A stretch of DNA of 64,000 nucleotides from Kordiimonas pumila (GTDB lineage Bacteria > Pseudomonadota > Alphaproteobacteria > Sphingomonadales > Kordiimonadaceae): the NCBI RefSeq assembly GCF_015240255.1, contig NZ_CP061205.1, positions 2,873,501 to 2,937,500 on the forward strand, in the 5' to 3' direction. Made by a program: the position numbers and the translations under genes. Position 1 is the stretch's first letter; the number at the start of each line of letters is the position of its first letter. This document shows, in pieces, positions 1 through 64,000 of this stretch. Below the pieces are notes generated by a model, which saw only the letters and a program-made list of their open reading frames with translations, was not told where the DNA came from and did not search any database.

Positions 1-340
1 CCGTGATAATCATATCTGGCTGATATTCAGCAATTAACGCCAGTTCATCATCCATACGACTATAACTGCTGTGGGTTACCATATTCATCGCCCACGGCGC
101 TGGCTTCTCCCCTGCCTGCTCTGCAGCCGTAAGCGTGGTTTTTATGGTCTCTAACCAATTCTTCAAATCATTCACCGTGCGCGCATTCGGGGCAGGAAAC
201 GCTCCCATAATGCCCGCCCGGCAGGCTTCAGTAACCATAAGCGGTGTTGAAACCAAAAACATGGGAGCTACAATAAGTGGAAGCCTCATCCGTGCTTTCA
301 TCGCGGAAAGCTTTTGCTCAATGTAAGCTGCATCTGTCAT
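1..340 (-). CDS. Nitronate monooxygenase-like flavin oxidoreductase (C-terminus beyond window)
   Basis: The first 113 residues of a TIM-barrel FMN enzyme resembling the nitronate monooxygenase (2-nitropropane dioxygenase) family. An N-terminal LPLIVAPMFLVS segment followed by an EACRAGIMGAFPA segment matches the usual opening, where a buried barrel strand leads into the flavin site. The ATG at 340 is preceded by AAGGA at a good distance. It lies 9 bases after the dihydrodiol dehydrogenase stop, so it is probably the last-transcribed visible gene of the aromatic operon. The catalytic His region is outside the window, so the substrate (nitronate, enoyl compound or other) cannot be judged. Confidence 0.75.
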   Translation of the reverse strand, partial: MTDAAYIEQKLSAMKARMRLPLIVAPMFLVSTPLMVTEACRAGIMGAFPAPNARTVNDLKNWLETIKTTLTAAEQAGEKPAPWAMNMVTHSSYSRMDDELALIAEYQPDMIIT

Positions 341-349
341 TGTGTGTCC

Positions 350-1168
350 TTACTCTGCACTATTTTTGGGGCGTCGGCGACCACCGCCGCGCACTACAAG
401 CCCGCCGTCACTGGGGATAATGGCACCGGTCATAAACCCAGACTGTTCGCGGCAAGCCAAAAGCGTGTAAATAGCCGTGTGGTGGTGCGGTTCAGATAAG
501 AAACCAAGTGGCACGGTTTTGGCTACCATGTCTGCAAAACCGGGTACTGCATCAAGGCGCTGGGTGTTACCTTCACTGTCCGGCACACCGCCGAGGGGCG
601 TGTTCGTACCGCCGGGGGCCACAGCATTTACCCGCACATCGGGTGCCAATTCAAAGGCCAATTGTTTTACAAGGCCTACAAGGGCATGCTTCGATGCCAC
701 ATAAACGGCACCACCCCCGCCCGCATAAAAGCTACTGCTGGAAGCAGAAAATATCAGGCTACCCTTACTAGCCCTCAAGGCGCTTGCTGCCGCATGGGCA
801 CCGTATAAGTTGCCTTTAACATTGATATCGAAAATATAATTGTAAGTCTTTTCAAGCTCGCTTGCTGGCATATCCTCAAACGGCTTGAAAAAATCATAAA
901 CACCCGCATTGGCGACAAACACATCCAGTTTGCCAAAGTGATCAAGGGCTGCTTGCACCACACGTTCATTATCGCGGTAATTGGTTACATCCCCTTGCAC
1001 AACAGGTACGCTGTCACCGTATGACCTGCGAAGCGCATCTATACCCTTTTGGCCGCGTTGCAGCACAACCACTTGCGCCCCTTCAGTCAAGTATTTATCA
1101 ACAACCGCAAGGCCAATGCCTGTTCCGCCCCCTGTTACCACCACCACATAATTTTCAAGACACCCCAT
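350..1168 (-). CDS. cis-Dihydrodiol dehydrogenase (short-chain dehydrogenase/reductase)
   Basis: Classical SDR of 272 residues. It has the dinucleotide-binding GGGTGIG near residue 13, an NAG motif (VANAGVYDF) near 86, catalytic Ser around 140 and YVASK near 155. The sequence resembles BphB/HcaB-type enzymes that oxidise the cis-dihydrodiol made by a ring-hydroxylating dioxygenase to a catechol with NAD+. The position directly behind the dioxygenase alpha and beta genes supports that role. The start at 1168 follows GGGGATCAGGC. The C-terminal tail is rich in Arg and Gly (VVRGGGRRRPK), which is mildly unusual. The aromatic substrate is unknown. Confidence 0.85.
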   Translation of the reverse strand: MGCLENYVVVVTGGGTGIGLAVVDKYLTEGAQVVVLQRGQKGIDALRRSYGDSVPVVQGDVTNYRDNERVVQAALDHFGKLDVFVANAGVYDFFKPFEDMPASELEKTYNYIFDINVKGNLYGAHAAASALRASKGSLIFSASSSSFYAGGGGAVYVASKHALVGLVKQLAFELAPDVRVNAVAPGGTNTPLGGVPDSEGNTQRLDAVPGFADMVAKTVPLGFLSEPHHHTAIYTLLACREQSGFMTGAIIPSDGGLVVRGGGRRRPKNSAE

Positions 1169-1179
1169 GCCTGATCCCC

Positions 1180-1728
1180 TTAAAAAAATGTGTTGATGTT
1201 TTTGGCCAACAACACATTCTGTGCAACCAGAATGGTGCGGCGAGCAATTTTAAGGCTTCCGCTTACTTCACGCAGAATATCTTGCCGGCGCCCAAAGATG
1301 GTTTCGGTGTCTGTTTCGCGGCTGTTGCGGTAATTTACAAAAACCGAATGTACTTCATATTCGTTGGCTTTTTTTGTGTGGAATGCCTCAACATTGCTAA
1401 TCGTGTGAAGGTGCCGCACGCGTGGGTTTTCTGTCCATGCGGTTGGCACACCAAAGCGTTTCACTCGACGGGCAAGATCTTTATGATAATCATCAAAAAA
1501 AGCCATCCGGCTTTCATGAAAAACGCCTTCGCGGTCATCCCGGTAGCGGTTTTCCATAGACGGCATCCAGTAATGAATATCCTCTGTTACCAAAGCAAAC
1601 CAAGCGTCATAGGCTTCGCTGTCCAGAAGCCGGGCTTCTGCATATAAAAATTGCTCAAGGGTATGATGCAAGCTCGGCACAACTTTCTGCCGTGTGGCAT
1701 CCACCGTCGTTATATCAGCGATCATCAT
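1180..1728 (-). CDS. Aromatic ring-hydroxylating dioxygenase, beta subunit
   Basis: Small subunit of a Rieske non-haem iron dioxygenase, about 182 residues, with the NTF2-like fold. The [19 protein letters not shown] start, the YWMPS segment and the central HxxSN region (LHTISNVEA) are typical. I chose the ATG at 1728, which has GGGAGG six bases upstream inside the alpha gene. A longer reading frame starting further upstream has no support. It overlaps the end of the alpha gene by 14 bases, implying translational coupling and stoichiometric expression. Beta subunits are mainly structural in the alpha3beta3 hexamer. Confidence 0.9.
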
Positions 1729-3085
1729 TGCCCACCTCCCTTTGCTGGCGGGCGCTTCTGTCCGGCAGGTCATGCCAGTTGCCGGTGGTCATTAAATCTT
1801 GCCAGCGCTGATAAAAAAGCCGCTGATTGGCATCATTCAATGAGCCTCGGTGGATAATGCCCGGAAAATCAGTATCCGCAAGTTCTGACCCTAACCCCAT
1901 ACTGTAACAAAGCTTTTGCTTCCGAGTAATCACCCCAGCATTGGCGCGGGTTGAAAATTCCCAGTTTTCGCCGTCATCCATTTCAAACACACCGGCCGGG
2001 GAGAATGTCATCATACTGCCACGGCGGTACGCTTCTTTAACCTCTGCTGGCATGTTTTTATTCACCAGTGTCCAGCTATAAAGTTCTATTTTATCTGGGC
2101 CTTTGGGTTGCCAAACACGGAATGTGTTTTGCCCCGGTAAAAATGAAAAATTTGGGAATACAGTTGCGGATGAAATAGCACCAATCATGCGCGCACGTTC
2201 AGCACCTAACCGTGCCTCAAAAATATCCCACCGGCTGCGAAGATAATCCTCTATCACCGGCTCACCCAGCGTTCTGGTGTTACCAAATTTATCAAGGCTG
2301 GTTTCAATACCATGCCCGTTTGAAGAAGCATGAATAGCCTGATCTTGACGAGCGAGCTTTACCGGGGCGTTCGCGATAGCTTGCGCACCGCTATCGTGGG
2401 TCCATTCTGCATGATAAATGTCACCCGCAAAATTATCGGCAGCAAACTTCCAGTTTGCTTTCATCACAGATTTCACACAGCCCGGCAAAAATTCCGTACC
2501 GCCTTCATCATTATCCAGCAGCACATCCATATACCATGCAAAATGGCCTAAATAATCCCGCAAGGAAGGGGCTTCAGTATCAAACGTTGCAAAGACAAGG
2601 CCCTTATAGGTATCAAGCTGCGCTACTTGCATCAGGCCGTGGTTACATTTTTTAAAACCCGGTGTATTTGCATATAATTTAGCTTGCGGCATTCCTTTCA
2701 GGCTACCGTCTGTACCGAAAGCCCAGCCGTGATAATTGCAAATAAACCCGCGTGCCGTGCCCTGCCCCGCAAATGTCACCCTATTGCCCCGGTGCGGGCA
2801 GCTGTTTAAAAACGCCTTGATACTGCCATCCAACTGCCGAATAACAATAACCTGATCTTCCCCCATATAGGTGGTAACAAAATCACCCTTATTGGGGATC
2901 TGGCTTTCATGGGCCAAAAACAACCAGCACCGCGCAAATATCTGCTCTAGTTCAGTTTCGTAAATGCTTCTATCCCAGAAAATACGGCGATCAACAGCAC
3001 CCGTATCTACATCAATCAAACCTTTCAGGTGCTGATTATTCACGGCCTTTGCATACTGGGCTTGCCACTGTTTGCTGTCATCCAT
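1715..3085 (-). CDS. Aromatic ring-hydroxylating dioxygenase, alpha (catalytic) subunit
   Basis: Catalytic Rieske oxygenase subunit, about 456 residues from the ATG at 3085, which follows TTGAGGATATAGCG. Ligands of the 2Fe-2S centre are visible: CPHRG (C96, H98) and CNYHGW (C116, H119). The mononuclear iron site is [13 protein letters not shown] with H225 and H230 and the bridging Asp near 217. It inserts O2 into an aromatic ring to give a cis-dihydrodiol. No ferredoxin or reductase gene accompanies it, so electrons must come from partners encoded elsewhere. The adjacent meta-cleavage genes suggest a biphenyl-, phenylpropionate- or carboxylated-aromatic-type substrate, but the sequence does not name it. 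Confidence 0.92.
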
Positions 3086-3095
3086 CGCTATATCC

Positions 3096-3932
3096 TCAAG
3101 AACCACTGGCTGGGGTGATTTCAACAAAAGCCATGCCTGTGATCCAGGCCTTGACGGGCTCATAAGCGATCAACTTACAAACCGGGTCTTTCACCGATCC
3201 AAGCGCACACAGCATTTGGCGAATTTCCAGTTCCCCTTCGCCGCCATTTTCAAGGATCACATCATCAGGAAGGTCCAGAATAGGGGCAAAGTTGCTGTCT
3301 TCAATCCACCCCAGCAACTTGCGATCAAATTCTTCATTGATACTGCCCATACGCGCACTGCCAACCCAGTGGCTAAAGCCCCCAGACCCGATCACAGCCA
3401 CACGGCGATTATCAGGAAAGGCTTCGACCGCAGCGCGAATTTCTGCCCCAAGCCTAAAGCAACGCTTCAGGTTAATGCGGGGTTCCACCGCTGCGTTCAG
3501 ATAAACTGGGATAGTTTTGACCGCCTCAAGCGGCTTCACCAGCAAAAAGTGTGGGATCGTGATCGCATGATCAACAACGATGGATTTTGCCACAGACCAG
3601 TCTGTCGTATTTTCCTCACCGTGCTGAAGAATATGCTCTGCCAGCGCGGCATCAACCGCATGGTCATAACGCGGTAAATCCGGAAATTTTTCGATCGGCC
3701 CCTGCACATCACCCACTGCCATTAACATTTTGGGCAAGTTGCTTGGGCCAAACAGGATAAAGTGATCTGCCCCCACAATAATCACTGTATCGCACTCAAG
3801 TTCCGCGATCCGCTTTGAAACATAAGAAAAAGCATCCATGACGCGCTGTTCTTGCGCGGCATCACCGCGCCCTTTATGGGTGAATATCAGCGGTGCATGC
3901 GGCACCAGAAAACCACCAACGACCTGTCCCAT
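3096..3932 (-). CDS. Extradiol ring-cleavage dioxygenase, LigB-type catalytic subunit
   Basis: Class III (LigB superfamily) extradiol dioxygenase of 278 residues. His12 in VPHAP and His57 in GADHF are the expected Fe(II) ligands, and a Glu in the NGGEGELE stretch can complete the facial triad. GSGGFSHW near residue 175 carries the conserved SH pair of the family. It should open a catechol-type ring next to the hydroxyls using O2. The partner small subunit is encoded immediately upstream on the same strand, with a one-base gap. It makes the substrate for the downstream-acting hydrolase, but whether that is a catechol, a protocatechuate-like acid or a phenylpropionate catechol is not decidable here. 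Confidence 0.88.
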
Positions 3933-3933
3933 T

Positions 3934-4194
3934 TTATGTTTCCCCCTGCATACGCTTCATATAGGTGCCCATATGCCGCGTTGGTTCCACCTGAATCCAG
4001 TACCCCATAAGCGCGAGCGGGCTAACGCCCAGCTCCGCAAGCTTTTTCACATCAAAAGTGGTAATCAGTTCCTGCTCTTCTGCCGTCAGGTTATATCCCG
4101 CAAGAAAGCGTGCTGCATCTTCACGGAACTTCTGCTTTGCATCCCGGTTTACACCCAGATCATAAACCACACGTTCCAGCCTATTCACATTCAT
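3934..4194 (-). CDS. LigA-type small subunit of extradiol dioxygenase
   Basis: An 86-residue helical protein matching the LigA (protocatechuate 4,5-dioxygenase alpha-chain) fold: an N-terminal YDLGVNRDAKQKFREDAARFLAGY stretch, a short LTAEE helix, then DVKKLAELGVSPL. In LigAB this subunit lids the active site and contributes to substrate binding. It sits one base upstream of the LigB-type gene and 14 bases after the hydrolase stop. A separate LigA chain is the LigAB arrangement; many class III enzymes use only a B-type chain. Confidence 0.85.
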   Translation of the reverse strand: MNVNRLERVVYDLGVNRDAKQKFREDAARFLAGYNLTAEEQELITTFDVKKLAELGVSPLALMGYWIQVEPTRHMGTYMKRMQGET

Positions 4195-4208
4195 TGGTTA
4201 TGCTTTCC

Positions 4209-5036
4209 CTATGCAGCCAAAAAATCACTCAACAATTTTTTAAACTGCTGGCTTCGCTCTAGCTGGACCCAGTGGCCACACTGGCCAAACATATGTAATT
4301 CTGCCCGTGGGATAGCCTCAAAAATGCGGCGTCCGCACTCAGGCGGCACAACCCGGTCTTCCCGGCCATGCACCACAAGGGCTTCACATTTAATGCCGGT
4401 CAGATATTTTTGCGGGAAGCCCTTCACAATTGTATCCCGGCCTTCTTCTGGCGGCGGCATAAGCTTACGAAAGGCTTCATGTGCCCCTTCTCTGATACTG
4501 GCTTCATAACGCGCCTCTACCATCGCGTCCGTGATGATGCCTTTGTCATAAGGGAAGTTTTCAACAAGCTTGCGCATATTCTCAAGCGACGGTTCATACG
4601 TAAGCCCGGCATAAAGCCCATCAGATATTTGGAATTCACCGCACGGCGTTCCCATCAGCATGATTTTTTCAACGCGGTCAGCCTGCGACAAGGCCATGGC
4701 TATAGAAAGGGCACCGCCAAAAGAATTACCAACCAGTACGGCTTTTTCAATTTCAAGGGCATCCATCACAGCAACCAGATGCTGCACCCAGAACTTGATG
4801 TCATACTTGGTACCATCTTTCAGTTCGGTATACCCAAAGCCCGCAATATCAGGGGCATATACTTTGTAGTTTTCTGCAAGTTCCCCGATCAAGCCTGCCC
4901 AGTTTGACCAAGCAGAAACACCGGGGCCCGAACCGTGCAATAATATGACCGGCCGCCCGCTACCCGCCACATGAACATTGGTTTTATGACCAAGCGCGAA
5001 TACCTCCACGCGGTCCTCAAAGGCAATAGCTACCAT
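4209..5036 (-). CDS. Meta-cleavage product hydrolase (alpha/beta hydrolase)
   Basis: C-C bond hydrolase of the BphD/MhpC type, 275 residues from the ATG at 5036. That start follows TTGGAGAGATC; a longer frame to 5150 runs into the AT-rich leader and lacks a ribosome site. The oxyanion segment HGSGPGVSAWSNW is characteristic of this family. The nucleophile is Ser in GNSFGG, the acid is probably Asp in VVHGREDRVVP, and the base is His in FGQCGHWVQLER. It should hydrolyse the vinylogous 1,5-diketone from extradiol cleavage into a hydroxydienoate and an acid. It is the promoter-proximal gene of the operon. Confidence 0.9.
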   Translation of the reverse strand: MVAIAFEDRVEVFALGHKTNVHVAGSGRPVILLHGSGPGVSAWSNWAGLIGELAENYKVYAPDIAGFGYTELKDGTKYDIKFWVQHLVAVMDALEIEKAVLVGNSFGGALSIAMALSQADRVEKIMLMGTPCGEFQISDGLYAGLTYEPSLENMRKLVENFPYDKGIITDAMVEARYEASIREGAHEAFRKLMPPPEEGRDTIVKGFPQKYLTGIKCEALVVHGREDRVVPPECGRRIFEAIPRAELHMFGQCGHWVQLERSQQFKKLLSDFLAA

Positions 5037-5101
5037 CGATGATCTCTCCAATATTAAAAACTGGCTTCCCCGGCCAAACTCAGAAATATCATTGAAAATA
5101 C

Positions 5102-5115
5102 ATACTGTATAGTAT
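5102..5115. promoter_or_regulatory. Inverted repeat, candidate operator copy 1 of aromatic operon
   Basis: ATACT-GTAT-AGTAT: five-base arms around a four-base spacer, about 66 bases upstream of the hydrolase start. A second copy with the same arms lies 119 bases away (5221-5234) in the same AT-rich leader. Repetition in a promoter region suggests a repressor or activator site. The cognate regulator is not adjacent. Confidence 0.5.
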
Positions 5116-5220
5116 TTTATGCATAAAAAATATTTATCTTTATATATCAAATAACTATATCAATAAATTAGAATAAAAATTATTTTTATTTAAAAAAATT
5201 TTTAAATTATATAAATAAAA

Positions 5221-5234
5221 ATACTTTATAGTAT
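5221..5234. promoter_or_regulatory. Inverted repeat, candidate operator copy 2 of aromatic operon
   Basis: ATACT-TTAT-AGTAT, same arms as the copy at 5102-5115. It lies about 185 bases upstream of the hydrolase start, within a very AT-rich leader (5100-5240) that separates this operon from the terminator of the formaldehyde genes. Confidence 0.5.
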
Positions 5235-5284
5235 TTTTTGAATCAGCCAGCCTACAAAAGCCAAAACCCAAAGAATTTCGCTTT

Positions 5285-5320
5285 AAAAAAAGCCCGCATG
5301 AAACATCATGCAGGCTTTTA
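5285..5320 (-). terminator. Rho-independent terminator after fghA
   Basis: On the minus strand, AAAAGCCTGCATGA pairs with TCATGCGGGCTTTT (one G-T pair) around a four-base loop, followed by a run of T. It lies 24 bases past the fghA stop and insulates the frmA-fghA transcript from the aromatic operon. Confidence 0.85.
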
Positions 5321-5343
5321 AAGTTTATAATGAAAGGTGCGTA

Positions 5344-6188
5344 TTATGCAGTTAATACTCCAGCATGATGCCTCAAGTGGTCTTCCATGAATGTTGCTAT
5401 AAAAAAGTAGCCATGGTCATACCCTTCATGTCGTCGTAACTTCAATTGCTGCCCTGTAGCCTCGCATGCATCTTCAAACAGCTCTGGCTTCAGTTGGCCC
5501 TCCATAAAATTATCAGCAAGCCCCTGATCTATCAAAATTTCAGTATCCACCGAGCCAAGCTTTCGCAGCAATGCACAAGCATCATATTCTGCCCATACGT
5601 TTGGATTATCACCTAAATAGCCAGGAAGTGCTTTTTGCCCCCAAGGGCATTTCATCGGTGCAACAATAGGTGAAAATGCAGAAACAGACTTATAAACATC
5701 CTGATTTTTCAAAAAGAGGGTTAAGGCCCCGTGCCCCCCCATTGAGTGACCGGTAATACCTTGCTTTTCCATATCTGCCGCAGCAAAATTCGCGGCAATA
5801 ACACTAGGCAGTTCTTTTGTAATATAGCTATACATCTTGAAATGCTCAGCCCACGGCTTTTCTGTTGCGTCTACATAAAAGCCTGCGCCTTGCCCAAAAT
5901 CATATTCCTCTACATTTGGAACACCCTCGCCGCGCGGGCTGGTATCTGGGCATATGATCATTAGGCCAAGCTCACTTGCCACACGCTGAAAACCAGCCTT
6001 AACGGTTGCGTTATCTTCCGTGCATGTAAGACCAGAAAGGTACCAGAGAACCGGCACCTTACCTTCTTGTGCTTGCGGCGGCATATAAACAGAAAAGCGC
6101 ATGTCGCACTTCAACGTTTCCGCTGTGTGTTTATAATACCCCTGAACACCACCAAATGATGCCGTTTCGCTGATAACTTCATAGGACA

Positions 6189-6189
<1 letters not shown>
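5344..6189 (-). CDS. fghA: S-formylglutathione hydrolase
   Basis: Esterase D family hydrolase of 281 residues that cleaves S-formylglutathione to formate and glutathione. The catalytic Ser is in GHSMGG near 148. YLSGLTCTEDN near 50 forms the oxyanion region with the family's conserved Cys, and a late HEGYDHGYFF carries the catalytic His. The start overlaps the frmA stop by one base (TAATG), so the two are translationally coupled. The cytoplasmic pathway is complete for formaldehyde detoxification apart from spontaneous or Gfa-assisted adduct formation; no gfa gene is visible. Confidence 0.95.
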
Positions 6190-7391
<1,202 letters not shown>

Positions 7392-7411
7392 TTACTGTAT
7401 GGAAATAATAA

Positions 7412-8287
7412 ATGCCTCAATGGGACGGTGTGGAAGAATTCGTAGCAGTCGCAGAAGCTGGCAGCTTTACAGGAGCGGCAAAGGCTTTAGGAGTTTCAAA
7501 TGCGCATATCAGCCGCGCTGTAGCAAAGCTTGAAACAAAAACACAGACCCGCCTTTTTAACCGCACCACTCGTTCACTGGCGCTTACATACAGAGGGGAA
7601 GTTTTACTTGAACCTTTTAGACAACTTATTGAAGACCGTGACACAGCCCTTGCCATGATTGCGGCAGACAGCGCCCCCCGCGGTGAGCTGCGCATAACGT
7701 GCTCCCCTGCAATTGCCCATCATTTCCTCATGCCTATCGCACGGCAATATGTTCAGGACTTTAAAGATTTATCTATCTGGATAGACATTTCCAACAAGAT
7801 GGTGGACTTGATCGGTGAAGGATTTGATCTGGCTATTCGCACCGGTCATTTGCCAGATTCAAGACTGATTGCCACCAAACTGGGATCAAGGCGTTTATGC
7901 ACCTGTGCATCAAAAAACTACTTTAAAATAAATGGTTACCCCTCCTCTATCAATGACCTGAGAAACCATAATTGCTTACTGGGTACAAACCCGGTTTGGC
8001 ATTTCCAAACATCCGGGGAAAAAGTAAATTTTCAGCCCAAAGGAAATTGGCGCTGCAATAGCGGTGACGGTGTTGTTGAAGCCGTCTTAGGAGATATGGG
8101 TATTTGTCAGCTACCAGAGCATTACATTAAAAAACATCTGGATAGCGGCGAGGTTGAACTGGTGTTGGATGACAACCGCATCAACGACGAACCTATATGG
8201 GCCGTTTACCCCCATAGAAAGCACTTGCTGCCCAAAATCAAAAAACTGATAGATCTTTTAAAAACTGCAATGGAAACCCCATTATAA
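7412..8287 (+). CDS. LysR-family transcriptional regulator
   Basis: 291-residue LysR protein. An N-terminal winged helix-turn-helix (FVAVAEAGSFTGAAKALGVSNAHISRAVAKLE) is followed by a periplasmic-binding-protein-like effector domain, where PRGELRITCSPAIAHHF marks the hinge. It is divergent from frmA with 116 bases between them, so control of formaldehyde oxidation is the likely role. The effector is unknown. Confidence 0.88.
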   Translation: MPQWDGVEEFVAVAEAGSFTGAAKALGVSNAHISRAVAKLETKTQTRLFNRTTRSLALTYRGEVLLEPFRQLIEDRDTALAMIAADSAPRGELRITCSPAIAHHFLMPIARQYVQDFKDLSIWIDISNKMVDLIGEGFDLAIRTGHLPDSRLIATKLGSRRLCTCASKNYFKINGYPSSINDLRNHNCLLGTNPVWHFQTSGEKVNFQPKGNWRCNSGDGVVEAVLGDMGICQLPEHYIKKHLDSGEVELVLDDNRINDEPIWAVYPHRKHLLPKIKKLIDLLKTAMETPL

Positions 8288-8299
8288 GCAATTAGATAG

Positions 8300-9226
8300 C
8301 TAGGGTAGCCGCGGAAAACCACCAGCATGGGCCACCATAGACGGCACAGGCCTGCCAAGTATTTCTTCCACCCATGCAGACAAATTTATAAGCGCATCAA
8401 GGTCAACATCTGTTTGCACTCCCGACCTATCAAGCATGTACAAAAGATCTTCCGTACCAATATTACCCGTAGCCCTAGGCGCAAAAGGGCAGCCCCCAAG
8501 GCCCGCGATTGAGCTGTCCAAAACTCTAACCCCTGCCTGATAGGCAGCCCATGCATTTGCGATACCGGTATTTCGAGTGTTATGGAAATGCGCCCGCAGG
8601 GGAACATCAGGCAGCTCTGCTTTTAGCGCACTAAACAGATCATACACCTGCATGGGGGTTGCAACACCAATGGTGTCAGCTATTGCAATCTCGCGCGGGT
8701 TTGCTGCTGCCAGTTCTTTAGCCATATCAACCACTGCTTGTGCTGATATTTCACCATCAAAAGGACAGCCAAAAGCAACAGAGATTGTCACCTGTGCCTT
8801 CACACCGTCGCGGTGTGCCAGCTGAATAATTTCTTTAGCAACCTCAACAGACTCCGCACGGGTCTGGCCCTGATTTTTTTGCCCAAAGCCATCTGATGCC
8901 GTTGCTACACAGCCAACTTCATCAACGCCGCGCTTGTTGCCATCCCGGGTTGCAAGTGCCCGCATATAGCCCCGCTTATTTAAAACAAGACCAATATATT
9001 CAACACTATTATCATCAGGGAGGCCCGCAACAACAGCTTCAGCATCCGCCATTTGGGGTACAAGTTTGGGGTGAACAAAACTTGCCACCTCAAGGCGCTT
9101 CAAGCCCGCATCCATAGCCTTTGTTAAAAGCGTAAGCTTTTGGTCAGTAGAAAAGGATACCTGTTCATTTTGCAGCCCATCACGCGCACCAACTTCAACA
9201 ATTTCCACACGTGCATCTACACTCAT
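8300..9226 (-). CDS. mvaB: Hydroxymethylglutaryl-CoA lyase
   Basis: Splits 3-hydroxy-3-methylglutaryl-CoA into acetoacetate and acetyl-CoA, the last step of leucine degradation. GARDGLQNE near residue 11 is the metal-binding start of the DRE-TIM barrel. HFHNTRN supplies metal-binding His, and GGCPFAPRATGN holds the catalytic Cys. I chose the ATG at 9226 after AAGAGGATACCTG; the longer frame overlaps the ivd gene without need. It is the last gene of the liu operon, 16 bases after ivd. Also called liuE in some genomes. Confidence 0.93.
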   Translation of the reverse strand: MSVDARVEIVEVGARDGLQNEQVSFSTDQKLTLLTKAMDAGLKRLEVASFVHPKLVPQMADAEAVVAGLPDDNSVEYIGLVLNKRGYMRALATRDGNKRGVDEVGCVATASDGFGQKNQGQTRAESVEVAKEIIQLAHRDGVKAQVTISVAFGCPFDGEISAQAVVDMAKELAAANPREIAIADTIGVATPMQVYDLFSALKAELPDVPLRAHFHNTRNTGIANAWAAYQAGVRVLDSSIAGLGGCPFAPRATGNIGTEDLLYMLDRSGVQTDVDLDALINLSAWVEEILGRPVPSMVAHAGGFPRLP

Positions 9227-9242
9227 CAGGTATCCTCTTTTC

Positions 9243-10409
9243 TTAAGCAGTTTCGTCGAACAGGCTACGCCCAATCAGCATACGGCGAATTTCAGACGTG
9301 CCTGCGCCAATTTCATAAAGCTTGGCATCACGCCAAAAACGCCCTACCGGGTACTCGTTAATATACCCATTGCCGCCAAGTGTTTGAATAGCCTCTCCTG
9401 CCATCCATGTTGCTTTTTCTGCCGCAAACAAAATACAGCCTGCTGCATCCTTACGGGTTGTTTCACCGCGATCACATGCGGTTGCCACAGCATAAACATA
9501 AGCCCGTGCTGCACCCCAAACCGAGTACATATCAGCGAGTTTGCCCTGCATCAACTGAAAGGTGCCAATTGGTTTACCAAACTGCTGGCGATCATGAACA
9601 TAAGGAATAACCGTATCAAGGCAAGAACGCATGATACCTAGCGGACCACCAGAAAGCACGACACGCTCGTAGTCAAGCCCGGACATCAAAACATTAACAC
9701 CTCGGCCTTCTTCACCAACAATATTCTCAAAAGGCACAAAGCAGTTTTCAAATACCAGTTCGCCCGTGTGCGAACCACGCATGCCAAGCTTGTCAAGCTT
9801 CTGCGCTGTTGAGAAACCTTCCATGCCTTTTTCAATAATAAAGGCTGTAATGCCTTTTGGACCTGCTTCCATATTGGTTTTTGCGTAAACCACCAGTACG
9901 TCTGCATCCGGGCCGTTTGTAATCCACATCTTGCTTCCGTTAAGTAAAAAGCCGTCATTACGCTTTTCAGCTTTCAAACGCATAGACACCACATCAGAAC
10001 CTGAACCCGGCTCAGACATGGCCAAAGCGCCCACATGCTCACCTGTGATAAGCTTAGGTAAATACTTGGCTTTTTGCTCTGCACTGGCATTTTTTGTGAG
10101 CTGGTTTACACACAGATTAGAATGCGCACCGTAACTTAGACCAATACTGGCAGAGGCCCGGCTGATTTCTTCCATGGCAATAACATGCGCCAAATAGCCC
10201 ATATCTGCGCCGCCAAACTCTTCTGGGGCCGTCATCCCCAAAATGCCAAGCTCGCCCATTTTCTCCCAAAGGTCTGCTGGAAAATGCCCTTCAGCATCAA
10301 TAGCCTCTGCACGCGGCATAATTTCATCATCAGCAAAACGGGCAACCGTTTCACGCAGCATGGTTATTTCTTCGCTGTGGTCAAACTTGAGGTGCGGAAA
10401 CTCAAACAT
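9243..10409 (-). CDS. ivd: Isovaleryl-CoA dehydrogenase
   Basis: FAD-dependent acyl-CoA dehydrogenase of 388 residues converting isovaleryl-CoA to 3-methylcrotonyl-CoA. The catalytic Glu is in the helix-G position ([12 protein letters not shown]), which is diagnostic of isovaleryl-CoA dehydrogenase and differs from the usual C-terminal Glu of other family members; the C-terminal motif here is [21 protein letters not shown] and WITNG are the flavin-contact motifs. It sits between the carboxylase alpha gene and HMG-CoA lyase. Confidence 0.95.
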
Positions 10410-10439
10410 GGTATGTATACCTCTGTAGATTAGGGTGAA

Positions 10440-12440
10440 TCATGATGCGTCTTCGATTGTCAGGAGGATAGCGCCTCCTGAAATCTGATCGCCGGATTTC
10501 AGGTTAAGATTTGCGACCAAACCATCTCGCGGTGCGACAATAGTTTGTTCCATTTTCATAGCTTCAAGAACGAGAAGTGCCTGACCTTTTGAAACCAGGT
10601 CGCCGTTCGAGGCTTTAACATCTAGAATTTTACCCGGCATCGGTGACAAGACCGTACCAGGACCATCAGCATCATTATCGCTCCCCGCGTCATAGGTGCG
10701 GCGCTTGAGGGTAAGGCTTGTATCTGCGGTAATGAGCGTGACATGGCCCGTACCAGCATCAACAAAAACGCTGTTCCGTTGTCCGTCTAATACATAGCGA
10801 AGGCGGTTATCACCATAGCTAACAATATCAGCAACAAATGATTGATCGCCTATAGTGGCTTTATACTGCCGGTTGTCTTTTTGCAGCACAACCTTAAGGC
10901 TTTCGCCTTCGGCTGCTTCAAACCAGAAGGGCTCTTCATTTGATAGGTTCATGCGGAAAGTATCATTGACGTCCCAAGGGTCAGCGCCATTTTGGCGGCT
11001 TGCGGCAAGGGCAAAAACCGCGACGGCATAATCTCTGGCACATGGCACAGGCTCTGCCAGAAGTGTGCCACTGTGTGTGCCAATAAACCCTGTGTGCACA
11101 TCACCGTCCTGAAACCCTTTATGAGCCAGTAAACGCATTAGAAAGTCACGGTTGGTAGCAAGCCCTGTAATAGGCGTTTCCTGTACCAGTGCAATAAGAG
11201 CCGCAATAGCGCTCTCTCTGTCTTCCCCTTTTGCGATCAGCTTCGCGATCATCGGGTCATAGTATATGGTAACAGCGTCTCCAGCTTTCACACCTGCATC
11301 AATACGCTGGTTTGAACTAGTCGGCGCATCAGGGTTGAACAAAGCAATAGTACCCGTTGAAGGCATAAAATCGTGGTACGGATCTTCGGCATACAGCCGC
11401 ACTTCCACCGCATGGCCGGTTACAGCCGCATTAACACCCTTTTGATCAAGCGGTAGTGGCTTACCTTCTGCAACATACAGTTGCCATTCCACCAAATCCT
11501 GGCCGGTTATCATTTCGGTTACAGGGTGCTCCACCTGTAATCGTGTATTCATTTCCATGAAATAGAAAGGGGCGTCTTGAAGGCCGTTTTCGACATCCAC
11601 TATAAATTCAACAGTACCCGCACCTTCATAGCCAATAGCTTCCGCAGCTTTAACCGCTGCACTGCCCATTGCAGCGCGCATTTCCGCAGTCATGCCGGGG
11701 GCTGGCGCTTCCTCGATAACCTTTTGGTGTCTGCGCTGTAGGGAACAATCGCGTTCAAACAAATGAACTGTGTGGCCACTTCTATCTGCAAACACTTGAA
11801 TTTCAATATGGCGTGGCTTTTGAATATATTTTTCGATCAAAAGGGTATCATTGCTAAACGAGTTTTTACCCTCGCGCCGCGCGCCTTCAATCGCCGCAAC
11901 CAGTTCGCTTTCCTGCATGACCGTGCGCATACCCTTACCGCCGCCACCAGCCACCGCCTTAATGAGTACAGGAAAACCAATTTCCCTAGCCGCTTTTGAA
12001 AGCGTTTCAACAGACTGATCATCGCCGTGATAACCGGGAACTACAGGCACATTCGCATCTTCCATCAGCTTTTTAGCGGCACCTTTAAGTGCCATAGCAC
12101 GCATCGCATCCGCTGAGGGTCCCACAAAGATAATACCGTTTTGAGCACAACTTTCAGCAAAACCGGGGTTTTCGGAAAGGAACCCATAACCCGGGTGAAT
12201 AGCGTCAGCGCCCGTAAGTTTGGCTGCCGCCAGAATTTTATCCGCACACAGATAGCTGTCTGTAGCAGCGGCGCCGCCAATATGCACAGCATCATCTGCC
12301 ATCTGTGTATGCATGCTCCGCGCGTCCGCATCGGAATAAACGGCAACGGTTCGAATCCCCAAACGCTTGCAGGTTTTCATAATTCGGCAGGCAATTTCAC
12401 CGCGGTTTGCAATGAGAAGTGTTTGTATACGGTTACTCAT
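10440..12440 (-). CDS. liuD: 3-Methylcrotonyl-CoA carboxylase, biotinylated alpha subunit
   Basis: About 666 residues: an N-terminal biotin carboxylase (IANRGEIACRIM; ATP-grasp loop GGGGKGMR; EMNTRLQVEHPVTE), a middle BT domain, and a C-terminal biotinyl domain with the carrier Lys in LEAMKMEQ. It carboxylates biotin for transfer to 3-methylcrotonyl-CoA. The start at 12440 forms an ATGA overlap with the hydratase stop; a five-residue-longer frame exists but lies inside that gene. Homologous propionyl- or geranyl-CoA carboxylase alpha chains look similar, so the neighbours (ivd, HMG-CoA lyase) decide the call. Confidence 0.93.
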   Translation of the reverse strand: MSNRIQTLLIANRGEIACRIMKTCKRLGIRTVAVYSDADARSMHTQMADDAVHIGGAAATDSYLCADKILAAAKLTGADAIHPGYGFLSENPGFAESCAQNGIIFVGPSADAMRAMALKGAAKKLMEDANVPVVPGYHGDDQSVETLSKAAREIGFPVLIKAVAGGGGKGMRTVMQESELVAAIEGARREGKNSFSNDTLLIEKYIQKPRHIEIQVFADRSGHTVHLFERDCSLQRRHQKVIEEAPAPGMTAEMRAAMGSAAVKAAEAIGYEGAGTVEFIVDVENGLQDAPFYFMEMNTRLQVEHPVTEMITGQDLVEWQLYVAEGKPLPLDQKGVNAAVTGHAVEVRLYAEDPYHDFMPSTGTIALFNPDAPTSSNQRIDAGVKAGDAVTIYYDPMIAKLIAKGEDRESAIAALIALVQETPITGLATNRDFLMRLLAHKGFQDGDVHTGFIGTHSGTLLAEPVPCARDYAVAVFALAASRQNGADPWDVNDTFRMNLSNEEPFWFEAAEGESLKVVLQKDNRQYKATIGDQSFVADIVSYGDNRLRYVLDGQRNSVFVDAGTGHVTLITADTSLTLKRRTYDAGSDNDADGPGTVLSPMPGKILDVKASNGDLVSKGQALLVLEAMKMEQTIVAPRDGLVANLNLKSGDQISGGAILLTIEDAS

Positions 12441-13231
12441 GACTTCACACTCCATGCTGCAGGGCGCTTTTCTAAAAAGGCCGTTACACCTTCACGGCCC
12501 TCTGTACTGGCGCGGCGGGCGGCAATACGGCGGGCTGTTTCAGTTGTAAGATCCTCCGTTATTTTTTCGCCGCTCACATCACGGATCAAGGCTTTTGCTT
12601 CCTGTTGGGCCATAGGTGCACCCGCGAGAATGTGTTTGATCACTTTACTCGAGAGGCAACTTGCCTCCTGTAGTGACGGTGCGATTTCATGGACAAGGCC
12701 AATACGGCGGGCTTCTTCGGCACCAAAGCGCTCAGCCGTTAAAAAGTAACGTCTTGCGGCACGCTGACCAATAGCTGCTACAACATACGGTGAAATAGTG
12801 GCTGGCGTTAAACCAAGCCGCACTTCAGACAAAGCAAAACTTGCGCTTTCAACTGCTATCACAATATCACAGCATGCCACGAGCCCAACACCGCCGCCGT
12901 ATGCAGCGCCGTTCACTATTGCTATAGTTGGTTTTGGGCATGTATCGAGAGTTCCCAACATACCGGAAAGCTGCTTGGCATCACGCATATTCTGTTCTGC
13001 ACTGTAATTCGCTGCCGCCTTCATCCAGTTAAGGTCTGCACCAGCAGAAAAGTTTTTGCCCGCCCCTGTTAGAATAATTGCTCTCACATCAGGGTTAGTA
13101 CCAAGCGTGGTAAAGCTGTTATTCAGTTCCCATATCAGATCATCATTAAACGCGTTGTGCACATCAGGCCGAGACAGAGTCACAGTTGCTACACCGTCAT
13201 CATCAATTGTGCTTATAAGAGTGTCTACCAT
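12437..13231 (-). CDS. liuC: Methylglutaconyl-CoA hydratase (enoyl-CoA hydratase family)
   Basis: Crotonase-fold protein of 264 residues. The oxyanion-hole segments are NFSAGADLNWM near 66 and GAAYGGGVGLVACCDIV near 110, with EVRLGL following. It would hydrate 3-methylglutaconyl-CoA to HMG-CoA. Its position between the two carboxylase subunit genes, overlapping liuD by four bases, assigns it to leucine catabolism rather than general beta-oxidation. Confidence 0.9.
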   Translation of the reverse strand: MVDTLISTIDDDGVATVTLSRPDVHNAFNDDLIWELNNSFTTLGTNPDVRAIILTGAGKNFSAGADLNWMKAAANYSAEQNMRDAKQLSGMLGTLDTCPKPTIAIVNGAAYGGGVGLVACCDIVIAVESASFALSEVRLGLTPATISPYVVAAIGQRAARRYFLTAERFGAEEARRIGLVHEIAPSLQEASCLSSKVIKHILAGAPMAQQEAKALIRDVSGEKITEDLTTETARRIAARRASTEGREGVTAFLEKRPAAWSVKS

Positions 13232-13241
13232 AGCTTACTCC

Positions 13242-14849
13242 TTACATCCGGAACACGCCGAAGCGTGTTGGCTCTATGGGGGCATTCATGCTGGCAGATA
13301 AGCCTAGGCCAAGCACACGGCGGGTATCGGCAGGGTCAATTACTCCATCATCCCAAAGGCGGGCACTGGCATAATAAGGGTGCCCTTGATGTTCATACAT
13401 ATCGCGTATTGGTTTCCTGAAGGCCTCTTCTTCTTCCGCGGGCCAATTTTCACCGCGAGCTTCCATACCGTCGCGTTTAACCGTCGCCAGTACAGTTGCG
13501 GCTTGCTCACCGCCCATCACAGAAATCCGTGCATTAGGCCACATCCACAGGAAACGCGGCTGATAAGCGCGACCACACATGCCATAGTTACCTGCACCAA
13601 AACTACCCCCAATCAGGATGGTAAACTTGGGCACATTGGCAGAAGCCACAGCCGTTACCATTTTGGCACCGTCGCGGGCAATACCACCATTTTCGTATTT
13701 TTGACCGACCATAAAACCAGTGATATTTTGCAAGAACACAAGCGGAATACCACGCTGTGCACACAGTTCTACAAAGTGCGCGCCTTTAAGGGCACTTTCT
13801 GAAAACAACACCCCGTTGTTGGCAACAATCCCAACCGGATAACCATAAATATGGGCAAAGCCACACACCAGCGTTTCGCCGTACAGCTTTTTAAACTCGT
13901 CAAACTCAGAGCCATCAACAATGCGCGCGATTACTTCGCGTACATCGTAAGGTTGCCGGGTATCCTTTGGGATAACACCGTATATTTCACGCGTATCATA
14001 AAGTGGTTCTTTGACAGGCTTTAGAGTAACCTGCACATCTTTGCGGCGGTTCAGGTTAGCAACTATAGAGCGCGCAAGACCCAGCGCGTGATGGTCATCC
14101 CGTGCCAAATGATCAACCACACCGGAGGTGCGAGCATGCACATCACCGCCGCCCAAATCTTCTGCTGAGACAATCTCACCTGTCGCAGCCTTTACAAGCG
14201 GCGGACCACCAAGGAAAATCGTGCCTTGATTTTGAACAATGATACTTTCATCAGACATGGCAGGCACATAAGCTCCACCAGCTGTACAACTACCCATCAC
14301 AACAGCAATTTGAGGGATACCAACAGCAGACATATTAGCTTGATTATAGAAAATGCGGCCAAAATGGTCCCGATCTGGAAAAACCTCATCCTGATTAGGA
14401 AGGTTGGCACCGCCACTATCGACCAGATACACACAAGGCAAATGGTTTTCCCGTGCTATTTCCTGTGCTCGCAAGTGTTTTTTAACCGTAATCGGGTAGT
14501 AGGTACCGCCTTTTACTGTCGCATCATTGCAAACAATCATGCACTCTGTGCCTTCAACCCTACCAATACCTGCAATCACACCGCCTGCAGGAATGTCAGC
14601 ATCATACATGCCGTAACCTGCAAGCTGAGAAAGCTCCATAAAAGGACTACTTTCATCCAGAAGTGCATTTACGCGCTCACGCGGCAACAACTTACCACGA
14701 GCTAAATGCTTTTCGCGGGCACGCTCTGGCCCACCCAAGCTAATTGTGGATATCTTTTCATTCAGGTCGTTAACCTGAGTTTGCATATGGTCAAAATTGC
14801 GGTCAAAGTCCGCACCACCAACTTGAATGGTAGACTGTATTACGGCCAT
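13242..14849 (-). CDS. liuB: 3-Methylcrotonyl-CoA carboxylase, carboxyltransferase beta subunit
   Basis: Carboxyltransferase of 535 residues with paired crotonase-like domains. [28 protein letters not shown] and [16 protein letters not shown] are highly characteristic of methylcrotonyl-CoA carboxylase beta. The late [20 protein letters not shown] matches the CoA/biotin pocket. It is the first gene of the liu operon, 10 bases ahead of liuC, with GGGGAAG ahead of its start and a divergent LysR gene 119 bases away. Confidence 0.95.
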
Positions 14850-14968
14850 GTAGAAAACTTCCCCTTAAGCACAAAACAAACGTGCTTGTTCCTTCTTGTC
14901 TGGTACTATAGAGAAAGCCGTGGTATTGGTAAAATTGAAGAAAAAAATAGAATTGATAGATATTGTCT

Positions 14969-15859
14969 ATGATGGATTTATATTTACTGCGTTACTTTCT
15001 AGCTGTTGTGGAAACTGGCAGCTTTACTCGTGCCGCTGACAGAGTGTTTGTCACACAGCCAACCCTATCTGCTGGTATTAAAAAGCTGGAAGCCCAAGTA
15101 GGCCAAGCGCTTTTTGAACGAACGAACAGACGCGTATTTCTGACAGATGCCGGCACTCGTTTCCTGCCACGCGCAAAAGCCATTCTCCATGAATGCAATA
15201 TGGCCATACAAGCTCTTGACGAGGTTGCTAGTGCCCCGGTGTTACGTATTGGCATTCTTACTACACTTTCCAACCGCGCTGTTGGCAACCTGCTGGCTGA
15301 TTTCAGGAAAATAGATTCTAAAATCACTATCGAAGTATATGACGGCACCGAACAAGAGCTGACCAACCGGTTAGAAGACAGAAGCCTTGATTATGCGCTT
15401 TCCATTCATAGGGGTGAAGATGAAAGCAAGGCCCTGCCTCTTTTTGACGAAGCCTATAAGTTTATTTTGCCCAAAGACCATGCCCTTACGTCCAGAACTG
15501 CAGTTTCAGCAATAGACCTTGTTGAAGTATACATGATTGTTCGTAGCAGATGCGAGGTATTATCAGAGACCAGCCGGTATTTCACAGACAAAAACATCCG
15601 TCCAAGACTAGTGTATAGAACCCCCAATGACAGCCGAGCAATTGCAATGGTCGCCGCGGGTATAGGCGGCACTCTAGTTCCCGAAAGCCTTTTGAATGAA
15701 AATGTAAAAGCTGTCACCCTAACTGGCTTCGATTACCGCCGACGCCTTGCGCTTTTTAAACCACGCTATCAGTTGCCAAAAAGCCTGCACCCTGTAGCAG
15801 AGTGTTTTGAAAACCATGTCCTGCAATCATGGGGCGAAAAAACCAAAGCATTGGATTAA
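14969..15859 (+). CDS. LysR-family transcriptional regulator next to the liu operon
   Basis: About 296 residues. The DNA-binding domain is YFLAVVETGSFTRAADRVFVTQPTLSAGIKKLEAQVG, followed by a LysR effector-binding domain. I prefer the ATG at 14969 over a TTG two codons earlier; neither has a strong ribosome site. It is divergent from liuB, so it is a candidate local regulator of isovalerate/leucine catabolism. Many genomes use a MerR-type LiuR instead, so this would be a different control solution. It may be co-transcribed with the next gene, 28 bases downstream. Confidence 0.85.
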   Translation: MMDLYLLRYFLAVVETGSFTRAADRVFVTQPTLSAGIKKLEAQVGQALFERTNRRVFLTDAGTRFLPRAKAILHECNMAIQALDEVASAPVLRIGILTTLSNRAVGNLLADFRKIDSKITIEVYDGTEQELTNRLEDRSLDYALSIHRGEDESKALPLFDEAYKFILPKDHALTSRTAVSAIDLVEVYMIVRSRCEVLSETSRYFTDKNIRPRLVYRTPNDSRAIAMVAAGIGGTLVPESLLNENVKAVTLTGFDYRRRLALFKPRYQLPKSLHPVAECFENHVLQSWGEKTKALD

Positions 15860-15886
15860 AACAGGCATTTAAGGGGAGATCATACT

Positions 15887-16450
15887 TTGACCAGCTTGCT
15901 TCATAAAAAAACATCGCACCTGCTTGTAATTGACATACAGCAAAACCTTCTTCCCCTTATTCCTACTATCAACACTGTGCAAAGCACATGTCTCAGGCTA
16001 CTTCAAATTGCACAGCAACTCCATGTAAGCAAAACGCTGAGTGAGCATTATGTTAAAGGCTTGGGGCCTACTCCCCCTATCTTACGCGAACACTTTGAAG
16101 CAAAAGACACCTTCGAAAAGGTTCACTTTTCTTGTGTAGCCGATCAAGCGCTGAACCACCGCTTTATCTCTATCAAAAACCAAGGCATTAATCAGATTGT
16201 GCTCTGCGGACTTGAAACACATGTTTGCATATTGCAAACAGCTTTTGGCCTTGTAGATATGGGGTTTGATATTTTTGTTGTCGCAGATGCTACCGCTGCT
16301 CGTACTGAAGAAAAATCTCGCATCGGTTTAGCGAGGTTACACCAAAAAGGCATTACTATTGTTGATAGTGACATGGTGCTCTTTGAATGGCTTGAACAGG
16401 CTGGCACAGCAGACTTCAAAGCCGCTCTCCCTCTTATAAAATCATCCTGA
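15887..16450 (+). CDS. Isochorismatase-family cysteine hydrolase
   Basis: 187 residues with the Rossmann-like isochorismatase fold. Catalytic Asp is in VIDIQQN near residue 16, a Lys in DTFEKVHFSC near 79, and the nucleophile Cys is in GLETHVCILQTA near 108. The reading frame opens with TTG at 15887, preceded by AAGGGGAG at suitable spacing, which makes this rare start credible. Members of the family hydrolyse amides or enol ethers (nicotinamide, N-carbamoyl compounds, isochorismate). The single-domain form with THVC resembles YcaC/nicotinamidase-like hydrolases of unknown substrate. It probably forms a transcript with the LysR gene. Confidence 0.82.
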   Translation: MTSLLHKKTSHLLVIDIQQNLLPLIPTINTVQSTCLRLLQIAQQLHVSKTLSEHYVKGLGPTPPILREHFEAKDTFEKVHFSCVADQALNHRFISIKNQGINQIVLCGLETHVCILQTAFGLVDMGFDIFVVADATAARTEEKSRIGLARLHQKGITIVDSDMVLFEWLEQAGTADFKAALPLIKSS

Positions 16451-16455
16451 CATAC

Positions 16456-16484
16456 AAAAAACCCCGGTAAAAACCGGGGTTTTA
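16456..16484. terminator. Bidirectional rho-independent terminator
   Basis: AAAACCCCGGT pairs perfectly with ACCGGGGTTTT around a short A-rich loop, with A and T runs outside. It sits between the convergent isochorismatase-like gene and the SDR gene and can serve both. Confidence 0.9.
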
Positions 16485-16514
16485 AACATCTCATAGAATA
16501 GATTGCTGTACTGA

Positions 16515-17276
16515 CTAGCGCGGCGCCATCCGTATAGCGCCGTCAAGACGGATTGTCTCGCCGTTCAGCATTGGGTTGTCAATGATGCTCATTGCAAGCA
16601 GCGCATATTCCTCTGGTTTACCCATACGGCTAGGGAAAGGCACCTGGCTACCGAGGGATTCTTGAAGTTCAGGGCTCATACCAGCGAGCATTGGTGTCCA
16701 GAAAATGCCGGGTGCAATAGCACAGACACGAATACCAAACTGTGCCAAATCACGCGCAACCGGCAGCATAATACCAGCAATCGCTGCCTTAGAGGCAGAG
16801 TAAGCAGCCTGGCCAATCTGACCGTCAAACGCCGCTACACTTGCTGTATTTACAATAACGCCACGTTCTTCACCAACAGGCTCCGCAGTGCTAAGGCGCG
16901 CCGCGAATTTTGACAGCACATTATAACTGCCAATCAAGTTCACATCTATAACCTTACGAAACTGGTCCATAGGAAAAGGCTTGGCTTCCCGGCCTACAGT
17001 TTTAGCCCCCATCACAATACCCGCGCAGTTCACAAGAATGCGGCTAGTACCGTGCGCGGCTTCGGCAGCATCAAGGCCGGCAATGACGCTTTCTTCGTTT
17101 GTTACATCAACTTTAACAAATTTGCCGCCAATTTTCTTGGCCTGAGCAAGACCAGCTTCTTCGTTAACGTCAAAGATAGTTACTTTTGCTCCAGCCGCAG
17201 CAAGTGCCTCTGCTGTTGCCCCACCAAGGCCAGATGACCCCCCTGTTACAACTGCCCCTAAACCTGTTACTTTCAC
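16515..17276 (-). CDS. Short-chain dehydrogenase, type II 3-hydroxyacyl-CoA dehydrogenase-like
   Basis: SDR of 253 residues. GGSSGLGGATAEALAAAG is the NAD loop, and NCAGI near 85 and YSASKAAI near 160 are the core motifs. The sequence, with DQFRKVIDVNLIGSYNV and GIFWTPMLAGM, resembles bacterial HSD17B10-like enzymes that oxidise 3-hydroxyacyl-CoA or 2-methyl-3-hydroxybutyryl-CoA. A role in branched-chain or short acyl-CoA oxidation fits the leucine operon nearby, though it is transcribed alone. Promoter-region inverted repeat TCGTAAAA...TTTTACGA at 17405-17431 lies upstream. Confidence 0.82.
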   Translation of the reverse strand: MKVTGLGAVVTGGSSGLGGATAEALAAAGAKVTIFDVNEEAGLAQAKKIGGKFVKVDVTNEESVIAGLDAAEAAHGTSRILVNCAGIVMGAKTVGREAKPFPMDQFRKVIDVNLIGSYNVLSKFAARLSTAEPVGEERGVIVNTASVAAFDGQIGQAAYSASKAAIAGIMLPVARDLAQFGIRVCAIAPGIFWTPMLAGMSPELQESLGSQVPFPSRMGKPEEYALLAMSIIDNPMLNGETIRLDGAIRMAPR

Positions 17277-17404
17277 GGATATTACCTTTCTTTTTGTCGC
17301 GGTATTTTCATGACACCGTTTTTCTTCAGAAGTGGGAGGAAACTATCCTCTTATTTTATACAGGCACGTTCCTATCACATTCTGCGGCATGCAATAAAGC
17401 GTGT

Positions 17405-17431
17405 TCGTAAAACAGAGCAGTGATTTTACGA
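17405..17431. promoter_or_regulatory. Inverted repeat between SDR and Lrp genes
   Basis: TCGTAAAA and TTTTACGA arms are separated by 11 bases in the 273-base divergent intergenic region. It could bind the Lrp-type regulator encoded next to it. The rest of the region is AT-rich promoter DNA with no further gene. Confidence 0.35.
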
Positions 17432-17549
17432 CAAGACCATAAATCTATTATATTTATACTTAATAATAAAAAATACAGTATTATTTATACAAGAATTTGA
17501 TATTATAATCATAACAAGCATAGCTCATACGTTTTTCAGGACCACCCAA

Positions 17550-18020
17550 ATGGCAGAACTCGACAAACTGGACCGCAAAATCCTTTCCCTCATTCAATCA
17601 GATGCAAGCCTTACCGCATCAGAAATTGCAGAAAGGATCAATCTGTCGCAGCCACCTTGCTGGCGGCGTATTAAGCGCCTTGAGGATGAAGGCTATATAA
17701 ACCGTAGAGTTGGCATTCTTGATCGTAGAAAACTGGGTTTTAATGTTGTGATCTATACTGAGGTGAAATTAAGTGCAAATGGCAGGCAAGGCGTAGGCGA
17801 TTTTGAAGATAAAATACGCTCATTCCCAGAAGTAACAGAATGTTACGTAATGATGGGCCGTACTGATTTTTTACTGCGTATTGTCACAAAAGATATTGAT
17901 TCCTACGAAGAATTTTTCAGAGAGCATCTTTCGCAGCTTCCCGGTGTTCTTGATATCAATTCAAGCGTTGCCCTTACAGAGGTAAAATACACCACAGAAA
18001 TACCGCTTAAAGTCATTTAG
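17550..18020 (+). CDS. Lrp/AsnC-family transcriptional regulator
   Basis: 156 residues: helix-turn-helix (LDRKILSLIQSDASLTASEIAERINLSQPPCWRRIKRLEDEG) followed by a RAM domain for amino-acid sensing (TECYVMMGRTDFLLRIVTKDIDSYEEF). Lrp-type KynR proteins control kynurenine genes in some proteobacteria. Here the gene sits tail to tail with kynA, 39 bases away, so a tryptophan- or kynurenine-responsive role is plausible but inferred. Confidence 0.88.
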   Translation: MAELDKLDRKILSLIQSDASLTASEIAERINLSQPPCWRRIKRLEDEGYINRRVGILDRRKLGFNVVIYTEVKLSANGRQGVGDFEDKIRSFPEVTECYVMMGRTDFLLRIVTKDIDSYEEFFREHLSQLPGVLDINSSVALTEVKYTTEIPLKVI

Positions 18021-18033
18021 CGAATAAGCTTCA

Positions 18034-18051
18034 GGCCGGTTTTACCCGGCC
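18034..18051. terminator. Hairpin between convergent lrp and kynA
   Basis: GGCCGG and CCGGCC arms with a six-base loop lie midway between two converging stop codons. T and A content beside the stem is modest, so this is a likely but not strong terminator. Confidence 0.55.
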
Positions 18052-18059
18052 AGGCTGAT

Positions 18060-18857
18060 TTAAAGCGACGTCCGGATGTTCCACAGCTCAGGGAACAGGA
18101 CGACAGAGAGCATTTTTTGTAAATATGCCACACCCGATGTCCCCCCCGTGCCACGCTTAAAACCCATAACACGTTCAACAGTGGTTACATGGTTAAAGCG
18201 CCACCGCCGAAAATAGTCTTCGAAATCAACCAACTTTTCCGCAAGCTCGTAAAGGTCCCAATACTCTTCTGGTTTTGCATAAACAGTAAGCCATGCCTTA
18301 GCAACACTGTCATTCGCTTCATAAGCGCCAGACCAGTCCCGCGAGAGCATTTTATCATCAATATCAAAACCGCGCCGTTTCAGTAGCAGCAGCACCTCGT
18401 CGTATATGCTTGGCTCGTTCAATAGTATTTCAAGATAGGTATAAATAGTCTCTGTATGAGCATGTGGCTGCAACATCGCTGCATTTTTATTACCCGCAAC
18501 ATATTCAATTGCCCGATATTGATACGACTGAAAGCCGGATGATTTACCCAGTGAATCACGAAAGGTTGTATACTCGCTTGGTGTCATTGTGCGCAGCACA
18601 TCCCACGCAGAATTTAACTGCTCAAAAATACGCGCCACCCTTGTCAGCATCTTAAAACATGGCTGTAGCTTGTCTGCCTGAATAGCTTTTTTGGCAGCCT
18701 TCATTTCATGCAAGGCCAGCTTCATCCACAATTCCGATGTTTGATGCTGGATAATAAACAGCACTTCGTCGTGGGCATCTGAAAGAGGTCCCTGTGCCTC
18801 TAGGATTTTAGAAAGCTGTAGATAATCACCGTACGACATTTTGTCTTCAAATGTCAT
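18060..18857 (-). CDS. kynA: Tryptophan 2,3-dioxygenase
   Basis: Haem enzyme opening tryptophan to N-formylkynurenine. Family landmarks are MSYGDYLQL near the start, [18 protein letters not shown] with the distal His, and [12 protein letters not shown], with a late [27 protein letters not shown] carrying the proximal His and substrate-binding Arg/Thr. The ATG at 18857 follows AGAAGGGGCAC. A GTG at 18896 that overlaps the kynU stop would add 13 residues and cannot be excluded. It is the last gene of the tryptophan-anthranilate operon. Confidence 0.95.
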
Positions 18858-18892
18858 ATGTGCCCCTTCTTCGCCTGGGTTATATGCTTTTG

Positions 18893-20134
18893 TCACGTTA
18901 CTTTCTCCTGCACCCTGTAGATGGGCTTACACCATTCTTTCGTTTTCAATATCATCTCAAGCGTCTCTGCGGCCTTGGCTACATCGTGGTACCCAACATA
19001 AAGGGGGGTAAAGCCAAACCGAATGATATCCGGTGCACGAAAGTCTCCTATTACACCGTGGGCAATCAAGGCCTGCATGACTGCGTAGCCGTCTGCACAG
19101 CGGAAAGATATCTGACTGCCGCGTTCAGCAGCATTCCGGGGGCTAACAAGCTCAAGGCCCAACCCAACACACCGTTCCTCAACTTCAGCAATAAATAATT
19201 CTGAAAGAGCGATAGACTTTTCACGAACTTGCCGCATGTCTACATCTGCCCATGCATCTAGCGCAGCATCTAACGCAGACAAGGCAAGCACTGGCGGCGT
19301 GCCCGCTGCCATGCGCCTAATACCCTCTGCTGGTATATAGGCAAGATCAAAAGCAAAAGGCTTTTCATGCCCCATCCAACCGGTCAATACTGGCTTAACC
19401 TGTTTTTGGTGCTTTGGCGCAACATAAATAAAGGCAGGCGACCCTGGCCCCCCATTCAAATATTTATAGCTACACCCAACAGCCAAATCAGCGCCAACAC
19501 CTGTCAGGTCTATTTCCAAAGCCCCCGCTGAATGACACAAATCCCACACAGCAATTGCACCTGCATCATGGGCGCGGGCTGTTAGAGCTGCCATATCATG
19601 CTTTCTGCCAGTACGGTAATCTACCTCTGTTATCAGGGTTGCCGCGATAGTTTCATCAATTGCATCATATACTTCATCGGGTGCGACAATCTTGAGGCTA
19701 TAGCCTTCACCCATCTGGGCCACAACGCTTTGAGTAATATAGAGATCTGTTGGGAAATTGCCGCTATCGGATAGAATAACCCTGCGTTCCGGGTTGAGAG
19801 AAAAAGCCGCAAATACCGCTTTAGCAACATTCAGACTGGTCGAATCTGCAGCCAATACCGAGCCTGCTTCTGCCCCAATTAACCGGGCAATCTTATTGCC
19901 AACAGTAATAGGCAGATCAATCCACTCATGTTTGTTCCAGCCCCGAATTAGGCTGACGCCCCATTCTTCCTCAACTGTTTTTTGCACCCTTTGCTTCACG
20001 GCACTAGGTAAAACACCAAGCGAATTACCATCAAGATATATCACGCCGTCAGGGAGCGAAAATTCTGCTCGTTTATGCCTTAAAGGGTCAGTTGTATCGA
20101 GGCGCTCCAGTGCGATATCAGATATAGTTGGCAT
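18893..20134 (-). CDS. kynU: Kynureninase
   Basis: PLP enzyme of 413 residues cleaving kynurenine to anthranilate and alanine. [11 protein letters not shown] near 30 is the family start and [11 protein letters not shown] the middle. [15 protein letters not shown] contains the Schiff-base Lys. The ATG at 20134 overlaps the RidA stop (TGATG). It links kynA to the 2-aminobenzoyl-CoA genes in the same transcript, giving anthranilate directly to the CoA ligase encoded upstream. Confidence 0.95.
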
Positions 20135-20538
20135 CAAAAATCACCTTTAATAACAGCGGTCGCTTCTATTTCAATTTTTGCAGCGTCTTCTATCAGATCA
20201 GCTACTTGCACAACAGACATTGCCGGATAGTGCGCACCAAAAATCGACCGATAAATACGGCCAATTTCTTTAAGGTTTGCAAGATATTCGCTCTTATCAG
20301 TAATGAACCATGTAAGGCGCACCAAATCTTTTGGGGCAGCACCTGCTTCACTCAATAAAACTGCAATATTGTTTAAAGTCTGCTCAAACTGTTCGGCAAA
20401 GGTCTGGGCTTCAAAAACCTGATTTTCATTCCAGCCAATCTGCCCCCCCAGAAATATCATCGTGCCAGAAGCAACCATGCCATTTGAGTAACCAATGGGC
20501 TGCTTCCAACCATCAGGGAGCAAATGCATATGTGTCAT
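20134..20538 (-). CDS. RidA/YjgF-family protein
   Basis: 134-residue chorismate-mutase-like trimer subunit typical of Rid proteins: YSNGMVASGTMIFLGGQIGWNE near the N-terminus and a variable region in place of the canonical RNPxxCRA (the KIEIEATAVI end has no obvious Arg at that site). Rid enzymes hydrolyse reactive enamines or imines to ketones. In this operon it may deaminate the 2-amino (enamine) intermediate formed after ring reduction of 2-aminobenzoyl-CoA. That role is inference from context. It overlaps kynU by the TGATG junction. Confidence 0.8.
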   Translation of the reverse strand: MTHMHLLPDGWKQPIGYSNGMVASGTMIFLGGQIGWNENQVFEAQTFAEQFEQTLNNIAVLLSEAGAAPKDLVRLTWFITDKSEYLANLKEIGRIYRSIFGAHYPAMSVVQVADLIEDAAKIEIEATAVIKGDF

Positions 20539-20553
20539 TAACTTTTCCTATCT

Positions 20554-20970
20554 TTAACTATGTACAAGCTGATTTTCGAGGCCTGCGAGCAAATCCTTTG
20601 GCCACGGGCTTGTTTTCCCAAGTGCCGCTTTCGCATATACAATTATATGATTGGCCTTAAACCGCATCTCGCCCTTGCATGTGCACTCTATCTGCAACTC
20701 AATGCTGGATGTCCCTATTTTCACCAACTGAAGCTTAAGACACAGCATATCGCCAAGTCGGCTTGGGGTTTTGAAATCAATATCAATATGAACTGTTGGA
20801 ACAGCTTCACCCCTCACAAAGTGAATATCACCGAATGAAAAACCAACACATGTTTCAAACCATTCTTCAATGGTCGCATTAATTATTTCAAAGTAGCGCG
20901 GGTAGAAGGCAATCCCTGCCGGATCACAGTGCTGGAAACCAACCTTTTGCTCTCGTATAAAGGCTGTCAT
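20554..20970 (-). CDS. Acyl-CoA thioesterase (hotdog fold, 4-hydroxybenzoyl-CoA thioesterase-like)
   Basis: 138 residues with the Asp-containing HCDPAGIAFYPRYFEIINATIEEWF segment of the YbgC/4-HBA-CoA thioesterase branch. It starts in an ATGA overlap with the CoA ligase stop. In this operon it could rescue trapped CoA by hydrolysing aminobenzoyl-CoA or a dead-end ring intermediate. It acts in the cytosol. Confidence 0.82.
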   Translation of the reverse strand: MTAFIREQKVGFQHCDPAGIAFYPRYFEIINATIEEWFETCVGFSFGDIHFVRGEAVPTVHIDIDFKTPSRLGDMLCLKLQLVKIGTSSIELQIECTCKGEMRFKANHIIVYAKAALGKTSPWPKDLLAGLENQLVHS

Positions 20971-22592
20971 GCGCTTTCATCCCTGATAACAAAACGTTTT
21001 ATTTTCCCCGCAGGGGTTTTGGGCAAAGCATCTCTGAACACAATTGACCGTGGATATTTATAAGGTGCAATTGCTTTTTTGACATGGCTTTGCAGGGCAA
21101 CACGAAGCTCATCAGATGCTGTATAATTTGCCCGTAAAACTACGTGGGCCTCAACAATTTGGCCGCGTTCATTATCTGGCACACCCACCACCGCACATTC
21201 GAGAACTGCAGCATGACCTAGAAGTGCGTCTTCAACTTCTGGGCCAGCAATATTATAGCCCGATGAAATAATCATATCGTCATTGCGCGCAGCAAAATGA
21301 AAATAGCCTTCATCGTCCTGAAAAAAGGTATCGCCTGTAATATTCCAGCCACCAGCAACATAAACAGCCTGCCTATCATCAGCTAGATAGCGACACCCTG
21401 TTGGCCCACGAACAGCTAGCCTCCCCACCGCGCCGCGCGGTAATTCCTGCATGCAATCATCAACAATTTTGGCTTCATACCCGGTAACGGCCTTACCTGT
21501 TACACTTGGTTTTGAATCGTCAAGCCGGTTCGAAATAAAGATATGCAACATCTCCGTAGCACCGATGCCATCCAGCAAGGGTTTACCGGTTTTTTGAGAC
21601 CACTCATTATAAACTGAAGCAGGTAATGTTTCCCCGGCAGAAACAGCGATACGAAGCGAAGAAAGATCAGCGCCTTTTTCCATAGCAGCCATCATCGCAC
21701 GGTATGCTGTAGGCGCTGTAAAACAAATTGTAGCGCTGTAGGTTTCAATAATTTCAATAAGCCTTGCTGGGGTGGCATCTTCAAGCAACGTGGCCGTAGC
21801 CCCAAAACGAAGCGGGAAAATTGCAAGCCCCCCCAAACCAAAGGTAAAAGCAAGCGGCGGCGACCCTACAAAAATATCATCTGGCGTTACAGCCAGAACT
21901 TCTTTTGCATACCCATCGGCAATAATCATAAGGTCACGGTGGAAGTGCATGGTTGCTTTTGGTGCCCCTGTTGTCCCAGAGGTGAAGCCAAGCAGCGCTA
22001 CATCATCCCGTCCGGTCATGACAGCGTTGAAGGTAACGGGTTTATCAAGCGCAAGCATATCAAGCTCTGCATTAAAATTAGAGGTTCCGTCAAAGGTAAT
22101 AACCTGTTCAAGGCCGGTTACCTCAAGACATGGCATAATTTCTTCCGTCAAGCGCACATCACAGAGCGCCAGTTTGATCTCGGCCTTATCAATAATTTTA
22201 TTCAGTTCGTTTGATCGCAGCATCGGCATACTGTTTACAGCAACGGCTCCGGCTTTGGTAACAGCAAGCCATACGGCAACCATTGCAGGGTTATTGCCCG
22301 AACGAATTAATATTCGGTTTCCTGGCTGAATACGAAAGTCTTCAACCAACACACGGGCGATACGGTTTGTCCAGTCTGTTAGCTCTTTATAAGTGCGCTT
22401 CCTACCATGCCCAATAAGGGCAATATGATCACCAAAACCACGCTCAACCATTTTATCCGTCAACTCAACCCCAGCATTCAAATACTCAGGGTATTGAAAA
22501 TTTTCATGATCGAGGTTCAACTCTGGCCAATACTCAAACGGTGGTAAATTATCACGCGTAAATGTATCTATATGTGCACTAGGACCTAGCAT
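20967..22592 (-). CDS. 2-Aminobenzoate-CoA ligase (benzoate-CoA ligase family)
   Basis: AMP-forming ligase of 541 residues. The P-loop is FTSGTTGAPKATMHFHRD near 210. Motifs include GIGATEMLHIFISN, the ITGDTFFQDDEGYFHFAARNDDMI hinge, and a C-terminal PKTPAGKIKRF with the catalytic Lys. It matches the benzoate/2-aminobenzoate branch; gene context with the monooxygenase/reductase fusion points to anthranilate. The ATG at 22592 follows GAAAGGGTGG; a GTG three codons earlier is possible. Product: 2-aminobenzoyl-CoA, substrate of the fusion enzyme at 25810. Confidence 0.88.
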   Translation of the reverse strand: MLGPSAHIDTFTRDNLPPFEYWPELNLDHENFQYPEYLNAGVELTDKMVERGFGDHIALIGHGRKRTYKELTDWTNRIARVLVEDFRIQPGNRILIRSGNNPAMVAVWLAVTKAGAVAVNSMPMLRSNELNKIIDKAEIKLALCDVRLTEEIMPCLEVTGLEQVITFDGTSNFNAELDMLALDKPVTFNAVMTGRDDVALLGFTSGTTGAPKATMHFHRDLMIIADGYAKEVLAVTPDDIFVGSPPLAFTFGLGGLAIFPLRFGATATLLEDATPARLIEIIETYSATICFTAPTAYRAMMAAMEKGADLSSLRIAVSAGETLPASVYNEWSQKTGKPLLDGIGATEMLHIFISNRLDDSKPSVTGKAVTGYEAKIVDDCMQELPRGAVGRLAVRGPTGCRYLADDRQAVYVAGGWNITGDTFFQDDEGYFHFAARNDDMIISSGYNIAGPEVEDALLGHAAVLECAVVGVPDNERGQIVEAHVVLRANYTASDELRVALQSHVKKAIAPYKYPRSIVFRDALPKTPAGKIKRFVIRDESA

Positions 22593-22605
22593 ATTCACCA
22601 CCCTT

Positions 22606-23751
22606 TCAATTTGCTATCACACTACGGGCAATAACAACTTTCTGAACATCAGATGCCCCTTCATAAATGCGCAAAGCACGAATTTCACGGTAAAGGGATT
22701 CAACAATTGTTCCCCGGCGTACACCGTCTCCTCCGTGTAATTGCACCGCTTGATCAATAACTCTTTGGCCTGCTTCTGTTGCATAAAGCTTCGCCATAGC
22801 GGCCTCACGCGTGATACGTACGGCGCCGCTATCTTTTTTCCATGCCGCCCGGTAAACCAGTAATGCTGCTGCGTCTATCTCAAGGGCCATATCAGCAATA
22901 TGCCCCTGCACCATTTGTAAATCTGCCATCGGGGCATCAAATATTTTACGGCTAGTCACTCGGCTAAGGCTTTCCTCAAGCGCGCGGCGTGCAAAACCAA
23001 GCGCCGCAGCACCAACACTTGCCCGAAAAACATCAAGAACTGACATCGCAATTTTAAAGCCCTGCCCCTCTTCACCTATTAGGGCAGATTTTGGCACTTT
23101 CACATGATTAAACCTAAGGTGTGCTAATGGATGCGGCGCAACCGCCTCTAGCCGTTCCACAACTTCAAGGCCGGGCGTATCTGCCATCACCATGAAAGCA
23201 GAAATACCTTTTGCCCCAGCAATATTTCCTGTCCGGGCAAAGACAGTATAATAATCAGCGATCCCACCGTTTGAAATCCAGGTTTTTTCACCGTTTAGAA
23301 CATAACAATCACCGCAGTCTTCCGCTGATGTTGCCAACCTCGCCGCATCAGAGCCTGTTTCCGGCTCAGTCAGAGCAAAAGCAGACACCAGCATTCCTGA
23401 TCGTGTTCCTTTAAGCAGCGTTTGCTGCTCTAGTGTTCCAAATAACGACAGAGCACCTGTCCCTAGCCCCTGCATTGCAAAAGCAAAGTCTGCTAACCCG
23501 TCATGACGCGCTAGCGTTTCCCGAATAATACACAAGCTTCGCACATCGATTGCATCACCCGTATCAGGATTTACTGATGTATAGTCTAGCCAGCCCGCCA
23601 ACCCGAGCAGGCTAACAAGCTCTCTACAGGCACGGTCAACATCACTATGATCGACAGGTAAATTAATCTGCGCCCATGCTTCTAGCTTAGCGGCCAGAGT
23701 TCGGTGTTTTTCTTCAAGAAATGGCCACTCAAGGAAAGTTGTATCAGCCAT
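22606..23751 (-). CDS. Acyl-CoA dehydrogenase of the 2-aminobenzoyl-CoA operon
   Basis: FAD acyl-CoA dehydrogenase of 381 residues. [15 protein letters not shown] and WISNGG are flavin/substrate motifs, [27 protein letters not shown] is helix G, and the catalytic Glu is in [10 protein letters not shown]. It would desaturate the alicyclic CoA ester produced after ring reduction, leading to beta-oxidation-like ring opening. The start at 23751 is two bases past the hydratase stop, with GAGGGAGA upstream. Confidence 0.87.
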
Positions 23752-23752
23752 G

Positions 23753-24556
23753 TCAATCTCCCTCAAAGACAGGTTTTTCTTTGGCTACAAAAGCCTTATA
23801 AGCACGCTCAAAGTCTTTTGTTTGCATACAAATCGCCTGTGCTTGCGCCTCTGCCTCAATCGCCTGATCAAGGGTCATGCACCATTCCTGATTCAACTGG
23901 GTTTTGGTCATCATGTTCGCAAAGCTAGGGCCGCTCGCTATACGCTCTGCCAAAGAAAGGGCTTCAGCTTCAAGCGTGGCGGCATCAATAATTCTGCTGA
24001 AAAACCCCCAGGTACAGCCCTCTTCTGCTGTCATGGTGCGGCCAGTATATAGAAGCTCTGCGGCTCTGCCTTGCCCAATAATTCTGGGTAAAATTGCGCA
24101 CGCACCCATATCGCAGCCAGCAAGGCCTACACGATTAAAAAGAAAAGCCGTTTTTGCACTATTAGCCGCTAGGCGTATATCAGACGCCATTGCTACAATG
24201 GCACCAGCACCAACAGCAATACCTTCTATGGCCGCAATAATAGGCTGCGGCGCATGGATCATGGCTTTTACCAGATCTCCTGTCATGCGGGTGAACTTTA
24301 AAAGTTTTGGCATGTCATAAGCAACGAGCGGCGCAATAATATCATGCACGTCACCGCCAGAGCAAAAGTTTCCTTCGTTACTTGCAAACACAAAAGCTTT
24401 TATTTCATCGTCATAGACAGCATCTCGAAACATGTCTCTGAGCTCAGCATAGCTTTCAAAGGTAAGCGGGTTTTTCCGGTCAGGATTATTCAACCTAACA
24501 ACAGCAACCTTGTTATGTATCTCGAGCAGAAAATGTTTTGGGTTACGGTTAATCAT
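23753..24556 (-). CDS. Enoyl-CoA hydratase/isomerase family protein
   Basis: Crotonase-fold protein of about 267 residues from the ATG at 24556, preceded by [22 protein letters not shown] and [19 protein letters not shown] form the oxyanion hole. The Glu expected after the second loop is replaced in [19 protein letters not shown], as in some alicyclic CoA hydratases or ring hydrolases. In the pathway it may hydrate or hydrolyse the cyclic CoA intermediate. The exact reaction is unproven. Confidence 0.85.
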
Positions 24557-24560
24557 AGTC

Positions 24561-25046
24561 TTACTCCCCCTTTTCATGCACGAGGCGGTCAAGCCTTGTA
24601 ATGATGCCCGCTGCATCATCATAATTTACAGCGCTGAACAATTCGTTCACTTTTGCTTCGTGAGCGGCAGCTTGTTTTTCAAATCTTTTTTTACCAGCAT
24701 TTGTAAGCTGCACACGGGTTGAACGGCGATCACCTTCAATAGCAGCCCTGATAACAAGTCCCTCTGTAACCAAGCGGTCTATAATCCCTGTGACATTACC
24801 GTTTGAGACCATTAAGGCCTGACTAAGCTCTGACATTTTAGCCCCCTTTTTCATTTTATAGAGAGCTGCCATCACATCAAAACGAGGTAAGGTTGTATCG
24901 TGTTCGGTGCGCAAAAATTCTCGAATTTCATTTTCAATGATTTTGTTAACCTGCAATAAGCGAAGCCACAGACGAAGCCGCTCCTTGGAGATGCTATGAA
25001 CATCCTGATCACTTACATGCTGCACCACCAGATCGGTATTATTCAT
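24561..25046 (-). CDS. MarR-family transcriptional regulator
   Basis: 161 residues. The winged helix ([54 protein letters not shown]) and [17 protein letters not shown] wing are typical. It is encoded inside the operon it probably controls, between SDR and hydratase genes, with an ATGA overlap to the SDR stop. MarR proteins of aromatic-CoA pathways often respond to the CoA thioester. The inverted repeat at 28154-28200 is the natural candidate operator. Confidence 0.88.
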
Positions 25047-25810
25047 GTTACTTCCCCTCCTGAAATAGATATTGCCTGCCCTGTAATTGATTTTGCTGCA
25101 TCACTGCATAACCACAGTGCTGTTGCAGCTACTTCTTCTGGCATAATAAAGCGCTTTTGTGGGTTAACACTGGCCAGAGTTTTGCGGGCTTTGTCTGGCG
25201 TATAGCCGGTTTGAGCTACAATATTTTCTATGGACCGCTCAAGAAGCGGTGTCTCGACAAAACCTGGGCATAGGGCATTTACTGTTATATTATGACCCGC
25301 CATTTCAGCGGCAAGGGCACGCGTAAGGCCAATGACCCCATGTTTGGCGGCACAGTAAGGCGCTACATAGGAATAGCCCTTAAGCCCTGCCGTCGATGCT
25401 ATGGAAAGCATCCTGCCCCAACCTTGGTCCAGCATATCTTTAAGGCCTGCCTGCATGGTCAGAAAAGTGCCCGTCAAATTAACGGCCAGCATGGCATCCC
25501 AGTGCTGCCTATCTATTTTTGAAAAAGGTGCACTTTCCGCCGCGCCTGCATTAGCAATAACAATGCTAACAGGGCCGTTCACAGTCCTTGCCTGCTCAAA
25601 CATATCTACAACAGATTCCTCTGATGTAATATCTGCAATAACAGGCGTAACCCTTTGTAATTTAGAGGATACGCCTTCCAAGACATTAGCTCTGCGCCCA
25701 GCAATAGTAACCTTTGCTCCGGCCAAAGACAGCACCTTAGCAAGCTCAGCACCCACGCCTGTACCACCTCCTGTTATCAGAACGTGTTTTCTCTCAACAG
25801 GTCCTTGCAT
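25043..25810 (-). CDS. Short-chain dehydrogenase of the 2-aminobenzoyl-CoA operon
   Basis: SDR of 255 residues. GGGTGVGAELAKVLSLAG is the cofactor loop, with ANAGAAESAPF near 88, STAGLKGYSYVAPYCAAKHGV carrying the Ser-Tyr-Lys set, and [12 protein letters not shown] at the end. A 3-hydroxyacyl-CoA-type oxidation in ring-fission beta-oxidation is the likely step. The ATG at 25810 overlaps the monooxygenase stop (TGATG). Confidence 0.87.
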   Translation of the reverse strand: MQGPVERKHVLITGGGTGVGAELAKVLSLAGAKVTIAGRRANVLEGVSSKLQRVTPVIADITSEESVVDMFEQARTVNGPVSIVIANAGAAESAPFSKIDRQHWDAMLAVNLTGTFLTMQAGLKDMLDQGWGRMLSIASTAGLKGYSYVAPYCAAKHGVIGLTRALAAEMAGHNITVNALCPGFVETPLLERSIENIVAQTGYTPDKARKTLASVNPQKRFIMPEEVAATALWLCSDAAKSITGQAISISGGEVT

Positions 25811-28098
25811 CAAACACGCTCCGCATTGTTGGCCTCTGCCCGTTCAGCAAGCCTATACAATTGATCACGGCCCGCATGATACGGCGCTGGCCAACAAACG
25901 TCCTTCTCACCGAGCGCAGCAGCTGAATGCAAAGTCCAGTACGGATCGGCAAGATGAGGCCGTGCAAGACACACAAGGTCCGCACGACCTGCCATCAAAA
26001 TAGAATTCACATGATCTGTTTCATAGATATTACCAACAGCCATCGTTTTGAGGCCGGTTTCGTTTCGTATCTGGTCAGAGAAAGGTGTCTGAAACATACG
26101 CCCATAAACAGGCTTTGCTTGCCTTGATGTCTGTCCTGCCGAAACATCAATAATGTCAACACCAGCCTCGCCCAGCATACGTGCAATAACGACTGCGTCA
26201 TTTGGCGTAATGCCTGCTTCACCAACCCAGTCATGCGCCGAAATCCGAACAGATATAGGCTTATTTTCAGGCCAAACTGCGCGAACAGCATGATAAAGCT
26301 CAAGCGGGAACCTCAAGCGATTTTCTACGCTGCCGCCGTACTCATCATTTCGTTTATTTGTTAACGGGCTTAAGAAAGACGATAATAGATAACCGTGTGC
26401 ATAATGCAATTCGAGCATATCAAAGCCCGCACGTTCTGCCATTTCAGCCGACTGAACAAAATCAGCAATAATTTTTTCCATATCAGCGCGCGTCATAACA
26501 CGCGGTGTTTGGCTGCTTTCAGACCAAGGAATAGCGGACGCTGATATCAAGCCCCAATTATCTGACGTTAAGGGCTGGTCCATGCCCTCCCAGCCAAGCC
26601 GTGTTGAACCCTTACGCCCAGCATGGCCAATTTGCACGGCTACCTTTGCTTCCGTTTCGCTGTGGATAAAATCTGTAATACGCCGCCATGCGGCTTCATG
26701 CTCCGGTGCATAAAGCCCCGGGCAACCGGGTGTAATGCGCGCCTCTGCTGATGTGCAGGTCATTTCCGTATAAACAAGGCCTGCGCCGCCCTTTGCTCGC
26801 TCGCCGTAATGTACCAAATGCCAGTCTGTAGGGCAGCCATCATGCGCTTTATACTGCGCCATCGGCGATACAACAATCCGGTTTCTCAACTCCATGCCGC
26901 GCAATTTGAATGGTGCAAACATGGGGGCTTTTGCGGCTTTACCACCTCCTGAATTTTGCTGAAACCATGTCTCTGCACTTTCCAACCAGCTTTTATCCCT
27001 TAACCGCAGGTTTTCGTGGCTAATACGCTGTGAACGGGTGAGCAACGAATAATTAAACTGTACTGGATCAAGCCCCAGATATCGTTCAACATTTTCAAAC
27101 CACTCAAGCGAATTACGAGCCGCAGATTGCAGTTTTAACACCTCTAACCGGCGCTCATCCTCGTACCGCACAAAAGCTTTCTCAAGTGTTGGCTCAGTGT
27201 GCACATACTCTGCCAGTGCAATAGCACTTTCCATAGCGAGTTTTGTACCGGACCCAATAGAGAAATGGGCAGTTGCAGCCGCATCCCCCATCAGCACAAT
27301 ATTGTCAGTAGACCATTTTTCGCATAGCACACGTGGGAAGCTAATCCATGCGGACCCTCTAATGTGGTTTGCGTTACTCATAAGACTATGACCACCTAAG
27401 TGGTTTGCAAAAATACGCTCACATATCTTGATGGACTCTTGCTGACTTAATGAACTAAAGCCATATGCATCCCACGTTTTCTGGCTGCATTCTACAATGA
27501 ATGTCGCGGTCTCATTATCAAACTGGTAGGCATGCGCCCACACCCAGCCATGCTCTGTTTTTTCAAAAATAAATGTAAAGGCATCATCAAATTTTTGCTT
27601 TGTGCCTAACCAGACAAATTTGCATTGCCGTACATCAATATCAGGCTTAAAAATACCAGCATGCTCAGTTCGCACTCTCGAGTTTAGCCCGTCTGCCGCA
27701 ACGATCAGGTCGTAGCCTTTCAAAGCTGTTGTAGAAGCGATGTCAGTTTGATACTCGATCTGCACCCCTAAAGATGTAGCCCTATCCTGCAATATGTTTA
27801 GCAGTTTCATACGGCCAATACCGCAAAACCCATGCCCTGTAGATACGGTGCGCACACCACCGTGTACAACAGCTATATCATCCCAATAAGCAAAGTTTTG
27901 CTCTATCTCAAACGAGCTTATACTATCGTTTCGAGCAAAGTTTACGAGTGTTTCTGCTGAAAACACCACACCCCAACCAAAAGTATCGTCTGGTCGGTTG
28001 CGTTCAAAAACGACGATCTCATGTTCCGGGTTCCGCAGCTTCATACTAATCGCGAAATAAAGCCCCGCAGGACCGCCCCCTAAACAAGCAATACGCAT
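25810..28098 (-). CDS. Bifunctional 2-aminobenzoyl-CoA monooxygenase/reductase (fusion flavoenzyme)
   Basis: About 762 residues in two domains. Residues 1 to about 375 are a salicylate-hydroxylase-like FAD monooxygenase ([15 protein letters not shown] at the start; [17 protein letters not shown] for FAD binding). Residues from about 395 on are an old-yellow-enzyme FMN reductase ([40 protein letters not shown] with the catalytic pair region; [11 protein letters not shown]). This architecture matches the ACMR enzyme that hydroxylates and then reduces 2-aminobenzoyl-CoA to a non-aromatic cyclohexene CoA ester. The ATG at 28098 follows GAGGGTGGTT. It is the first gene of the ten-gene operon. Confidence 0.93.
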
Positions 28099-28153
28099 AA
28101 CCACCCTCACATCCAAATATCAATGATTCTGTTAAACACCAGTATGAGGACGT

Positions 28154-28200
28154 TTCATTATATTTCAAGCTTAAAATATTTATGTTTAAAATATAATGAA
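28154..28200. promoter_or_regulatory. Long inverted repeat, candidate MarR operator
   Basis: TTCATTATATTT and AAATATAATGAA form perfect 12-base arms around a 23-base spacer, inside the 185-base divergent region between the fusion enzyme and formamidase genes. TTAAAATAT is repeated within and beside the right arm (28171-28179 and 28187-28194). This placement could control both directions. Confidence 0.5.
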
Positions 28201-28283
28201 TTTATCATATGCTCATTATAGTTTAGCCTTCACGGGCATGAGGTGCTTAAAACACTGAAATTAAGACAAGCGGAGTAATTTAT

Positions 28284-29102
28284 ATGCAAAACACTATTGA
28301 CTGGGACGATGCTTACTCTAATGCAGCTTATATCCCTGATGCGTATAAAATAGCAGCCGCCTGGCCTATTGATGCTGCCGCATTCCGGAATCATTATTCA
28401 AACGCGTTGCTTGATGTGCCTTACGGCAATAGCCCTCGTCAAAAGTATGACTTGTTTATGCCAGAAAAAAAACCAATTGGCCTTGCCATATTCATACACG
28501 GTGGCTATTGGCTCGAATTCGATAAATCATCCTGGTCGCAGTTTGCTGAAGGCGCGCTACAAAAAAACTGGGCAATTATGCTGCCGTCTTATGACTTATG
28601 CCCCCATGTTCATATAAGCGACATTACTAAGCAAATAGGCCTTGCCATTACCTCGGCAGCTCTTCGTGTGAAGGGGCCTATTCATATCAGCGGGCATTCA
28701 GCAGGTGGGCACCTGGCGTTTCGCATGGGCTGCATGAATACACCGCTCACCACATCGGTTTCTACACGCGTTCAAAAAATTGTGGGCATTAGCGGCCTTT
28801 ATGACCTGAACCCTTTGTGCAAAACAGCCATGAATAATGACCTGCGCATTACCCCTGAGGAAGCCACACAAGAAAGCCCCATATTCCAGCAGCCAATAAA
28901 ACATATTGATTTTACATGCGCCGTTGGCAGTATCGAACGTCCTGAATTTATTAGGCAAAGCAAAGATATGACAAAGATGTGGTCAAAAGCCGGTACAAAT
29001 ATCCTGTACCACGAAGAAGCGGACAAGCATCATTTTAATGTTATAGACAGCCTGAAACACGCCGAAAGCGCTTTAGCAAAAACACTCTATACTGAACGAT
29101 AA
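28284..29102 (+). CDS. Kynurenine formamidase, alpha/beta-hydrolase (AFMID-like) type
   Basis: 272-residue alpha/beta hydrolase. FIHGGYW near residue 75 is the oxyanion motif characteristic of eukaryotic arylformamidase. The nucleophile Ser is in SGHSAGGHL near 139 and the base His probably in DKHHFNVID near the end. It would hydrolyse N-formylkynurenine to kynurenine and formate, filling the step between kynA and kynU. Bacteria more often use the unrelated metal-dependent KynB, absent here. It is divergent from the operon with a shared promoter region. Confidence 0.82.
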   Translation: MQNTIDWDDAYSNAAYIPDAYKIAAAWPIDAAAFRNHYSNALLDVPYGNSPRQKYDLFMPEKKPIGLAIFIHGGYWLEFDKSSWSQFAEGALQKNWAIMLPSYDLCPHVHISDITKQIGLAITSAALRVKGPIHISGHSAGGHLAFRMGCMNTPLTTSVSTRVQKIVGISGLYDLNPLCKTAMNNDLRITPEEATQESPIFQQPIKHIDFTCAVGSIERPEFIRQSKDMTKMWSKAGTNILYHEEADKHHFNVIDSLKHAESALAKTLYTER

Positions 29103-29217
29103 ACTTCACAACAAAACTGATACCATCAAAATAGTGGTGGCATATATCAAAAATTGTATGTGTTTATTGACTTACTGGAAATACAGGACCTAGTTTACTG
29201 GAGCTTTTTTATACGCC

Positions 29218-29535
29218 TGAGATGCCCCTAGGTTTGTAGGCACCTTGCTTGGTAAAAAATGAAGCAAGGAGTTTATGTATGTCATCAAGTGTTGGTTATA
29301 CGAAAGAGTTCAAGCGTGATGCGGTCACGGAGAGCTTCTTCCAACTCCTCAAGCGGGAACGGGTCAGGCGACGGACCTACAAAGACCGTGAGGCCCGTCA
29401 GGGCGTCTTTGACTATATCGAGTTTTCTATAACCCAAAATGCAAGCATGGTAACAACGTGATGCTGTCACCCCTCGAGGTCAAACGGCTGCAAAACTGGA
29501 AAGCCCAGAGTGTCTAAGAAACTAGCGAGTATTCA
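29218..29535 (+). mobile_element. Internally deleted IS3-family element (mini-IS)
   Basis: Imperfect terminal inverted repeats of about 27 bases bound the element: the left end begins TGAGATGCCCCTAG and the right end reads CTAGCGAGTATTCA on the plus strand, with shared TGA, CTAG, TTT, TAG and CAC blocks. Only about 318 bases remain of an expected 1.2-1.4 kb. No matching target duplication was seen. Both ends survive, so it might be mobilised in trans by a related transposase. Confidence 0.7.
29279..29517 (+). pseudogene. Truncated, fused IS3-family transposase remnant
   Basis: The ATG at 29279 begins an OrfA-like MSSSVGYTKEFKRDAVT, then jumps directly into the C-terminal OrfB segment ESFFQLLKRERVRRRTYKDREARQGVFDYIE. 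A one-base shift follows, after which FYNPKCKHGNNVMLSPLEV continues in another frame to TAA at 29517. The helix-turn-helix remainder and the catalytic DD region are missing. It is non-functional. Confidence 0.8.
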
Positions 29536-29562
29536 CTCTCAGTTAATGCATCAGATGATGCA

Positions 29563-31326
29563 TTAACAATACTGCTTATAAAGGTTTGCAAGTTCCTGAT
29601 TGCCACGGCCATAAATATTTCCCAGTTCGCGCGAAATAATACAGCGGGTATCACCCCTATTAAGTCTGGGATCATCTTTAATGCCACTCACAACATCATC
29701 AACCGTTTTCATACTATGCTCTGCCCTTATGCCCCCACCCTGTTCTGTATCTAGAACCTGAGTAAGAATGGTATCTCCTGAGGCAACATTTGGCCACAGA
29801 GGGAGGGTCTGACTGCGGCCTTTTTCTGGAGATCCCGTATAAGCAAACTGGGTCCAATATGACATCATAGCCTCAGATAGCTTTAATCGACTCTCCTCCG
29901 TAGCAGGCTTGAAAGAAATTTCAGAAAGCCGCCCTAAGAACCCATCGAAAACACCAAATACGAAGGGGATTTCCATCGTGTGTGCCGCCCCAAGCAAATA
30001 ACTAAAATCTGACAGATAATGAGTACCCTCTTCATCCCAATCAAACCTATATGTATAAGCATGGTGCACACTTTGTTCTCTTAAGCTAAAGGCAACCTCG
30101 TCCACACCTAAAGCCCGCCACGCATCATCTGCATGGTCTGATATAGCATCATAGAATATTGTATCCTTGGCCTTTGGGAATAATCCAAACTGTTTATCTG
30201 TCATCTTAGGATTAAAAGCGAAAAAATACTTGGATTCATCTTTGTTTGAACCAAAAAGGAAAGGTATATCTCTTTCCTTAACAGCCTGAACCAGCGCATC
30301 AGCCGCGTTACGCAAAGGAATAGCAACACCATCCGCAATCATTGTTGGCGCCTGAATAGCATGGCTCTCAGCAGCGTAAGCACTATAAAGCTGCTCAGGC
30401 GTTAGCTGGCGCATTTCTTCAGGTGTTGGCTGTCTTCCATCAAATAGCTCAGACATAATTTGAAGCGAACCATTCTTAACATAGGAGCCGCCTGACTGAG
30501 CTACTTCAATAGACACACTTCGTGGAGCACCACTTTGAGCTATTGCTTTTTCGAAAAGGCCAACAGCTAGTGGAGATGTAATAAGCCCCTCAACATTTGC
30601 AGCCCCAGCACTTTCACCAAAAATTGTAATATTTTGAGTATCGCCCCCAAAGCCAGCAATATTATTCTTAACCCACTTAAGGGCTGCAATTTGGTCGAGG
30701 ATTGCAAAGCTTGCAGCCTTGTCCTCAACATTTTTTGCATCACCCCGTATACTAGGGTGAGCAAACCAGCCAAGGGGGCCTAGCCGGTACTGTACAATAA
30801 CAACAACCACACCATACTTTTGTGCCAGTACAGAACCATCATACTCTTCAGCGCGCCCCCACACATTACTCCCACCGTGTATCCAGAACATGACCGGTAC
30901 AGGTTTTTCCGTGCCCACACTGCTTGGCGCATAAATATTGAGATACAAACAATCTTCACTACCAACAATATTTCCAGTTTCAATACCATAAAGCTTATCA
31001 AGAGCTCCTGTCATCTGTATACACCAAGACGGCTGCTCTAATGCCAAGCGTTCATGCGCCCAACTTTCAGACTGACGGGGGGCCCGCCACCTTAAATCCC
31101 CAACCGGAGCAGCAGCATAGGGTATGCCCAACCACACCTTGGCACCATTTTCATTGACAAAGCCTACCACTTCGCCCTGCTCAACCCTCACAAGGGTTTC
31201 ATGTGAAGGTTGTGTCGGAAACTTTCCTACGTCGTCATCCGTGCAAGCGGCAACTAACAGTATACAAGGAATAACCCACAAACACTTTATGGTATCAATA
31301 AACTGAATACATATAAGACGCTTCAT
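29563..31326 (-). CDS. Type B carboxylesterase lipoprotein
   Basis: About 587 residues. The signal peptide ends ILLVAAC-T, a lipobox, so the protein is likely anchored in the periplasm or outer membrane. Catalytic Ser is in FGESAGAANVEGL near 224, the acid is Glu in GSNKDESKYF near 340, and the base His is in LLGAAHTMEIPFVFG near 460. FWIHGGSNVWG is the oxyanion hole. It cleaves carboxylic esters; substrate unknown. The ATG at 31326 is preferred over a TTG at 31335. It is a plausible member of the adjacent ester/amide catabolic cluster. Confidence 0.9.
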   Translation of the reverse strand: MKRLICIQFIDTIKCLWVIPCILLVAACTDDDVGKFPTQPSHETLVRVEQGEVVGFVNENGAKVWLGIPYAAAPVGDLRWRAPRQSESWAHERLALEQPSWCIQMTGALDKLYGIETGNIVGSEDCLYLNIYAPSSVGTEKPVPVMFWIHGGSNVWGRAEEYDGSVLAQKYGVVVVIVQYRLGPLGWFAHPSIRGDAKNVEDKAASFAILDQIAALKWVKNNIAGFGGDTQNITIFGESAGAANVEGLITSPLAVGLFEKAIAQSGAPRSVSIEVAQSGGSYVKNGSLQIMSELFDGRQPTPEEMRQLTPEQLYSAYAAESHAIQAPTMIADGVAIPLRNAADALVQAVKERDIPFLFGSNKDESKYFFAFNPKMTDKQFGLFPKAKDTIFYDAISDHADDAWRALGVDEVAFSLREQSVHHAYTYRFDWDEEGTHYLSDFSYLLGAAHTMEIPFVFGVFDGFLGRLSEISFKPATEESRLKLSEAMMSYWTQFAYTGSPEKGRSQTLPLWPNVASGDTILTQVLDTEQGGGIRAEHSMKTVDDVVSGIKDDPRLNRGDTRCIISRELGNIYGRGNQELANLYKQYC

Positions 31327-31491
31327 AAAAGCCAACCCTAAGCAGCAGTAAAAATCTTAAATAATTTAAACATCAGAAGCTACAATACAGATTTTGAAAT
31401 TAACTATATCTACAACTCACGCCTAAAAAACTATAAACATCTCTACCCCATACCCCCCATATTTTATACTTCTCTTTATTAAACTGTTTAA

Positions 31492-31677
31492 TCAACAAAT
31501 AACAGTTACCCCATCCGCTGGCGGAAATAGCTCTGTTCTAAGATTTGAAGTTTCACGAGAGCTATCAATACACCCTATAAGGCGAAAATTAAATCCTGTA
31601 GCCTGCGCTTCCTCTCCCTCTTTAAGTCGATAACGCACCTCAACAGCTAAGCTTAAAAGAAAAAAATTCTGTTTTAA
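31492..31677 (-). pseudogene. C-terminal fragment of an unrecognised gene
   Basis: An open frame without a usable start encodes about 61 residues ending FRLIGCIDSSRETSNLRTEL and ELFPPADGVTVIC before TGA. The composition looks like real protein rather than random frame. The family is not recognised. It begins after an in-frame stop, so the 5' end is gone. It lies in a scar region with other fragments. Confidence 0.35.
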
Positions 31678-31762
31678 TTAAAAATTTAACAGCCTTATTA
31701 TATAATAAAGCTGTACAAATTAAATGGTATTGAAATAACCAAAATGAATTTGGGGAGCAACC

Positions 31763-31945
31763 ATGAACCGCCGTTCTATCCTTTGTGCTACTCTAGCTGC
31801 CTTTATAACAGCTTAAATAACCAGCCCCTACTTCGGAAACAGCCTGTACGGTCACAGCCGCGCCCTCCCCCGCAACTACGCCCCGCATGGTGGCCAAGAG
31901 GCATACGCGGACGCGATGCAAAAAGGCGGAGGCTGTACCATTTAA
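31763..31945 (+). pseudogene. Small exported-peptide ORF broken by an in-frame stop
   Basis: GGGGAGCAACC precedes ATG at 31763, which opens MNRRSILCATLAAFITA, a Sec-type signal start, and then TAA at 31814. The same frame reads on for about 42 codons (SPYFGNSLYG through QKGGGCTI) to TAA at 31945. An 18th-codon nonsense mutation in a small exported-protein gene would explain this. The family is unknown. Confidence 0.4.
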
Positions 31946-32064
31946 AATGTAAATACTGGGAGGTGGAGGCCGACTATAGAATTCGGCAATTTCAAGCCAG
32001 AATAAGTTGACTCTATGCTTAATATCCGCAACCTGTTAACAGTGATCACTCGGGGGCATAAACT

Positions 32065-32163
32065 GTGAATACAGCACTTCAGGCAATTCTTGACACTTTT
32101 CGTTCTGCCGCAGTATCTGAACGAGAAAAAGGCACGTACTTTGAAGAGCTAATCATCACCTAG
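32065..32163 (+). pseudogene. N-terminal stub of a predicted helicase (COG4889-like)
   Basis: GTG at 32065 opens ALQAILDTFRSAAVSEREKG and FEELIIT, then TAG. This resembles the N-terminus of large predicted helicases found in mobile islands, in which an FEEL motif is followed by a YLR segment. Here the gene stops after 32 codons. Evidence is resemblance over one short segment. Confidence 0.45.
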
Positions 32164-32340
32164 CTACGGTAATACCCCCAATATGGCGCTCGGCGGCGTG
32201 AGGCCAAAACAGAAATTAGCCATGGGCATGCCCATGGCTGCTTAACACAGTTCTACCTCTGAAACCCTCTATAAAGTAAGCGCCCGACGAACTCCACCTG
32301 TTCAGCTCGATTGGCTCTGGTGGCAGTGTGCTGCTCTGTT

Positions 32341-32398
32341 AGAGTGTTTGCGTGTCATCTTCGTTCCTTCGTCGCTCAGAGGAACCCGAAAACACTCT
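32341..32398. repeat. Nested inverted repeat
   Basis: AGAGTGTTTGCG pairs with CGAAAACACTCT (one mismatch), and inside it GTTCC pairs with GGAAC. No T-tract follows and no gene end is nearby. It was tested against an integron attC layout and does not fit. It could be an island end, a structured RNA or a remnant repeat. Confidence 0.4.
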
Positions 32399-32416
32399 CT
32401 TATGCAACACCCCTAA

Positions 32417-32854
32417 TATGTCCAACTAGATCTGACGGGGTACACCAACGAATGTTTACCAGACCGTTATGAAGATAGAGGATGGTCAACTTCTCCTATT
32501 ATTATGCATGGCGATACCATTGAAGTCATTCAATCAGGATGTTTAAAATCGAAAGCTGGTGATTTTGTAATATTTACAAAAGCTGGAAGTGATGACCTTA
32601 TACTAAAAAAGCAGATTTCCTCTGTAGGAGATGTGTTATCAATAATAAATTCTACACTATTTATAAATGACCACATAGTATTAGGCCTTGATGGCCGTCC
32701 AGTTCACTTAGTCAGAAAAGAAGAGCAATTATTAAATTTATATGCGCTTAAGCCTCTATCCGGTATTCTTGTTTTAGGTGCTCAAAATAGTATGGATAGT
32801 AGGTCTATTGGCCCTATCTCTCAGGAAATAATTAAAGGTGTAGTTGTGGAATGA
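32417..32854 (+). pseudogene. Signal peptidase I (S26)-like protein, N-terminus missing
   Basis: The frame is open from 32417 (after TAA) to TGA at 32854, about 145 codons. Spacing of STSPIIMHGD matches the catalytic-serine box (SMxPTLxxGD). LKKQISSVGD matches the Lys box (VKRVxxxPGD), and LGAQNSMDSRSIGPISQEIIKG matches the C-terminal GDNxxNSxDSR box. An N-terminal membrane helix, normal for signal peptidase I, is absent, and no ribosome site is visible. ATG at 32504 would exclude the Ser. I read it as a decayed or capture-truncated peptidase, perhaps from a conjugative element. Confidence 0.5.
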
Positions 32855-32855
32855 G

Positions 32856-33008
32856 ATGTTTCTGCAAACGGCGGACACCGTGCACTATATCCAGTGTTTC
32901 CAATACTTTTCAAGGGACTGGTACAGCCCGGAAGTGACCGCGTTTCCGCTTTTTGAGGCATTCAAATATGATGAGAGAGGCATCAAAATCGATACGGTTT
33001 GGCGTTAA
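32856..33008 (+). pseudogene. Short ORF, probable C-terminal gene fragment
   Basis: Fifty codons ending YSPEVTAFPLFEAFKYDERG and IDTVWR, then TAA. It starts two bases after the peptidase-like stop but has no ribosome site. Aromatic-rich sequence suggests a real protein tail; the family is not recognised. Confidence 0.25.
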
Positions 33009-33037
33009 CTCCAACACCTCAGATGTATCCGCTTCAG

Positions 33038-34231
33038 TTAATCGCTTGGTAAAAGCTTTTCCGCCAGCTTGACCCAGTATAACGCGCCTAAAGGGATCAG
33101 TTCGTCGTTAAAATCATAGTTTGGATTATGCACCATGCAGGAATGTGGCCCTTCGCTACCATTACCCGCCCAAACATAACACCCCGGTGATTTTTGCAAC
33201 ATAAAGGCAAAGTCTTCCCCCGCCATTAAAGGCTCAGGTTCTTTATCAACTTTATCGGCGCCAAATACATCAATAAGCACATCTGTACAGATCGCAGTTT
33301 CATCCACACTATTCAATGTTGGTGGGTAGCCGACCCGATATTCAACCTTAGCTGTAGCACCGTAAGCTTTTGCAATATTCACAGCCAATGTTTCAAGCCG
33401 TTGCTGGATAAGTGCTTGATCATCTATGTTAAAATACCTCACTGTACCAGCAAGTGTCGCTGTTTCTGGGATGACATTGTATGTTTCTCCCGCCGCAATC
33501 CTCGTCACACTCACAACAGCAGAGTGCATCGGATTCATGTTTCTTGAAACAATTGTATTAATAGCGCCTACCAAGTCTGTTGCTATCACAATGGGGTCAA
33601 TAAACTTGTCCGGCATGGCTGCATGGCCGCCTTTTGCCTTTATCGTTATATCAAACCGATCATAACCCGCCATCATAGCGCCCGGCCTAACCGCAAATGA
33701 CCCAAGAGGAATACCCGGAATATTATGCATGCCAAAAACAGCTTTCACAGGGAATTTATCAAACAGACCCTCTTCCACCATCACCTTGCCGCCGCCTTCA
33801 TTTTCTTCAGCGGGCTGAAAAATAAAATACACCGTCCCGGAAAAGTTTTTACTTTTTGCTAAATACTCAGCGGCAGCCAATAACATTGTCGTATGGCCGT
33901 CATGGCCACAGCCATGCATTCGACCCTGGTGAACTGACTTGTGGTCAAAGCTGTTCATTTCATCAAGATGCAAAGCATCCATATCTGCGCGCAGACCGAT
34001 GGCATCATCGCCGTCACCCGCTTTTAAAATGCCAACAACACCAGTTGTCGCAAACCCGCGGTGCACTTCAATACCCCATGATTGAAGTTGTTCAGCGATA
34101 AGATCTGCCGTTTTAAATTCTTCAAATGCCGTCTCTGGGTGCCGGTGTATATCGTGCCGTATCTGCGTAAATTTCTTATGGGTTTCCTGCAAAGAGATCC
34201 ACGCTGTATCTGTCTGTTTTTCAATATGCAT
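33038..34231 (-). CDS. M20-family amidohydrolase (hippurate hydrolase / N-acyl amino acid amidase-like)
   Basis: 397-residue metallo-amidase. RHDIHRHPETAFEE near the start, the MHGCGHDGHTTMLL metal ligands near 105, EENEGGGKVMVEEG with catalytic Glu near 145, and LMAGEDFAFML near 365 are the M20D signature set. Members cleave N-acyl amino acids such as hippurate or indoleacetyl-amino acids. The start overlaps the stop of the transporter-VOC gene by one base (TAATG), so uptake and cleavage are co-translated. Cytoplasmic, as no signal peptide is seen. Confidence 0.92.
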   Translation of the reverse strand: MHIEKQTDTAWISLQETHKKFTQIRHDIHRHPETAFEEFKTADLIAEQLQSWGIEVHRGFATTGVVGILKAGDGDDAIGLRADMDALHLDEMNSFDHKSVHQGRMHGCGHDGHTTMLLAAAEYLAKSKNFSGTVYFIFQPAEENEGGGKVMVEEGLFDKFPVKAVFGMHNIPGIPLGSFAVRPGAMMAGYDRFDITIKAKGGHAAMPDKFIDPIVIATDLVGAINTIVSRNMNPMHSAVVSVTRIAAGETYNVIPETATLAGTVRYFNIDDQALIQQRLETLAVNIAKAYGATAKVEYRVGYPPTLNSVDETAICTDVLIDVFGADKVDKEPEPLMAGEDFAFMLQKSPGCYVWAGNGSEGPHSCMVHNPNYDFNDELIPLGALYWVKLAEKLLPSD

Positions 34232-36483
34232 TATACTTTCCCTATATCTTTATTACGCTCGAAACAAATGAAGAACCCATGACATAAATCAGCAGGTAAA
34301 ATGACCTTATCTATTTTTGTTTGTGTTTTTATCTTTTGGCTTTTCAAAAAAACCTTTGTCTGCTCAAGGTTCTCGACCGAAATATGAACCCCTGCAATAT
34401 ACGCATTTTTCACCGAATAACCTATATCAGCTATAACGGTATCCCCGTATTCCTCGCAAAACGCTTTTTTTGAGAAAACCTTTAAAGGCATTTCACTCGG
34501 GCCGCAGACAAAACAACCACTGTTAACTTTAGCAATTTCGCCGCCCCACAGTTCCTGAAGCTCCATAGCTGTTGTTTCAGGTTCATCGGAGATAGCGATT
34601 GTCTCTGTCCACGAAATCGCGCCATTCCTGTGGGTGCGCCACTGTGTGTTCAAGTAAAAATCCAGCGTGCGTATTTCTGACGTAGAAACATACAGGGGCG
34701 GCTCAAGATCCGGCATAATACAGTTACTAAAACCAACCGAATACATCTCTCCATCAGGGCCATCTTGGTCAAAGTCCATCTTGAGCAAATAAGGTGCAAA
34801 ACCACCTTGAGGATTTTCCTTATGCAATTTTTCAAAATGATTATACGTATTCTGGGCATCATCTGTACGCATAATCAAGGAGTGGGCACCCTCTTTTCCT
34901 ATCAAGCTACCCTTAAGCCATTTTTGCAAAAACGATGGGATCTCGCCTTGTGCACCGCCCAATTGCATAAATTCTATATAGTTTGCCAAGTTCTTCTGTT
35001 TTGGCGTCAGTAAAATGCGGGAATTGACAACACCTATACCCTCAAGAGGTGTAACCGGGCCTACTGTAAAGCCTAATGCTTTAAATGTTTCAGCCGTTAA
35101 ATTTATGTCTTTTACACCACACATAAGATGGTCAAATTCACGGATTGCCCTTGGCTGCAACACATCACTGCTTTTTTCTTTTCCAAGCCGCCAAATAGCC
35201 ACAGCACAAATAAGCGACGGCACAGTGAGCATCAGGAATACTTGTGTTGGAGGTAAACCAAGGCTCATAACAACACTGCCTGCTAGGGGGCCTACAATCG
35301 CTCCGATTCGGCCTGCTGACAGGCTGGCACCAACGCCTGCGCTCCTAATATTTGAGGGGTAAAAGTTAGCCGCTAGCGCATTCAATACTAGCTGTGGCCC
35401 CAAAATACCGACCCCTGCGAAAAACACCAAAACCAGAAGCACTGAAGCAGGCAAGCCTGACATGCTCATGACCGCTGTAATACATGCGGCAAATATATAG
35501 ACACAAAGCAAAACAATATACGGGGAAGAACGATCAGCAACACGGCCCAAAAACAAACTGGCAACGATGCCCCCTGCACTAAACAATGACATCGCAATGA
35601 TTGCTTTTTCGAGATTAAAGCCTGCCTCTGTCAAAATCGTGGGTAACCAGCTTATCATCAGATATAACATCAGCAGGTTAAGCGCAAAGAGCAGCCATAA
35701 AATGAGAGACCCTGCCAACCGGCCTTCAGAAAAAATATCTTTAAAACGTACGTGCCGTGCCTGACCAACAGCCACCTCAAATATTTCCTCTTCACGCGGT
35801 GTATAGGTGTTGTCTACACATGCGAGAAGTTTTGATGCTTCTTTTACCTTTGATGGTTTTGCCGCCAAAAACTTTATTGATTCTGGTAAAAAATAAAATA
35901 AAAGCACTGTCAGTAAAATTGGTAATACACCGCCTAAAATAAAGGAAGACCGCCAACCAAACTCACTAATCAGCGGGGCTGCGACTATACCCCCAAGAAC
36001 AGACCCCAACGGAAAGCCACAAGCCATTATTGTAACACTGAGCGCACGGTACCGCTTCGGAGAATATTCTGACACAAGCGCAATAGCACCAGGCATTGTG
36101 CCACCAATTCCAAGCCCCGTTAAAAAACGTAAAACCACCAGTTGGTCAATAGATGTGACATAGGCACTTAAGAGAGTGAACAAACCCACAAAACCAAAAC
36201 AGGTTATTGTCAGAATTCTTCTTCCATAGCGGTCCGCTGCAGGCCCCAAAAACAGCGCGCCCAGCATAAGGCCAAATAGGCTAGATGAAAATGCCAGCCC
36301 CAGGGAAGCACGCGATACAGACCATTCTGCCGCGATACCGGGGGCAGCAAACCCAATTACCTGTGTGTCGTAACCCTCTAGTAACGCTATGCAAACACAC
36401 AGAAAAACCACTTTTACCTGAAAGAAACCAAACGGCCTATCATCAATATATTTTTCAATATTTATGGGCGAAGAATTTGTCAT
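34231..36483 (-). CDS. MFS transporter (aromatic acid/H+ symporter-like) fused to VOC/glyoxalase-like domain
   Basis: About 750 residues in one uninterrupted frame. Residues about 15-430 form a 12-helix MFS carrier of the AAHS type (LLEGYDTQVIGFAAPGIAAEW; GPAADRYGRR loop; FLTGLGIGGTMPGAIALVSEY). Residues about 440-745 form a soluble part that opens FDHLMCGVKDINLTAETFKALGF and ends with AGVHISVENLEQTKVFL and ICFE, resembling two VOC (glyoxalase-like) modules with His/His/Glu candidate ligands. ATG at 36483 follows AGGA; the same site is kept in the duplicate fragment upstream. The fused domain probably faces the cytoplasm and may bind or process the imported compound. Confidence 0.85.
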   Translation of the reverse strand: MTNSSPINIEKYIDDRPFGFFQVKVVFLCVCIALLEGYDTQVIGFAAPGIAAEWSVSRASLGLAFSSSLFGLMLGALFLGPAADRYGRRILTITCFGFVGLFTLLSAYVTSIDQLVVLRFLTGLGIGGTMPGAIALVSEYSPKRYRALSVTIMACGFPLGSVLGGIVAAPLISEFGWRSSFILGGVLPILLTVLLFYFLPESIKFLAAKPSKVKEASKLLACVDNTYTPREEEIFEVAVGQARHVRFKDIFSEGRLAGSLILWLLFALNLLMLYLMISWLPTILTEAGFNLEKAIIAMSLFSAGGIVASLFLGRVADRSSPYIVLLCVYIFAACITAVMSMSGLPASVLLVLVFFAGVGILGPQLVLNALAANFYPSNIRSAGVGASLSAGRIGAIVGPLAGSVVMSLGLPPTQVFLMLTVPSLICAVAIWRLGKEKSSDVLQPRAIREFDHLMCGVKDINLTAETFKALGFTVGPVTPLEGIGVVNSRILLTPKQKNLANYIEFMQLGGAQGEIPSFLQKWLKGSLIGKEGAHSLIMRTDDAQNTYNHFEKLHKENPQGGFAPYLLKMDFDQDGPDGEMYSVGFSNCIMPDLEPPLYVSTSEIRTLDFYLNTQWRTHRNGAISWTETIAISDEPETTAMELQELWGGEIAKVNSGCFVCGPSEMPLKVFSKKAFCEEYGDTVIADIGYSVKNAYIAGVHISVENLEQTKVFLKSQKIKTQTKIDKVILPADLCHGFFICFERNKDIGKV

Positions 36484-36595
36484 ATTCATCCTATTATTCA
36501 ACTTGTATTTTATGCGTACTCCAAGAACTCATTACGTACGCACCTTGATAGACACCGTAAAAGAACCGCATCCCGCTTAACTGGTCCCAGTGATA

Positions 36596-36628
36596 GGAAA
36601 GCCCTGACGGGGCATGTCAGGGCTTTCC
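36596..36628. terminator. Strong 13-bp hairpin upstream of the transporter gene
   Basis: GGAAAGCCCTGAC pairs perfectly with GTCAGGGCTTTCC around a seven-base loop. It lies between the duplicated 5' fragment and the intact transporter gene on the minus strand. It may once have terminated an upstream transcript; no long T run follows. Confidence 0.55.
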
Positions 36629-36665
36629 ACCTGATATCCGTATGGGAGGAAACAGGCTTCAGTCA

Positions 36666-36839
36666 CTAGTATGTAAAACTCAGGCGTAAGCCAAATCTCT
36701 TGAGGCGACTGGTTATCTGATAACCGCACAGATAATGCATCACACCCCAAGCATAAGCATGATCACCACGCACCGACAAAAAACCAACCGGCCTATCGTC
36801 AATACATTTCTCAATATTTATGGTCGAAGAGTTTGTCAT
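36666..36839 (-). pseudogene. Duplicated 5' end of the MFS-VOC transporter gene (vestige)
   Basis: From ATG at 36839, MTNSSTINIEKCIDDRPVGF repeats the transporter N-terminus with few changes, including the AGGATGATTATG ribosome/start context. After about 22 residues the similarity collapses (SVRGDHAYAWGVMHYLCGYQ) and the frame ends at 36666. Only the first ~70 bases are clearly homologous. This is either a decayed tandem copy or a partial duplication that carried its leader. Confidence 0.75.
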
Positions 36840-36893
36840 AATCATCCTGATACTAAAATCCATTGCACTCAAAACATAATAATATCATATACA

Positions 36894-36917
36894 AAATTAT
36901 TGTATATTGTGCAATAT
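36894..36917. promoter_or_regulatory. Palindrome and shared 13-mer in divergent promoter
   Basis: AAATTATTGTATA (36894-36906) runs into the palindrome ATATTG-TG-CAATAT (36904-36917). The same 13-mer occurs at 40499-40511 upstream of the TonB receptor. It is a candidate binding site for the IclR regulator of the cluster. Confidence 0.35.
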
Positions 36918-37049
36918 TTTGTCATATAGATAAAATTAATATTTCGCAAGAGTGATTATCACACTGTTCAAAACGAGATGGAGGAGCACGCCCCCATTTC
37001 AGAATTCAAGTGCGTTTAGCACTCAAATTTTCAAAGATAAGGAAAGCTC

Positions 37050-37721
37050 ATGAGACTATTTTTTGGAACAATGAACACTGCAGCCAGCATCATGCTTTCA
37101 GCAGTGGTTATACAGGGCAGTGCTTTTGCCCATGATCATGGGAACGATGCGTTAAAACTCTGCCCCACGACAGCCCAAAAAACCCGAATAATGCAAGAGG
37201 TTACAGACTACCCTGGCGATCCAATTACCATTGTAGCGCGTGACCTGAAGGTCCCTGAATTCACCGCAGTAAGCAGCTTACCAGCCAAAATGGCGGTAGG
37301 CGCATGGATTAATGGCGAGCAGGCGCAAGAGCTTTGGAAGTCAATCGATGCATGGGGAAAAGATACAATGGTACGTCTTCTTTTCACTCCCTCAAGCCAA
37401 CATGCATTTATTGTGCACGATAAAGTGCCCGTAACACAGCCAAACCCCGAAGAAGGGTATCTGGATGTTTATGCTGATGAGGGCAATGGTATCCATTCTC
37501 ATATCCAGCTCAACACTATTGCCTCTATATATGCAAGTGACCTACCGACAGACGACCCTAAATATCGCACACGGGGCATCAATTTTTATGATCAACAGGG
37601 TCATAGCGTTATTGGCGTTTATGCCTCAATTAAAACATATGAGCCCGACCCTGCGGCCATTGCCGGGTTTGAGCGCACTAAAGCTGAAATTGCCAAATTA
37701 TCAAATGACGTTTGCCCGTAA
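37050..37721 (+). CDS. Exported HutX/ChuX-like protein
   Basis: 223 residues with a signal peptide ending GSAFA-HDHG. The central region resembles the haem-carrier HutX/ChuX fold: a VGAWINGEQAQELWKSIDAWGKDTMVRLLF part, then EGYLDVYADEGNGIHSHIQLNTIASIYASD and a GINFYDQQGHSVIGVYAS strand pair. Known members are cytoplasmic; a secreted one is unusual and the resemblance is by pattern only. AAGGAAAGCTC precedes the start. It lies between the transporter and the TonB receptor, so a ligand-binding role in uptake is possible. Confidence 0.5.
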   Translation: MRLFFGTMNTAASIMLSAVVIQGSAFAHDHGNDALKLCPTTAQKTRIMQEVTDYPGDPITIVARDLKVPEFTAVSSLPAKMAVGAWINGEQAQELWKSIDAWGKDTMVRLLFTPSSQHAFIVHDKVPVTQPNPEEGYLDVYADEGNGIHSHIQLNTIASIYASDLPTDDPKYRTRGINFYDQQGHSVIGVYASIKTYEPDPAAIAGFERTKAEIAKLSNDVCP

Positions 37722-38015
37722 TCTGGCAACCACTTAAATCTCATCAGACGTAGCTGGCTGAATCATCCATCTGAAGCCAGTTGCGCCTTGTGAGCACCCA
37801 CACCCCACAACAGCTCTCCGCGCGTATCAAAGACAAACCCCAAGCCAGCAGCCTGCCCGCTGGGTGCCACCAGCGCTCCAGTGCCTCAAACTGAGAGGTC
37901 CTTTGAAACTATATTAATGCTGTCTGCATAGAGCGCTAAAGCGCTCATAAACTGGATAGAAGGTAGGGTGCATGATGATGAAAATGATAGCCAGCGCTAA
38001 CACCTTTAATACATA
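37722..38015. other. Intergenic stretch, no supported gene
   Basis: About 290 bases between convergent genes. On the minus strand a patch (about 37755-37915) is richer in GC and reads GLGFVFDTRGELLWGVGAHK between stops, hinting at a degraded gene, but no family can be named and no start or ribosome site is seen. Confidence 0.3.
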
Positions 38016-38047
38016 GGAAAAAGCTGCGGGCATCTCAACCCGCAGCC
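38016..38047 (-). terminator. Rho-independent terminator of the TonB receptor gene
   Basis: On the minus strand GCTGCGGG and CCCGCAGC pair around an eight-base loop, followed by TTTTTCC, 30 bases past the receptor stop. Confidence 0.8.
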
Positions 38048-38076
38048 ATGGTTTATATAAGCAAGGTAGGTTTCGG

Positions 38077-40143
38077 TTAAAACTTGCCTTTAAATCCTAT
38101 TCCAAAGGTACGAGGATCAAGTGGTGCCGCCACAATGCCGCCTGCTGCCCGATCGCTTTCTAGCGAAGTTGGGGAACGGTCATCAAATATATTGTTGGCA
38201 TAAACATACACTTCAAACACTTCATCCAGCACATAGCTCAGGTTGGCATTAGCAACAGTGTAACTGCTAACCTCGTAGTCTGGCAGGTTTTCTTCATCAG
38301 AGTAATAACCATCAGAGTGCCGTACCTTGGCTGTTAACGTCATCTTTGAGGTCAGGTCCCAGTCAAAACCAATATTGAAGTTATATTTGGGGGCGCGAAG
38401 GAAATCATTGCCCACATACACAGCACCGCCCGGAGTGGTAAACTCGCTAATTTTTGTTTCCATCAAACCCGCAGCCGCTTTTATGCTGAAGGTATCTGAA
38501 ACCAGCCATTTCATCTCAAGTTCAAGACCATAAGCTTCAGCACTGTCAGCATTAACCGCAACTGCGCCATATGGTATAGTGCCAATGAAGTCAGGTATTT
38601 GACGCTGAGAATCTGTATAGTCAGTATAGAAGATGTTACCGTTTATAGATAAACGATTATCCAACATACGGCCCCGGAAGAAGAGCTCATAGTTCCATGC
38701 GGTTTCTTGATCAAAATAGACGAAGTTGGCACCAGCGAAACTTAGGTTAACCCCACCTGGATTATAGCCTTTATTAACCAGAACACCGAATGTTAATTCA
38801 TCTGACACATCGTAGGCGATAGACGCTTTTGGAAGCCAGACATTAAAATCTTCGTCGTAATCTAGAGGAACAGTTGCAAATGATGCAGTTCCTGTACGCT
38901 CAACACTGTCGCTTTGATAACGAAGGCCACCTGTAAATGTTAGGCGGTCACTAAGGCCATAACTAACTTCTGTGAACACACCCAAGTGCTTCTTTTCATC
39001 TTCAAATGCTGAGGTGCCCCTGAGGGACAGAGTGTCATCAGAATCTGTTTTTTCCACAAACACACCAACAAAACCACTTAGGTCTGAACTATCACTATTA
39101 TAGTTCAGGCGTGTTTCATTTGAAAGATTAGTCTGATTTACCACAGCTGAACCATTTGTAGCAGGCTCAGCAGTGCGAACAATGTGCTGATCAGAATATC
39201 TGGACTGGTTAACCAGCGTTAAGCTCTCGCTAATGGCATACTCGATATCCAAAATGCCTGTATCGGTATTTTGCTTCCAGCTCGGGAGAGCGGGCGACAT
39301 GCTATTCAAATCTTCATATGGAGCACCTGCCATTTCCCACGTAGGCCGGTTGCCAGATGTGTGAGAATAGGTCAATTTTGCACTGAACCCTTCAATAGCA
39401 CTTGGTGTCCACAATAATTTAGTGCGCGCACTAAAAGATCTAAATTCATGGTCCGTATCACCCTGAACAAAAGCCGGGTTAATATAATCAATGAATGTAT
39501 CACGTTGCCAATAATCGATCGCAACGCGCGCTGCCAGTTCATCCGCAACGAGGGGGCCGGAAACAGCAAAAGCTCCCCGAATTTTATCGTAGCTCGCCAA
39601 TTCCGCCAGATAGGATGCTTCAGGCTCAAAAGTTGGATCATTGGTGTTCACAATGATCGCACCAGCAATAGAGTTAGCCCCTTGCGACGTTGTTTGCGGA
39701 CCACGAAACACTTCAATAGATTTCAGGTCCCACACTGATGTTCCGCCCAGAGAGTATTCGTAAAAATTCTGATAGTGACCATCAATATTGATAGAAGCAC
39801 GAGGCACTGTACCGCCAAAGAAAGCCGCGCCACCAAAGTTAGGCCCTTGGGTGTCTTGCCCGCGAATTGTAGGCGTACTCACTGATCCTGCATATACAAT
39901 ATTAGCAAGGTCTGCGATTGACTCAGCAACCGAAGAGCTTCCATTGTCTGTTGCTGTCAAAACCGTAACGGAACTAGCTGTATCCTTGAGCGATCTGGAA
40001 ACTTTTTCACCAGTAACAATTATTTCCTCTAGCTCGAAACCAACTCCATCAGATGTTTCTTGCGCAGAAGCAGAAACAGCCATGCACATTACGGCCATAC
40101 TTACAATTGATGTACGACCATATAAAGTTTTTCTGTATTTCAT
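38077..40143 (-). CDS. TonB-dependent outer-membrane receptor
   Basis: 688 residues: signal peptide ending SASAQ, a TonB box (EEIIVTGEK), a plug domain (SSVTVLTA to GGTSVWDLKSIEVFRGPQTTSQGANSIAGAIIVNTNDP), then a 22-strand barrel ending in the aromatic FGIGFKGKF. It imports a ligand across the outer membrane with TonB energy. It resembles the FyuA/catechol-siderophore-like and carbohydrate/aromatic receptors of sphingomonads. Its place among hydrolase genes favours an organic substrate over iron, though the HutX-like neighbour keeps haem possible. Confidence 0.92.
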   Translation of the reverse strand: MKYRKTLYGRTSIVSMAVMCMAVSASAQETSDGVGFELEEIIVTGEKVSRSLKDTASSVTVLTATDNGSSSVAESIADLANIVYAGSVSTPTIRGQDTQGPNFGGAAFFGGTVPRASINIDGHYQNFYEYSLGGTSVWDLKSIEVFRGPQTTSQGANSIAGAIIVNTNDPTFEPEASYLAELASYDKIRGAFAVSGPLVADELAARVAIDYWQRDTFIDYINPAFVQGDTDHEFRSFSARTKLLWTPSAIEGFSAKLTYSHTSGNRPTWEMAGAPYEDLNSMSPALPSWKQNTDTGILDIEYAISESLTLVNQSRYSDQHIVRTAEPATNGSAVVNQTNLSNETRLNYNSDSSDLSGFVGVFVEKTDSDDTLSLRGTSAFEDEKKHLGVFTEVSYGLSDRLTFTGGLRYQSDSVERTGTASFATVPLDYDEDFNVWLPKASIAYDVSDELTFGVLVNKGYNPGGVNLSFAGANFVYFDQETAWNYELFFRGRMLDNRLSINGNIFYTDYTDSQRQIPDFIGTIPYGAVAVNADSAEAYGLELEMKWLVSDTFSIKAAAGLMETKISEFTTPGGAVYVGNDFLRAPKYNFNIGFDWDLTSKMTLTAKVRHSDGYYSDEENLPDYEVSSYTVANANLSYVLDEVFEVYVYANNIFDDRSPTSLESDRAAGGIVAAPLDPRTFGIGFKGKF

Positions 40144-40832
40144 TTTATTCCTCCCTTAACCAATCAATGCTATTTTCTACGAATGATTATGCCCTATTTA
40201 TATGCAATTAAGCTGTTCCGAATCTTTTGTTAAATCATCCTTTTAATGGTCTTCGGCTTTATTTGATCGCGATGCCAAGAAGATGATATTGACCGGTTAC
40301 ATCTCACCTTTGATTTTCATGAGCACTTCTCTGTGCCTGAGCGAACATCAAGAACGGCAAACACCTATATTCAGCTCCAGATTCATTACCCTAATACATA
40401 TTGACGCTATGAATTATGCATCACTATTCTCAAAGTTTAGATTTGCTATTATGTAATTTATTTCACATAAGTCAATATATTAATATTCACTAATATAGAA
40501 ATTATTGTATAAAATTAATCACCGGTATAAAAGACTGGGCTCAGGCACACCCGCACCTCAGACCCACATTTCTACAAACCCTATTCCTTGATAAAATAAG
40601 CGCTCAAACAGTATTTAAAGATGGTCCTCATCCAGTCAAACAGCGCCGACTAAGAAGCCTTAAGTATTTGGTCGCTTATGCGCCGTAACAACATGCAACT
40701 TACCTGTTGCACCTTTGGTAACTCACACAAGCAGGCAGACATATTGCTTTTGCAACCAAATACCTTATAGTGCCCATCCCGTTAGATTATTTCCAATTAG
40801 CCAATTTAATTTATATTTAAAGATGAAAACCT
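40144..40832. promoter_or_regulatory. 689-base divergent intergenic region
   Basis: No gene is supported on either strand. It holds the AT-rich promoter DNA of the TonB receptor, the 13-mer AAATTATTGTATA at 40499-40511, and an inverted repeat GTATTTGGT (40664-40672) with ACCAAATAC (40755-40763) upstream of the IclR gene. Its length suggests complex regulation or a lost gene. Confidence 0.4.
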
Positions 40833-41645
40833 ATGAGCAGACGCGGCAAACCCTCACACTTGAACCCTGAAGAAAAACGCGGCATTCAGTCCATTGATGT
40901 TGGCATCGGTGTGTTAAATGCTGTAGCCTCTTTTCTAAGGCCTGCCTCCCTTAAGGAGTTAAGTGATGTTGCCGGAATGCCAGCCAGCAAGGTACACAGA
41001 TACCTAACAAGCTTTATCCGCACTGGTCTGATTGCCCAAGATCCCATTAGTGGCAGATATGACCTTGGCCCACAAGCCCTACAGCTTGGCCTTTCCGCAA
41101 TAGCAAGGCTGGACATAGTGGACATAGCAACACGTCACATGGCTGAACTCACTGCTGAATATGACATCATGTCACTTTTGAACATATGGGGCGATCAAGG
41201 CCCAACTGTTATTCGTATTAAAAGAAGTACCGAGAATATATTCTCCTCAATTGCCTTAGGCGCGGTTTTGCCGCCACTGAGATCTGCTACCGGGCTAGCA
41301 TTTCTGGCACACCTGCCTGAAGAGATGACTAAGATCCAAATCGATAAAGGCCTGAAGGAAGCCAAAAAGCTGGAAAACACAGGACCAAAAACAAAGCGCG
41401 AACTGGCTGACATTTTAAATAAAGTGCGCACACAGGGTTATTCTACTGGTTTCAGCCTTTCCGGCACAGCAAACCCCAGCATGAGCGCTATCGCAGTCCC
41501 ATTACTTGATATACAGGGGGAAGCTTCAGCCGTCATATGCCTTATGAGCGGCCTTACCGACCTAACCGACATGAATAACGGTATTGCGCACAAGCTAATT
41601 GAGGTCTGTAAAGAAGCGTCTCTCGTCACAAAAAGCAATGAATGA
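40833..41645 (+). CDS. IclR-family transcriptional regulator
   Basis: 270 residues: an N-terminal winged helix (IGVLNAVASFLRPASLKELSDVAGMPASKVHRYLTSFIRTGLI) and a GAF-like effector domain (LDIVDIATRHMAELTAEYDIMSLLNIWG; RTQGYSTGFSLSGTANPSMSAIAVPLLD). IclR proteins often control aromatic or acyl-compound catabolism. It stands in the middle of the uptake and hydrolysis cluster and is the only intact regulator gene there, so it is its probable controller. Confidence 0.9.
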   Translation: MSRRGKPSHLNPEEKRGIQSIDVGIGVLNAVASFLRPASLKELSDVAGMPASKVHRYLTSFIRTGLIAQDPISGRYDLGPQALQLGLSAIARLDIVDIATRHMAELTAEYDIMSLLNIWGDQGPTVIRIKRSTENIFSSIALGAVLPPLRSATGLAFLAHLPEEMTKIQIDKGLKEAKKLENTGPKTKRELADILNKVRTQGYSTGFSLSGTANPSMSAIAVPLLDIQGEASAVICLMSGLTDLTDMNNGIAHKLIEVCKEASLVTKSNE

Positions 41646-41818
41646 TCGAATATATATTACCAAATATAACATATATTGTAAAATAGTAAAAAATACTTGT
41701 GTCCAGATACTCATCAGGTTTATTTATAAAACCTGATGAGAGCCTGCTCGCCTGAGGTGCATCCTTATGGCTTGCGATATCATGATAATGCCCAAAATCA
41801 GGCCGCAAGGAATACAGA

Positions 41819-43831
41819 ATGAAAAAATACAATACATTATATATAGTTACCTGCATCTTGGCATTATGCTTAAACGGGTGTTCAGCACAGCAAGAACCTC
41901 CCCTCGTTGCAGACCTTATTCTAACTAATGGATATATTTACACAGCAAACGAAGCGCACACTGTTACAGAAGCAATTGCTATAAAAGGCAACAGCATCAT
42001 AGCCACAGGAACATCCGAAGACATAGCGCAGCATAAAGGACCCAACACCCTTGTTCGTGATCTAGAGGGTAAAATGGTAATGCCCGGACTGCACGACATG
42101 CACATTCACGCGCTTGGTTCTGTGCGGCCAGACATGTGTGATCTGGATGCATCTGTCTATTCACTGGCTGAGTTAGTACCAGTCATTCAGGAATGTATTC
42201 GCACCTATAATATACCTGACGGCGAATGGGTCCCGGTCCTGCAATGGAACCCCTTTGAAGGAAACCAGCCCAGTACCCAATATCCAACAATTCGAGCTGC
42301 CCTGGATGCCGCATCTAGCACACACCCAATTATCATGTGGGGTAATGATGGTCACCACGGGGCTGTAAACTCACTCGCATTGCAAAGCCCTGCCATACCC
42401 ATTAATGCTGAAACCCTTAAAACTACATACGCTGCCCACAAAAGCCTTATTGCAGTTGATGATAGAGGCGAACCCACAGGTGGCATGATGGAAGGGGCCC
42501 GCAACATCGTTCGGGCTGATATGGACAATGATATGCTCGGTGTTAGTTCACCCTCTTCCAGCTTAATGCCTAGGGTGGCAGCAAAAATGGCAGAAACTGG
42601 TATTACATCCATACAGGATGCTGCAGTGACCGAGGCCATCCTTGACCATTACCTGTGGCTTGCAGAAAATGGCGGGCTTACATTTCGGTTAAGAACAGCC
42701 CTTGTGGCACACCCGGATAGCAAAAACCCGGATAGCGACACAGCTGCAAAGACCGCGATTGATGAGCTGAAAAAACTTCGCCACAAAGCAGACGGCGCAA
42801 AGTATATTGACACCTCTGCCATGAAAATTTTCGCCGACGGCGTGCTTGAAGGAAACCCCCGCGCCGACCCGCCTTCATTGCCTAATGCCGCAATGATTGA
42901 CGGCTATGAACAGCCCCTTTTTAACCTTGACCCAGAAACAGGTGAGACAGACGTCATTGGATATGTCGACTTTCAAAGCCCACATTGCCAAGAGGTTCAA
43001 AGGAACCCTGATGTATTTAATACACTAAATGCCATTACCAACTTTAAACAAAAGCATGGGTATGCGCCGTCACGTTGCATCAAACAGTATGGCCATTTGG
43101 CACAACCAGAAACGGTTATTAAAGCTCTGGTACGTGAAGCAACAGAGGCCGGTTACCATGTGCATATTCACGCCATTGCAGATCGTGCTGTAAAAGTCTC
43201 TGCCGATGCTTTTGAAGCTGTAGCAGAGCAGGCAAAGAGCAAAGGGCTAACTCAAAGCATTGCACACCTGCAAATAGGGAAAAAAGAAGACGTCGAGCGC
43301 TTGTCTAAATTAGGCACCTTTGTGGCTTTCACTTATGTCTGGGCCAGCCCACTACCAGATTATGAAATGACGGTCATACCATTTATAGATAAGGTTTCTG
43401 GTAGAAATGACCTATATAACCCTGCCCATTCCTATATAAAAGAGGCATATCCCTTTAAAAGCGTGTTAGAAGCTGGTGGTATTCCGGTTTTTGGAAGTGA
43501 CGCACCAGTAGGTAGCCGCGATCCTATGCCGTTTGTCAGCATGGCCACCGCTGTAACTAGGGAAGCGGGCGGAATTGTCTTAAACGCTACAGAGCGACTG
43601 AACATCCATCAGGCGATCGCTTCTTATACGCGTAGTAGTGCCAAAATGATGGCACATGCAGACACTCTTGGAACTTTAGACGCAGGCATGCAAGCTGACC
43701 TGATTATACTTGACCGCAATATAGTACAGCTAGCTGAAAAGGGGCAGCCTGAAGCCATTGCCGGTACAAAAGTGCTTACTACTATATTTGATGGCCACAT
43801 TATATATGATGCCAATTCGGTAGATCAGTAA
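41819..43831 (+). CDS. Amidohydrolase lipoprotein (YtcJ-like, Amidohydro_3)
   Basis: 670 residues. The N-terminus MKKYNTLYIVTCILALCLNGC is a lipoprotein signal with Cys21. Metal-binding DMHIHALGS near 95, a likely carbamylated-Lys region MKIFADGVLEG near 340, VHIHAIADRAV near 450 and FGSDAPVGSRDPM near 560 fit the TIM-barrel amidohydrolase fold with N- and C-terminal beta modules. It would hydrolyse an amide or cyclic amide outside the cytoplasm. AAGGAATACAG precedes the start. It follows the IclR gene on the same strand. Confidence 0.9.
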   Translation: MKKYNTLYIVTCILALCLNGCSAQQEPPLVADLILTNGYIYTANEAHTVTEAIAIKGNSIIATGTSEDIAQHKGPNTLVRDLEGKMVMPGLHDMHIHALGSVRPDMCDLDASVYSLAELVPVIQECIRTYNIPDGEWVPVLQWNPFEGNQPSTQYPTIRAALDAASSTHPIIMWGNDGHHGAVNSLALQSPAIPINAETLKTTYAAHKSLIAVDDRGEPTGGMMEGARNIVRADMDNDMLGVSSPSSSLMPRVAAKMAETGITSIQDAAVTEAILDHYLWLAENGGLTFRLRTALVAHPDSKNPDSDTAAKTAIDELKKLRHKADGAKYIDTSAMKIFADGVLEGNPRADPPSLPNAAMIDGYEQPLFNLDPETGETDVIGYVDFQSPHCQEVQRNPDVFNTLNAITNFKQKHGYAPSRCIKQYGHLAQPETVIKALVREATEAGYHVHIHAIADRAVKVSADAFEAVAEQAKSKGLTQSIAHLQIGKKEDVERLSKLGTFVAFTYVWASPLPDYEMTVIPFIDKVSGRNDLYNPAHSYIKEAYPFKSVLEAGGIPVFGSDAPVGSRDPMPFVSMATAVTREAGGIVLNATERLNIHQAIASYTRSSAKMMAHADTLGTLDAGMQADLIILDRNIVQLAEKGQPEAIAGTKVLTTIFDGHIIYDANSVDQ

Positions 43832-43877
43832 GCTAGACTAGACCAAGCCAAGCTAATATAAGACCGTATCAACTACA

Positions 43878-43927
43878 GACCTGCAAGGCCACGTTAACCA
43901 CGGCCTTGCAGGTCGTTGTTTTTTTAA
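43878..43927 (+). terminator. Rho-independent terminator after the amidohydrolase gene
   Basis: GACCTGCAAGGCC pairs perfectly with GGCCTTGCAGGTC around an 11-base loop, followed by GTTGTTTTTTT. It separates the amidohydrolase from the acylase transcription unit. Confidence 0.92.
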
Positions 43928-44105
43928 TGCCATACTCAGGCTAATCTTAAAAATCTATACAAAAAAGGGCCGATAACCGCTCGGCCGTATAATAGCCTGA
44001 ATGGCTAATTTACCTTGACAGCTTATTTCTTCATAATATACAAATTATTCACCAATGGTAAAATATTTACACATAATAAAATAATTGATTAGCAAGGAGG
44101 CAGTA

Positions 44106-46448
44106 ATGGTTTCTCTAAGAAAAATAGCCATAAGTGCGTTAGTATCTTCCTCTTTAGTCGGGTGTGCCAATAGCGCCCCCACTGAAACGGGTGGCCGCTC
44201 AGTTGAAATAAAATGGACCGAATACGACAATCCTCATATTACAGCAGATAATTATGAAGACCTAGGTTTTGGTTATGGTTATGTGCTAGGGAAAGATCGG
44301 CTATGTGAAAATTCTGGCCGCGCACTGGCCCTCAGGGGTGAACGATCTCGTGTTTACGGACCAGACGGCTTCGCCACTGTTGGTTTTTTAAGGACCACAA
44401 ACCTCAATTCAGACTTAATCTACAGCATGCGATTACCTGAAGACCAGGTGCTGTCAGAACTTGAAAACCTGCAACCAAAAACAAAAGATCTCATTCGCGG
44501 CGTAACCCGGGGGTTGAATTATTATGTAGAGACTCTCTCTGAGGCTGAAAAAGAAGGCATATGCGGAGAAGAGCCTCTGGTTGAATTCAAGGAAACAGAT
44601 ATCGTTCGATCTGCAATGGCGTTTGGTGTCATGAAGGAACTAGTGGATATCGCTTCATCCTTTATAACATCTGCTTCCGCATGGAAAACAACCAAAACTT
44701 CAGAAGTTTTTCACCCCAATCACTCTGCGCCAGTTGTTGTAGAGAGCGGCTTTGGCAGTAATGGTTGGGCTTATGGTGGCAATGTTGTTGGCAGCGATGG
44801 TGCCATGATGTTTGCAAATCCACACTCAGCTTGGGAGCGCCGCCCGCATCAGCAGCGGATATACATGCATCAAGTTCATCTTACCATACCGGGTGAAATT
44901 GATTTTGCAGGGTCCTCTTTTCTTGGTGTTCCGGCCCCAATGACAGGCTTTAACAAAGATGTTGCCTGGACGATTTTGGATGCAGCTACCGTAACACCAT
45001 ATGTCTTGCAATTGATGGATGTGGAAGAGTCTGATGACAACCCAACATACCTGATGGACGGCACAAGAAAACCGCTTGAGATCCGAACAGTATCAAGAGA
45101 GGTTCTTGAGAAAAACGGCAAAGTCGTTACAAAATCTTTTGATTTTGCTTTTTCCGAACTGGGTATGGCTTATAAATTACCAAACGGGCCGGGAAGACCG
45201 GCTGGTTGGTATGCCATAACGAATGCCAATGAAGGAAACGCAAGTGGTATTGACCAGTTTCTTGAAGCAGCCCGCGCTAAAAATGCCGACGAATTTGTTG
45301 ATGCTGTCGCGGATAATCGTGGAATTCTTTCGCAGTTACTTTTTGCGGATAGGTACGGAGATGCAGGGTATGTAGTAGCAGGCAATGTGCCCGCCATTAC
45401 CAACGAAAAGATTGAAGAGTGCCATGTAGGGGGTAGTTCCGCAGCCTACAAAATACTGGATGGTACACAGTCCAAATGTACATTCCGCGATAGTGACGGC
45501 AAAGCACTTGCCGCACCCCGGTCTTTTTATCCCGACATAATCACACGGGGCATTATCCAAAATACTAATAACAGTTACAAATATACCGAATACGGAAAGG
45601 CTCAGGAGGCTCATTCCATTCTTTTTGGGCGCCATTTGAACAAACTTAGCCCGGGGGATAAAAAAGCAGCTGGTCTTCGCTATGACCCAAGGCTAATTAT
45701 GTCGTCAATCCGTATGAAAGAAATCAGTGCAGACGGCGTTGTTACCCCAGAAGAAGCTCTGGATGTTATTTTTGATAACCGGAACTTTGCAGCCGAAACT
45801 TTCCTCGATGAAATACTGGCTCTTTGCGCAAATTCTACGGAAGAAGATGTTGCAACAGCCTGTGATGTACTGAGTAAGTGGGACAGAAAAAACAACTCAG
45901 ACAGCAAAGGCGCGCTTCTGCACTACGTGTTCTGGACCAAAGCTGTTCAGATCAACTCTATCCTGTCCACCAGTGTTTCAGGTGACCCTTATGCAGGTTC
46001 GCAGATTCATATTAACGAGACAACAGCACCGCAATTAGTGGCAGCATTAGCTACCTCTGTACGTGAACTTAGAGACTTGGGCTTTAGTGCCGATGAACCT
46101 TGGGGCAATGCCTTGTATGCGACAGGAAACGGCGAACGCATCCCTTTGCATGGCGGGTCATATCAAGAAGGTTTGCTGAACGGCGAAATGCCAGCCCCTT
46201 TAACCAAAGATGGGTTCCCTTTCATTCTGTTCGGCACAGTGTACCTGGAGCGGGTGCAATGGGAAAATGGCGAGGTCATTGCAGATGTACTTCTGAGTCA
46301 TGGCCAGTCTGAAAATAAAGATTCAGAGGGTCGCACAGCACAGCTGAAGCTATTCTCTGAAAAGAAACTATACAGATTACCCTTTACAGAGCAGCAACTT
46401 GCCGATGCTGAGATTGTAAAATCAGTAACCCTTAACCCCGGAAAATAA
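44106..46448 (+). CDS. Penicillin-acylase-family amidase, lipoprotein
   Basis: 780 residues from the ATG at 44106, which has AGGAGG eight bases upstream; an earlier ATG at 44085 lacks one. The signal peptide ends SLVGC-A, a lipobox. The Ntn-hydrolase signature is present: after a spacer comes GFGSNGWAYGG with the autocatalytic Ser at the new N-terminus of the beta chain, then FANPHSAWERRPHQQRIYMHQVHL. The alpha region starts EIKWTEYDNPHITADNYEDLGFGYGYV. Members cleave acyl amides such as penicillins and acyl-homoserine lactones. In context an extracytoplasmic amide-cleaving step is inferred. Confidence 0.9.
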   Translation: MVSLRKIAISALVSSSLVGCANSAPTETGGRSVEIKWTEYDNPHITADNYEDLGFGYGYVLGKDRLCENSGRALALRGERSRVYGPDGFATVGFLRTTNLNSDLIYSMRLPEDQVLSELENLQPKTKDLIRGVTRGLNYYVETLSEAEKEGICGEEPLVEFKETDIVRSAMAFGVMKELVDIASSFITSASAWKTTKTSEVFHPNHSAPVVVESGFGSNGWAYGGNVVGSDGAMMFANPHSAWERRPHQQRIYMHQVHLTIPGEIDFAGSSFLGVPAPMTGFNKDVAWTILDAATVTPYVLQLMDVEESDDNPTYLMDGTRKPLEIRTVSREVLEKNGKVVTKSFDFAFSELGMAYKLPNGPGRPAGWYAITNANEGNASGIDQFLEAARAKNADEFVDAVADNRGILSQLLFADRYGDAGYVVAGNVPAITNEKIEECHVGGSSAAYKILDGTQSKCTFRDSDGKALAAPRSFYPDIITRGIIQNTNNSYKYTEYGKAQEAHSILFGRHLNKLSPGDKKAAGLRYDPRLIMSSIRMKEISADGVVTPEEALDVIFDNRNFAAETFLDEILALCANSTEEDVATACDVLSKWDRKNNSDSKGALLHYVFWTKAVQINSILSTSVSGDPYAGSQIHINETTAPQLVAALATSVRELRDLGFSADEPWGNALYATGNGERIPLHGGSYQEGLLNGEMPAPLTKDGFPFILFGTVYLERVQWENGEVIADVLLSHGQSENKDSEGRTAQLKLFSEKKLYRLPFTEQQLADAEIVKSVTLNPGK

Positions 46449-46563
46449 GCTATTCGCCGCTGAAGGAAGTAAAAGCATATGTACGTTTGGATAATTTCGA
46501 AAATTGCTGACATTTTTCATTCAGTCCAAATGCTTTTACCATAAAATTATATAGGAGAATGTA

Positions 46564-48273
46564 GTGCGAAAACATCTATTCGTGTTGATGTCCGCCCTTG
46601 GGATGGTATCAACTTCAATGGCTCAAGCTACCGAGCCTACTGCAACAACTTCGGCCGTTGAGCCTAAATATACAAACAAATGCATGGCGCTTAACAAGTT
46701 CTCTCTTACAGAAGTTGCTGACGTGCCCGGCCGCGTTGTTTGGGCTTCTGTTGCTATAGAACAGGAAACGCCAGAAGATAGCCGCTTATACTATAAGAAA
46801 CGTGGTCAGGTCCAAGGCGCACCAACGCCGATGCTTAAAGTGTTTCCTGAGCATTGTTCGGTTGAGGGCTATATGACCCCGAATATTAAATTCATGATGC
46901 ATATGCCGCCACCAGAAAAATGGAATGGTCGGTTTCTGTTAGCCGCCTGTGAAGGATGGTGCGGTCAGCTGAACGAAGAAGCATTGATGCCCGGCCTTGC
47001 CCGTGGGTATGCAGTGGTAACCAATGATGGCGGCCATTATGGGGCGGTCGGTTTCGACGGTGTCTGGGCATATAATAATGTTGAGGCCCGGATTGATTTT
47101 GCCTACCGCGCTAACCATGTTGTTGCCCAAGCTGGTAAAGCACTGGTCAAAGAATTTTACGGTAAGCCGCCAAAACACTCTTATATTGCAGGCTTCTCTA
47201 AGGGTGGAACGGCTGGGCTCGTTTCAGCTATGCGCTACCCAAAAGATTTTGACGGCATTTTCGCCAAAGCGCCGGTTCCATACTATCAGTTAACGAACAC
47301 GGCACATTTGCCATGGCTGGCGCGCGCAGCATATCCAGACGGTGAGAATGCTGTAATGGATTCGTCAAAACTGCCGAAAGTGCATGATGCTGTAACCAAA
47401 GCCTGCGACAAAATTGATGGCTTGCAAGATGGGATTATTGACGATCCACGCAAATGCGACTGGGATCCTGTCGAACTTCTGTGTGAAGGGCCAGAAACGG
47501 ATATGTGCCTGACCCAGCCACAGGTTGAATCGCTGCGCAAAATGTATGCCCCCTCGATAGGCGAAAAAGGCAACGTAATATTCCCATGGGGAACTGATCG
47601 CGGCTCAGAGCCTGATTGGCCTGAAGCGCTTTATCCCAATTCGCCAGCGCTTGCTTATACTCTGGATGCGTCACGGACGGGCCTTAAATATATGGTCTAC
47701 CGCGAAGCAAGGGGTTCCGACTTCAACTGGTTGGATTTTGACTATGAAAAAAGCAAGGATGATTTCGCAGACATGGCCGAAATCTACGACGCTAGCAATC
47801 CAGACTATAGCGAATTCAAGAAAAACGGCGGCAAGATTATAATCGTGCATGGCTGGGGCGATGCCCTTATTTCGCCAGCTGCCTCTATTGATTGGCTGGA
47901 GAATATTGAGCAAAAGATGGGTGGCAGAAAAGAAGTCGCTGATTTCATACAACTCTATACTGTCCCCGGTTTGGTGCACGGTAGTGGTGGAACTGGTCCA
48001 TACGAATTTGATGCCCTCACTGAACTCGAAAAGTGGGTTGAGAAAAACGAACGGCCAACAAAGATTATCGTCAAGGACGAGACTGAAGAGCGGCGTGATC
48101 TTCGCACCCAATGGGGGGAAAAACTCCTCTGGCCCACAGATATTGTGATGTTCGACGAATCACAAGGCACGCCTTACCGTGAACGCCCGATATACCCGTA
48201 TCCCTTGATTTCCAAATATAAGGGCAAGGGTGACCCCAATGTCGCGTCGAGTTACGAGCCCAAAAAGCCATAG
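46564..48273 (+). CDS. Tannase/feruloyl-esterase-family hydrolase, atypical motif
   Basis: 569 residues starting with GTG after AGGAGAATGTA; signal peptide ends SMAQA. The fold matches tannase/FaeB: PPPEKWNGRFLLAACEGWCG, nucleophile Ser in GFSKGGTAG near 206, acid Asp in VHGWGDALISP near 432, base His in VPGLVHGSGG near 475. The family's CS-D-HC motif normally places a Cys next to Ser and one next to His to form a disulfide; here these are Phe and Gly. It would hydrolyse aromatic carboxylic esters in the periplasm. It is separated from the acylase gene by 115 bases. Confidence 0.88.
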   Translation: MRKHLFVLMSALGMVSTSMAQATEPTATTSAVEPKYTNKCMALNKFSLTEVADVPGRVVWASVAIEQETPEDSRLYYKKRGQVQGAPTPMLKVFPEHCSVEGYMTPNIKFMMHMPPPEKWNGRFLLAACEGWCGQLNEEALMPGLARGYAVVTNDGGHYGAVGFDGVWAYNNVEARIDFAYRANHVVAQAGKALVKEFYGKPPKHSYIAGFSKGGTAGLVSAMRYPKDFDGIFAKAPVPYYQLTNTAHLPWLARAAYPDGENAVMDSSKLPKVHDAVTKACDKIDGLQDGIIDDPRKCDWDPVELLCEGPETDMCLTQPQVESLRKMYAPSIGEKGNVIFPWGTDRGSEPDWPEALYPNSPALAYTLDASRTGLKYMVYREARGSDFNWLDFDYEKSKDDFADMAEIYDASNPDYSEFKKNGGKIIIVHGWGDALISPAASIDWLENIEQKMGGRKEVADFIQLYTVPGLVHGSGGTGPYEFDALTELEKWVEKNERPTKIIVKDETEERRDLRTQWGEKLLWPTDIVMFDESQGTPYRERPIYPYPLISKYKGKGDPNVASSYEPKKP

Positions 48274-48288
48274 GTTCGAAATAATTTA

Positions 48289-48353
48289 GCACGCCCATCT
48301 CAGCAACACGCCGCAAGCTTTTAGGCAGCGGTGTAGAGCTGGGGTGGGCGTGC
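48289..48353. repeat. Long imperfect hairpin after the tannase-like gene
   Basis: GCACGCCCATCTCAGC pairs with GCTGGGGTGGGCGTGC (16 bases, two G-T pairs), enclosing a second small stem. No T run follows. It may act as transcription terminator or be a repeat unit. Confidence 0.5.
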
Positions 48354-48545
48354 CTGATACAGCCAGACCTGTTAAGAAACCTCGTAAGTTTCTGTATAAT
48401 GTGTGTGTCATCAGATAAATATGGGTTTTTAGGGTCTCAGAATTAAGAGAGTATCTGGGTCCATTTGTTAATACTAGGCAGCCATTGGACTTGCTTCGGT
48501 TTAGTGGAGAGCATTTGATATGATCCTAGACTTTGGAGTTATTAC

Positions 48546-48830
48546 ATGTCTTCACATCGAGTATTGTTTACAAAAGAATTTAAGGAAGAAGCAGTTCGTC
48601 TTGCGTTAACGAGTGATCGTCAGCGACAGGATATTGCCTCAGATTTGGGCATAGGTAAATCCACTCTTTGCCGCTGGGTTAGCCAGCATCGTCATTCAGT
48701 CCAGCCGGATGCTGTTTCAGATGACAAGGATAAGGAGCTTGCCCTTCTGCGACGGGAAGTTCAACTTCTGAAGGCAGAACGCGATTTATTAAAAAAGGCT
48801 ACAGCTCTTTTCGCCCGGGAAAGTCGGTGA
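48546..48830 (+). CDS. IS3-family transposase OrfA
   Basis: 94 residues: helix-turn-helix (FTKEFKEEAVRLALTSDRQRQDIASDLGIGKSTLCRWV) and a C-terminal leucine zipper (LALLRREVQLLKAERDLLKKA). It binds the terminal repeats. It overlaps OrfB by four bases; a slippery A6G at 48791-48797 allows the OrfAB fusion. Confidence 0.95.
   Translation: MSSHRVLFTKEFKEEAVRLALTSDRQRQDIASDLGIGKSTLCRWVSQHRHSVQPDAVSDDKDKELALLRREVQLLKAERDLLKKATALFARESR
48791..48797 (+). promoter_or_regulatory. Programmed -1 frameshift site in IS3 transposase
   Basis: A-AAA-AAG in the OrfA frame (TTA AAA AAG). Slipping back one base enters the OrfB frame, which stays open to the OrfB start at 48827. This is the classic IS3-type heptamer producing the OrfAB transposase. 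Confidence 0.8.
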
Positions 48831-49684
48831 GGTTTTCCCTTATTGATGCGAAGAGGGCCTGTCTGCCTGTTGAGCGTGCCTGTTTGTTGCTGAATGTCAG
48901 TATGAGTGGTTATTATGCCTGGAAGAAGAGGTCTGTCAGCAAGCGACAGCGCGATGATATGGTGTTGCTTGTCCATATACGCAGCTATTTTCGCCAGTCA
49001 AACGATACGTATGGCAGTCCCCGTATGGCAGCAGAGTTGCAAGCATGTGGGTTTTCTGTTGGCCGTCGGCGTGTTGCCCGTCTGATGAAAGAGACTGGCC
49101 TGCAAGCCAGACAAAAAAGGCGGTTCAAATGCACAACAGATAGCCATCATGATAATCCCGTGTTTCCTAACTTGCTGGAGCAAGATTTTACAGCTTCTGC
49201 GCCAGACAGGAAATGGGGTGTTGATATCAGTTATATCTGGACAATGGAAGGTTGGCTCTATCTGGCAGTTGTCATTGACCTTTATGCCCGTCGTGTTGTT
49301 GGCTGGGCCACAAGCAACAGGCTAAAAAAGGAGCTGGCCCTTGAAGCTCTGGACAAGGCTTTCATCCTCAGACAACCGCCTCCCGGCCTGATCCATCACA
49401 GCGACAGGGGCAGTCAATATTGCTCATACGAGTATCGCAAGCGTCTGAAAAAATACCGTATGACCGGCTCTATGTCAGCCAAGGGAAATTGCTATGATAA
49501 TGCCGTGGTGGAGACATTCTTTAAAACCATTAAAACTGAACTTGTCTGGCGCACAAGTTTTGCAACACGAAAGGAAGCTACAAATATGATTGCACACTAT
49601 ATCGGTGATTTCTATAATCCCAGACGCCGTCATTCGACATTGGGATACTTAAGCCCCATTCAGTTCGAAAAAAGGGCCGCTTAA
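48827..49684 (+). CDS. IS3-family transposase OrfB (DDE integrase core)
   Basis: 285 residues, GTG start. HTH_21-like region (YGSPRMAAELQACGFSVGRRRVARLMKETGL), then the DDE core: Asp in KWGVDISYIW, Asp in IHHSDRGSQY, Glu in NAVVETFFKTIK. The FYNPRRRHSTLGYLSPIQFE end is typical. It is intact and presumably functional as part of the OrfAB fusion. Confidence 0.96.
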   Translation: MRFSLIDAKRACLPVERACLLLNVSMSGYYAWKKRSVSKRQRDDMVLLVHIRSYFRQSNDTYGSPRMAAELQACGFSVGRRRVARLMKETGLQARQKRRFKCTTDSHHDNPVFPNLLEQDFTASAPDRKWGVDISYIWTMEGWLYLAVVIDLYARRVVGWATSNRLKKELALEALDKAFILRQPPPGLIHHSDRGSQYCSYEYRKRLKKYRMTGSMSAKGNCYDNAVVETFFKTIKTELVWRTSFATRKEATNMIAHYIGDFYNPRRRHSTLGYLSPIQFEKRAA

Positions 49685-49721
49685 AACTGAAAATGCTCTC
49701 CACTAAACCGAAGCAAGTCCA

Positions 49722-50180
49722 AGTCGGATGAAGGTGCTTGAAGCAGAGAAGATAGAGCTTGAAGCCAGCCTCTCTGGCATAAGCTCAGAACCACCCATGC
49801 TCCTCCATCCGCATATGAGCACGCTTTACAGGGAGAAGGTCAAAATCCTAGCGGATAGCTTTAAGGCTGACAAAGATGACAGGGAAGCCTTTGAGACCAT
49901 CCGCGCACTCTTAGACATAGTTACGCTCACACCGACAGAGGCTGGCTTCACGTTTGATATAGAGGGCGAACTGGCGCAGATACTGGCGCTGAGCAGCACT
50001 GGCAAACACCAAAGCGCCGCAGGGCCGCTCGGCGGCAGCGGGTCATCTGGAACAACAAAACCCTCCGAACTTTCGTTCGAAGGGTCTGGTGAACTTGCTC
50101 AGCAAGTTAAGTTGGTTGCGGGAGCTGGAGTTAAACTCAAGTTGTATACGGATTATTTGCCCATACTTGATGTGACTTGA
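49722..50180 (+). pseudogene. C-terminal stump of a large serine recombinase, cut by the IS
   Basis: Residues LEAEKIELEASLSG, HPHMSTLYREKVKIL, FETIRALLDIVTLTPTEAGF, and the end AQQVKLVAGAG match the C-terminal coiled-coil and tail of resolvase/invertase-type recombinases. The catalytic N-terminus is missing, and no matching piece is found left of the IS. The last 12 residues diverge from the usual tail. A GC-rich near-palindrome at about 50071-50092 lies inside. Confidence 0.8.
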
Positions 50181-50252
50181 TAGCGTATGGGATACTATGA
50201 TTTTCTTTCCTGAAGCGCGATCCCCGATCCCAACACAAGATCACCATTATAA

Positions 50253-51788
50253 TCAGTCAAAAGCATCGTTTATGATGCTTTCCAGGCTTTCAACTTCCTT
50301 GTCTGTGAGCGCGCCAAACTCTCGTTCTCGTCGCTTCTTAGACAGACGTCCACCGTTTTGCCGAACAAAGAGTACCAGCTTCTCTGCCAGCCGGTCCGGC
50401 ATTTCTACCCGGCGCATGATGGCTGTTAAGGCAACATCGTGGCTTTTCAAATAAGCAGCCTCCTGCGGCAGATCCTGTTCAATTGTCCTTTGCACACATC
50501 CAAAAAGAAATTCCGCATGAGGTGTTGCATCAAAGAACCTATAGAAGTCGGCTGTATCACTTATGACCTCAACATTATTGGAGGCTGTAGGGCGCCAGTC
50601 AATCAGCGGCAACAGGCGCTTTGAATAGCTCTCAAGTACTACCCGGTACTTATCAATCTCATCCAGAATGGCCGCAGATATGGGAAAAGTCATGCCAGGT
50701 GGCGTAAAGCCCCGGTGTGCCAGAATATGATGGATCAGATACCGGTGTATCCGACCATTACCATCTTCAAATGGATGGATATAAACAAATCCAAAAGCAA
50801 GTACAGTGGCAGCAATCACTGGATCAATATCTGCTGCCAGCCGATCAAAGGCAACAAGACCGTCAATAAGCGACAGTAAATTATCATGCCGGGCGCTAAT
50901 ATGATCAGGTAGAGGAGCCTGCGTATCCCGGTCATGGGTTCCCACAAAACCACCTTCAGCTCTCAAGCCCATACGAATGAAACGCTGATCCCCAATGACT
51001 ATGCTCTGCAACCGGTTTAACTCGTCAAGATCAAGAGCGCGAAGACCAGCTTCTCCAATCGCCCTGCCCCAACGCTGAATGCGGTCCTGCGGCGCATTTT
51101 CGCCTTCAATCACATAGCTGGATTTGGAATCTTTCAGCAAGAGAAACGCTGCCGCCCGCGCCATGATATCCTTGGGCACAGCAGCGACCGCTTTCTCAGC
51201 CTGGCTTTTCAGATCCATGTCCATAAAGTCGGTAATCAACTTTGTTTTAAAAACCATGGGACAAAAGTCAGGTGTGCCGGGCAGATTATCCTTCACGCGA
51301 TATCGAGATACAGTTTTGCCGCCTGTCGCCCACTGTTGTTTGGGATCAACAACAGGCACATAACTGCCATTTTGGGCGTCGGGCAGGAGAAGCCTGCGCC
51401 CGGTCAACCACTCATACAAGAACCAGATGCGCCGGGCATAGCCACCTGTTGGGCTGGCCTTAACAATCACTTCAATCGGCTCATCACCAACGGTCAGAAA
51501 CAGACGTTTCAAAACGGCCAGATCCAGGCCTTCATATTTGAGGGCAAAGATGAGCTGCCCTTCAAGAGACGCCTCAGGATCGTGACGAGGGGTAAGAAGC
51601 AACCAGTTATCAACTTCCGTGATCCGGTGATGCGCCCCAATGGCTGCAAGTCTTATGGGAATAGGAGCGGCAAGCTCATAAGCATCAATCAGCGCAGCAT
51701 ACCCGACTGGCTTAGCCTGTTCAGGTAGCCTACGTTCCTGAAAAATGGTAACTGGACCTGAAAATGGATTCTTTTGATACGCTTCCAT
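50253..51788 (-). CDS. Fic-domain protein (AMPylase family)
   Basis: 511 residues. The Fic core HPFEDGNGRIHR near 340 is complete: His base, Asp/Glu for metal, Asn-Gly-Asn-Gly-Arg for ATP. An upstream SSYVIEGE near 225 fits the inhibitory (S/T)xxxE(G/N) helix of class II Fic proteins, so activity is likely auto-inhibited. A C-terminal winged-helix-like region follows (RLSKKRREREFGALTDKEVESLESI). Fic enzymes transfer AMP to a Ser, Thr or Tyr of a target protein. It sits in the IS/recombinase region, suggesting recent acquisition. Confidence 0.9.
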   Translation of the reverse strand: MEAYQKNPFSGPVTIFQERRLPEQAKPVGYAALIDAYELAAPIPIRLAAIGAHHRITEVDNWLLLTPRHDPEASLEGQLIFALKYEGLDLAVLKRLFLTVGDEPIEVIVKASPTGGYARRIWFLYEWLTGRRLLLPDAQNGSYVPVVDPKQQWATGGKTVSRYRVKDNLPGTPDFCPMVFKTKLITDFMDMDLKSQAEKAVAAVPKDIMARAAAFLLLKDSKSSYVIEGENAPQDRIQRWGRAIGEAGLRALDLDELNRLQSIVIGDQRFIRMGLRAEGGFVGTHDRDTQAPLPDHISARHDNLLSLIDGLVAFDRLAADIDPVIAATVLAFGFVYIHPFEDGNGRIHRYLIHHILAHRGFTPPGMTFPISAAILDEIDKYRVVLESYSKRLLPLIDWRPTASNNVEVISDTADFYRFFDATPHAEFLFGCVQRTIEQDLPQEAAYLKSHDVALTAIMRRVEMPDRLAEKLVLFVRQNGGRLSKKRREREFGALTDKEVESLESIINDAFD

Positions 51789-52053
51789 GAAAAGTGTTCC
51801 TAAAGCATGAAAATTTAAAACTGCATCACCTTATCATGAAAAACGATTACTTTATATGAAATTTTATAATTTATTAATATTTTTATGAATTTTAGTAACT
51901 TTAGATCTCAATCTACCTTACTGCCACCTCCCAATGTCTTCTCGAAGAGGCCAATATAGGCACCACGTACCAGGGACAACAGCTTTACGACTATAACTTA
52001 AAACTGTTGCCCTAAACCCAGGCAAGTATTTTCGCTATGTCTGACTACACAGT

Positions 52054-52371
52054 TTGCGCCTGATCGCTCTTTCATCACTGTTCATATCCATCGTCCTTCG
52101 TGCAAATCAAATTACACGAAGAGTCCCACGAGGTCGTACATTCCTACACACCAGAAGTTTTACTCGTCATTTTAGGCAAGAAATGAAAGTAAGTTTTTTG
52201 ACATGGCGACACCTTATGCGACTGCACGAAGCTTTACCACGATTATCATTAGGCGAAAAAGTGTCCACCGTTGCTTATGATTTGGGTTATAATAGCCTAA
52301 GCGGCTTCAGTGCTATATTCATACGAATCTTTGGAATAGCCCCTAGCAAGGGTACATGGCTCGACTTTTAA
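52054..52371 (+). pseudogene. AraC-family regulator, C-terminal remnant
   Basis: 105 codons. Only the second half is recognisable: HTRSFTRHFRQEMKVSFLTWRHLMRLHEALPRL and VSTVAYDLGYNSLSGFSAIFIRIFGIAPSKG, the two helix-turn-helix motifs of AraC. The first ~40 residues are unlike the family, so the frame start is probably out of context. The effector domain is missing. Confidence 0.75.
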
Positions 52372-52425
52372 TGTTTCTAGAAAGTCGAAAATAATTTGTG
52401 AAAAACCAAGTAGATTATGACACGT

Positions 52426-53211
52426 TCACTTCACAAAAAGCGTTTCAAGACTACGCTGAAATACTGAACTCATACGCCTATAGCCTACTATATTGGGGTG
52501 TAGGCCATCATGGGTAAGTTCAGGCACCAGATAGCCGTTATCCCCAACTAAGTTATTATAATAATCCACAAAAGCATAGCCACGCTTTTTTGCAAACTGG
52601 TGTAACCATTCATTGGCTATAAGAATCGCCTCAGGGTCCCGTTTATTTGGGTCTTGACCAGCACCCACAGGTGGTATGGCTGATAAAACAACATATATGC
52701 CATGAGCATTGGCAATATCACACATTGCCATTATATTACGTGATAATCGCGCCACCATCTGCGGGGTAGCATCTCTCGGGCTCCCAACGAATGACCGTAA
52801 GTCATTCGTTCCAGCCAGAATAACAACCGCTTTCGGGCCAAGAGCAACAACATCATCTTCAAAGCGGAGCAACATCTGGCTGCTGTTTTGGCCAGCGATC
52901 CCCCGGTTGATAAGTTGCACCCCCTTAACCTTTGGCAGGCTTTCTGGTTCCCAGTGGAACGTTATTGAATCTCCCATCAGGACCACACGCCTGCGGTTGT
53001 CAGGTGCCTCTAAAAGCGCTTCATTTGCTGCCGCATAGTATCCAATATTCGCAATATCACTGAGTTGCATCATCCATTTGGCAGCAAAGTCACGCAGAGT
53101 AATGTCACCCATAGAGCTAGGTTGCCCGGCTGTCGCAGGCCCTAGCCCCATTATAACAGGTATCGCCATACCCAAAACGACCGTAATGGGTTTTGTGATC
53201 CTATTTTTCAT
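52426..53211 (-). CDS. SGNH/GDSL-family acylhydrolase, exported
   Basis: 261 residues with a signal peptide ending GPATAG. SGNH blocks: GDSITFHW near 82 (nucleophile Ser), a NRGIAGQNSSQM Gly block, GTNDLRSF (Asn block), and DGLHPNIVGYRRM (catalytic Asp and His). It is an esterase or lipase acting on acetylated or acylated compounds outside the cytoplasm. Last gene of a possible three-gene unit with PepSY and M20 genes. Confidence 0.9.
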   Translation of the reverse strand: MKNRITKPITVVLGMAIPVIMGLGPATAGQPSSMGDITLRDFAAKWMMQLSDIANIGYYAAANEALLEAPDNRRRVVLMGDSITFHWEPESLPKVKGVQLINRGIAGQNSSQMLLRFEDDVVALGPKAVVILAGTNDLRSFVGSPRDATPQMVARLSRNIMAMCDIANAHGIYVVLSAIPPVGAGQDPNKRDPEAILIANEWLHQFAKKRGYAFVDYYNNLVGDNGYLVPELTHDGLHPNIVGYRRMSSVFQRSLETLFVK

Positions 53212-53248
53212 AATTTAATCCCTGCATTCTGGCTACATATCAGCTGTG

Positions 53249-54364
53249 TCAGGTCCTACTAGATGACGACCTTAACTTCCGTGACCGTTTCTGAACAATC
53301 CCGAGCGACCATAACCACAGCCCGCTACCAGCGAAAAACACTAACCCTAAACCGCCAACAAAAATAAGCATACGCCCTAAAAAACCTGCAGCCTCACCAG
53401 TGTGAACAGTGAAAAGCCAGTCAAAGAAAGTGGTCGCGGCGGGCAGGTCTTTAGGCATATAGTGGTCAACCTCATCCCCTGTATAGCGGTTGTAGTAAAT
53501 CTGCTTTGCAGCATTTTTGCGATGCACACTTTCGTCTTGTAAATAAACAGCAGCAACCTGCCCGTACTGACCAAAAAGCCTGATCTCTCTCACACGTGAC
53601 GAGCCATAGTTCTGCAATGACTTGGCAATGAACGTGTCCACATCCATCATAGTTTGCTCTGGCTGTGCAGCAATGGAAGGTTTTGGACGGGGTACAATCT
53701 TAGCAACTGCACCAACAACCGGGTATAGGTCTGCTTTAAAGAGCATCAAGCTACCTGTAACAGCAGATATAATCAGAATAGCTGCAACACAGGCGCCAGC
53801 CGAACGGTGCAGTGATCGCACAAATCTCTCTATACCTGCATTCTTGAAAACCTTAAAACCATTTTTCAGGCGCTTCTTGCCGGGCCACCAAATAAACAAG
53901 CCTGTAATTGCCATAAACAAAAGAGCAATGCCTTCAATAGCAACAATAAACTCGCCCATACTGCCCGCGAGTAAGCTATCATGAGTATGGAATAAAAGCT
54001 CCATCGGCCAAGCTGAAAGACCACCACCCCGAATAGCATTTGCTGTATATGGATCAACAGCGAGCAAAATGGTGTCACCTGACATATTGTCTTTCATGTG
54101 TACTATTATGGCAGTTTCCGGGTCATCAGGCATAACCACACGGCGAATAGCTGCAGTTGGATACTGCTCATAAGATTTAGCAATAACCGCCTGTATAGGC
54201 ACCGTTTTGGGGCCTTTGATAACAGTCAAAGAAGGATGAATAAGCCCCTCGATCTCGTCCCTGAAAACGAGGCTTGTGCCCGTAACAGACAGAACAAGTA
54301 GCAAAACCCCAAAAACAACACCTGACCAACGATGAAGCTGCAGTAATCTTTTACGTGTCATCAT
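53249..54364 (-). CDS. PepSY-associated transmembrane protein
   Basis: 371 residues with four predicted membrane helices: LHRWSGVVFGVLLLVLSVTG near 10, a pair around 140-165, LHRSAGACVAAILIISAVTG near 190, and a last near 335. His in LHRWSG, FHTHDSL, LHRSAG and FTVHTGEAAG are conserved positions of ferric-reductase-like PepSY_TM proteins, often next to TonB receptors. Iron or siderophore reduction is possible; the gene lies between two hydrolase genes instead. Confidence 0.87.
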   Translation of the reverse strand: MMTRKRLLQLHRWSGVVFGVLLLVLSVTGTSLVFRDEIEGLIHPSLTVIKGPKTVPIQAVIAKSYEQYPTAAIRRVVMPDDPETAIIVHMKDNMSGDTILLAVDPYTANAIRGGGLSAWPMELLFHTHDSLLAGSMGEFIVAIEGIALLFMAITGLFIWWPGKKRLKNGFKVFKNAGIERFVRSLHRSAGACVAAILIISAVTGSLMLFKADLYPVVGAVAKIVPRPKPSIAAQPEQTMMDVDTFIAKSLQNYGSSRVREIRLFGQYGQVAAVYLQDESVHRKNAAKQIYYNRYTGDEVDHYMPKDLPAATTFFDWLFTVHTGEAAGFLGRMLIFVGGLGLVFFAGSGLWLWSLGIVQKRSRKLRSSSSRT

Positions 54365-54376
54365 AATGATATTTAC

Positions 54377-55813
54377 TTATTCAGTAACAGCATACGATTT
54401 CATCAGGCGGTATAAAAAGTCACGTGCATCCAGTAGTGACCTAACCCTGATCCGTTCATTAAGACCGTGCACACCATTACCATCTGGGTTTACAAAAACG
54501 CCTGAAACACCGTATGTCGGTATTCCGGCTGCATTAAGGAAACGCCCATCTGTCGCGCCACTGCTAAGCGTCGGGATAACAGGAACGTTTGGCCACATGT
54601 CAGCTGTAATTGTTTCGATCGGCTCCATAATTTTTGGCGAAAGCGGTGGTGCATCTGATTGTGGGCCGGGCGCATCAGCAAGGCTCACTTCTATAAGTGG
54701 GTCATTGATCAATTTTTCAAGCTGCGCTTTTATTGCATCAATACTCTCGCCTGGAATAATACGGCAGTTTATATTGGCTTCTACATGCTGTGGTTGGGCG
54801 TTTGGGGCATGGCCACCTTTTACAAGTGTTGAGATGCATGTTGTGCGCAGAAATGCATTCCAAAGCGGGTTAGCTTTCGCGATACGGTTATACACGGCTG
54901 CATCTGCAGTACCTGCACCAATTGCTGCCATATCAGCCTTGCGTTCACCGTCCCACAATACTGCTGAGCGGCCAAAAAAACCTTTGGAGGCCGGTGTCAG
55001 GTCAACCGGGAATTTATAGTCACCAATCCGCACCAATGCTGCTGATAATCGGTTGATTGCATTATCATCCACAGGGCGTGCACTATGCCCTCCCGGGGCC
55101 GTGGTAACCAGTGTAAAGTCTTGATAGATTTTTTCACCGCTTTGCACACCAAAGGAAACAAAGTTCCCATCGCTATCAAGCGCGCCTTTACCACCCTCGT
55201 TAATAGCCCATTCGGCCTGAAGCGCTTCAGGTTGTTTTGCTAGCAAATACTGAATTCCGTTAAAAATCGAGTCTGTTTCCTCACCACATGTCAGAGCAAG
55301 CTTCATGGTACGCTGTGGCTTAAAACCAGCTTTCTTAAACCTGACAAATGCATCCACAAACGACGATGCCATTGCCTTATCATCAACAGCACCACGTGCA
55401 TAAAAATAGCCGTTCTCTTCATAAAGGGTGAAAGGGTCACGTTCCCAATCAGAGCGTTTTGCCTCAACCACATCGATGTGGGCCATAAACAAAACTGGCT
55501 TCAAGGCCTTATTCTCCCCTTCAAAGTGAACAACAAGATTACCTTGCTTTAGGAAGCTATCAGGCACAACAACACGCGCTTCAGTGTCTGCAAAGCCCGC
55601 TTGTATCAAGCGCGCCTGCATGCGCTCTGCGGCAAGTGTACAACTGCCACTTGAAAGGCTTGTATCTGTTTCAATTAGCTCTTTATAAAGCTCACGAAAC
55701 TGAGCTTCTCCCTCACGCGGTTTTGCTTCAACACAAGAAGAAACTGTTAAAGCCATTGTGGTTGCTAAAAGTACACAAACAAAGCCATTCCGTGGTGTAG
55801 TAAGATTTGCCAC
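54377..55813 (-). CDS. M20-family metallopeptidase lipoprotein (carboxypeptidase-like)
   Basis: 478 residues. The signal ends MALTVSSC-V, a lipobox-like site. Zinc/catalytic motifs: FMAHIDVVEAKRSDWERDPF, GAVDDKAMASSFV, CGEETDS with catalytic Glu, and GVHGLNERI at the end. It resembles M20 dipeptidases and carboxypeptidases; the substrate is probably a peptide or N-acyl amino acid. It is the first gene of the unit leading to PepSY and SGNH genes, 12 bases ahead of PepSY. Confidence 0.9.
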   Translation of the reverse strand: MANLTTPRNGFVCVLLATTMALTVSSCVEAKPREGEAQFRELYKELIETDTSLSSGSCTLAAERMQARLIQAGFADTEARVVVPDSFLKQGNLVVHFEGENKALKPVLFMAHIDVVEAKRSDWERDPFTLYEENGYFYARGAVDDKAMASSFVDAFVRFKKAGFKPQRTMKLALTCGEETDSIFNGIQYLLAKQPEALQAEWAINEGGKGALDSDGNFVSFGVQSGEKIYQDFTLVTTAPGGHSARPVDDNAINRLSAALVRIGDYKFPVDLTPASKGFFGRSAVLWDGERKADMAAIGAGTADAAVYNRIAKANPLWNAFLRTTCISTLVKGGHAPNAQPQHVEANINCRIIPGESIDAIKAQLEKLINDPLIEVSLADAPGPQSDAPPLSPKIMEPIETITADMWPNVPVIPTLSSGATDGRFLNAAGIPTYGVSGVFVNPDGNGVHGLNERIRVRSLLDARDFLYRLMKSYAVTE

Positions 55814-55876
55814 TACCTTCTCCTGAAACTATTTATCCTTGCCCTAATGCTACGGGTACAGCCTTTCATGTGGCTG

Positions 55877-57295
55877 TCACATGAGCGGCTTCTTCAGCAT
55901 TATTGGAAAGTGTACATCCACACATAGCCCCGGTGCGGGCACTCTATCTGTCACCCTCACCTTTACGCCAATCGCTTCTGCAAGGGTTTCTACAATAGCA
56001 AGCCCCAGGCCGCTGCCCTCCGCCTGCTGGTCACGAGGCACACGCCTAAACCTTTTAAAGATGTCGACCCTTGCTTCTGCAGGAATACCCGGGCCATTAT
56101 CCTCAACTCTAATGATTGCTTCCTTTTCCTCCAGCCTTATCGAAAGCCAGACAAAGCCATTTCCATTGTTATACCTGATCGCATTATCAACAAGATTTGC
56201 AAGGAGCTCTCGGGCAAAAACCTCAACACTAGATACTTGTAGCTGGTGCACTGGACTTTCAAATTGTAGCTCTACGTTTTCCTTCAGGGCAGCGGGCACA
56301 TAAGTTTCTGCTATCTCACGCAGAAGACCAACAAGGTCAACAGGCTCCATAAAGGAGGTAATACGTTCTTTCGCACCTTCTGCCCGGGCCAGTGCTAGTA
56401 ACTGCGTTAAAAGGCGCTGTAGCTTAACTGTTGCGGCCTCTACATCAGCAAAAGATTCTCGCCCGGCCGCGCTCTCCAAGCCTTCACGCCTTATCACTTC
56501 AAGGTGTGCCCGCAAGACTGAAAGAGGGGTGCGCATCTGGTGTGATGCATCTGCAGTGAAGCGGCGAATACCCTGTACGGCGTCCTGCAATCTTGTAATA
56601 AGCCCGTTAAATGCTGTAATAAAATTACGCATTTCAATAGGCACACCATATTCGCCTATAGGGGTAAAATCTGTCGGCGCTCGTGAATTTATTGTTTTTT
56701 GGATGCGGGACAGGGGTGCCAAGCCCCACTTCACAGCAACGGGGAGCAAAAATACCAGAATGGTTATAAGTAGAAGCTCAAGCAGTATCAGGGCAATCAG
56801 CATCTGGTTTCGGAGGCTTGTGCGTGCGGTAAGCGTTTCGGCAATTTGCACAATTACAGGCTCTGCCACCCGTGGGACTCGGCGTGAAATTGCCACAATC
56901 CTGACTGAGTGACCCCGATAAGAGGAATACATATACCGTGTTTCACTGTTTATTGTCGGTTGCCAGTCTATGACGGGCAAATCCTTATAGCCCGTGATAA
57001 GATCTTTACCGCGCCGCACGCTGTAATAAACATTATCGCGCTCTTCATTTTCCAGCATGCCAAAAGCGGCTACCGGTAAGTCGAGCGTTACCTCTCCGTC
57101 TTCAAGTGCAACAGTATCTGCTATTGCCTGCCCTGCGGCAGACAATAGCCGGTCGTTCACGCTTTCAACAATATTCTGGATAGTAAAAGCACCCCCAACG
57201 CCCAAGAGAAGTGCTAGTGCCGCCGTCGGCATAATCAGGCCAACAAGCAGCCTTGATGTTAACGATGATCTTAAGTCAGCAAACTTCCATTTCAT
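55877..57295 (-). CDS. Sensor histidine kinase (TctE/QseC-like)
   Basis: 472 residues: membrane helix near 17-40, a periplasmic domain of about 125 residues, second helix near 165-190, HAMP, then HisKA with the phospho-acceptor His in DASHQMRTPLSVL near 250. The HATPase has NLVDNAIRYN, VEDNGPGIP and GSGLGLAIV. It overlaps the response-regulator gene by four bases (ATGA). The layout with a periplasmic binding protein gene divergent and a citrate carrier nearby suggests tricarboxylate sensing. Confidence 0.93.
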   Translation of the reverse strand: MKWKFADLRSSLTSRLLVGLIMPTAALALLLGVGGAFTIQNIVESVNDRLLSAAGQAIADTVALEDGEVTLDLPVAAFGMLENEERDNVYYSVRRGKDLITGYKDLPVIDWQPTINSETRYMYSSYRGHSVRIVAISRRVPRVAEPVIVQIAETLTARTSLRNQMLIALILLELLLITILVFLLPVAVKWGLAPLSRIQKTINSRAPTDFTPIGEYGVPIEMRNFITAFNGLITRLQDAVQGIRRFTADASHQMRTPLSVLRAHLEVIRREGLESAAGRESFADVEAATVKLQRLLTQLLALARAEGAKERITSFMEPVDLVGLLREIAETYVPAALKENVELQFESPVHQLQVSSVEVFARELLANLVDNAIRYNNGNGFVWLSIRLEEKEAIIRVEDNGPGIPAEARVDIFKRFRRVPRDQQAEGSGLGLAIVETLAEAIGVKVRVTDRVPAPGLCVDVHFPIMLKKPLM

Positions 57296-57960
57296 TCTAT
57301 GTCCATTACATAGCCCAGCCCGCGCATCGTGCGGATATTAGGGCCGGTAGGCCCCAGTTTACGCCGCAACCTTGCTATATAAACCTCTATCACATTTGGT
57401 GCTACGGCTTCATCATATCCAAACACCTCAGAAACCAAGCGTTCTTTCGACACGACTTTTCCTGCGTGTACAATAAGTCTTTCCAGCACAACCCATTCTC
57501 TGCGTCTCAATTCCAAATCTATACCATTAATTCTGGCTTCACACCGAGCTCGATCAACCTCCAGATTTCCTATAGAAACAGTTGGAGAACTGTCAACCAA
57601 AGGCCGTCTTAGCAAAGCACGCAACCGAGCCGACAATTCTTCAGCCTCAAAAGGCTTAAGTAGGTAGTCATCAGCTCCTAGGTCTAGGCCGTGTATGCGA
57701 TCCTCAAGGGCGTCACGGGCCGTCAACATAATAACAGGTACAGTATGGTCTTTCTTTCGTAGCTTTTTCAAAACCTCAAAGCCTGAAATATCTGGTAACC
57801 CAACATCCAGAATAACAATTGCAAAGGGTTCATCCGCTATCATCATTAAAGCATCTTCACCGTTCAGTGCCGGGTCAACAGAGTAACCTTCCGCACATAA
57901 GGTGGCTGTTAGCCCTCTTGAAAGGGCTTCATCATCTTCAACCAAAAGTACACGTGCCAT
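57292..57960 (-). CDS. OmpR-family response regulator (TctD/QseB-like)
   Basis: About 222 residues. The ATG at 57960 follows AAAGGGTTAATA; 12 more codons upstream are in frame but start in the divergent promoter. Receiver: VEDDEALSRG, phospho-acceptor Asp in VILDVGLPD, MLTARD, and LLKPFE with Lys. The C-terminal winged helix (RREWVVLERLIVHAGKVVSKERL and EVYIARLRRKLG) binds DNA. First gene of the kinase pair. Confidence 0.94.
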   Translation of the reverse strand: MARVLLVEDDEALSRGLTATLCAEGYSVDPALNGEDALMMIADEPFAIVILDVGLPDISGFEVLKKLRKKDHTVPVIMLTARDALEDRIHGLDLGADDYLLKPFEAEELSARLRALLRRPLVDSSPTVSIGNLEVDRARCEARINGIDLELRRREWVVLERLIVHAGKVVSKERLVSEVFGYDEAVAPNVIEVYIARLRRKLGPTGPNIRTMRGLGYVMDIE

Positions 57961-58046
57961 TATTAACCCTTTGACAGAACAGCGACAGAAATACACTTTA
58001 AACGATTTTGTGGTATGATCCTCAAAAATGCGGGAGAGGCCTAACC

Positions 58047-59144
58047 ATGCATCGCTCTACTAACATTGCACAAAATCTCTTTAAATTCCCTTTAGCTATT
58101 ATCATAATAGTATTTCTAACAGCCGCAAACCATACGCCCAAAGGTTATCCACGTTCTTATTCTGATATTATAACAGCGGCTGAGCGCGAACAAACTATTG
58201 TCATTTATTCGACAACAGATGCCAATGAAGTTAAAGGACTCCTTGATGCTTTCCGCACAACATACCCTTTCCTGAAGATTGACTACCACGAGCTTGGATC
58301 TACAGATATCTATGACAGAATTATTTCCTCTAGCCAGCATCAAACAGCCTCTGCTGATCTGGTCTGGAGTTCTGCCATGGATTTGCAAATCAAACTTGTC
58401 AATGATGGACATGCTCAAGCCTATTCTTCTCCTGAAAAGCCCAATCTACCACCTTGGGCAATGTGGAAAAATGAAGCTTATGGCATTACAGCAGAGCCAA
58501 TTGTTTTTGCCTATAACAGCAAACTGATTGACTCTGATTATGTACCACAATCTCATTATTCTTTCATGCAGCTTCTTAAAAAACACCCTGAGTATTACAA
58601 GGGAAAGATATCGACATATGACCCCCAACTTTCGGGGGCTGGGTATTTGCACCTCACTCAGGATTACGAAGCCAATCATGATATCTGGAGTTTGATCTCT
58701 GCAATTGGGGCTACCGATCCTTCGCTTTACGCGTCCAGTAGTGTTCTGCTTGATAAACTGGTAAACGGCGAGCAAGCTATTGCCTATAATGTGATTGGCT
58801 CTTATGCCCTTGCGCTTGCAGAACGAAATCAAGACATAAAAGTTGTCCTGCCATCTGATTATACTTTGGTTGTATCGCGGATAGCCATTATTCCCAATGA
58901 AGCACGTCATCCAAATGCCGCTAAGTTGTTCCTTGACTTCCTGTTGTCTCATGCTGGCCAAACTGAGCTGGCTCAAATTCACATGGGGTTGGGGCGTGAA
59001 GATGTTGCTATTAATCAGGCTGACCGCCCTGCCTCCATTGTAGAGCGCCCTGTGCGAATAGGTCCAACACTGCTTACTTATCTTGACCAACTTAAACGCC
59101 ACCGTTTTCTTGAACGTTGGAAAATAGCAATGCAGGGTGAGTAA
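58047..59144 (+). CDS. ABC-type periplasmic substrate-binding protein, orphan
   Basis: 365 residues from ATG at 58047 after CGGGAGAGG. An N-terminal hydrophobic helix (FPLAIIIIVFLTAA) is probably an uncleaved or cleaved signal. The body (IVIYSTTDANEVKGLLDAFR to VVLPSDYTLVVSRIAIIP) matches iron/thiamine-type solute-binding proteins. No permease or ATPase gene is near; divergence from a two-component system suggests it senses a ligand for the kinase rather than, or besides, transport. Confidence 0.88.
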   Translation: MHRSTNIAQNLFKFPLAIIIIVFLTAANHTPKGYPRSYSDIITAAEREQTIVIYSTTDANEVKGLLDAFRTTYPFLKIDYHELGSTDIYDRIISSSQHQTASADLVWSSAMDLQIKLVNDGHAQAYSSPEKPNLPPWAMWKNEAYGITAEPIVFAYNSKLIDSDYVPQSHYSFMQLLKKHPEYYKGKISTYDPQLSGAGYLHLTQDYEANHDIWSLISAIGATDPSLYASSSVLLDKLVNGEQAIAYNVIGSYALALAERNQDIKVVLPSDYTLVVSRIAIIPNEARHPNAAKLFLDFLLSHAGQTELAQIHMGLGREDVAINQADRPASIVERPVRIGPTLLTYLDQLKRHRFLERWKIAMQGE

Positions 59145-59153
59145 TTTAAAGCC

Positions 59154-60470
59154 TCACCCCACACGCCACGGGAAAATACCAAACACTATGCATGCAATAA
59201 AAAATACAATACATGCACTAAAAGCCCATTTCATTGTGAAACGCTGATGATCACCAAGCTCAATACCAGATGCCCCGACTAGAAGGTATGTGGAAGCCAC
59301 AAGCGGGCTTAAAAGGTGTATCTGCTGCCCCACAAGAGATGCTCGCGCGATTTCCATTGGTGTAACGCCAAATTCTGCCGCTGCTTTGGCCAAGATAGGT
59401 AGCATACCAAAATAAAAAGCATCATTTGAGATAAGTACGGTAAAAGGCATACTAATAAATGCTGTGATTGGTGCCATATATGGCCCGAAAGATTCCGGTA
59501 TGGCATTTGTCACCGTTCCTGCCATAGCATCCACCATATGCGTACCAGATAGAACCCCAGTAAAAATACCGGCCGCAAACACAAGCCCTGCTGTTGCAAG
59601 GGCATTGCCAGCGTGCGCAGCCATACGTTCTTTTTGATCCACAATTGATGGATAGTTCACCATTATAGCAATTGCAAAGGCCAACATGAACAAAACAGGC
59701 AGAGGCAAATCACCAAATATCAAAGTACCCATCAAGCCAGCAGTTAGTGTCATGTTAAACCAAAACAATTTGGGTCGCCTGATGTCTTTACCGCTATCAT
59801 CACCGTCAATTTCAGAGTGGGTAAGGGGTACATTGCTAAGCCTTTCCACTTCAGCTGAATCAAGACGCTTCCGCTCCTTCACCCCAAGGATATAGGCAAC
59901 AATGATAACCCAGATAGCCGAAACAATAATGGCTGGTATCATCGAAACAAACAGCTCGCGCGGGTCGATACCAAGTGCTGTTGCCGCACGTGATGTCGGC
60001 CCACCCCATGGCAGTAGGTTCATTGCTGCAACAGCCATAATCAAGATACAGGCCATAACCCGCACATCCATTTTCATATGACGGTACAAGGGTAGAAGAG
60101 CCGAAACGGTAATCATATATGTGGTTGTACCGTCGCCATCCATTGCGACGACAAGGCCAAGAACAGCAGAGCCAACCGTGATTTTAACAAGATCCCCATG
60201 TACCAGCTTCACCACAGCATTGATGAGCGGGTCAAACAGACCTACATCAATCATGACACCAAAATAAAGGATAGCAAACAAAAGCATAACACCTGTTGGT
60301 GCTAAATTACTCACCCCCTCAAGCATCATATCACCAAGGCCTGCAGCAAAACCACCAAGCAGGGCAAACAAGCTAGGCACAAGAATTAGGGCTACTAAGG
60401 CCGAAAGTCGTTTTGTCATGATTAAGGTCATGAATGTCGCGACCATTGAAAAGGCCAATATTGAAAGCAT
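59154..60470 (-). CDS. CitMHS-family citrate (metal-citrate/H+) symporter
   Basis: 438 residues, about 12 membrane helices. Starts LSILAFSMVATFMTLIMTKRLSALVALILVPSLF; LPWGGPTSRAATALG, ISNDAFYFGMLPILAKAAAEFGVTP and GQQIHLLSPLVASTYLLVGASG match CitMHS carriers importing citrate with Mg2+ or Ca2+ and protons. It converges with the binding-protein gene and precedes the aconitase gene in the opposite order on the same strand (aconitase is upstream). Confidence 0.92.
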   Translation of the reverse strand: MLSILAFSMVATFMTLIMTKRLSALVALILVPSLFALLGGFAAGLGDMMLEGVSNLAPTGVMLLFAILYFGVMIDVGLFDPLINAVVKLVHGDLVKITVGSAVLGLVVAMDGDGTTTYMITVSALLPLYRHMKMDVRVMACILIMAVAAMNLLPWGGPTSRAATALGIDPRELFVSMIPAIIVSAIWVIIVAYILGVKERKRLDSAEVERLSNVPLTHSEIDGDDSGKDIRRPKLFWFNMTLTAGLMGTLIFGDLPLPVLFMLAFAIAIMVNYPSIVDQKERMAAHAGNALATAGLVFAAGIFTGVLSGTHMVDAMAGTVTNAIPESFGPYMAPITAFISMPFTVLISNDAFYFGMLPILAKAAAEFGVTPMEIARASLVGQQIHLLSPLVASTYLLVGASGIELGDHQRFTMKWAFSACIVFFIACIVFGIFPWRVG

Positions 60471-60598
60471 AATCTTAAAAACCTTTAGTTACCCAGCATC
60501 TTGGTGCTGCTTTTACTCACTGAAGGAACAGAGTAAACGTAACTATCTGTCATCATGCTGTCAGGTATAGAGTTAGTCCTAATGTCTTGCATTCTTGG

Positions 60599-63157
60599 CT
60601 ATTTTGAAAGCTTTTCAGAAATAAGGCGCGGCAACATTCCACCCATCTTCAGGGTTTCGACCTCTGCCTGTGTTTCGATCGCAGCACGGGCAAAAAATAT
60701 TCTTTCGCCTTTACTTTGGCTAATGATACGACATTCTATATCCGCATGTGTTGTAAGATTGGCCTCAGCCGCGCCAACACTGATGGTGTCAGAAGAACAA
60801 AGCTTCATATTAGCGGGTGCCAATTCTACAGGCAAAATGAGCGGTATGATCCCCATATTAATAAGATTAGACCGATGGATGCGTTCAAAACTAAGCGCCA
60901 GAACAGCTCTTACACCCAGCAAGTAGACACCTTTTGCAGCCCAGTCACGGGATGACCCCATGCCGTAGCGCTCACCCGCAACAATAACTACAGAATCGCC
61001 GCCTTGCCGGTAGCGGTCCGCCGCGAGCCACAAGGGCATAAGTTCACCAGAAGGTGCATGCACTGTTTGTCCTGCGGGTATAGTTTCAGCAAGCATATTA
61101 ACAACAGACCTGTTGTTAAATAGTCCGCGTATCATCACTTCCCAATTGCCGCGACGTGCTGAATATACATTAAGGTCAGCAATATCTTCGCCGTATTCTT
61201 GCAGCCACATCGCTGCATCGCTAGTCGGTGCAATCGTGCCTGCAGGGGAAATATGATCCGTTGTAATATCATTCCCCACAACCAAAAGCGGATAAGCTGT
61301 GTATGTGCCAATACGCGGTTTATTACCGTATGCAGCAAAGGGTGGCCTACGGATATAGGTTGACGCCTCGTCCCAAGGGTACTGTACACCTTTCGGTGTT
61401 TTTAAGGTGCGCCATTCGATTGAAGCTTCTGCTGTTTTAAAGGCTTTACTATAGTCAGCCGGATGAGAGGCTTTTGTCAGCGCCGCGTCTATCTCTGCTG
61501 CACTTGGCCAGATATCATACAAGTAAACCGGTTTACCCTCTGGTGTGTGGCTTATTGGACCTTTGGTCAGATTCACTGAAAAATCTGCTGCAAGCGCATA
61601 TGCTATGACCAGAGGAGGGGATACCAGAAACGAATTTTCTATTTGACGGTGTACCCGCCCTGAGAAATTACGATTCCCGCTTAATACTGCAACAGGCTCA
61701 ATCTCACCTGCATCAATCGCAGACGCGGACATTTCTGTGAGAGGGCCAGAGTTTCCAATACAGACCGTACAGCCATAGCCGGTAATGCCAAATCCTAAAG
61801 CATTGAGATCAGAAAGCACTCCTGCCCTTTCCAGATACATGGCAGTCGCCGGGGAGCCGGGGGCAAAGCTGGTTTTCATCCATTTAGGTAGGCTAAGGCC
61901 CAGCTTATGGGCTTTCTTTGCCACAAGGCCAGCCATAACAAGAAGGCGCGGATCGCTTGTATTGGTACAGCTTGTAATAGCAGAAAGGACGATAGGCTTT
62001 TGAGGCCATTTAGCACGCTCCCCCTTTTTCGAAGTCAAAGGTAATATCTCGCTTGCTGAAGATAGAGGATGTAAGTCCTGCGGACGGTGCGGGCCTGCAA
62101 CACTTGCCTGCACAGTACACAAGTCAAGCGCAGTCACTTCGTCGTAATCAGGGGTAGCCTCGGGATCAAACCATAGCTTTTGCCGCTTAGTATAGTCTTC
62201 AACCATAACTATATGACTTTGGTCTCTACCCGTTGACTGAAGATATTTTATGGTTTTTTCATCAACAGGAAAATAGCCGGTCGCCCCGCCGTATTCTGGG
62301 GCCATATTAGCAACTACTGATCGCTCACCGGCCGTCAAACTGGACACCCCGGGGCCAAAAAACTCAACAAAACGGCTATTTACAGCCGTATCTCGCAAGA
62401 GTTTCGTGATAGTCAGAGCCAAATCTGTTGCTGTAACACCCTCATTTAAGTACCCTGAGAGATAAACACCCACCACCTCCGGTACACGCAGCATTACAGG
62501 CATATCTAGCATAACACTTTCCGCCTCAAGCCCACCAACCCCCCATGCCAGAACACCAATCCCATTAACCATTGGTGTATGGCTGTCAGTACCGATCAAA
62601 GTATCCGGAAAACACCACTTGCTACCATGCCACACACCTTCCTGTACAACAGAGGCCAATTGTTCTAAGTTAATGGTGTGCATGATACCTGTACCAGGCG
62701 GATACACGTGCATGTTTTCGAATGTGCGACTGGCCCATTTCATGAACGAAAAGCGCTCGCTATTACGGCGCATTTCTGCTGCCATATTCTGCTGCAGAGC
62801 ATCGGGTGTGCCAAAATAGTCAATCGCAAGAGAATGGTCTGTCGATACATCCACACGAAGTACAGGATTAATTGTTTCAGGGTCACCGCCTTGCTCCGCA
62901 ATGGTAGACCGTAGTGCAGCGAGGTCCACAAGAGCCGGGCCACAAGTTGTATCATGCATCATAATTCTAGCGGGGTAGAAAGGCAGGTCCACATCTGTAT
63001 GCCCCTCCACAAGCCAGCGCTGCGCTGCCACTGAAGCATCTTCATTAATGGAGGCATGGCGTAAAAGATTTTCAGCCAGAATACGGTGTATCCATGGCAT
63101 ACGCTCCAGTTTACTACCTAAGCTCAACGGCAACGACAATATCTGTGCTTCAAGCAT
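60599..63157 (-). CDS. Aconitate hydratase (AcnA/AcnD-like)
   Basis: About 852 residues. 4Fe-4S ligands are in SAITSCTNTSDP near 400 and GYGCTVCIGNSGPL near 465. PARIMMHDTTCGPALVDLAAL near 65 and GMGSSRDWAAKG near 735 are active-site segments. It isomerises citrate and isocitrate, or methylcitrate-type substrates in AcnD relatives. Slightly shorter than typical AcnA (~890). The ATG at 63157 has AAGG ten bases ahead; an ATG at 63166 is possible but too close. Co-orientation with the citrate carrier suggests dedicated citrate use rather than the housekeeping TCA copy. Confidence 0.9.
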   Translation of the reverse strand: MLEAQILSLPLSLGSKLERMPWIHRILAENLLRHASINEDASVAAQRWLVEGHTDVDLPFYPARIMMHDTTCGPALVDLAALRSTIAEQGGDPETINPVLRVDVSTDHSLAIDYFGTPDALQQNMAAEMRRNSERFSFMKWASRTFENMHVYPPGTGIMHTINLEQLASVVQEGVWHGSKWCFPDTLIGTDSHTPMVNGIGVLAWGVGGLEAESVMLDMPVMLRVPEVVGVYLSGYLNEGVTATDLALTITKLLRDTAVNSRFVEFFGPGVSSLTAGERSVVANMAPEYGGATGYFPVDEKTIKYLQSTGRDQSHIVMVEDYTKRQKLWFDPEATPDYDEVTALDLCTVQASVAGPHRPQDLHPLSSASEILPLTSKKGERAKWPQKPIVLSAITSCTNTSDPRLLVMAGLVAKKAHKLGLSLPKWMKTSFAPGSPATAMYLERAGVLSDLNALGFGITGYGCTVCIGNSGPLTEMSASAIDAGEIEPVAVLSGNRNFSGRVHRQIENSFLVSPPLVIAYALAADFSVNLTKGPISHTPEGKPVYLYDIWPSAAEIDAALTKASHPADYSKAFKTAEASIEWRTLKTPKGVQYPWDEASTYIRRPPFAAYGNKPRIGTYTAYPLLVVGNDITTDHISPAGTIAPTSDAAMWLQEYGEDIADLNVYSARRGNWEVMIRGLFNNRSVVNMLAETIPAGQTVHAPSGELMPLWLAADRYRQGGDSVVIVAGERYGMGSSRDWAAKGVYLLGVRAVLALSFERIHRSNLINMGIIPLILPVELAPANMKLCSSDTISVGAAEANLTTHADIECRIISQSKGERIFFARAAIETQAEVETLKMGGMLPRLISEKLSK

Positions 63158-63189
63158 AAAAGCCATACCTTACTTGTAGTTACTATAGA

Positions 63190-64000
63190 TCATGAAACGT
63201 TACGCGGCTTTCGAGCAAGATATAATGGCGTCAGGAAAACCCGCTTCACATGACCACCAAACTTTTTCTCGACTACCGCTTCTATACCAGAAAGGGTTTT
63301 TTCACGGGCTGTTTCATCAAGGCGTCTAATCATGGAAAATGTGGCATAAAGTGCCCTCATTTGTTTGGCAGTCATCAGCACTTCTGTGCTTATCACTTCA
63401 TACTCGGTGGCTTCAAAGCCTGCATTTCTCAAGTCATCCAGACGAGCATTTACTTGTAGTGCATAATGTTCATGCATCTCGCCGCTTAAAGATGGCGGCA
63501 AATCCACCCCTTTCAAAAGCGGTAGTACTTCAAAACTAAAAAGGTCATGCACCGGATCATGCAGAATATTCCACCACATGGCCCAATAGCCATTTGGCTT
63601 TAAAAGTTGCATCGCGGCTGCCAAGCCTTTCGCCTGATCAACCCAGTGAAAAGAAGTCGCTGCAACACCTAAATCAAAAGAAACCTGTTCTAGAGGGGCG
63701 TTTTCAATGCCACTATTTATAACTTTAAGGGCCAGTGCATCACCACAGGCATGGCGTAAATTACCAGCAAGAGCTGGATCAGGTTCTATTGCAGCCAAAG
63801 TTACCACATTTTCAGCCAGTAACCGTCTTGTTGCTTGTCCTGTTCCTGGGCCTACTTCAAACACTCTGCAATTTGAAAAAAGAGCACCCCGGTTACGTAA
63901 ATACGCATAAAGCCCTTCAGGATACTCAGGCCGACCAAGCTGATATCCTTTTGTATCTAAGCCAAAAATATGCTTACCAATAGTATTGGTTGCGATATCG
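63190..64000 (-). CDS. Class I SAM-dependent methyltransferase (5' end beyond window)
   Basis: At least 269 residues; the frame is open through the right edge, so the start lies outside. SAM motif I is VFEVGPGTGQATRRLL, with AIEPDPALAGNLR (motif II region) and LGVAATSFHWVD (post-I). The upstream part reads GLDTKGYQLGRPEYPEGLYAYL, typical of small-molecule methyltransferases of the UbiE/COQ5 or ubiquinone-biotin kind. A GTG at 63864 is in frame but internal to the fold. Substrate unknown. Confidence 0.85.
   Translation of the reverse strand, partial: DIATNTIGKHIFGLDTKGYQLGRPEYPEGLYAYLRNRGALFSNCRVFEVGPGTGQATRRLLAENVVTLAAIEPDPALAGNLRHACGDALALKVINSGIENAPLEQVSFDLGVAATSFHWVDQAKGLAAAMQLLKPNGYWAMWWNILHDPVHDLFSFEVLPLLKGVDLPPSLSGEMHEHYALQVNARLDDLRNAGFEATEYEVISTEVLMTAKQMRALYATFSMIRRLDETAREKTLSGIEAVVEKKFGGHVKRVFLTPLYLARKPRNVS

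Follow-up and report, generated by a model that had tools for sequence, protein, structure and literature searches.

A rare in-frame fusion of an aromatic-acid-type MFS carrier and a Glyoxalase_3 VOC domain in Kordiimonas pumila

The Kordiimonas pumila window analysed here (the whole 64,000-nt stretch of contig NZ_CP061205.1, numbered from its first letter) contains a single gene that joins a complete MFS carrier to a Glyoxalase_3-type VOC domain. The gene runs on the minus strand from an ATG at 36483 to a TAA at 34233–34231, comprising 750 codons with no internal stops, and alternative starts are possible slightly upstream (TTG 36501, ATG 36489). The fusion is real: the frame, the profile matches and a hydropathy count together bear out the proposal of an earlier note, made from the letters of the DNA, of one 750-residue frame holding a full 12-helix carrier and a C-terminal part of about 300 residues. 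The coupling of the gene to an M20 hydrolase, proposed in the same note, is borne out by a one-base overlap between the fusion stop and the M20 start (TAATG). We propose that the product is an importer that brings its own first cytosolic step, in which the VOC domain would act on an aromatic-type acid, or the amide of one, as it enters, and give this reading close to an even chance of being right. The positions of the relevant features are collected in Table 1.

Table 1. Features of the fused gene and its surroundings in the window.
Feature	Position	Strand	Remark
M20 amidohydrolase	33038..34231	-	PF01546 E 2e-46; TIGR01891 369.9 bits, cut-off 153.75
VOC / Glyoxalase_3 domain, residues 440-750	34234..35166	-	311 residues; four predicted VOC modules
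Codons H618-R619-N620	34624..34632	-	linker before module 3; H and N invariant 31/31
Codon E504	34972..34974	-	module 1 last strand; candidate ligand; invariant 31/31
Codon H452	35128..35130	-	module 1 first strand; candidate ligand; invariant 31/31
TGATG at the exact join	35163..35167	-	not in the fused frame; resembles an overlapping stop and start
MFS carrier domain, residues 1-439	35167..36483	-	PF07690 E 7e-58; TIGR00895; hydropathy topology
E36-G37-Y38-D39	36367..36378	-	helix-1 DGXD motif with Glu as first Asp
Perfect inverted repeat, 33 bases, 13-base arms	36596..36628		between carrier remnant and gene start
Decayed second copy of carrier start	36778..36848	-	71 bases, 89% identical
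TonB-dependent receptor	38077..40143	-	best genome paralogue in locus B
IclR regulator	40833..41645	+	best paralogue beside the free VOC gene (locus B), second best in gentisate locus C

Membership of the carrier in the MFS is clear (MFS_1, PF07690; 196.6 bits, cut-off 33.4, E 7e-58). The best-scoring NCBIfam model over residues 9–405 is TIGR00895, at 378.2 bits, which falls below the curated cut-off of 418.55 and leaves the domain outside the AAHS family by that measure; a gentisate-linked carrier homologue from Tistrella also scores under it (401.7 bits). The label of aromatic-acid-type MFS carrier given in the earlier note is supported, with a score under the curated AAHS cut-off. Hydropathy counting gave 12 hydrophobic segments, and the loop charges suggest that both ends of the carrier lie inside, so the VOC part that follows its C-terminus is predicted to be cytosolic. 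Like the AAHS carriers GenK, PcaK and BenK (TIGR00895), the domain has 12 helices, DR pairs in its loops (2-3 and 8-9) and a DGXD-like motif in helix 1; unlike them, it scores below the cut-off and has E36 in place of the first Asp. The helix-1 motif reads EGYD at residues 36–39 rather than a strict DGXD, a conservative change; in GenK, the corresponding Asp-to-Glu substitution is reported to keep about half of transport and Ala to abolish it (PMC3392265).

Four plasmid-borne relatives of the carrier were inspected (40–45% identity), and all four lie among aromatic-ring genes, with gentisate 1,2-dioxygenase nearby in Tistrella and Sphingomonas and Rieske ring-hydroxylating oxygenase genes nearby in Pseudomonas and Paraburkholderia; the Paraburkholderia relative (45%) is closer than that of Tistrella (40%). 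Within ~6 kb of the homologues in Sphingomonas, Pseudomonas and Paraburkholderia, no VOC gene is annotated. The gene company of these relatives supports, though it does not prove, an aromatic acid as the cargo of the carrier. At an E-value of 1e-60, the carrier half was detected in one of 19 genomes of the genus. To our knowledge, known AAHS members have no VOC tail.

The C-terminal part, which the earlier note had read as VOC-like, is placed in Glyoxalase_3 by a profile search (PF13468, residues 450–645; 48.9 bits, cut-off 25.1, E 1.1e-12), and structure prediction agrees. Our literature search found no Glyoxalase_3 member of known reaction; Amm15 is named without a function in PMC12424672. 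While the full-length protein model was too poor for use (pLDDT 60.9), the VOC part alone was predicted with good confidence, and by our reading its model shows four beta-alpha-beta-beta-beta modules rather than the two first suggested. The pairing of modules that marks the VOC superfamily is seen in the secondary structure of the model and in its PDB matches, the nearest folds being a Staphylococcus aureus protein (3p8a) and 4-hydroxyphenylpyruvate dioxygenase (HPPD).

Seven alignment columns are invariant in all 31 aligned relatives, H452, E504, H618 and N620 among them, and the fused domain retains all seven residues. H452 and E504 occupy what we take to be the usual module-1 metal-ligand positions of VOC enzymes, and the domain probably binds a metal through these two residues and perhaps H618. 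A His/His/Glu ligand set had been suggested with no residues named; three invariant residues of these kinds do exist (H452, E504 and H618), but the third lies in a linker. Elsewhere in the domain, H534 (the usual module-2 His) is present in five of the 31, and a His at the end of module 2 that 21 of them carry is an Ile in the fused domain. As with other Glyoxalase_3 (PF13468) proteins, the profile score exceeds the cut-off and the invariant DH, E and HxN are shared, whereas here the domain is fused to a carrier. Identity to HPPD and hydroxymandelate synthase is 6–11% among the matches listed. The metal in these two enzymes sits in the C-terminal module pair, whereas the invariant residues of the fused VOC domain sit in module 1 and the linker. 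H700 and E742, candidates for part of a C-terminal 2-His-1-Glu site like that of the HPPD-like Fe(II) dioxygenases, are present in the fused domain and rare among the 31 relatives; as family ligands they were rejected, with a His at 700 in four of 31 and a Glu at 742 in three of 31 (fused protein included).

These residues also bear on whether the tail is an enzyme at all. It could instead be a non-catalytic binding or regulatory domain, which would bind the imported compound or its product and tune transport in the manner of a sensor tail. Some proteins with a VOC fold do nothing but bind, this family does not conserve the usual ligands of module 2, and its members lie near many carrier types, all of which would fit such a role. 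An invariance of H452, E504, H618 and N620 in every one of the 31 relatives is, however, more than we would expect for mere binding, and the same genome holds a free VOC paralogue without an attached carrier; on balance, we find a purely binding tail unlikely, though still a live rival.

At the join itself, carrier homology ends at residue 435 and homology to the free VOC paralogue begins at residue 445. The TGATG word at the exact join places its TGA in one other frame and its ATG in the third, and is possibly a trace of two former genes; as the word occurs seven times across the 2253-base gene, this evidence is weak. The same word could be read as the mark of a sequencing error that has fused two genes truly overlapping by stop and start, since it sits precisely at the join and no orthologue confirms the fusion. 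We regard such an error as highly improbable, given that the genome is a single contig of 100% completeness, that TGATG is frequent in the gene, and that matches of the fused frame to carrier relatives run to residue 435 and those to VOC relatives start at 445, such that the sequence would have to be wrong at two separate bases within ~10 codons.

The fusion is rare, and we do not claim that it is unique. Relatives of the VOC domain were found in one of 246 genomes of the order (E 1e-6; the source genome alone), 34 of 385 of the class (E 1e-5), 58 of 398 of the phylum (E 1e-10) and seven of 369 of another class (E 1e-10). No fused copy was seen outside the source genome in these four samples, which overlap one another; in the 398- and 369-genome samples, at most the best six candidates were scored per genome and weak relatives may be missed, and some matches in the latter are short (85 and 160 codons) and unable to reveal a fusion. 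Among plasmids, none of 996 matching records covers 80% of the fused protein. A first scan of genome contigs gave no match, and a second, using two short peptide patterns, gave nine loci, none of them fused. Three long frames over VOC matches (G705, 777 codons; G852, 764; G931, 604) were rejected, since on reading they proved to be frames left open by chance over other genes in DNA rich in GC. In a further frame of 518 codons (G405), the VOC match starts at residue 236, and on Tistrella mobilis pTM1 the cognate gene has an ordinary VOC annotation.

Conservation of the fusion among orthologues, a survey of which the earlier note had called for, was not found: no orthologous fusion came to light, which makes the fusion either young or very rare. 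The accompanying view that it belongs to no standard family agrees with the lack of a second example in the samples searched. With no second fused copy, there is no sign of selection keeping the join. Among the open-access papers listed in our literature searches, none has a title or abstract that mentions an MFS–VOC fusion or pairing. MFS–enzyme fusions are already known in kind. LplT–Aas resembles the present protein in combining an MFS transporter with a cytosolic enzyme acting on its cargo, the two being apparently fused in some bacteria (PMC11416262). It differs in that a lysophospholipid transporter is paired with an acyltransferase, an enzyme domain unrelated to VOC. Solute-transport genes are also described as frequent among the fused genes of E. 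coli (PMC4921024).

The surrounding area is functionally coherent and freshly rearranged, with related genes at two other places in the same genome. Locus B (C1:1.505–1.512 Mb) comprises a TonB receptor, the free VOC paralogue and an IclR gene directly beside the latter, the TonB paralogue lying two open frames from the free VOC gene. The free and fused VOC sequences match at 58% over 301 residues, with 75% identity at second codon positions and 40% at third; dS is saturated and dN/dS inestimable. Locus C (C1:151–160 kb) contains a gentisate operon, whose gentisate dioxygenase scores 580.7 bits (cut-off 442.1). The operon ends in a 1480-base, 100% identical copy (C1:151241–152720) of the last 91 codons of the fusion and of the M20 gene in full, and a carrier remnant of 43 residues is joined to this copy. 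The copy is a very recent duplication, and it probably travelled from the window to locus C, as locus C holds only the VOC tail.

Such scars keep alive the possibility that the fusion is incidental, that is, a recent joining of a neighbouring carrier and VOC gene in a rearranging locus, with a product no better than its parts or already decaying. The 71-base remnant of the carrier start, the carrier remnant with the exact VOC-tail/M20 copy at C1:151–153 kb, the presence of the fusion in one genome only among those searched, and the out-of-frame TGATG, which may mark two formerly overlapping genes, are all in keeping with this. Against it, no stop interrupts the 2253 bases of the frame, neither domain is truncated and the seven invariant residues are kept. 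We consider an incidental origin improbable overall; it stays a live rival because conservation of the join was not seen.

Several further observations concern the window around the gene. A stretch at 18060–28116 encodes three proteins that exceed their NCBIfam cut-offs, namely a tryptophan 2,3-dioxygenase, a kynureninase and, at 1288 bits against 1078, one of the bifunctional salicylyl-CoA 5-hydroxylase/oxidoreductase type; a benzoate-CoA ligase-like gene falls just under its own (355.9 vs 375.25). Judged by these profile matches, it is an aromatic catabolic island. Downstream of the IclR gene, at 41819–48273, genes of the Amidohydro_3, penicillin-acylase and tannase families stand in a row. 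A protein of the ChuX/HutX-like haem-utilisation family (E 2.3e-12) is encoded at 37050–37721, divergent from the fusion gene. Window positions 36598–36659 match C1:3329433–3329495 at 84%.

Separate VOC, carrier and M20 genes in other bacteria offer a view of how the parts may be related. For this comparison, 16 plasmid neighbourhoods of VOC relatives were hand-picked, seven from 13 records (H16–H18, pTM1, H60, H66 and H68) and nine others chosen from 40 of 128 matching plasmid records; one was dropped for lack of annotation, leaving 15. The control comprised 129 non-carrier genes in four 40-kb stretches from four of the same plasmids, and carriers were labelled by eye on both sides. In this small, hand-picked and Rhodobacterales-rich sample, an uptake carrier lies within two genes of the VOC relative in 10 of 15 neighbourhoods, as it does for 29 of the 129 genes in the control (one-sided Fisher test, p 0.0008). 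Among the rest, Sulfitobacter has an uptake carrier three genes away, ABC genes stand at a distance of four genes in each of the two Pantoea, and none was seen near the VOC gene in Paracoccus and Thermomicrobium (two of the 15). An iron exporter in Pantoea dispersa and a siderophore receptor in P. agglomerans, both within two genes of VOC, were excluded from the tally of uptake carriers, as were Na+/H+ antiporter subunits in Thermomicrobium. Three further loci, partly scanned, also have carrier genes near VOC. As the carriers near VOC relatives are very different in kind (TRAP, TTT, ABC, BCCT), no single substrate class follows.

A parallel in gene content is T. mobilis pTM1, where separate genes for a carrier homologue (40%), an IclR protein, an M20 enzyme (50% identity to that of the window) and a VOC protein lie within about 25 kb, inside one 30-kb stretch. 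There, the carrier gene directly adjoins gentisate dioxygenase, and the VOC gene overlaps a TRAP carrier gene. Two further genomes, presumed from a shared genus label to be Tistrella, carry a gene of each of these kinds within ~18–24 kb, and in Pantoea agglomerans an M20 hydrolase gene (39%) immediately precedes the VOC gene. A broader form of the importer reading would make Glyoxalase_3 VOC proteins a general import-linked enzyme family serving TRAP, TTT, ABC and MFS carriers, of which the fusion would be the permanently docked form, its carrier passing an aromatic acid or amide to a metal enzyme at the inner mouth; we hold this generalisation to be rather unlikely.

Returning to the preferred reading of an importer with a built-in first step, the TonB receptor and the MFS carrier would together bring in an aromatic-type acid or amide, and the carrier, presumably proton-coupled by analogy with its family, would move the organic acid over the inner membrane. 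The cargo is probably an aromatic acid or an N-acyl amino-acid conjugate of one. The cytosolic VOC domain, probably a metal enzyme, would then take the emerging cargo and may isomerise, epimerise or oxidise it, with the co-translated M20 enzyme hydrolysing the amide, perhaps in that order, and the products may feed the gentisate route. The earlier suggestion that the imported compound would be bound, isomerised or cleaved at entry gains indirect support from the frequent occurrence of VOC relatives near uptake carriers as separate genes.

Where gene order alone would give only a suggestion, the fusion names the partners, and it links the Glyoxalase_3 VOC family, for which we found no member of known reaction, to uptake and M20 amide hydrolysis. 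Substrate, reaction and transport–enzyme coupling are jointly testable on this single protein, and even if the join is incidental, it clearly captures genes fusing and decaying within a region of aromatic catabolism.

Lastly, on P. agglomerans p1 (L095:1716-5828), we noted a run of genes for a luciferase-like monooxygenase, an alkylhydroperoxidase-domain protein, an M20 hydrolase and a VOC protein following an ABC carrier, and this run adjoins the siderophore receptor gene.
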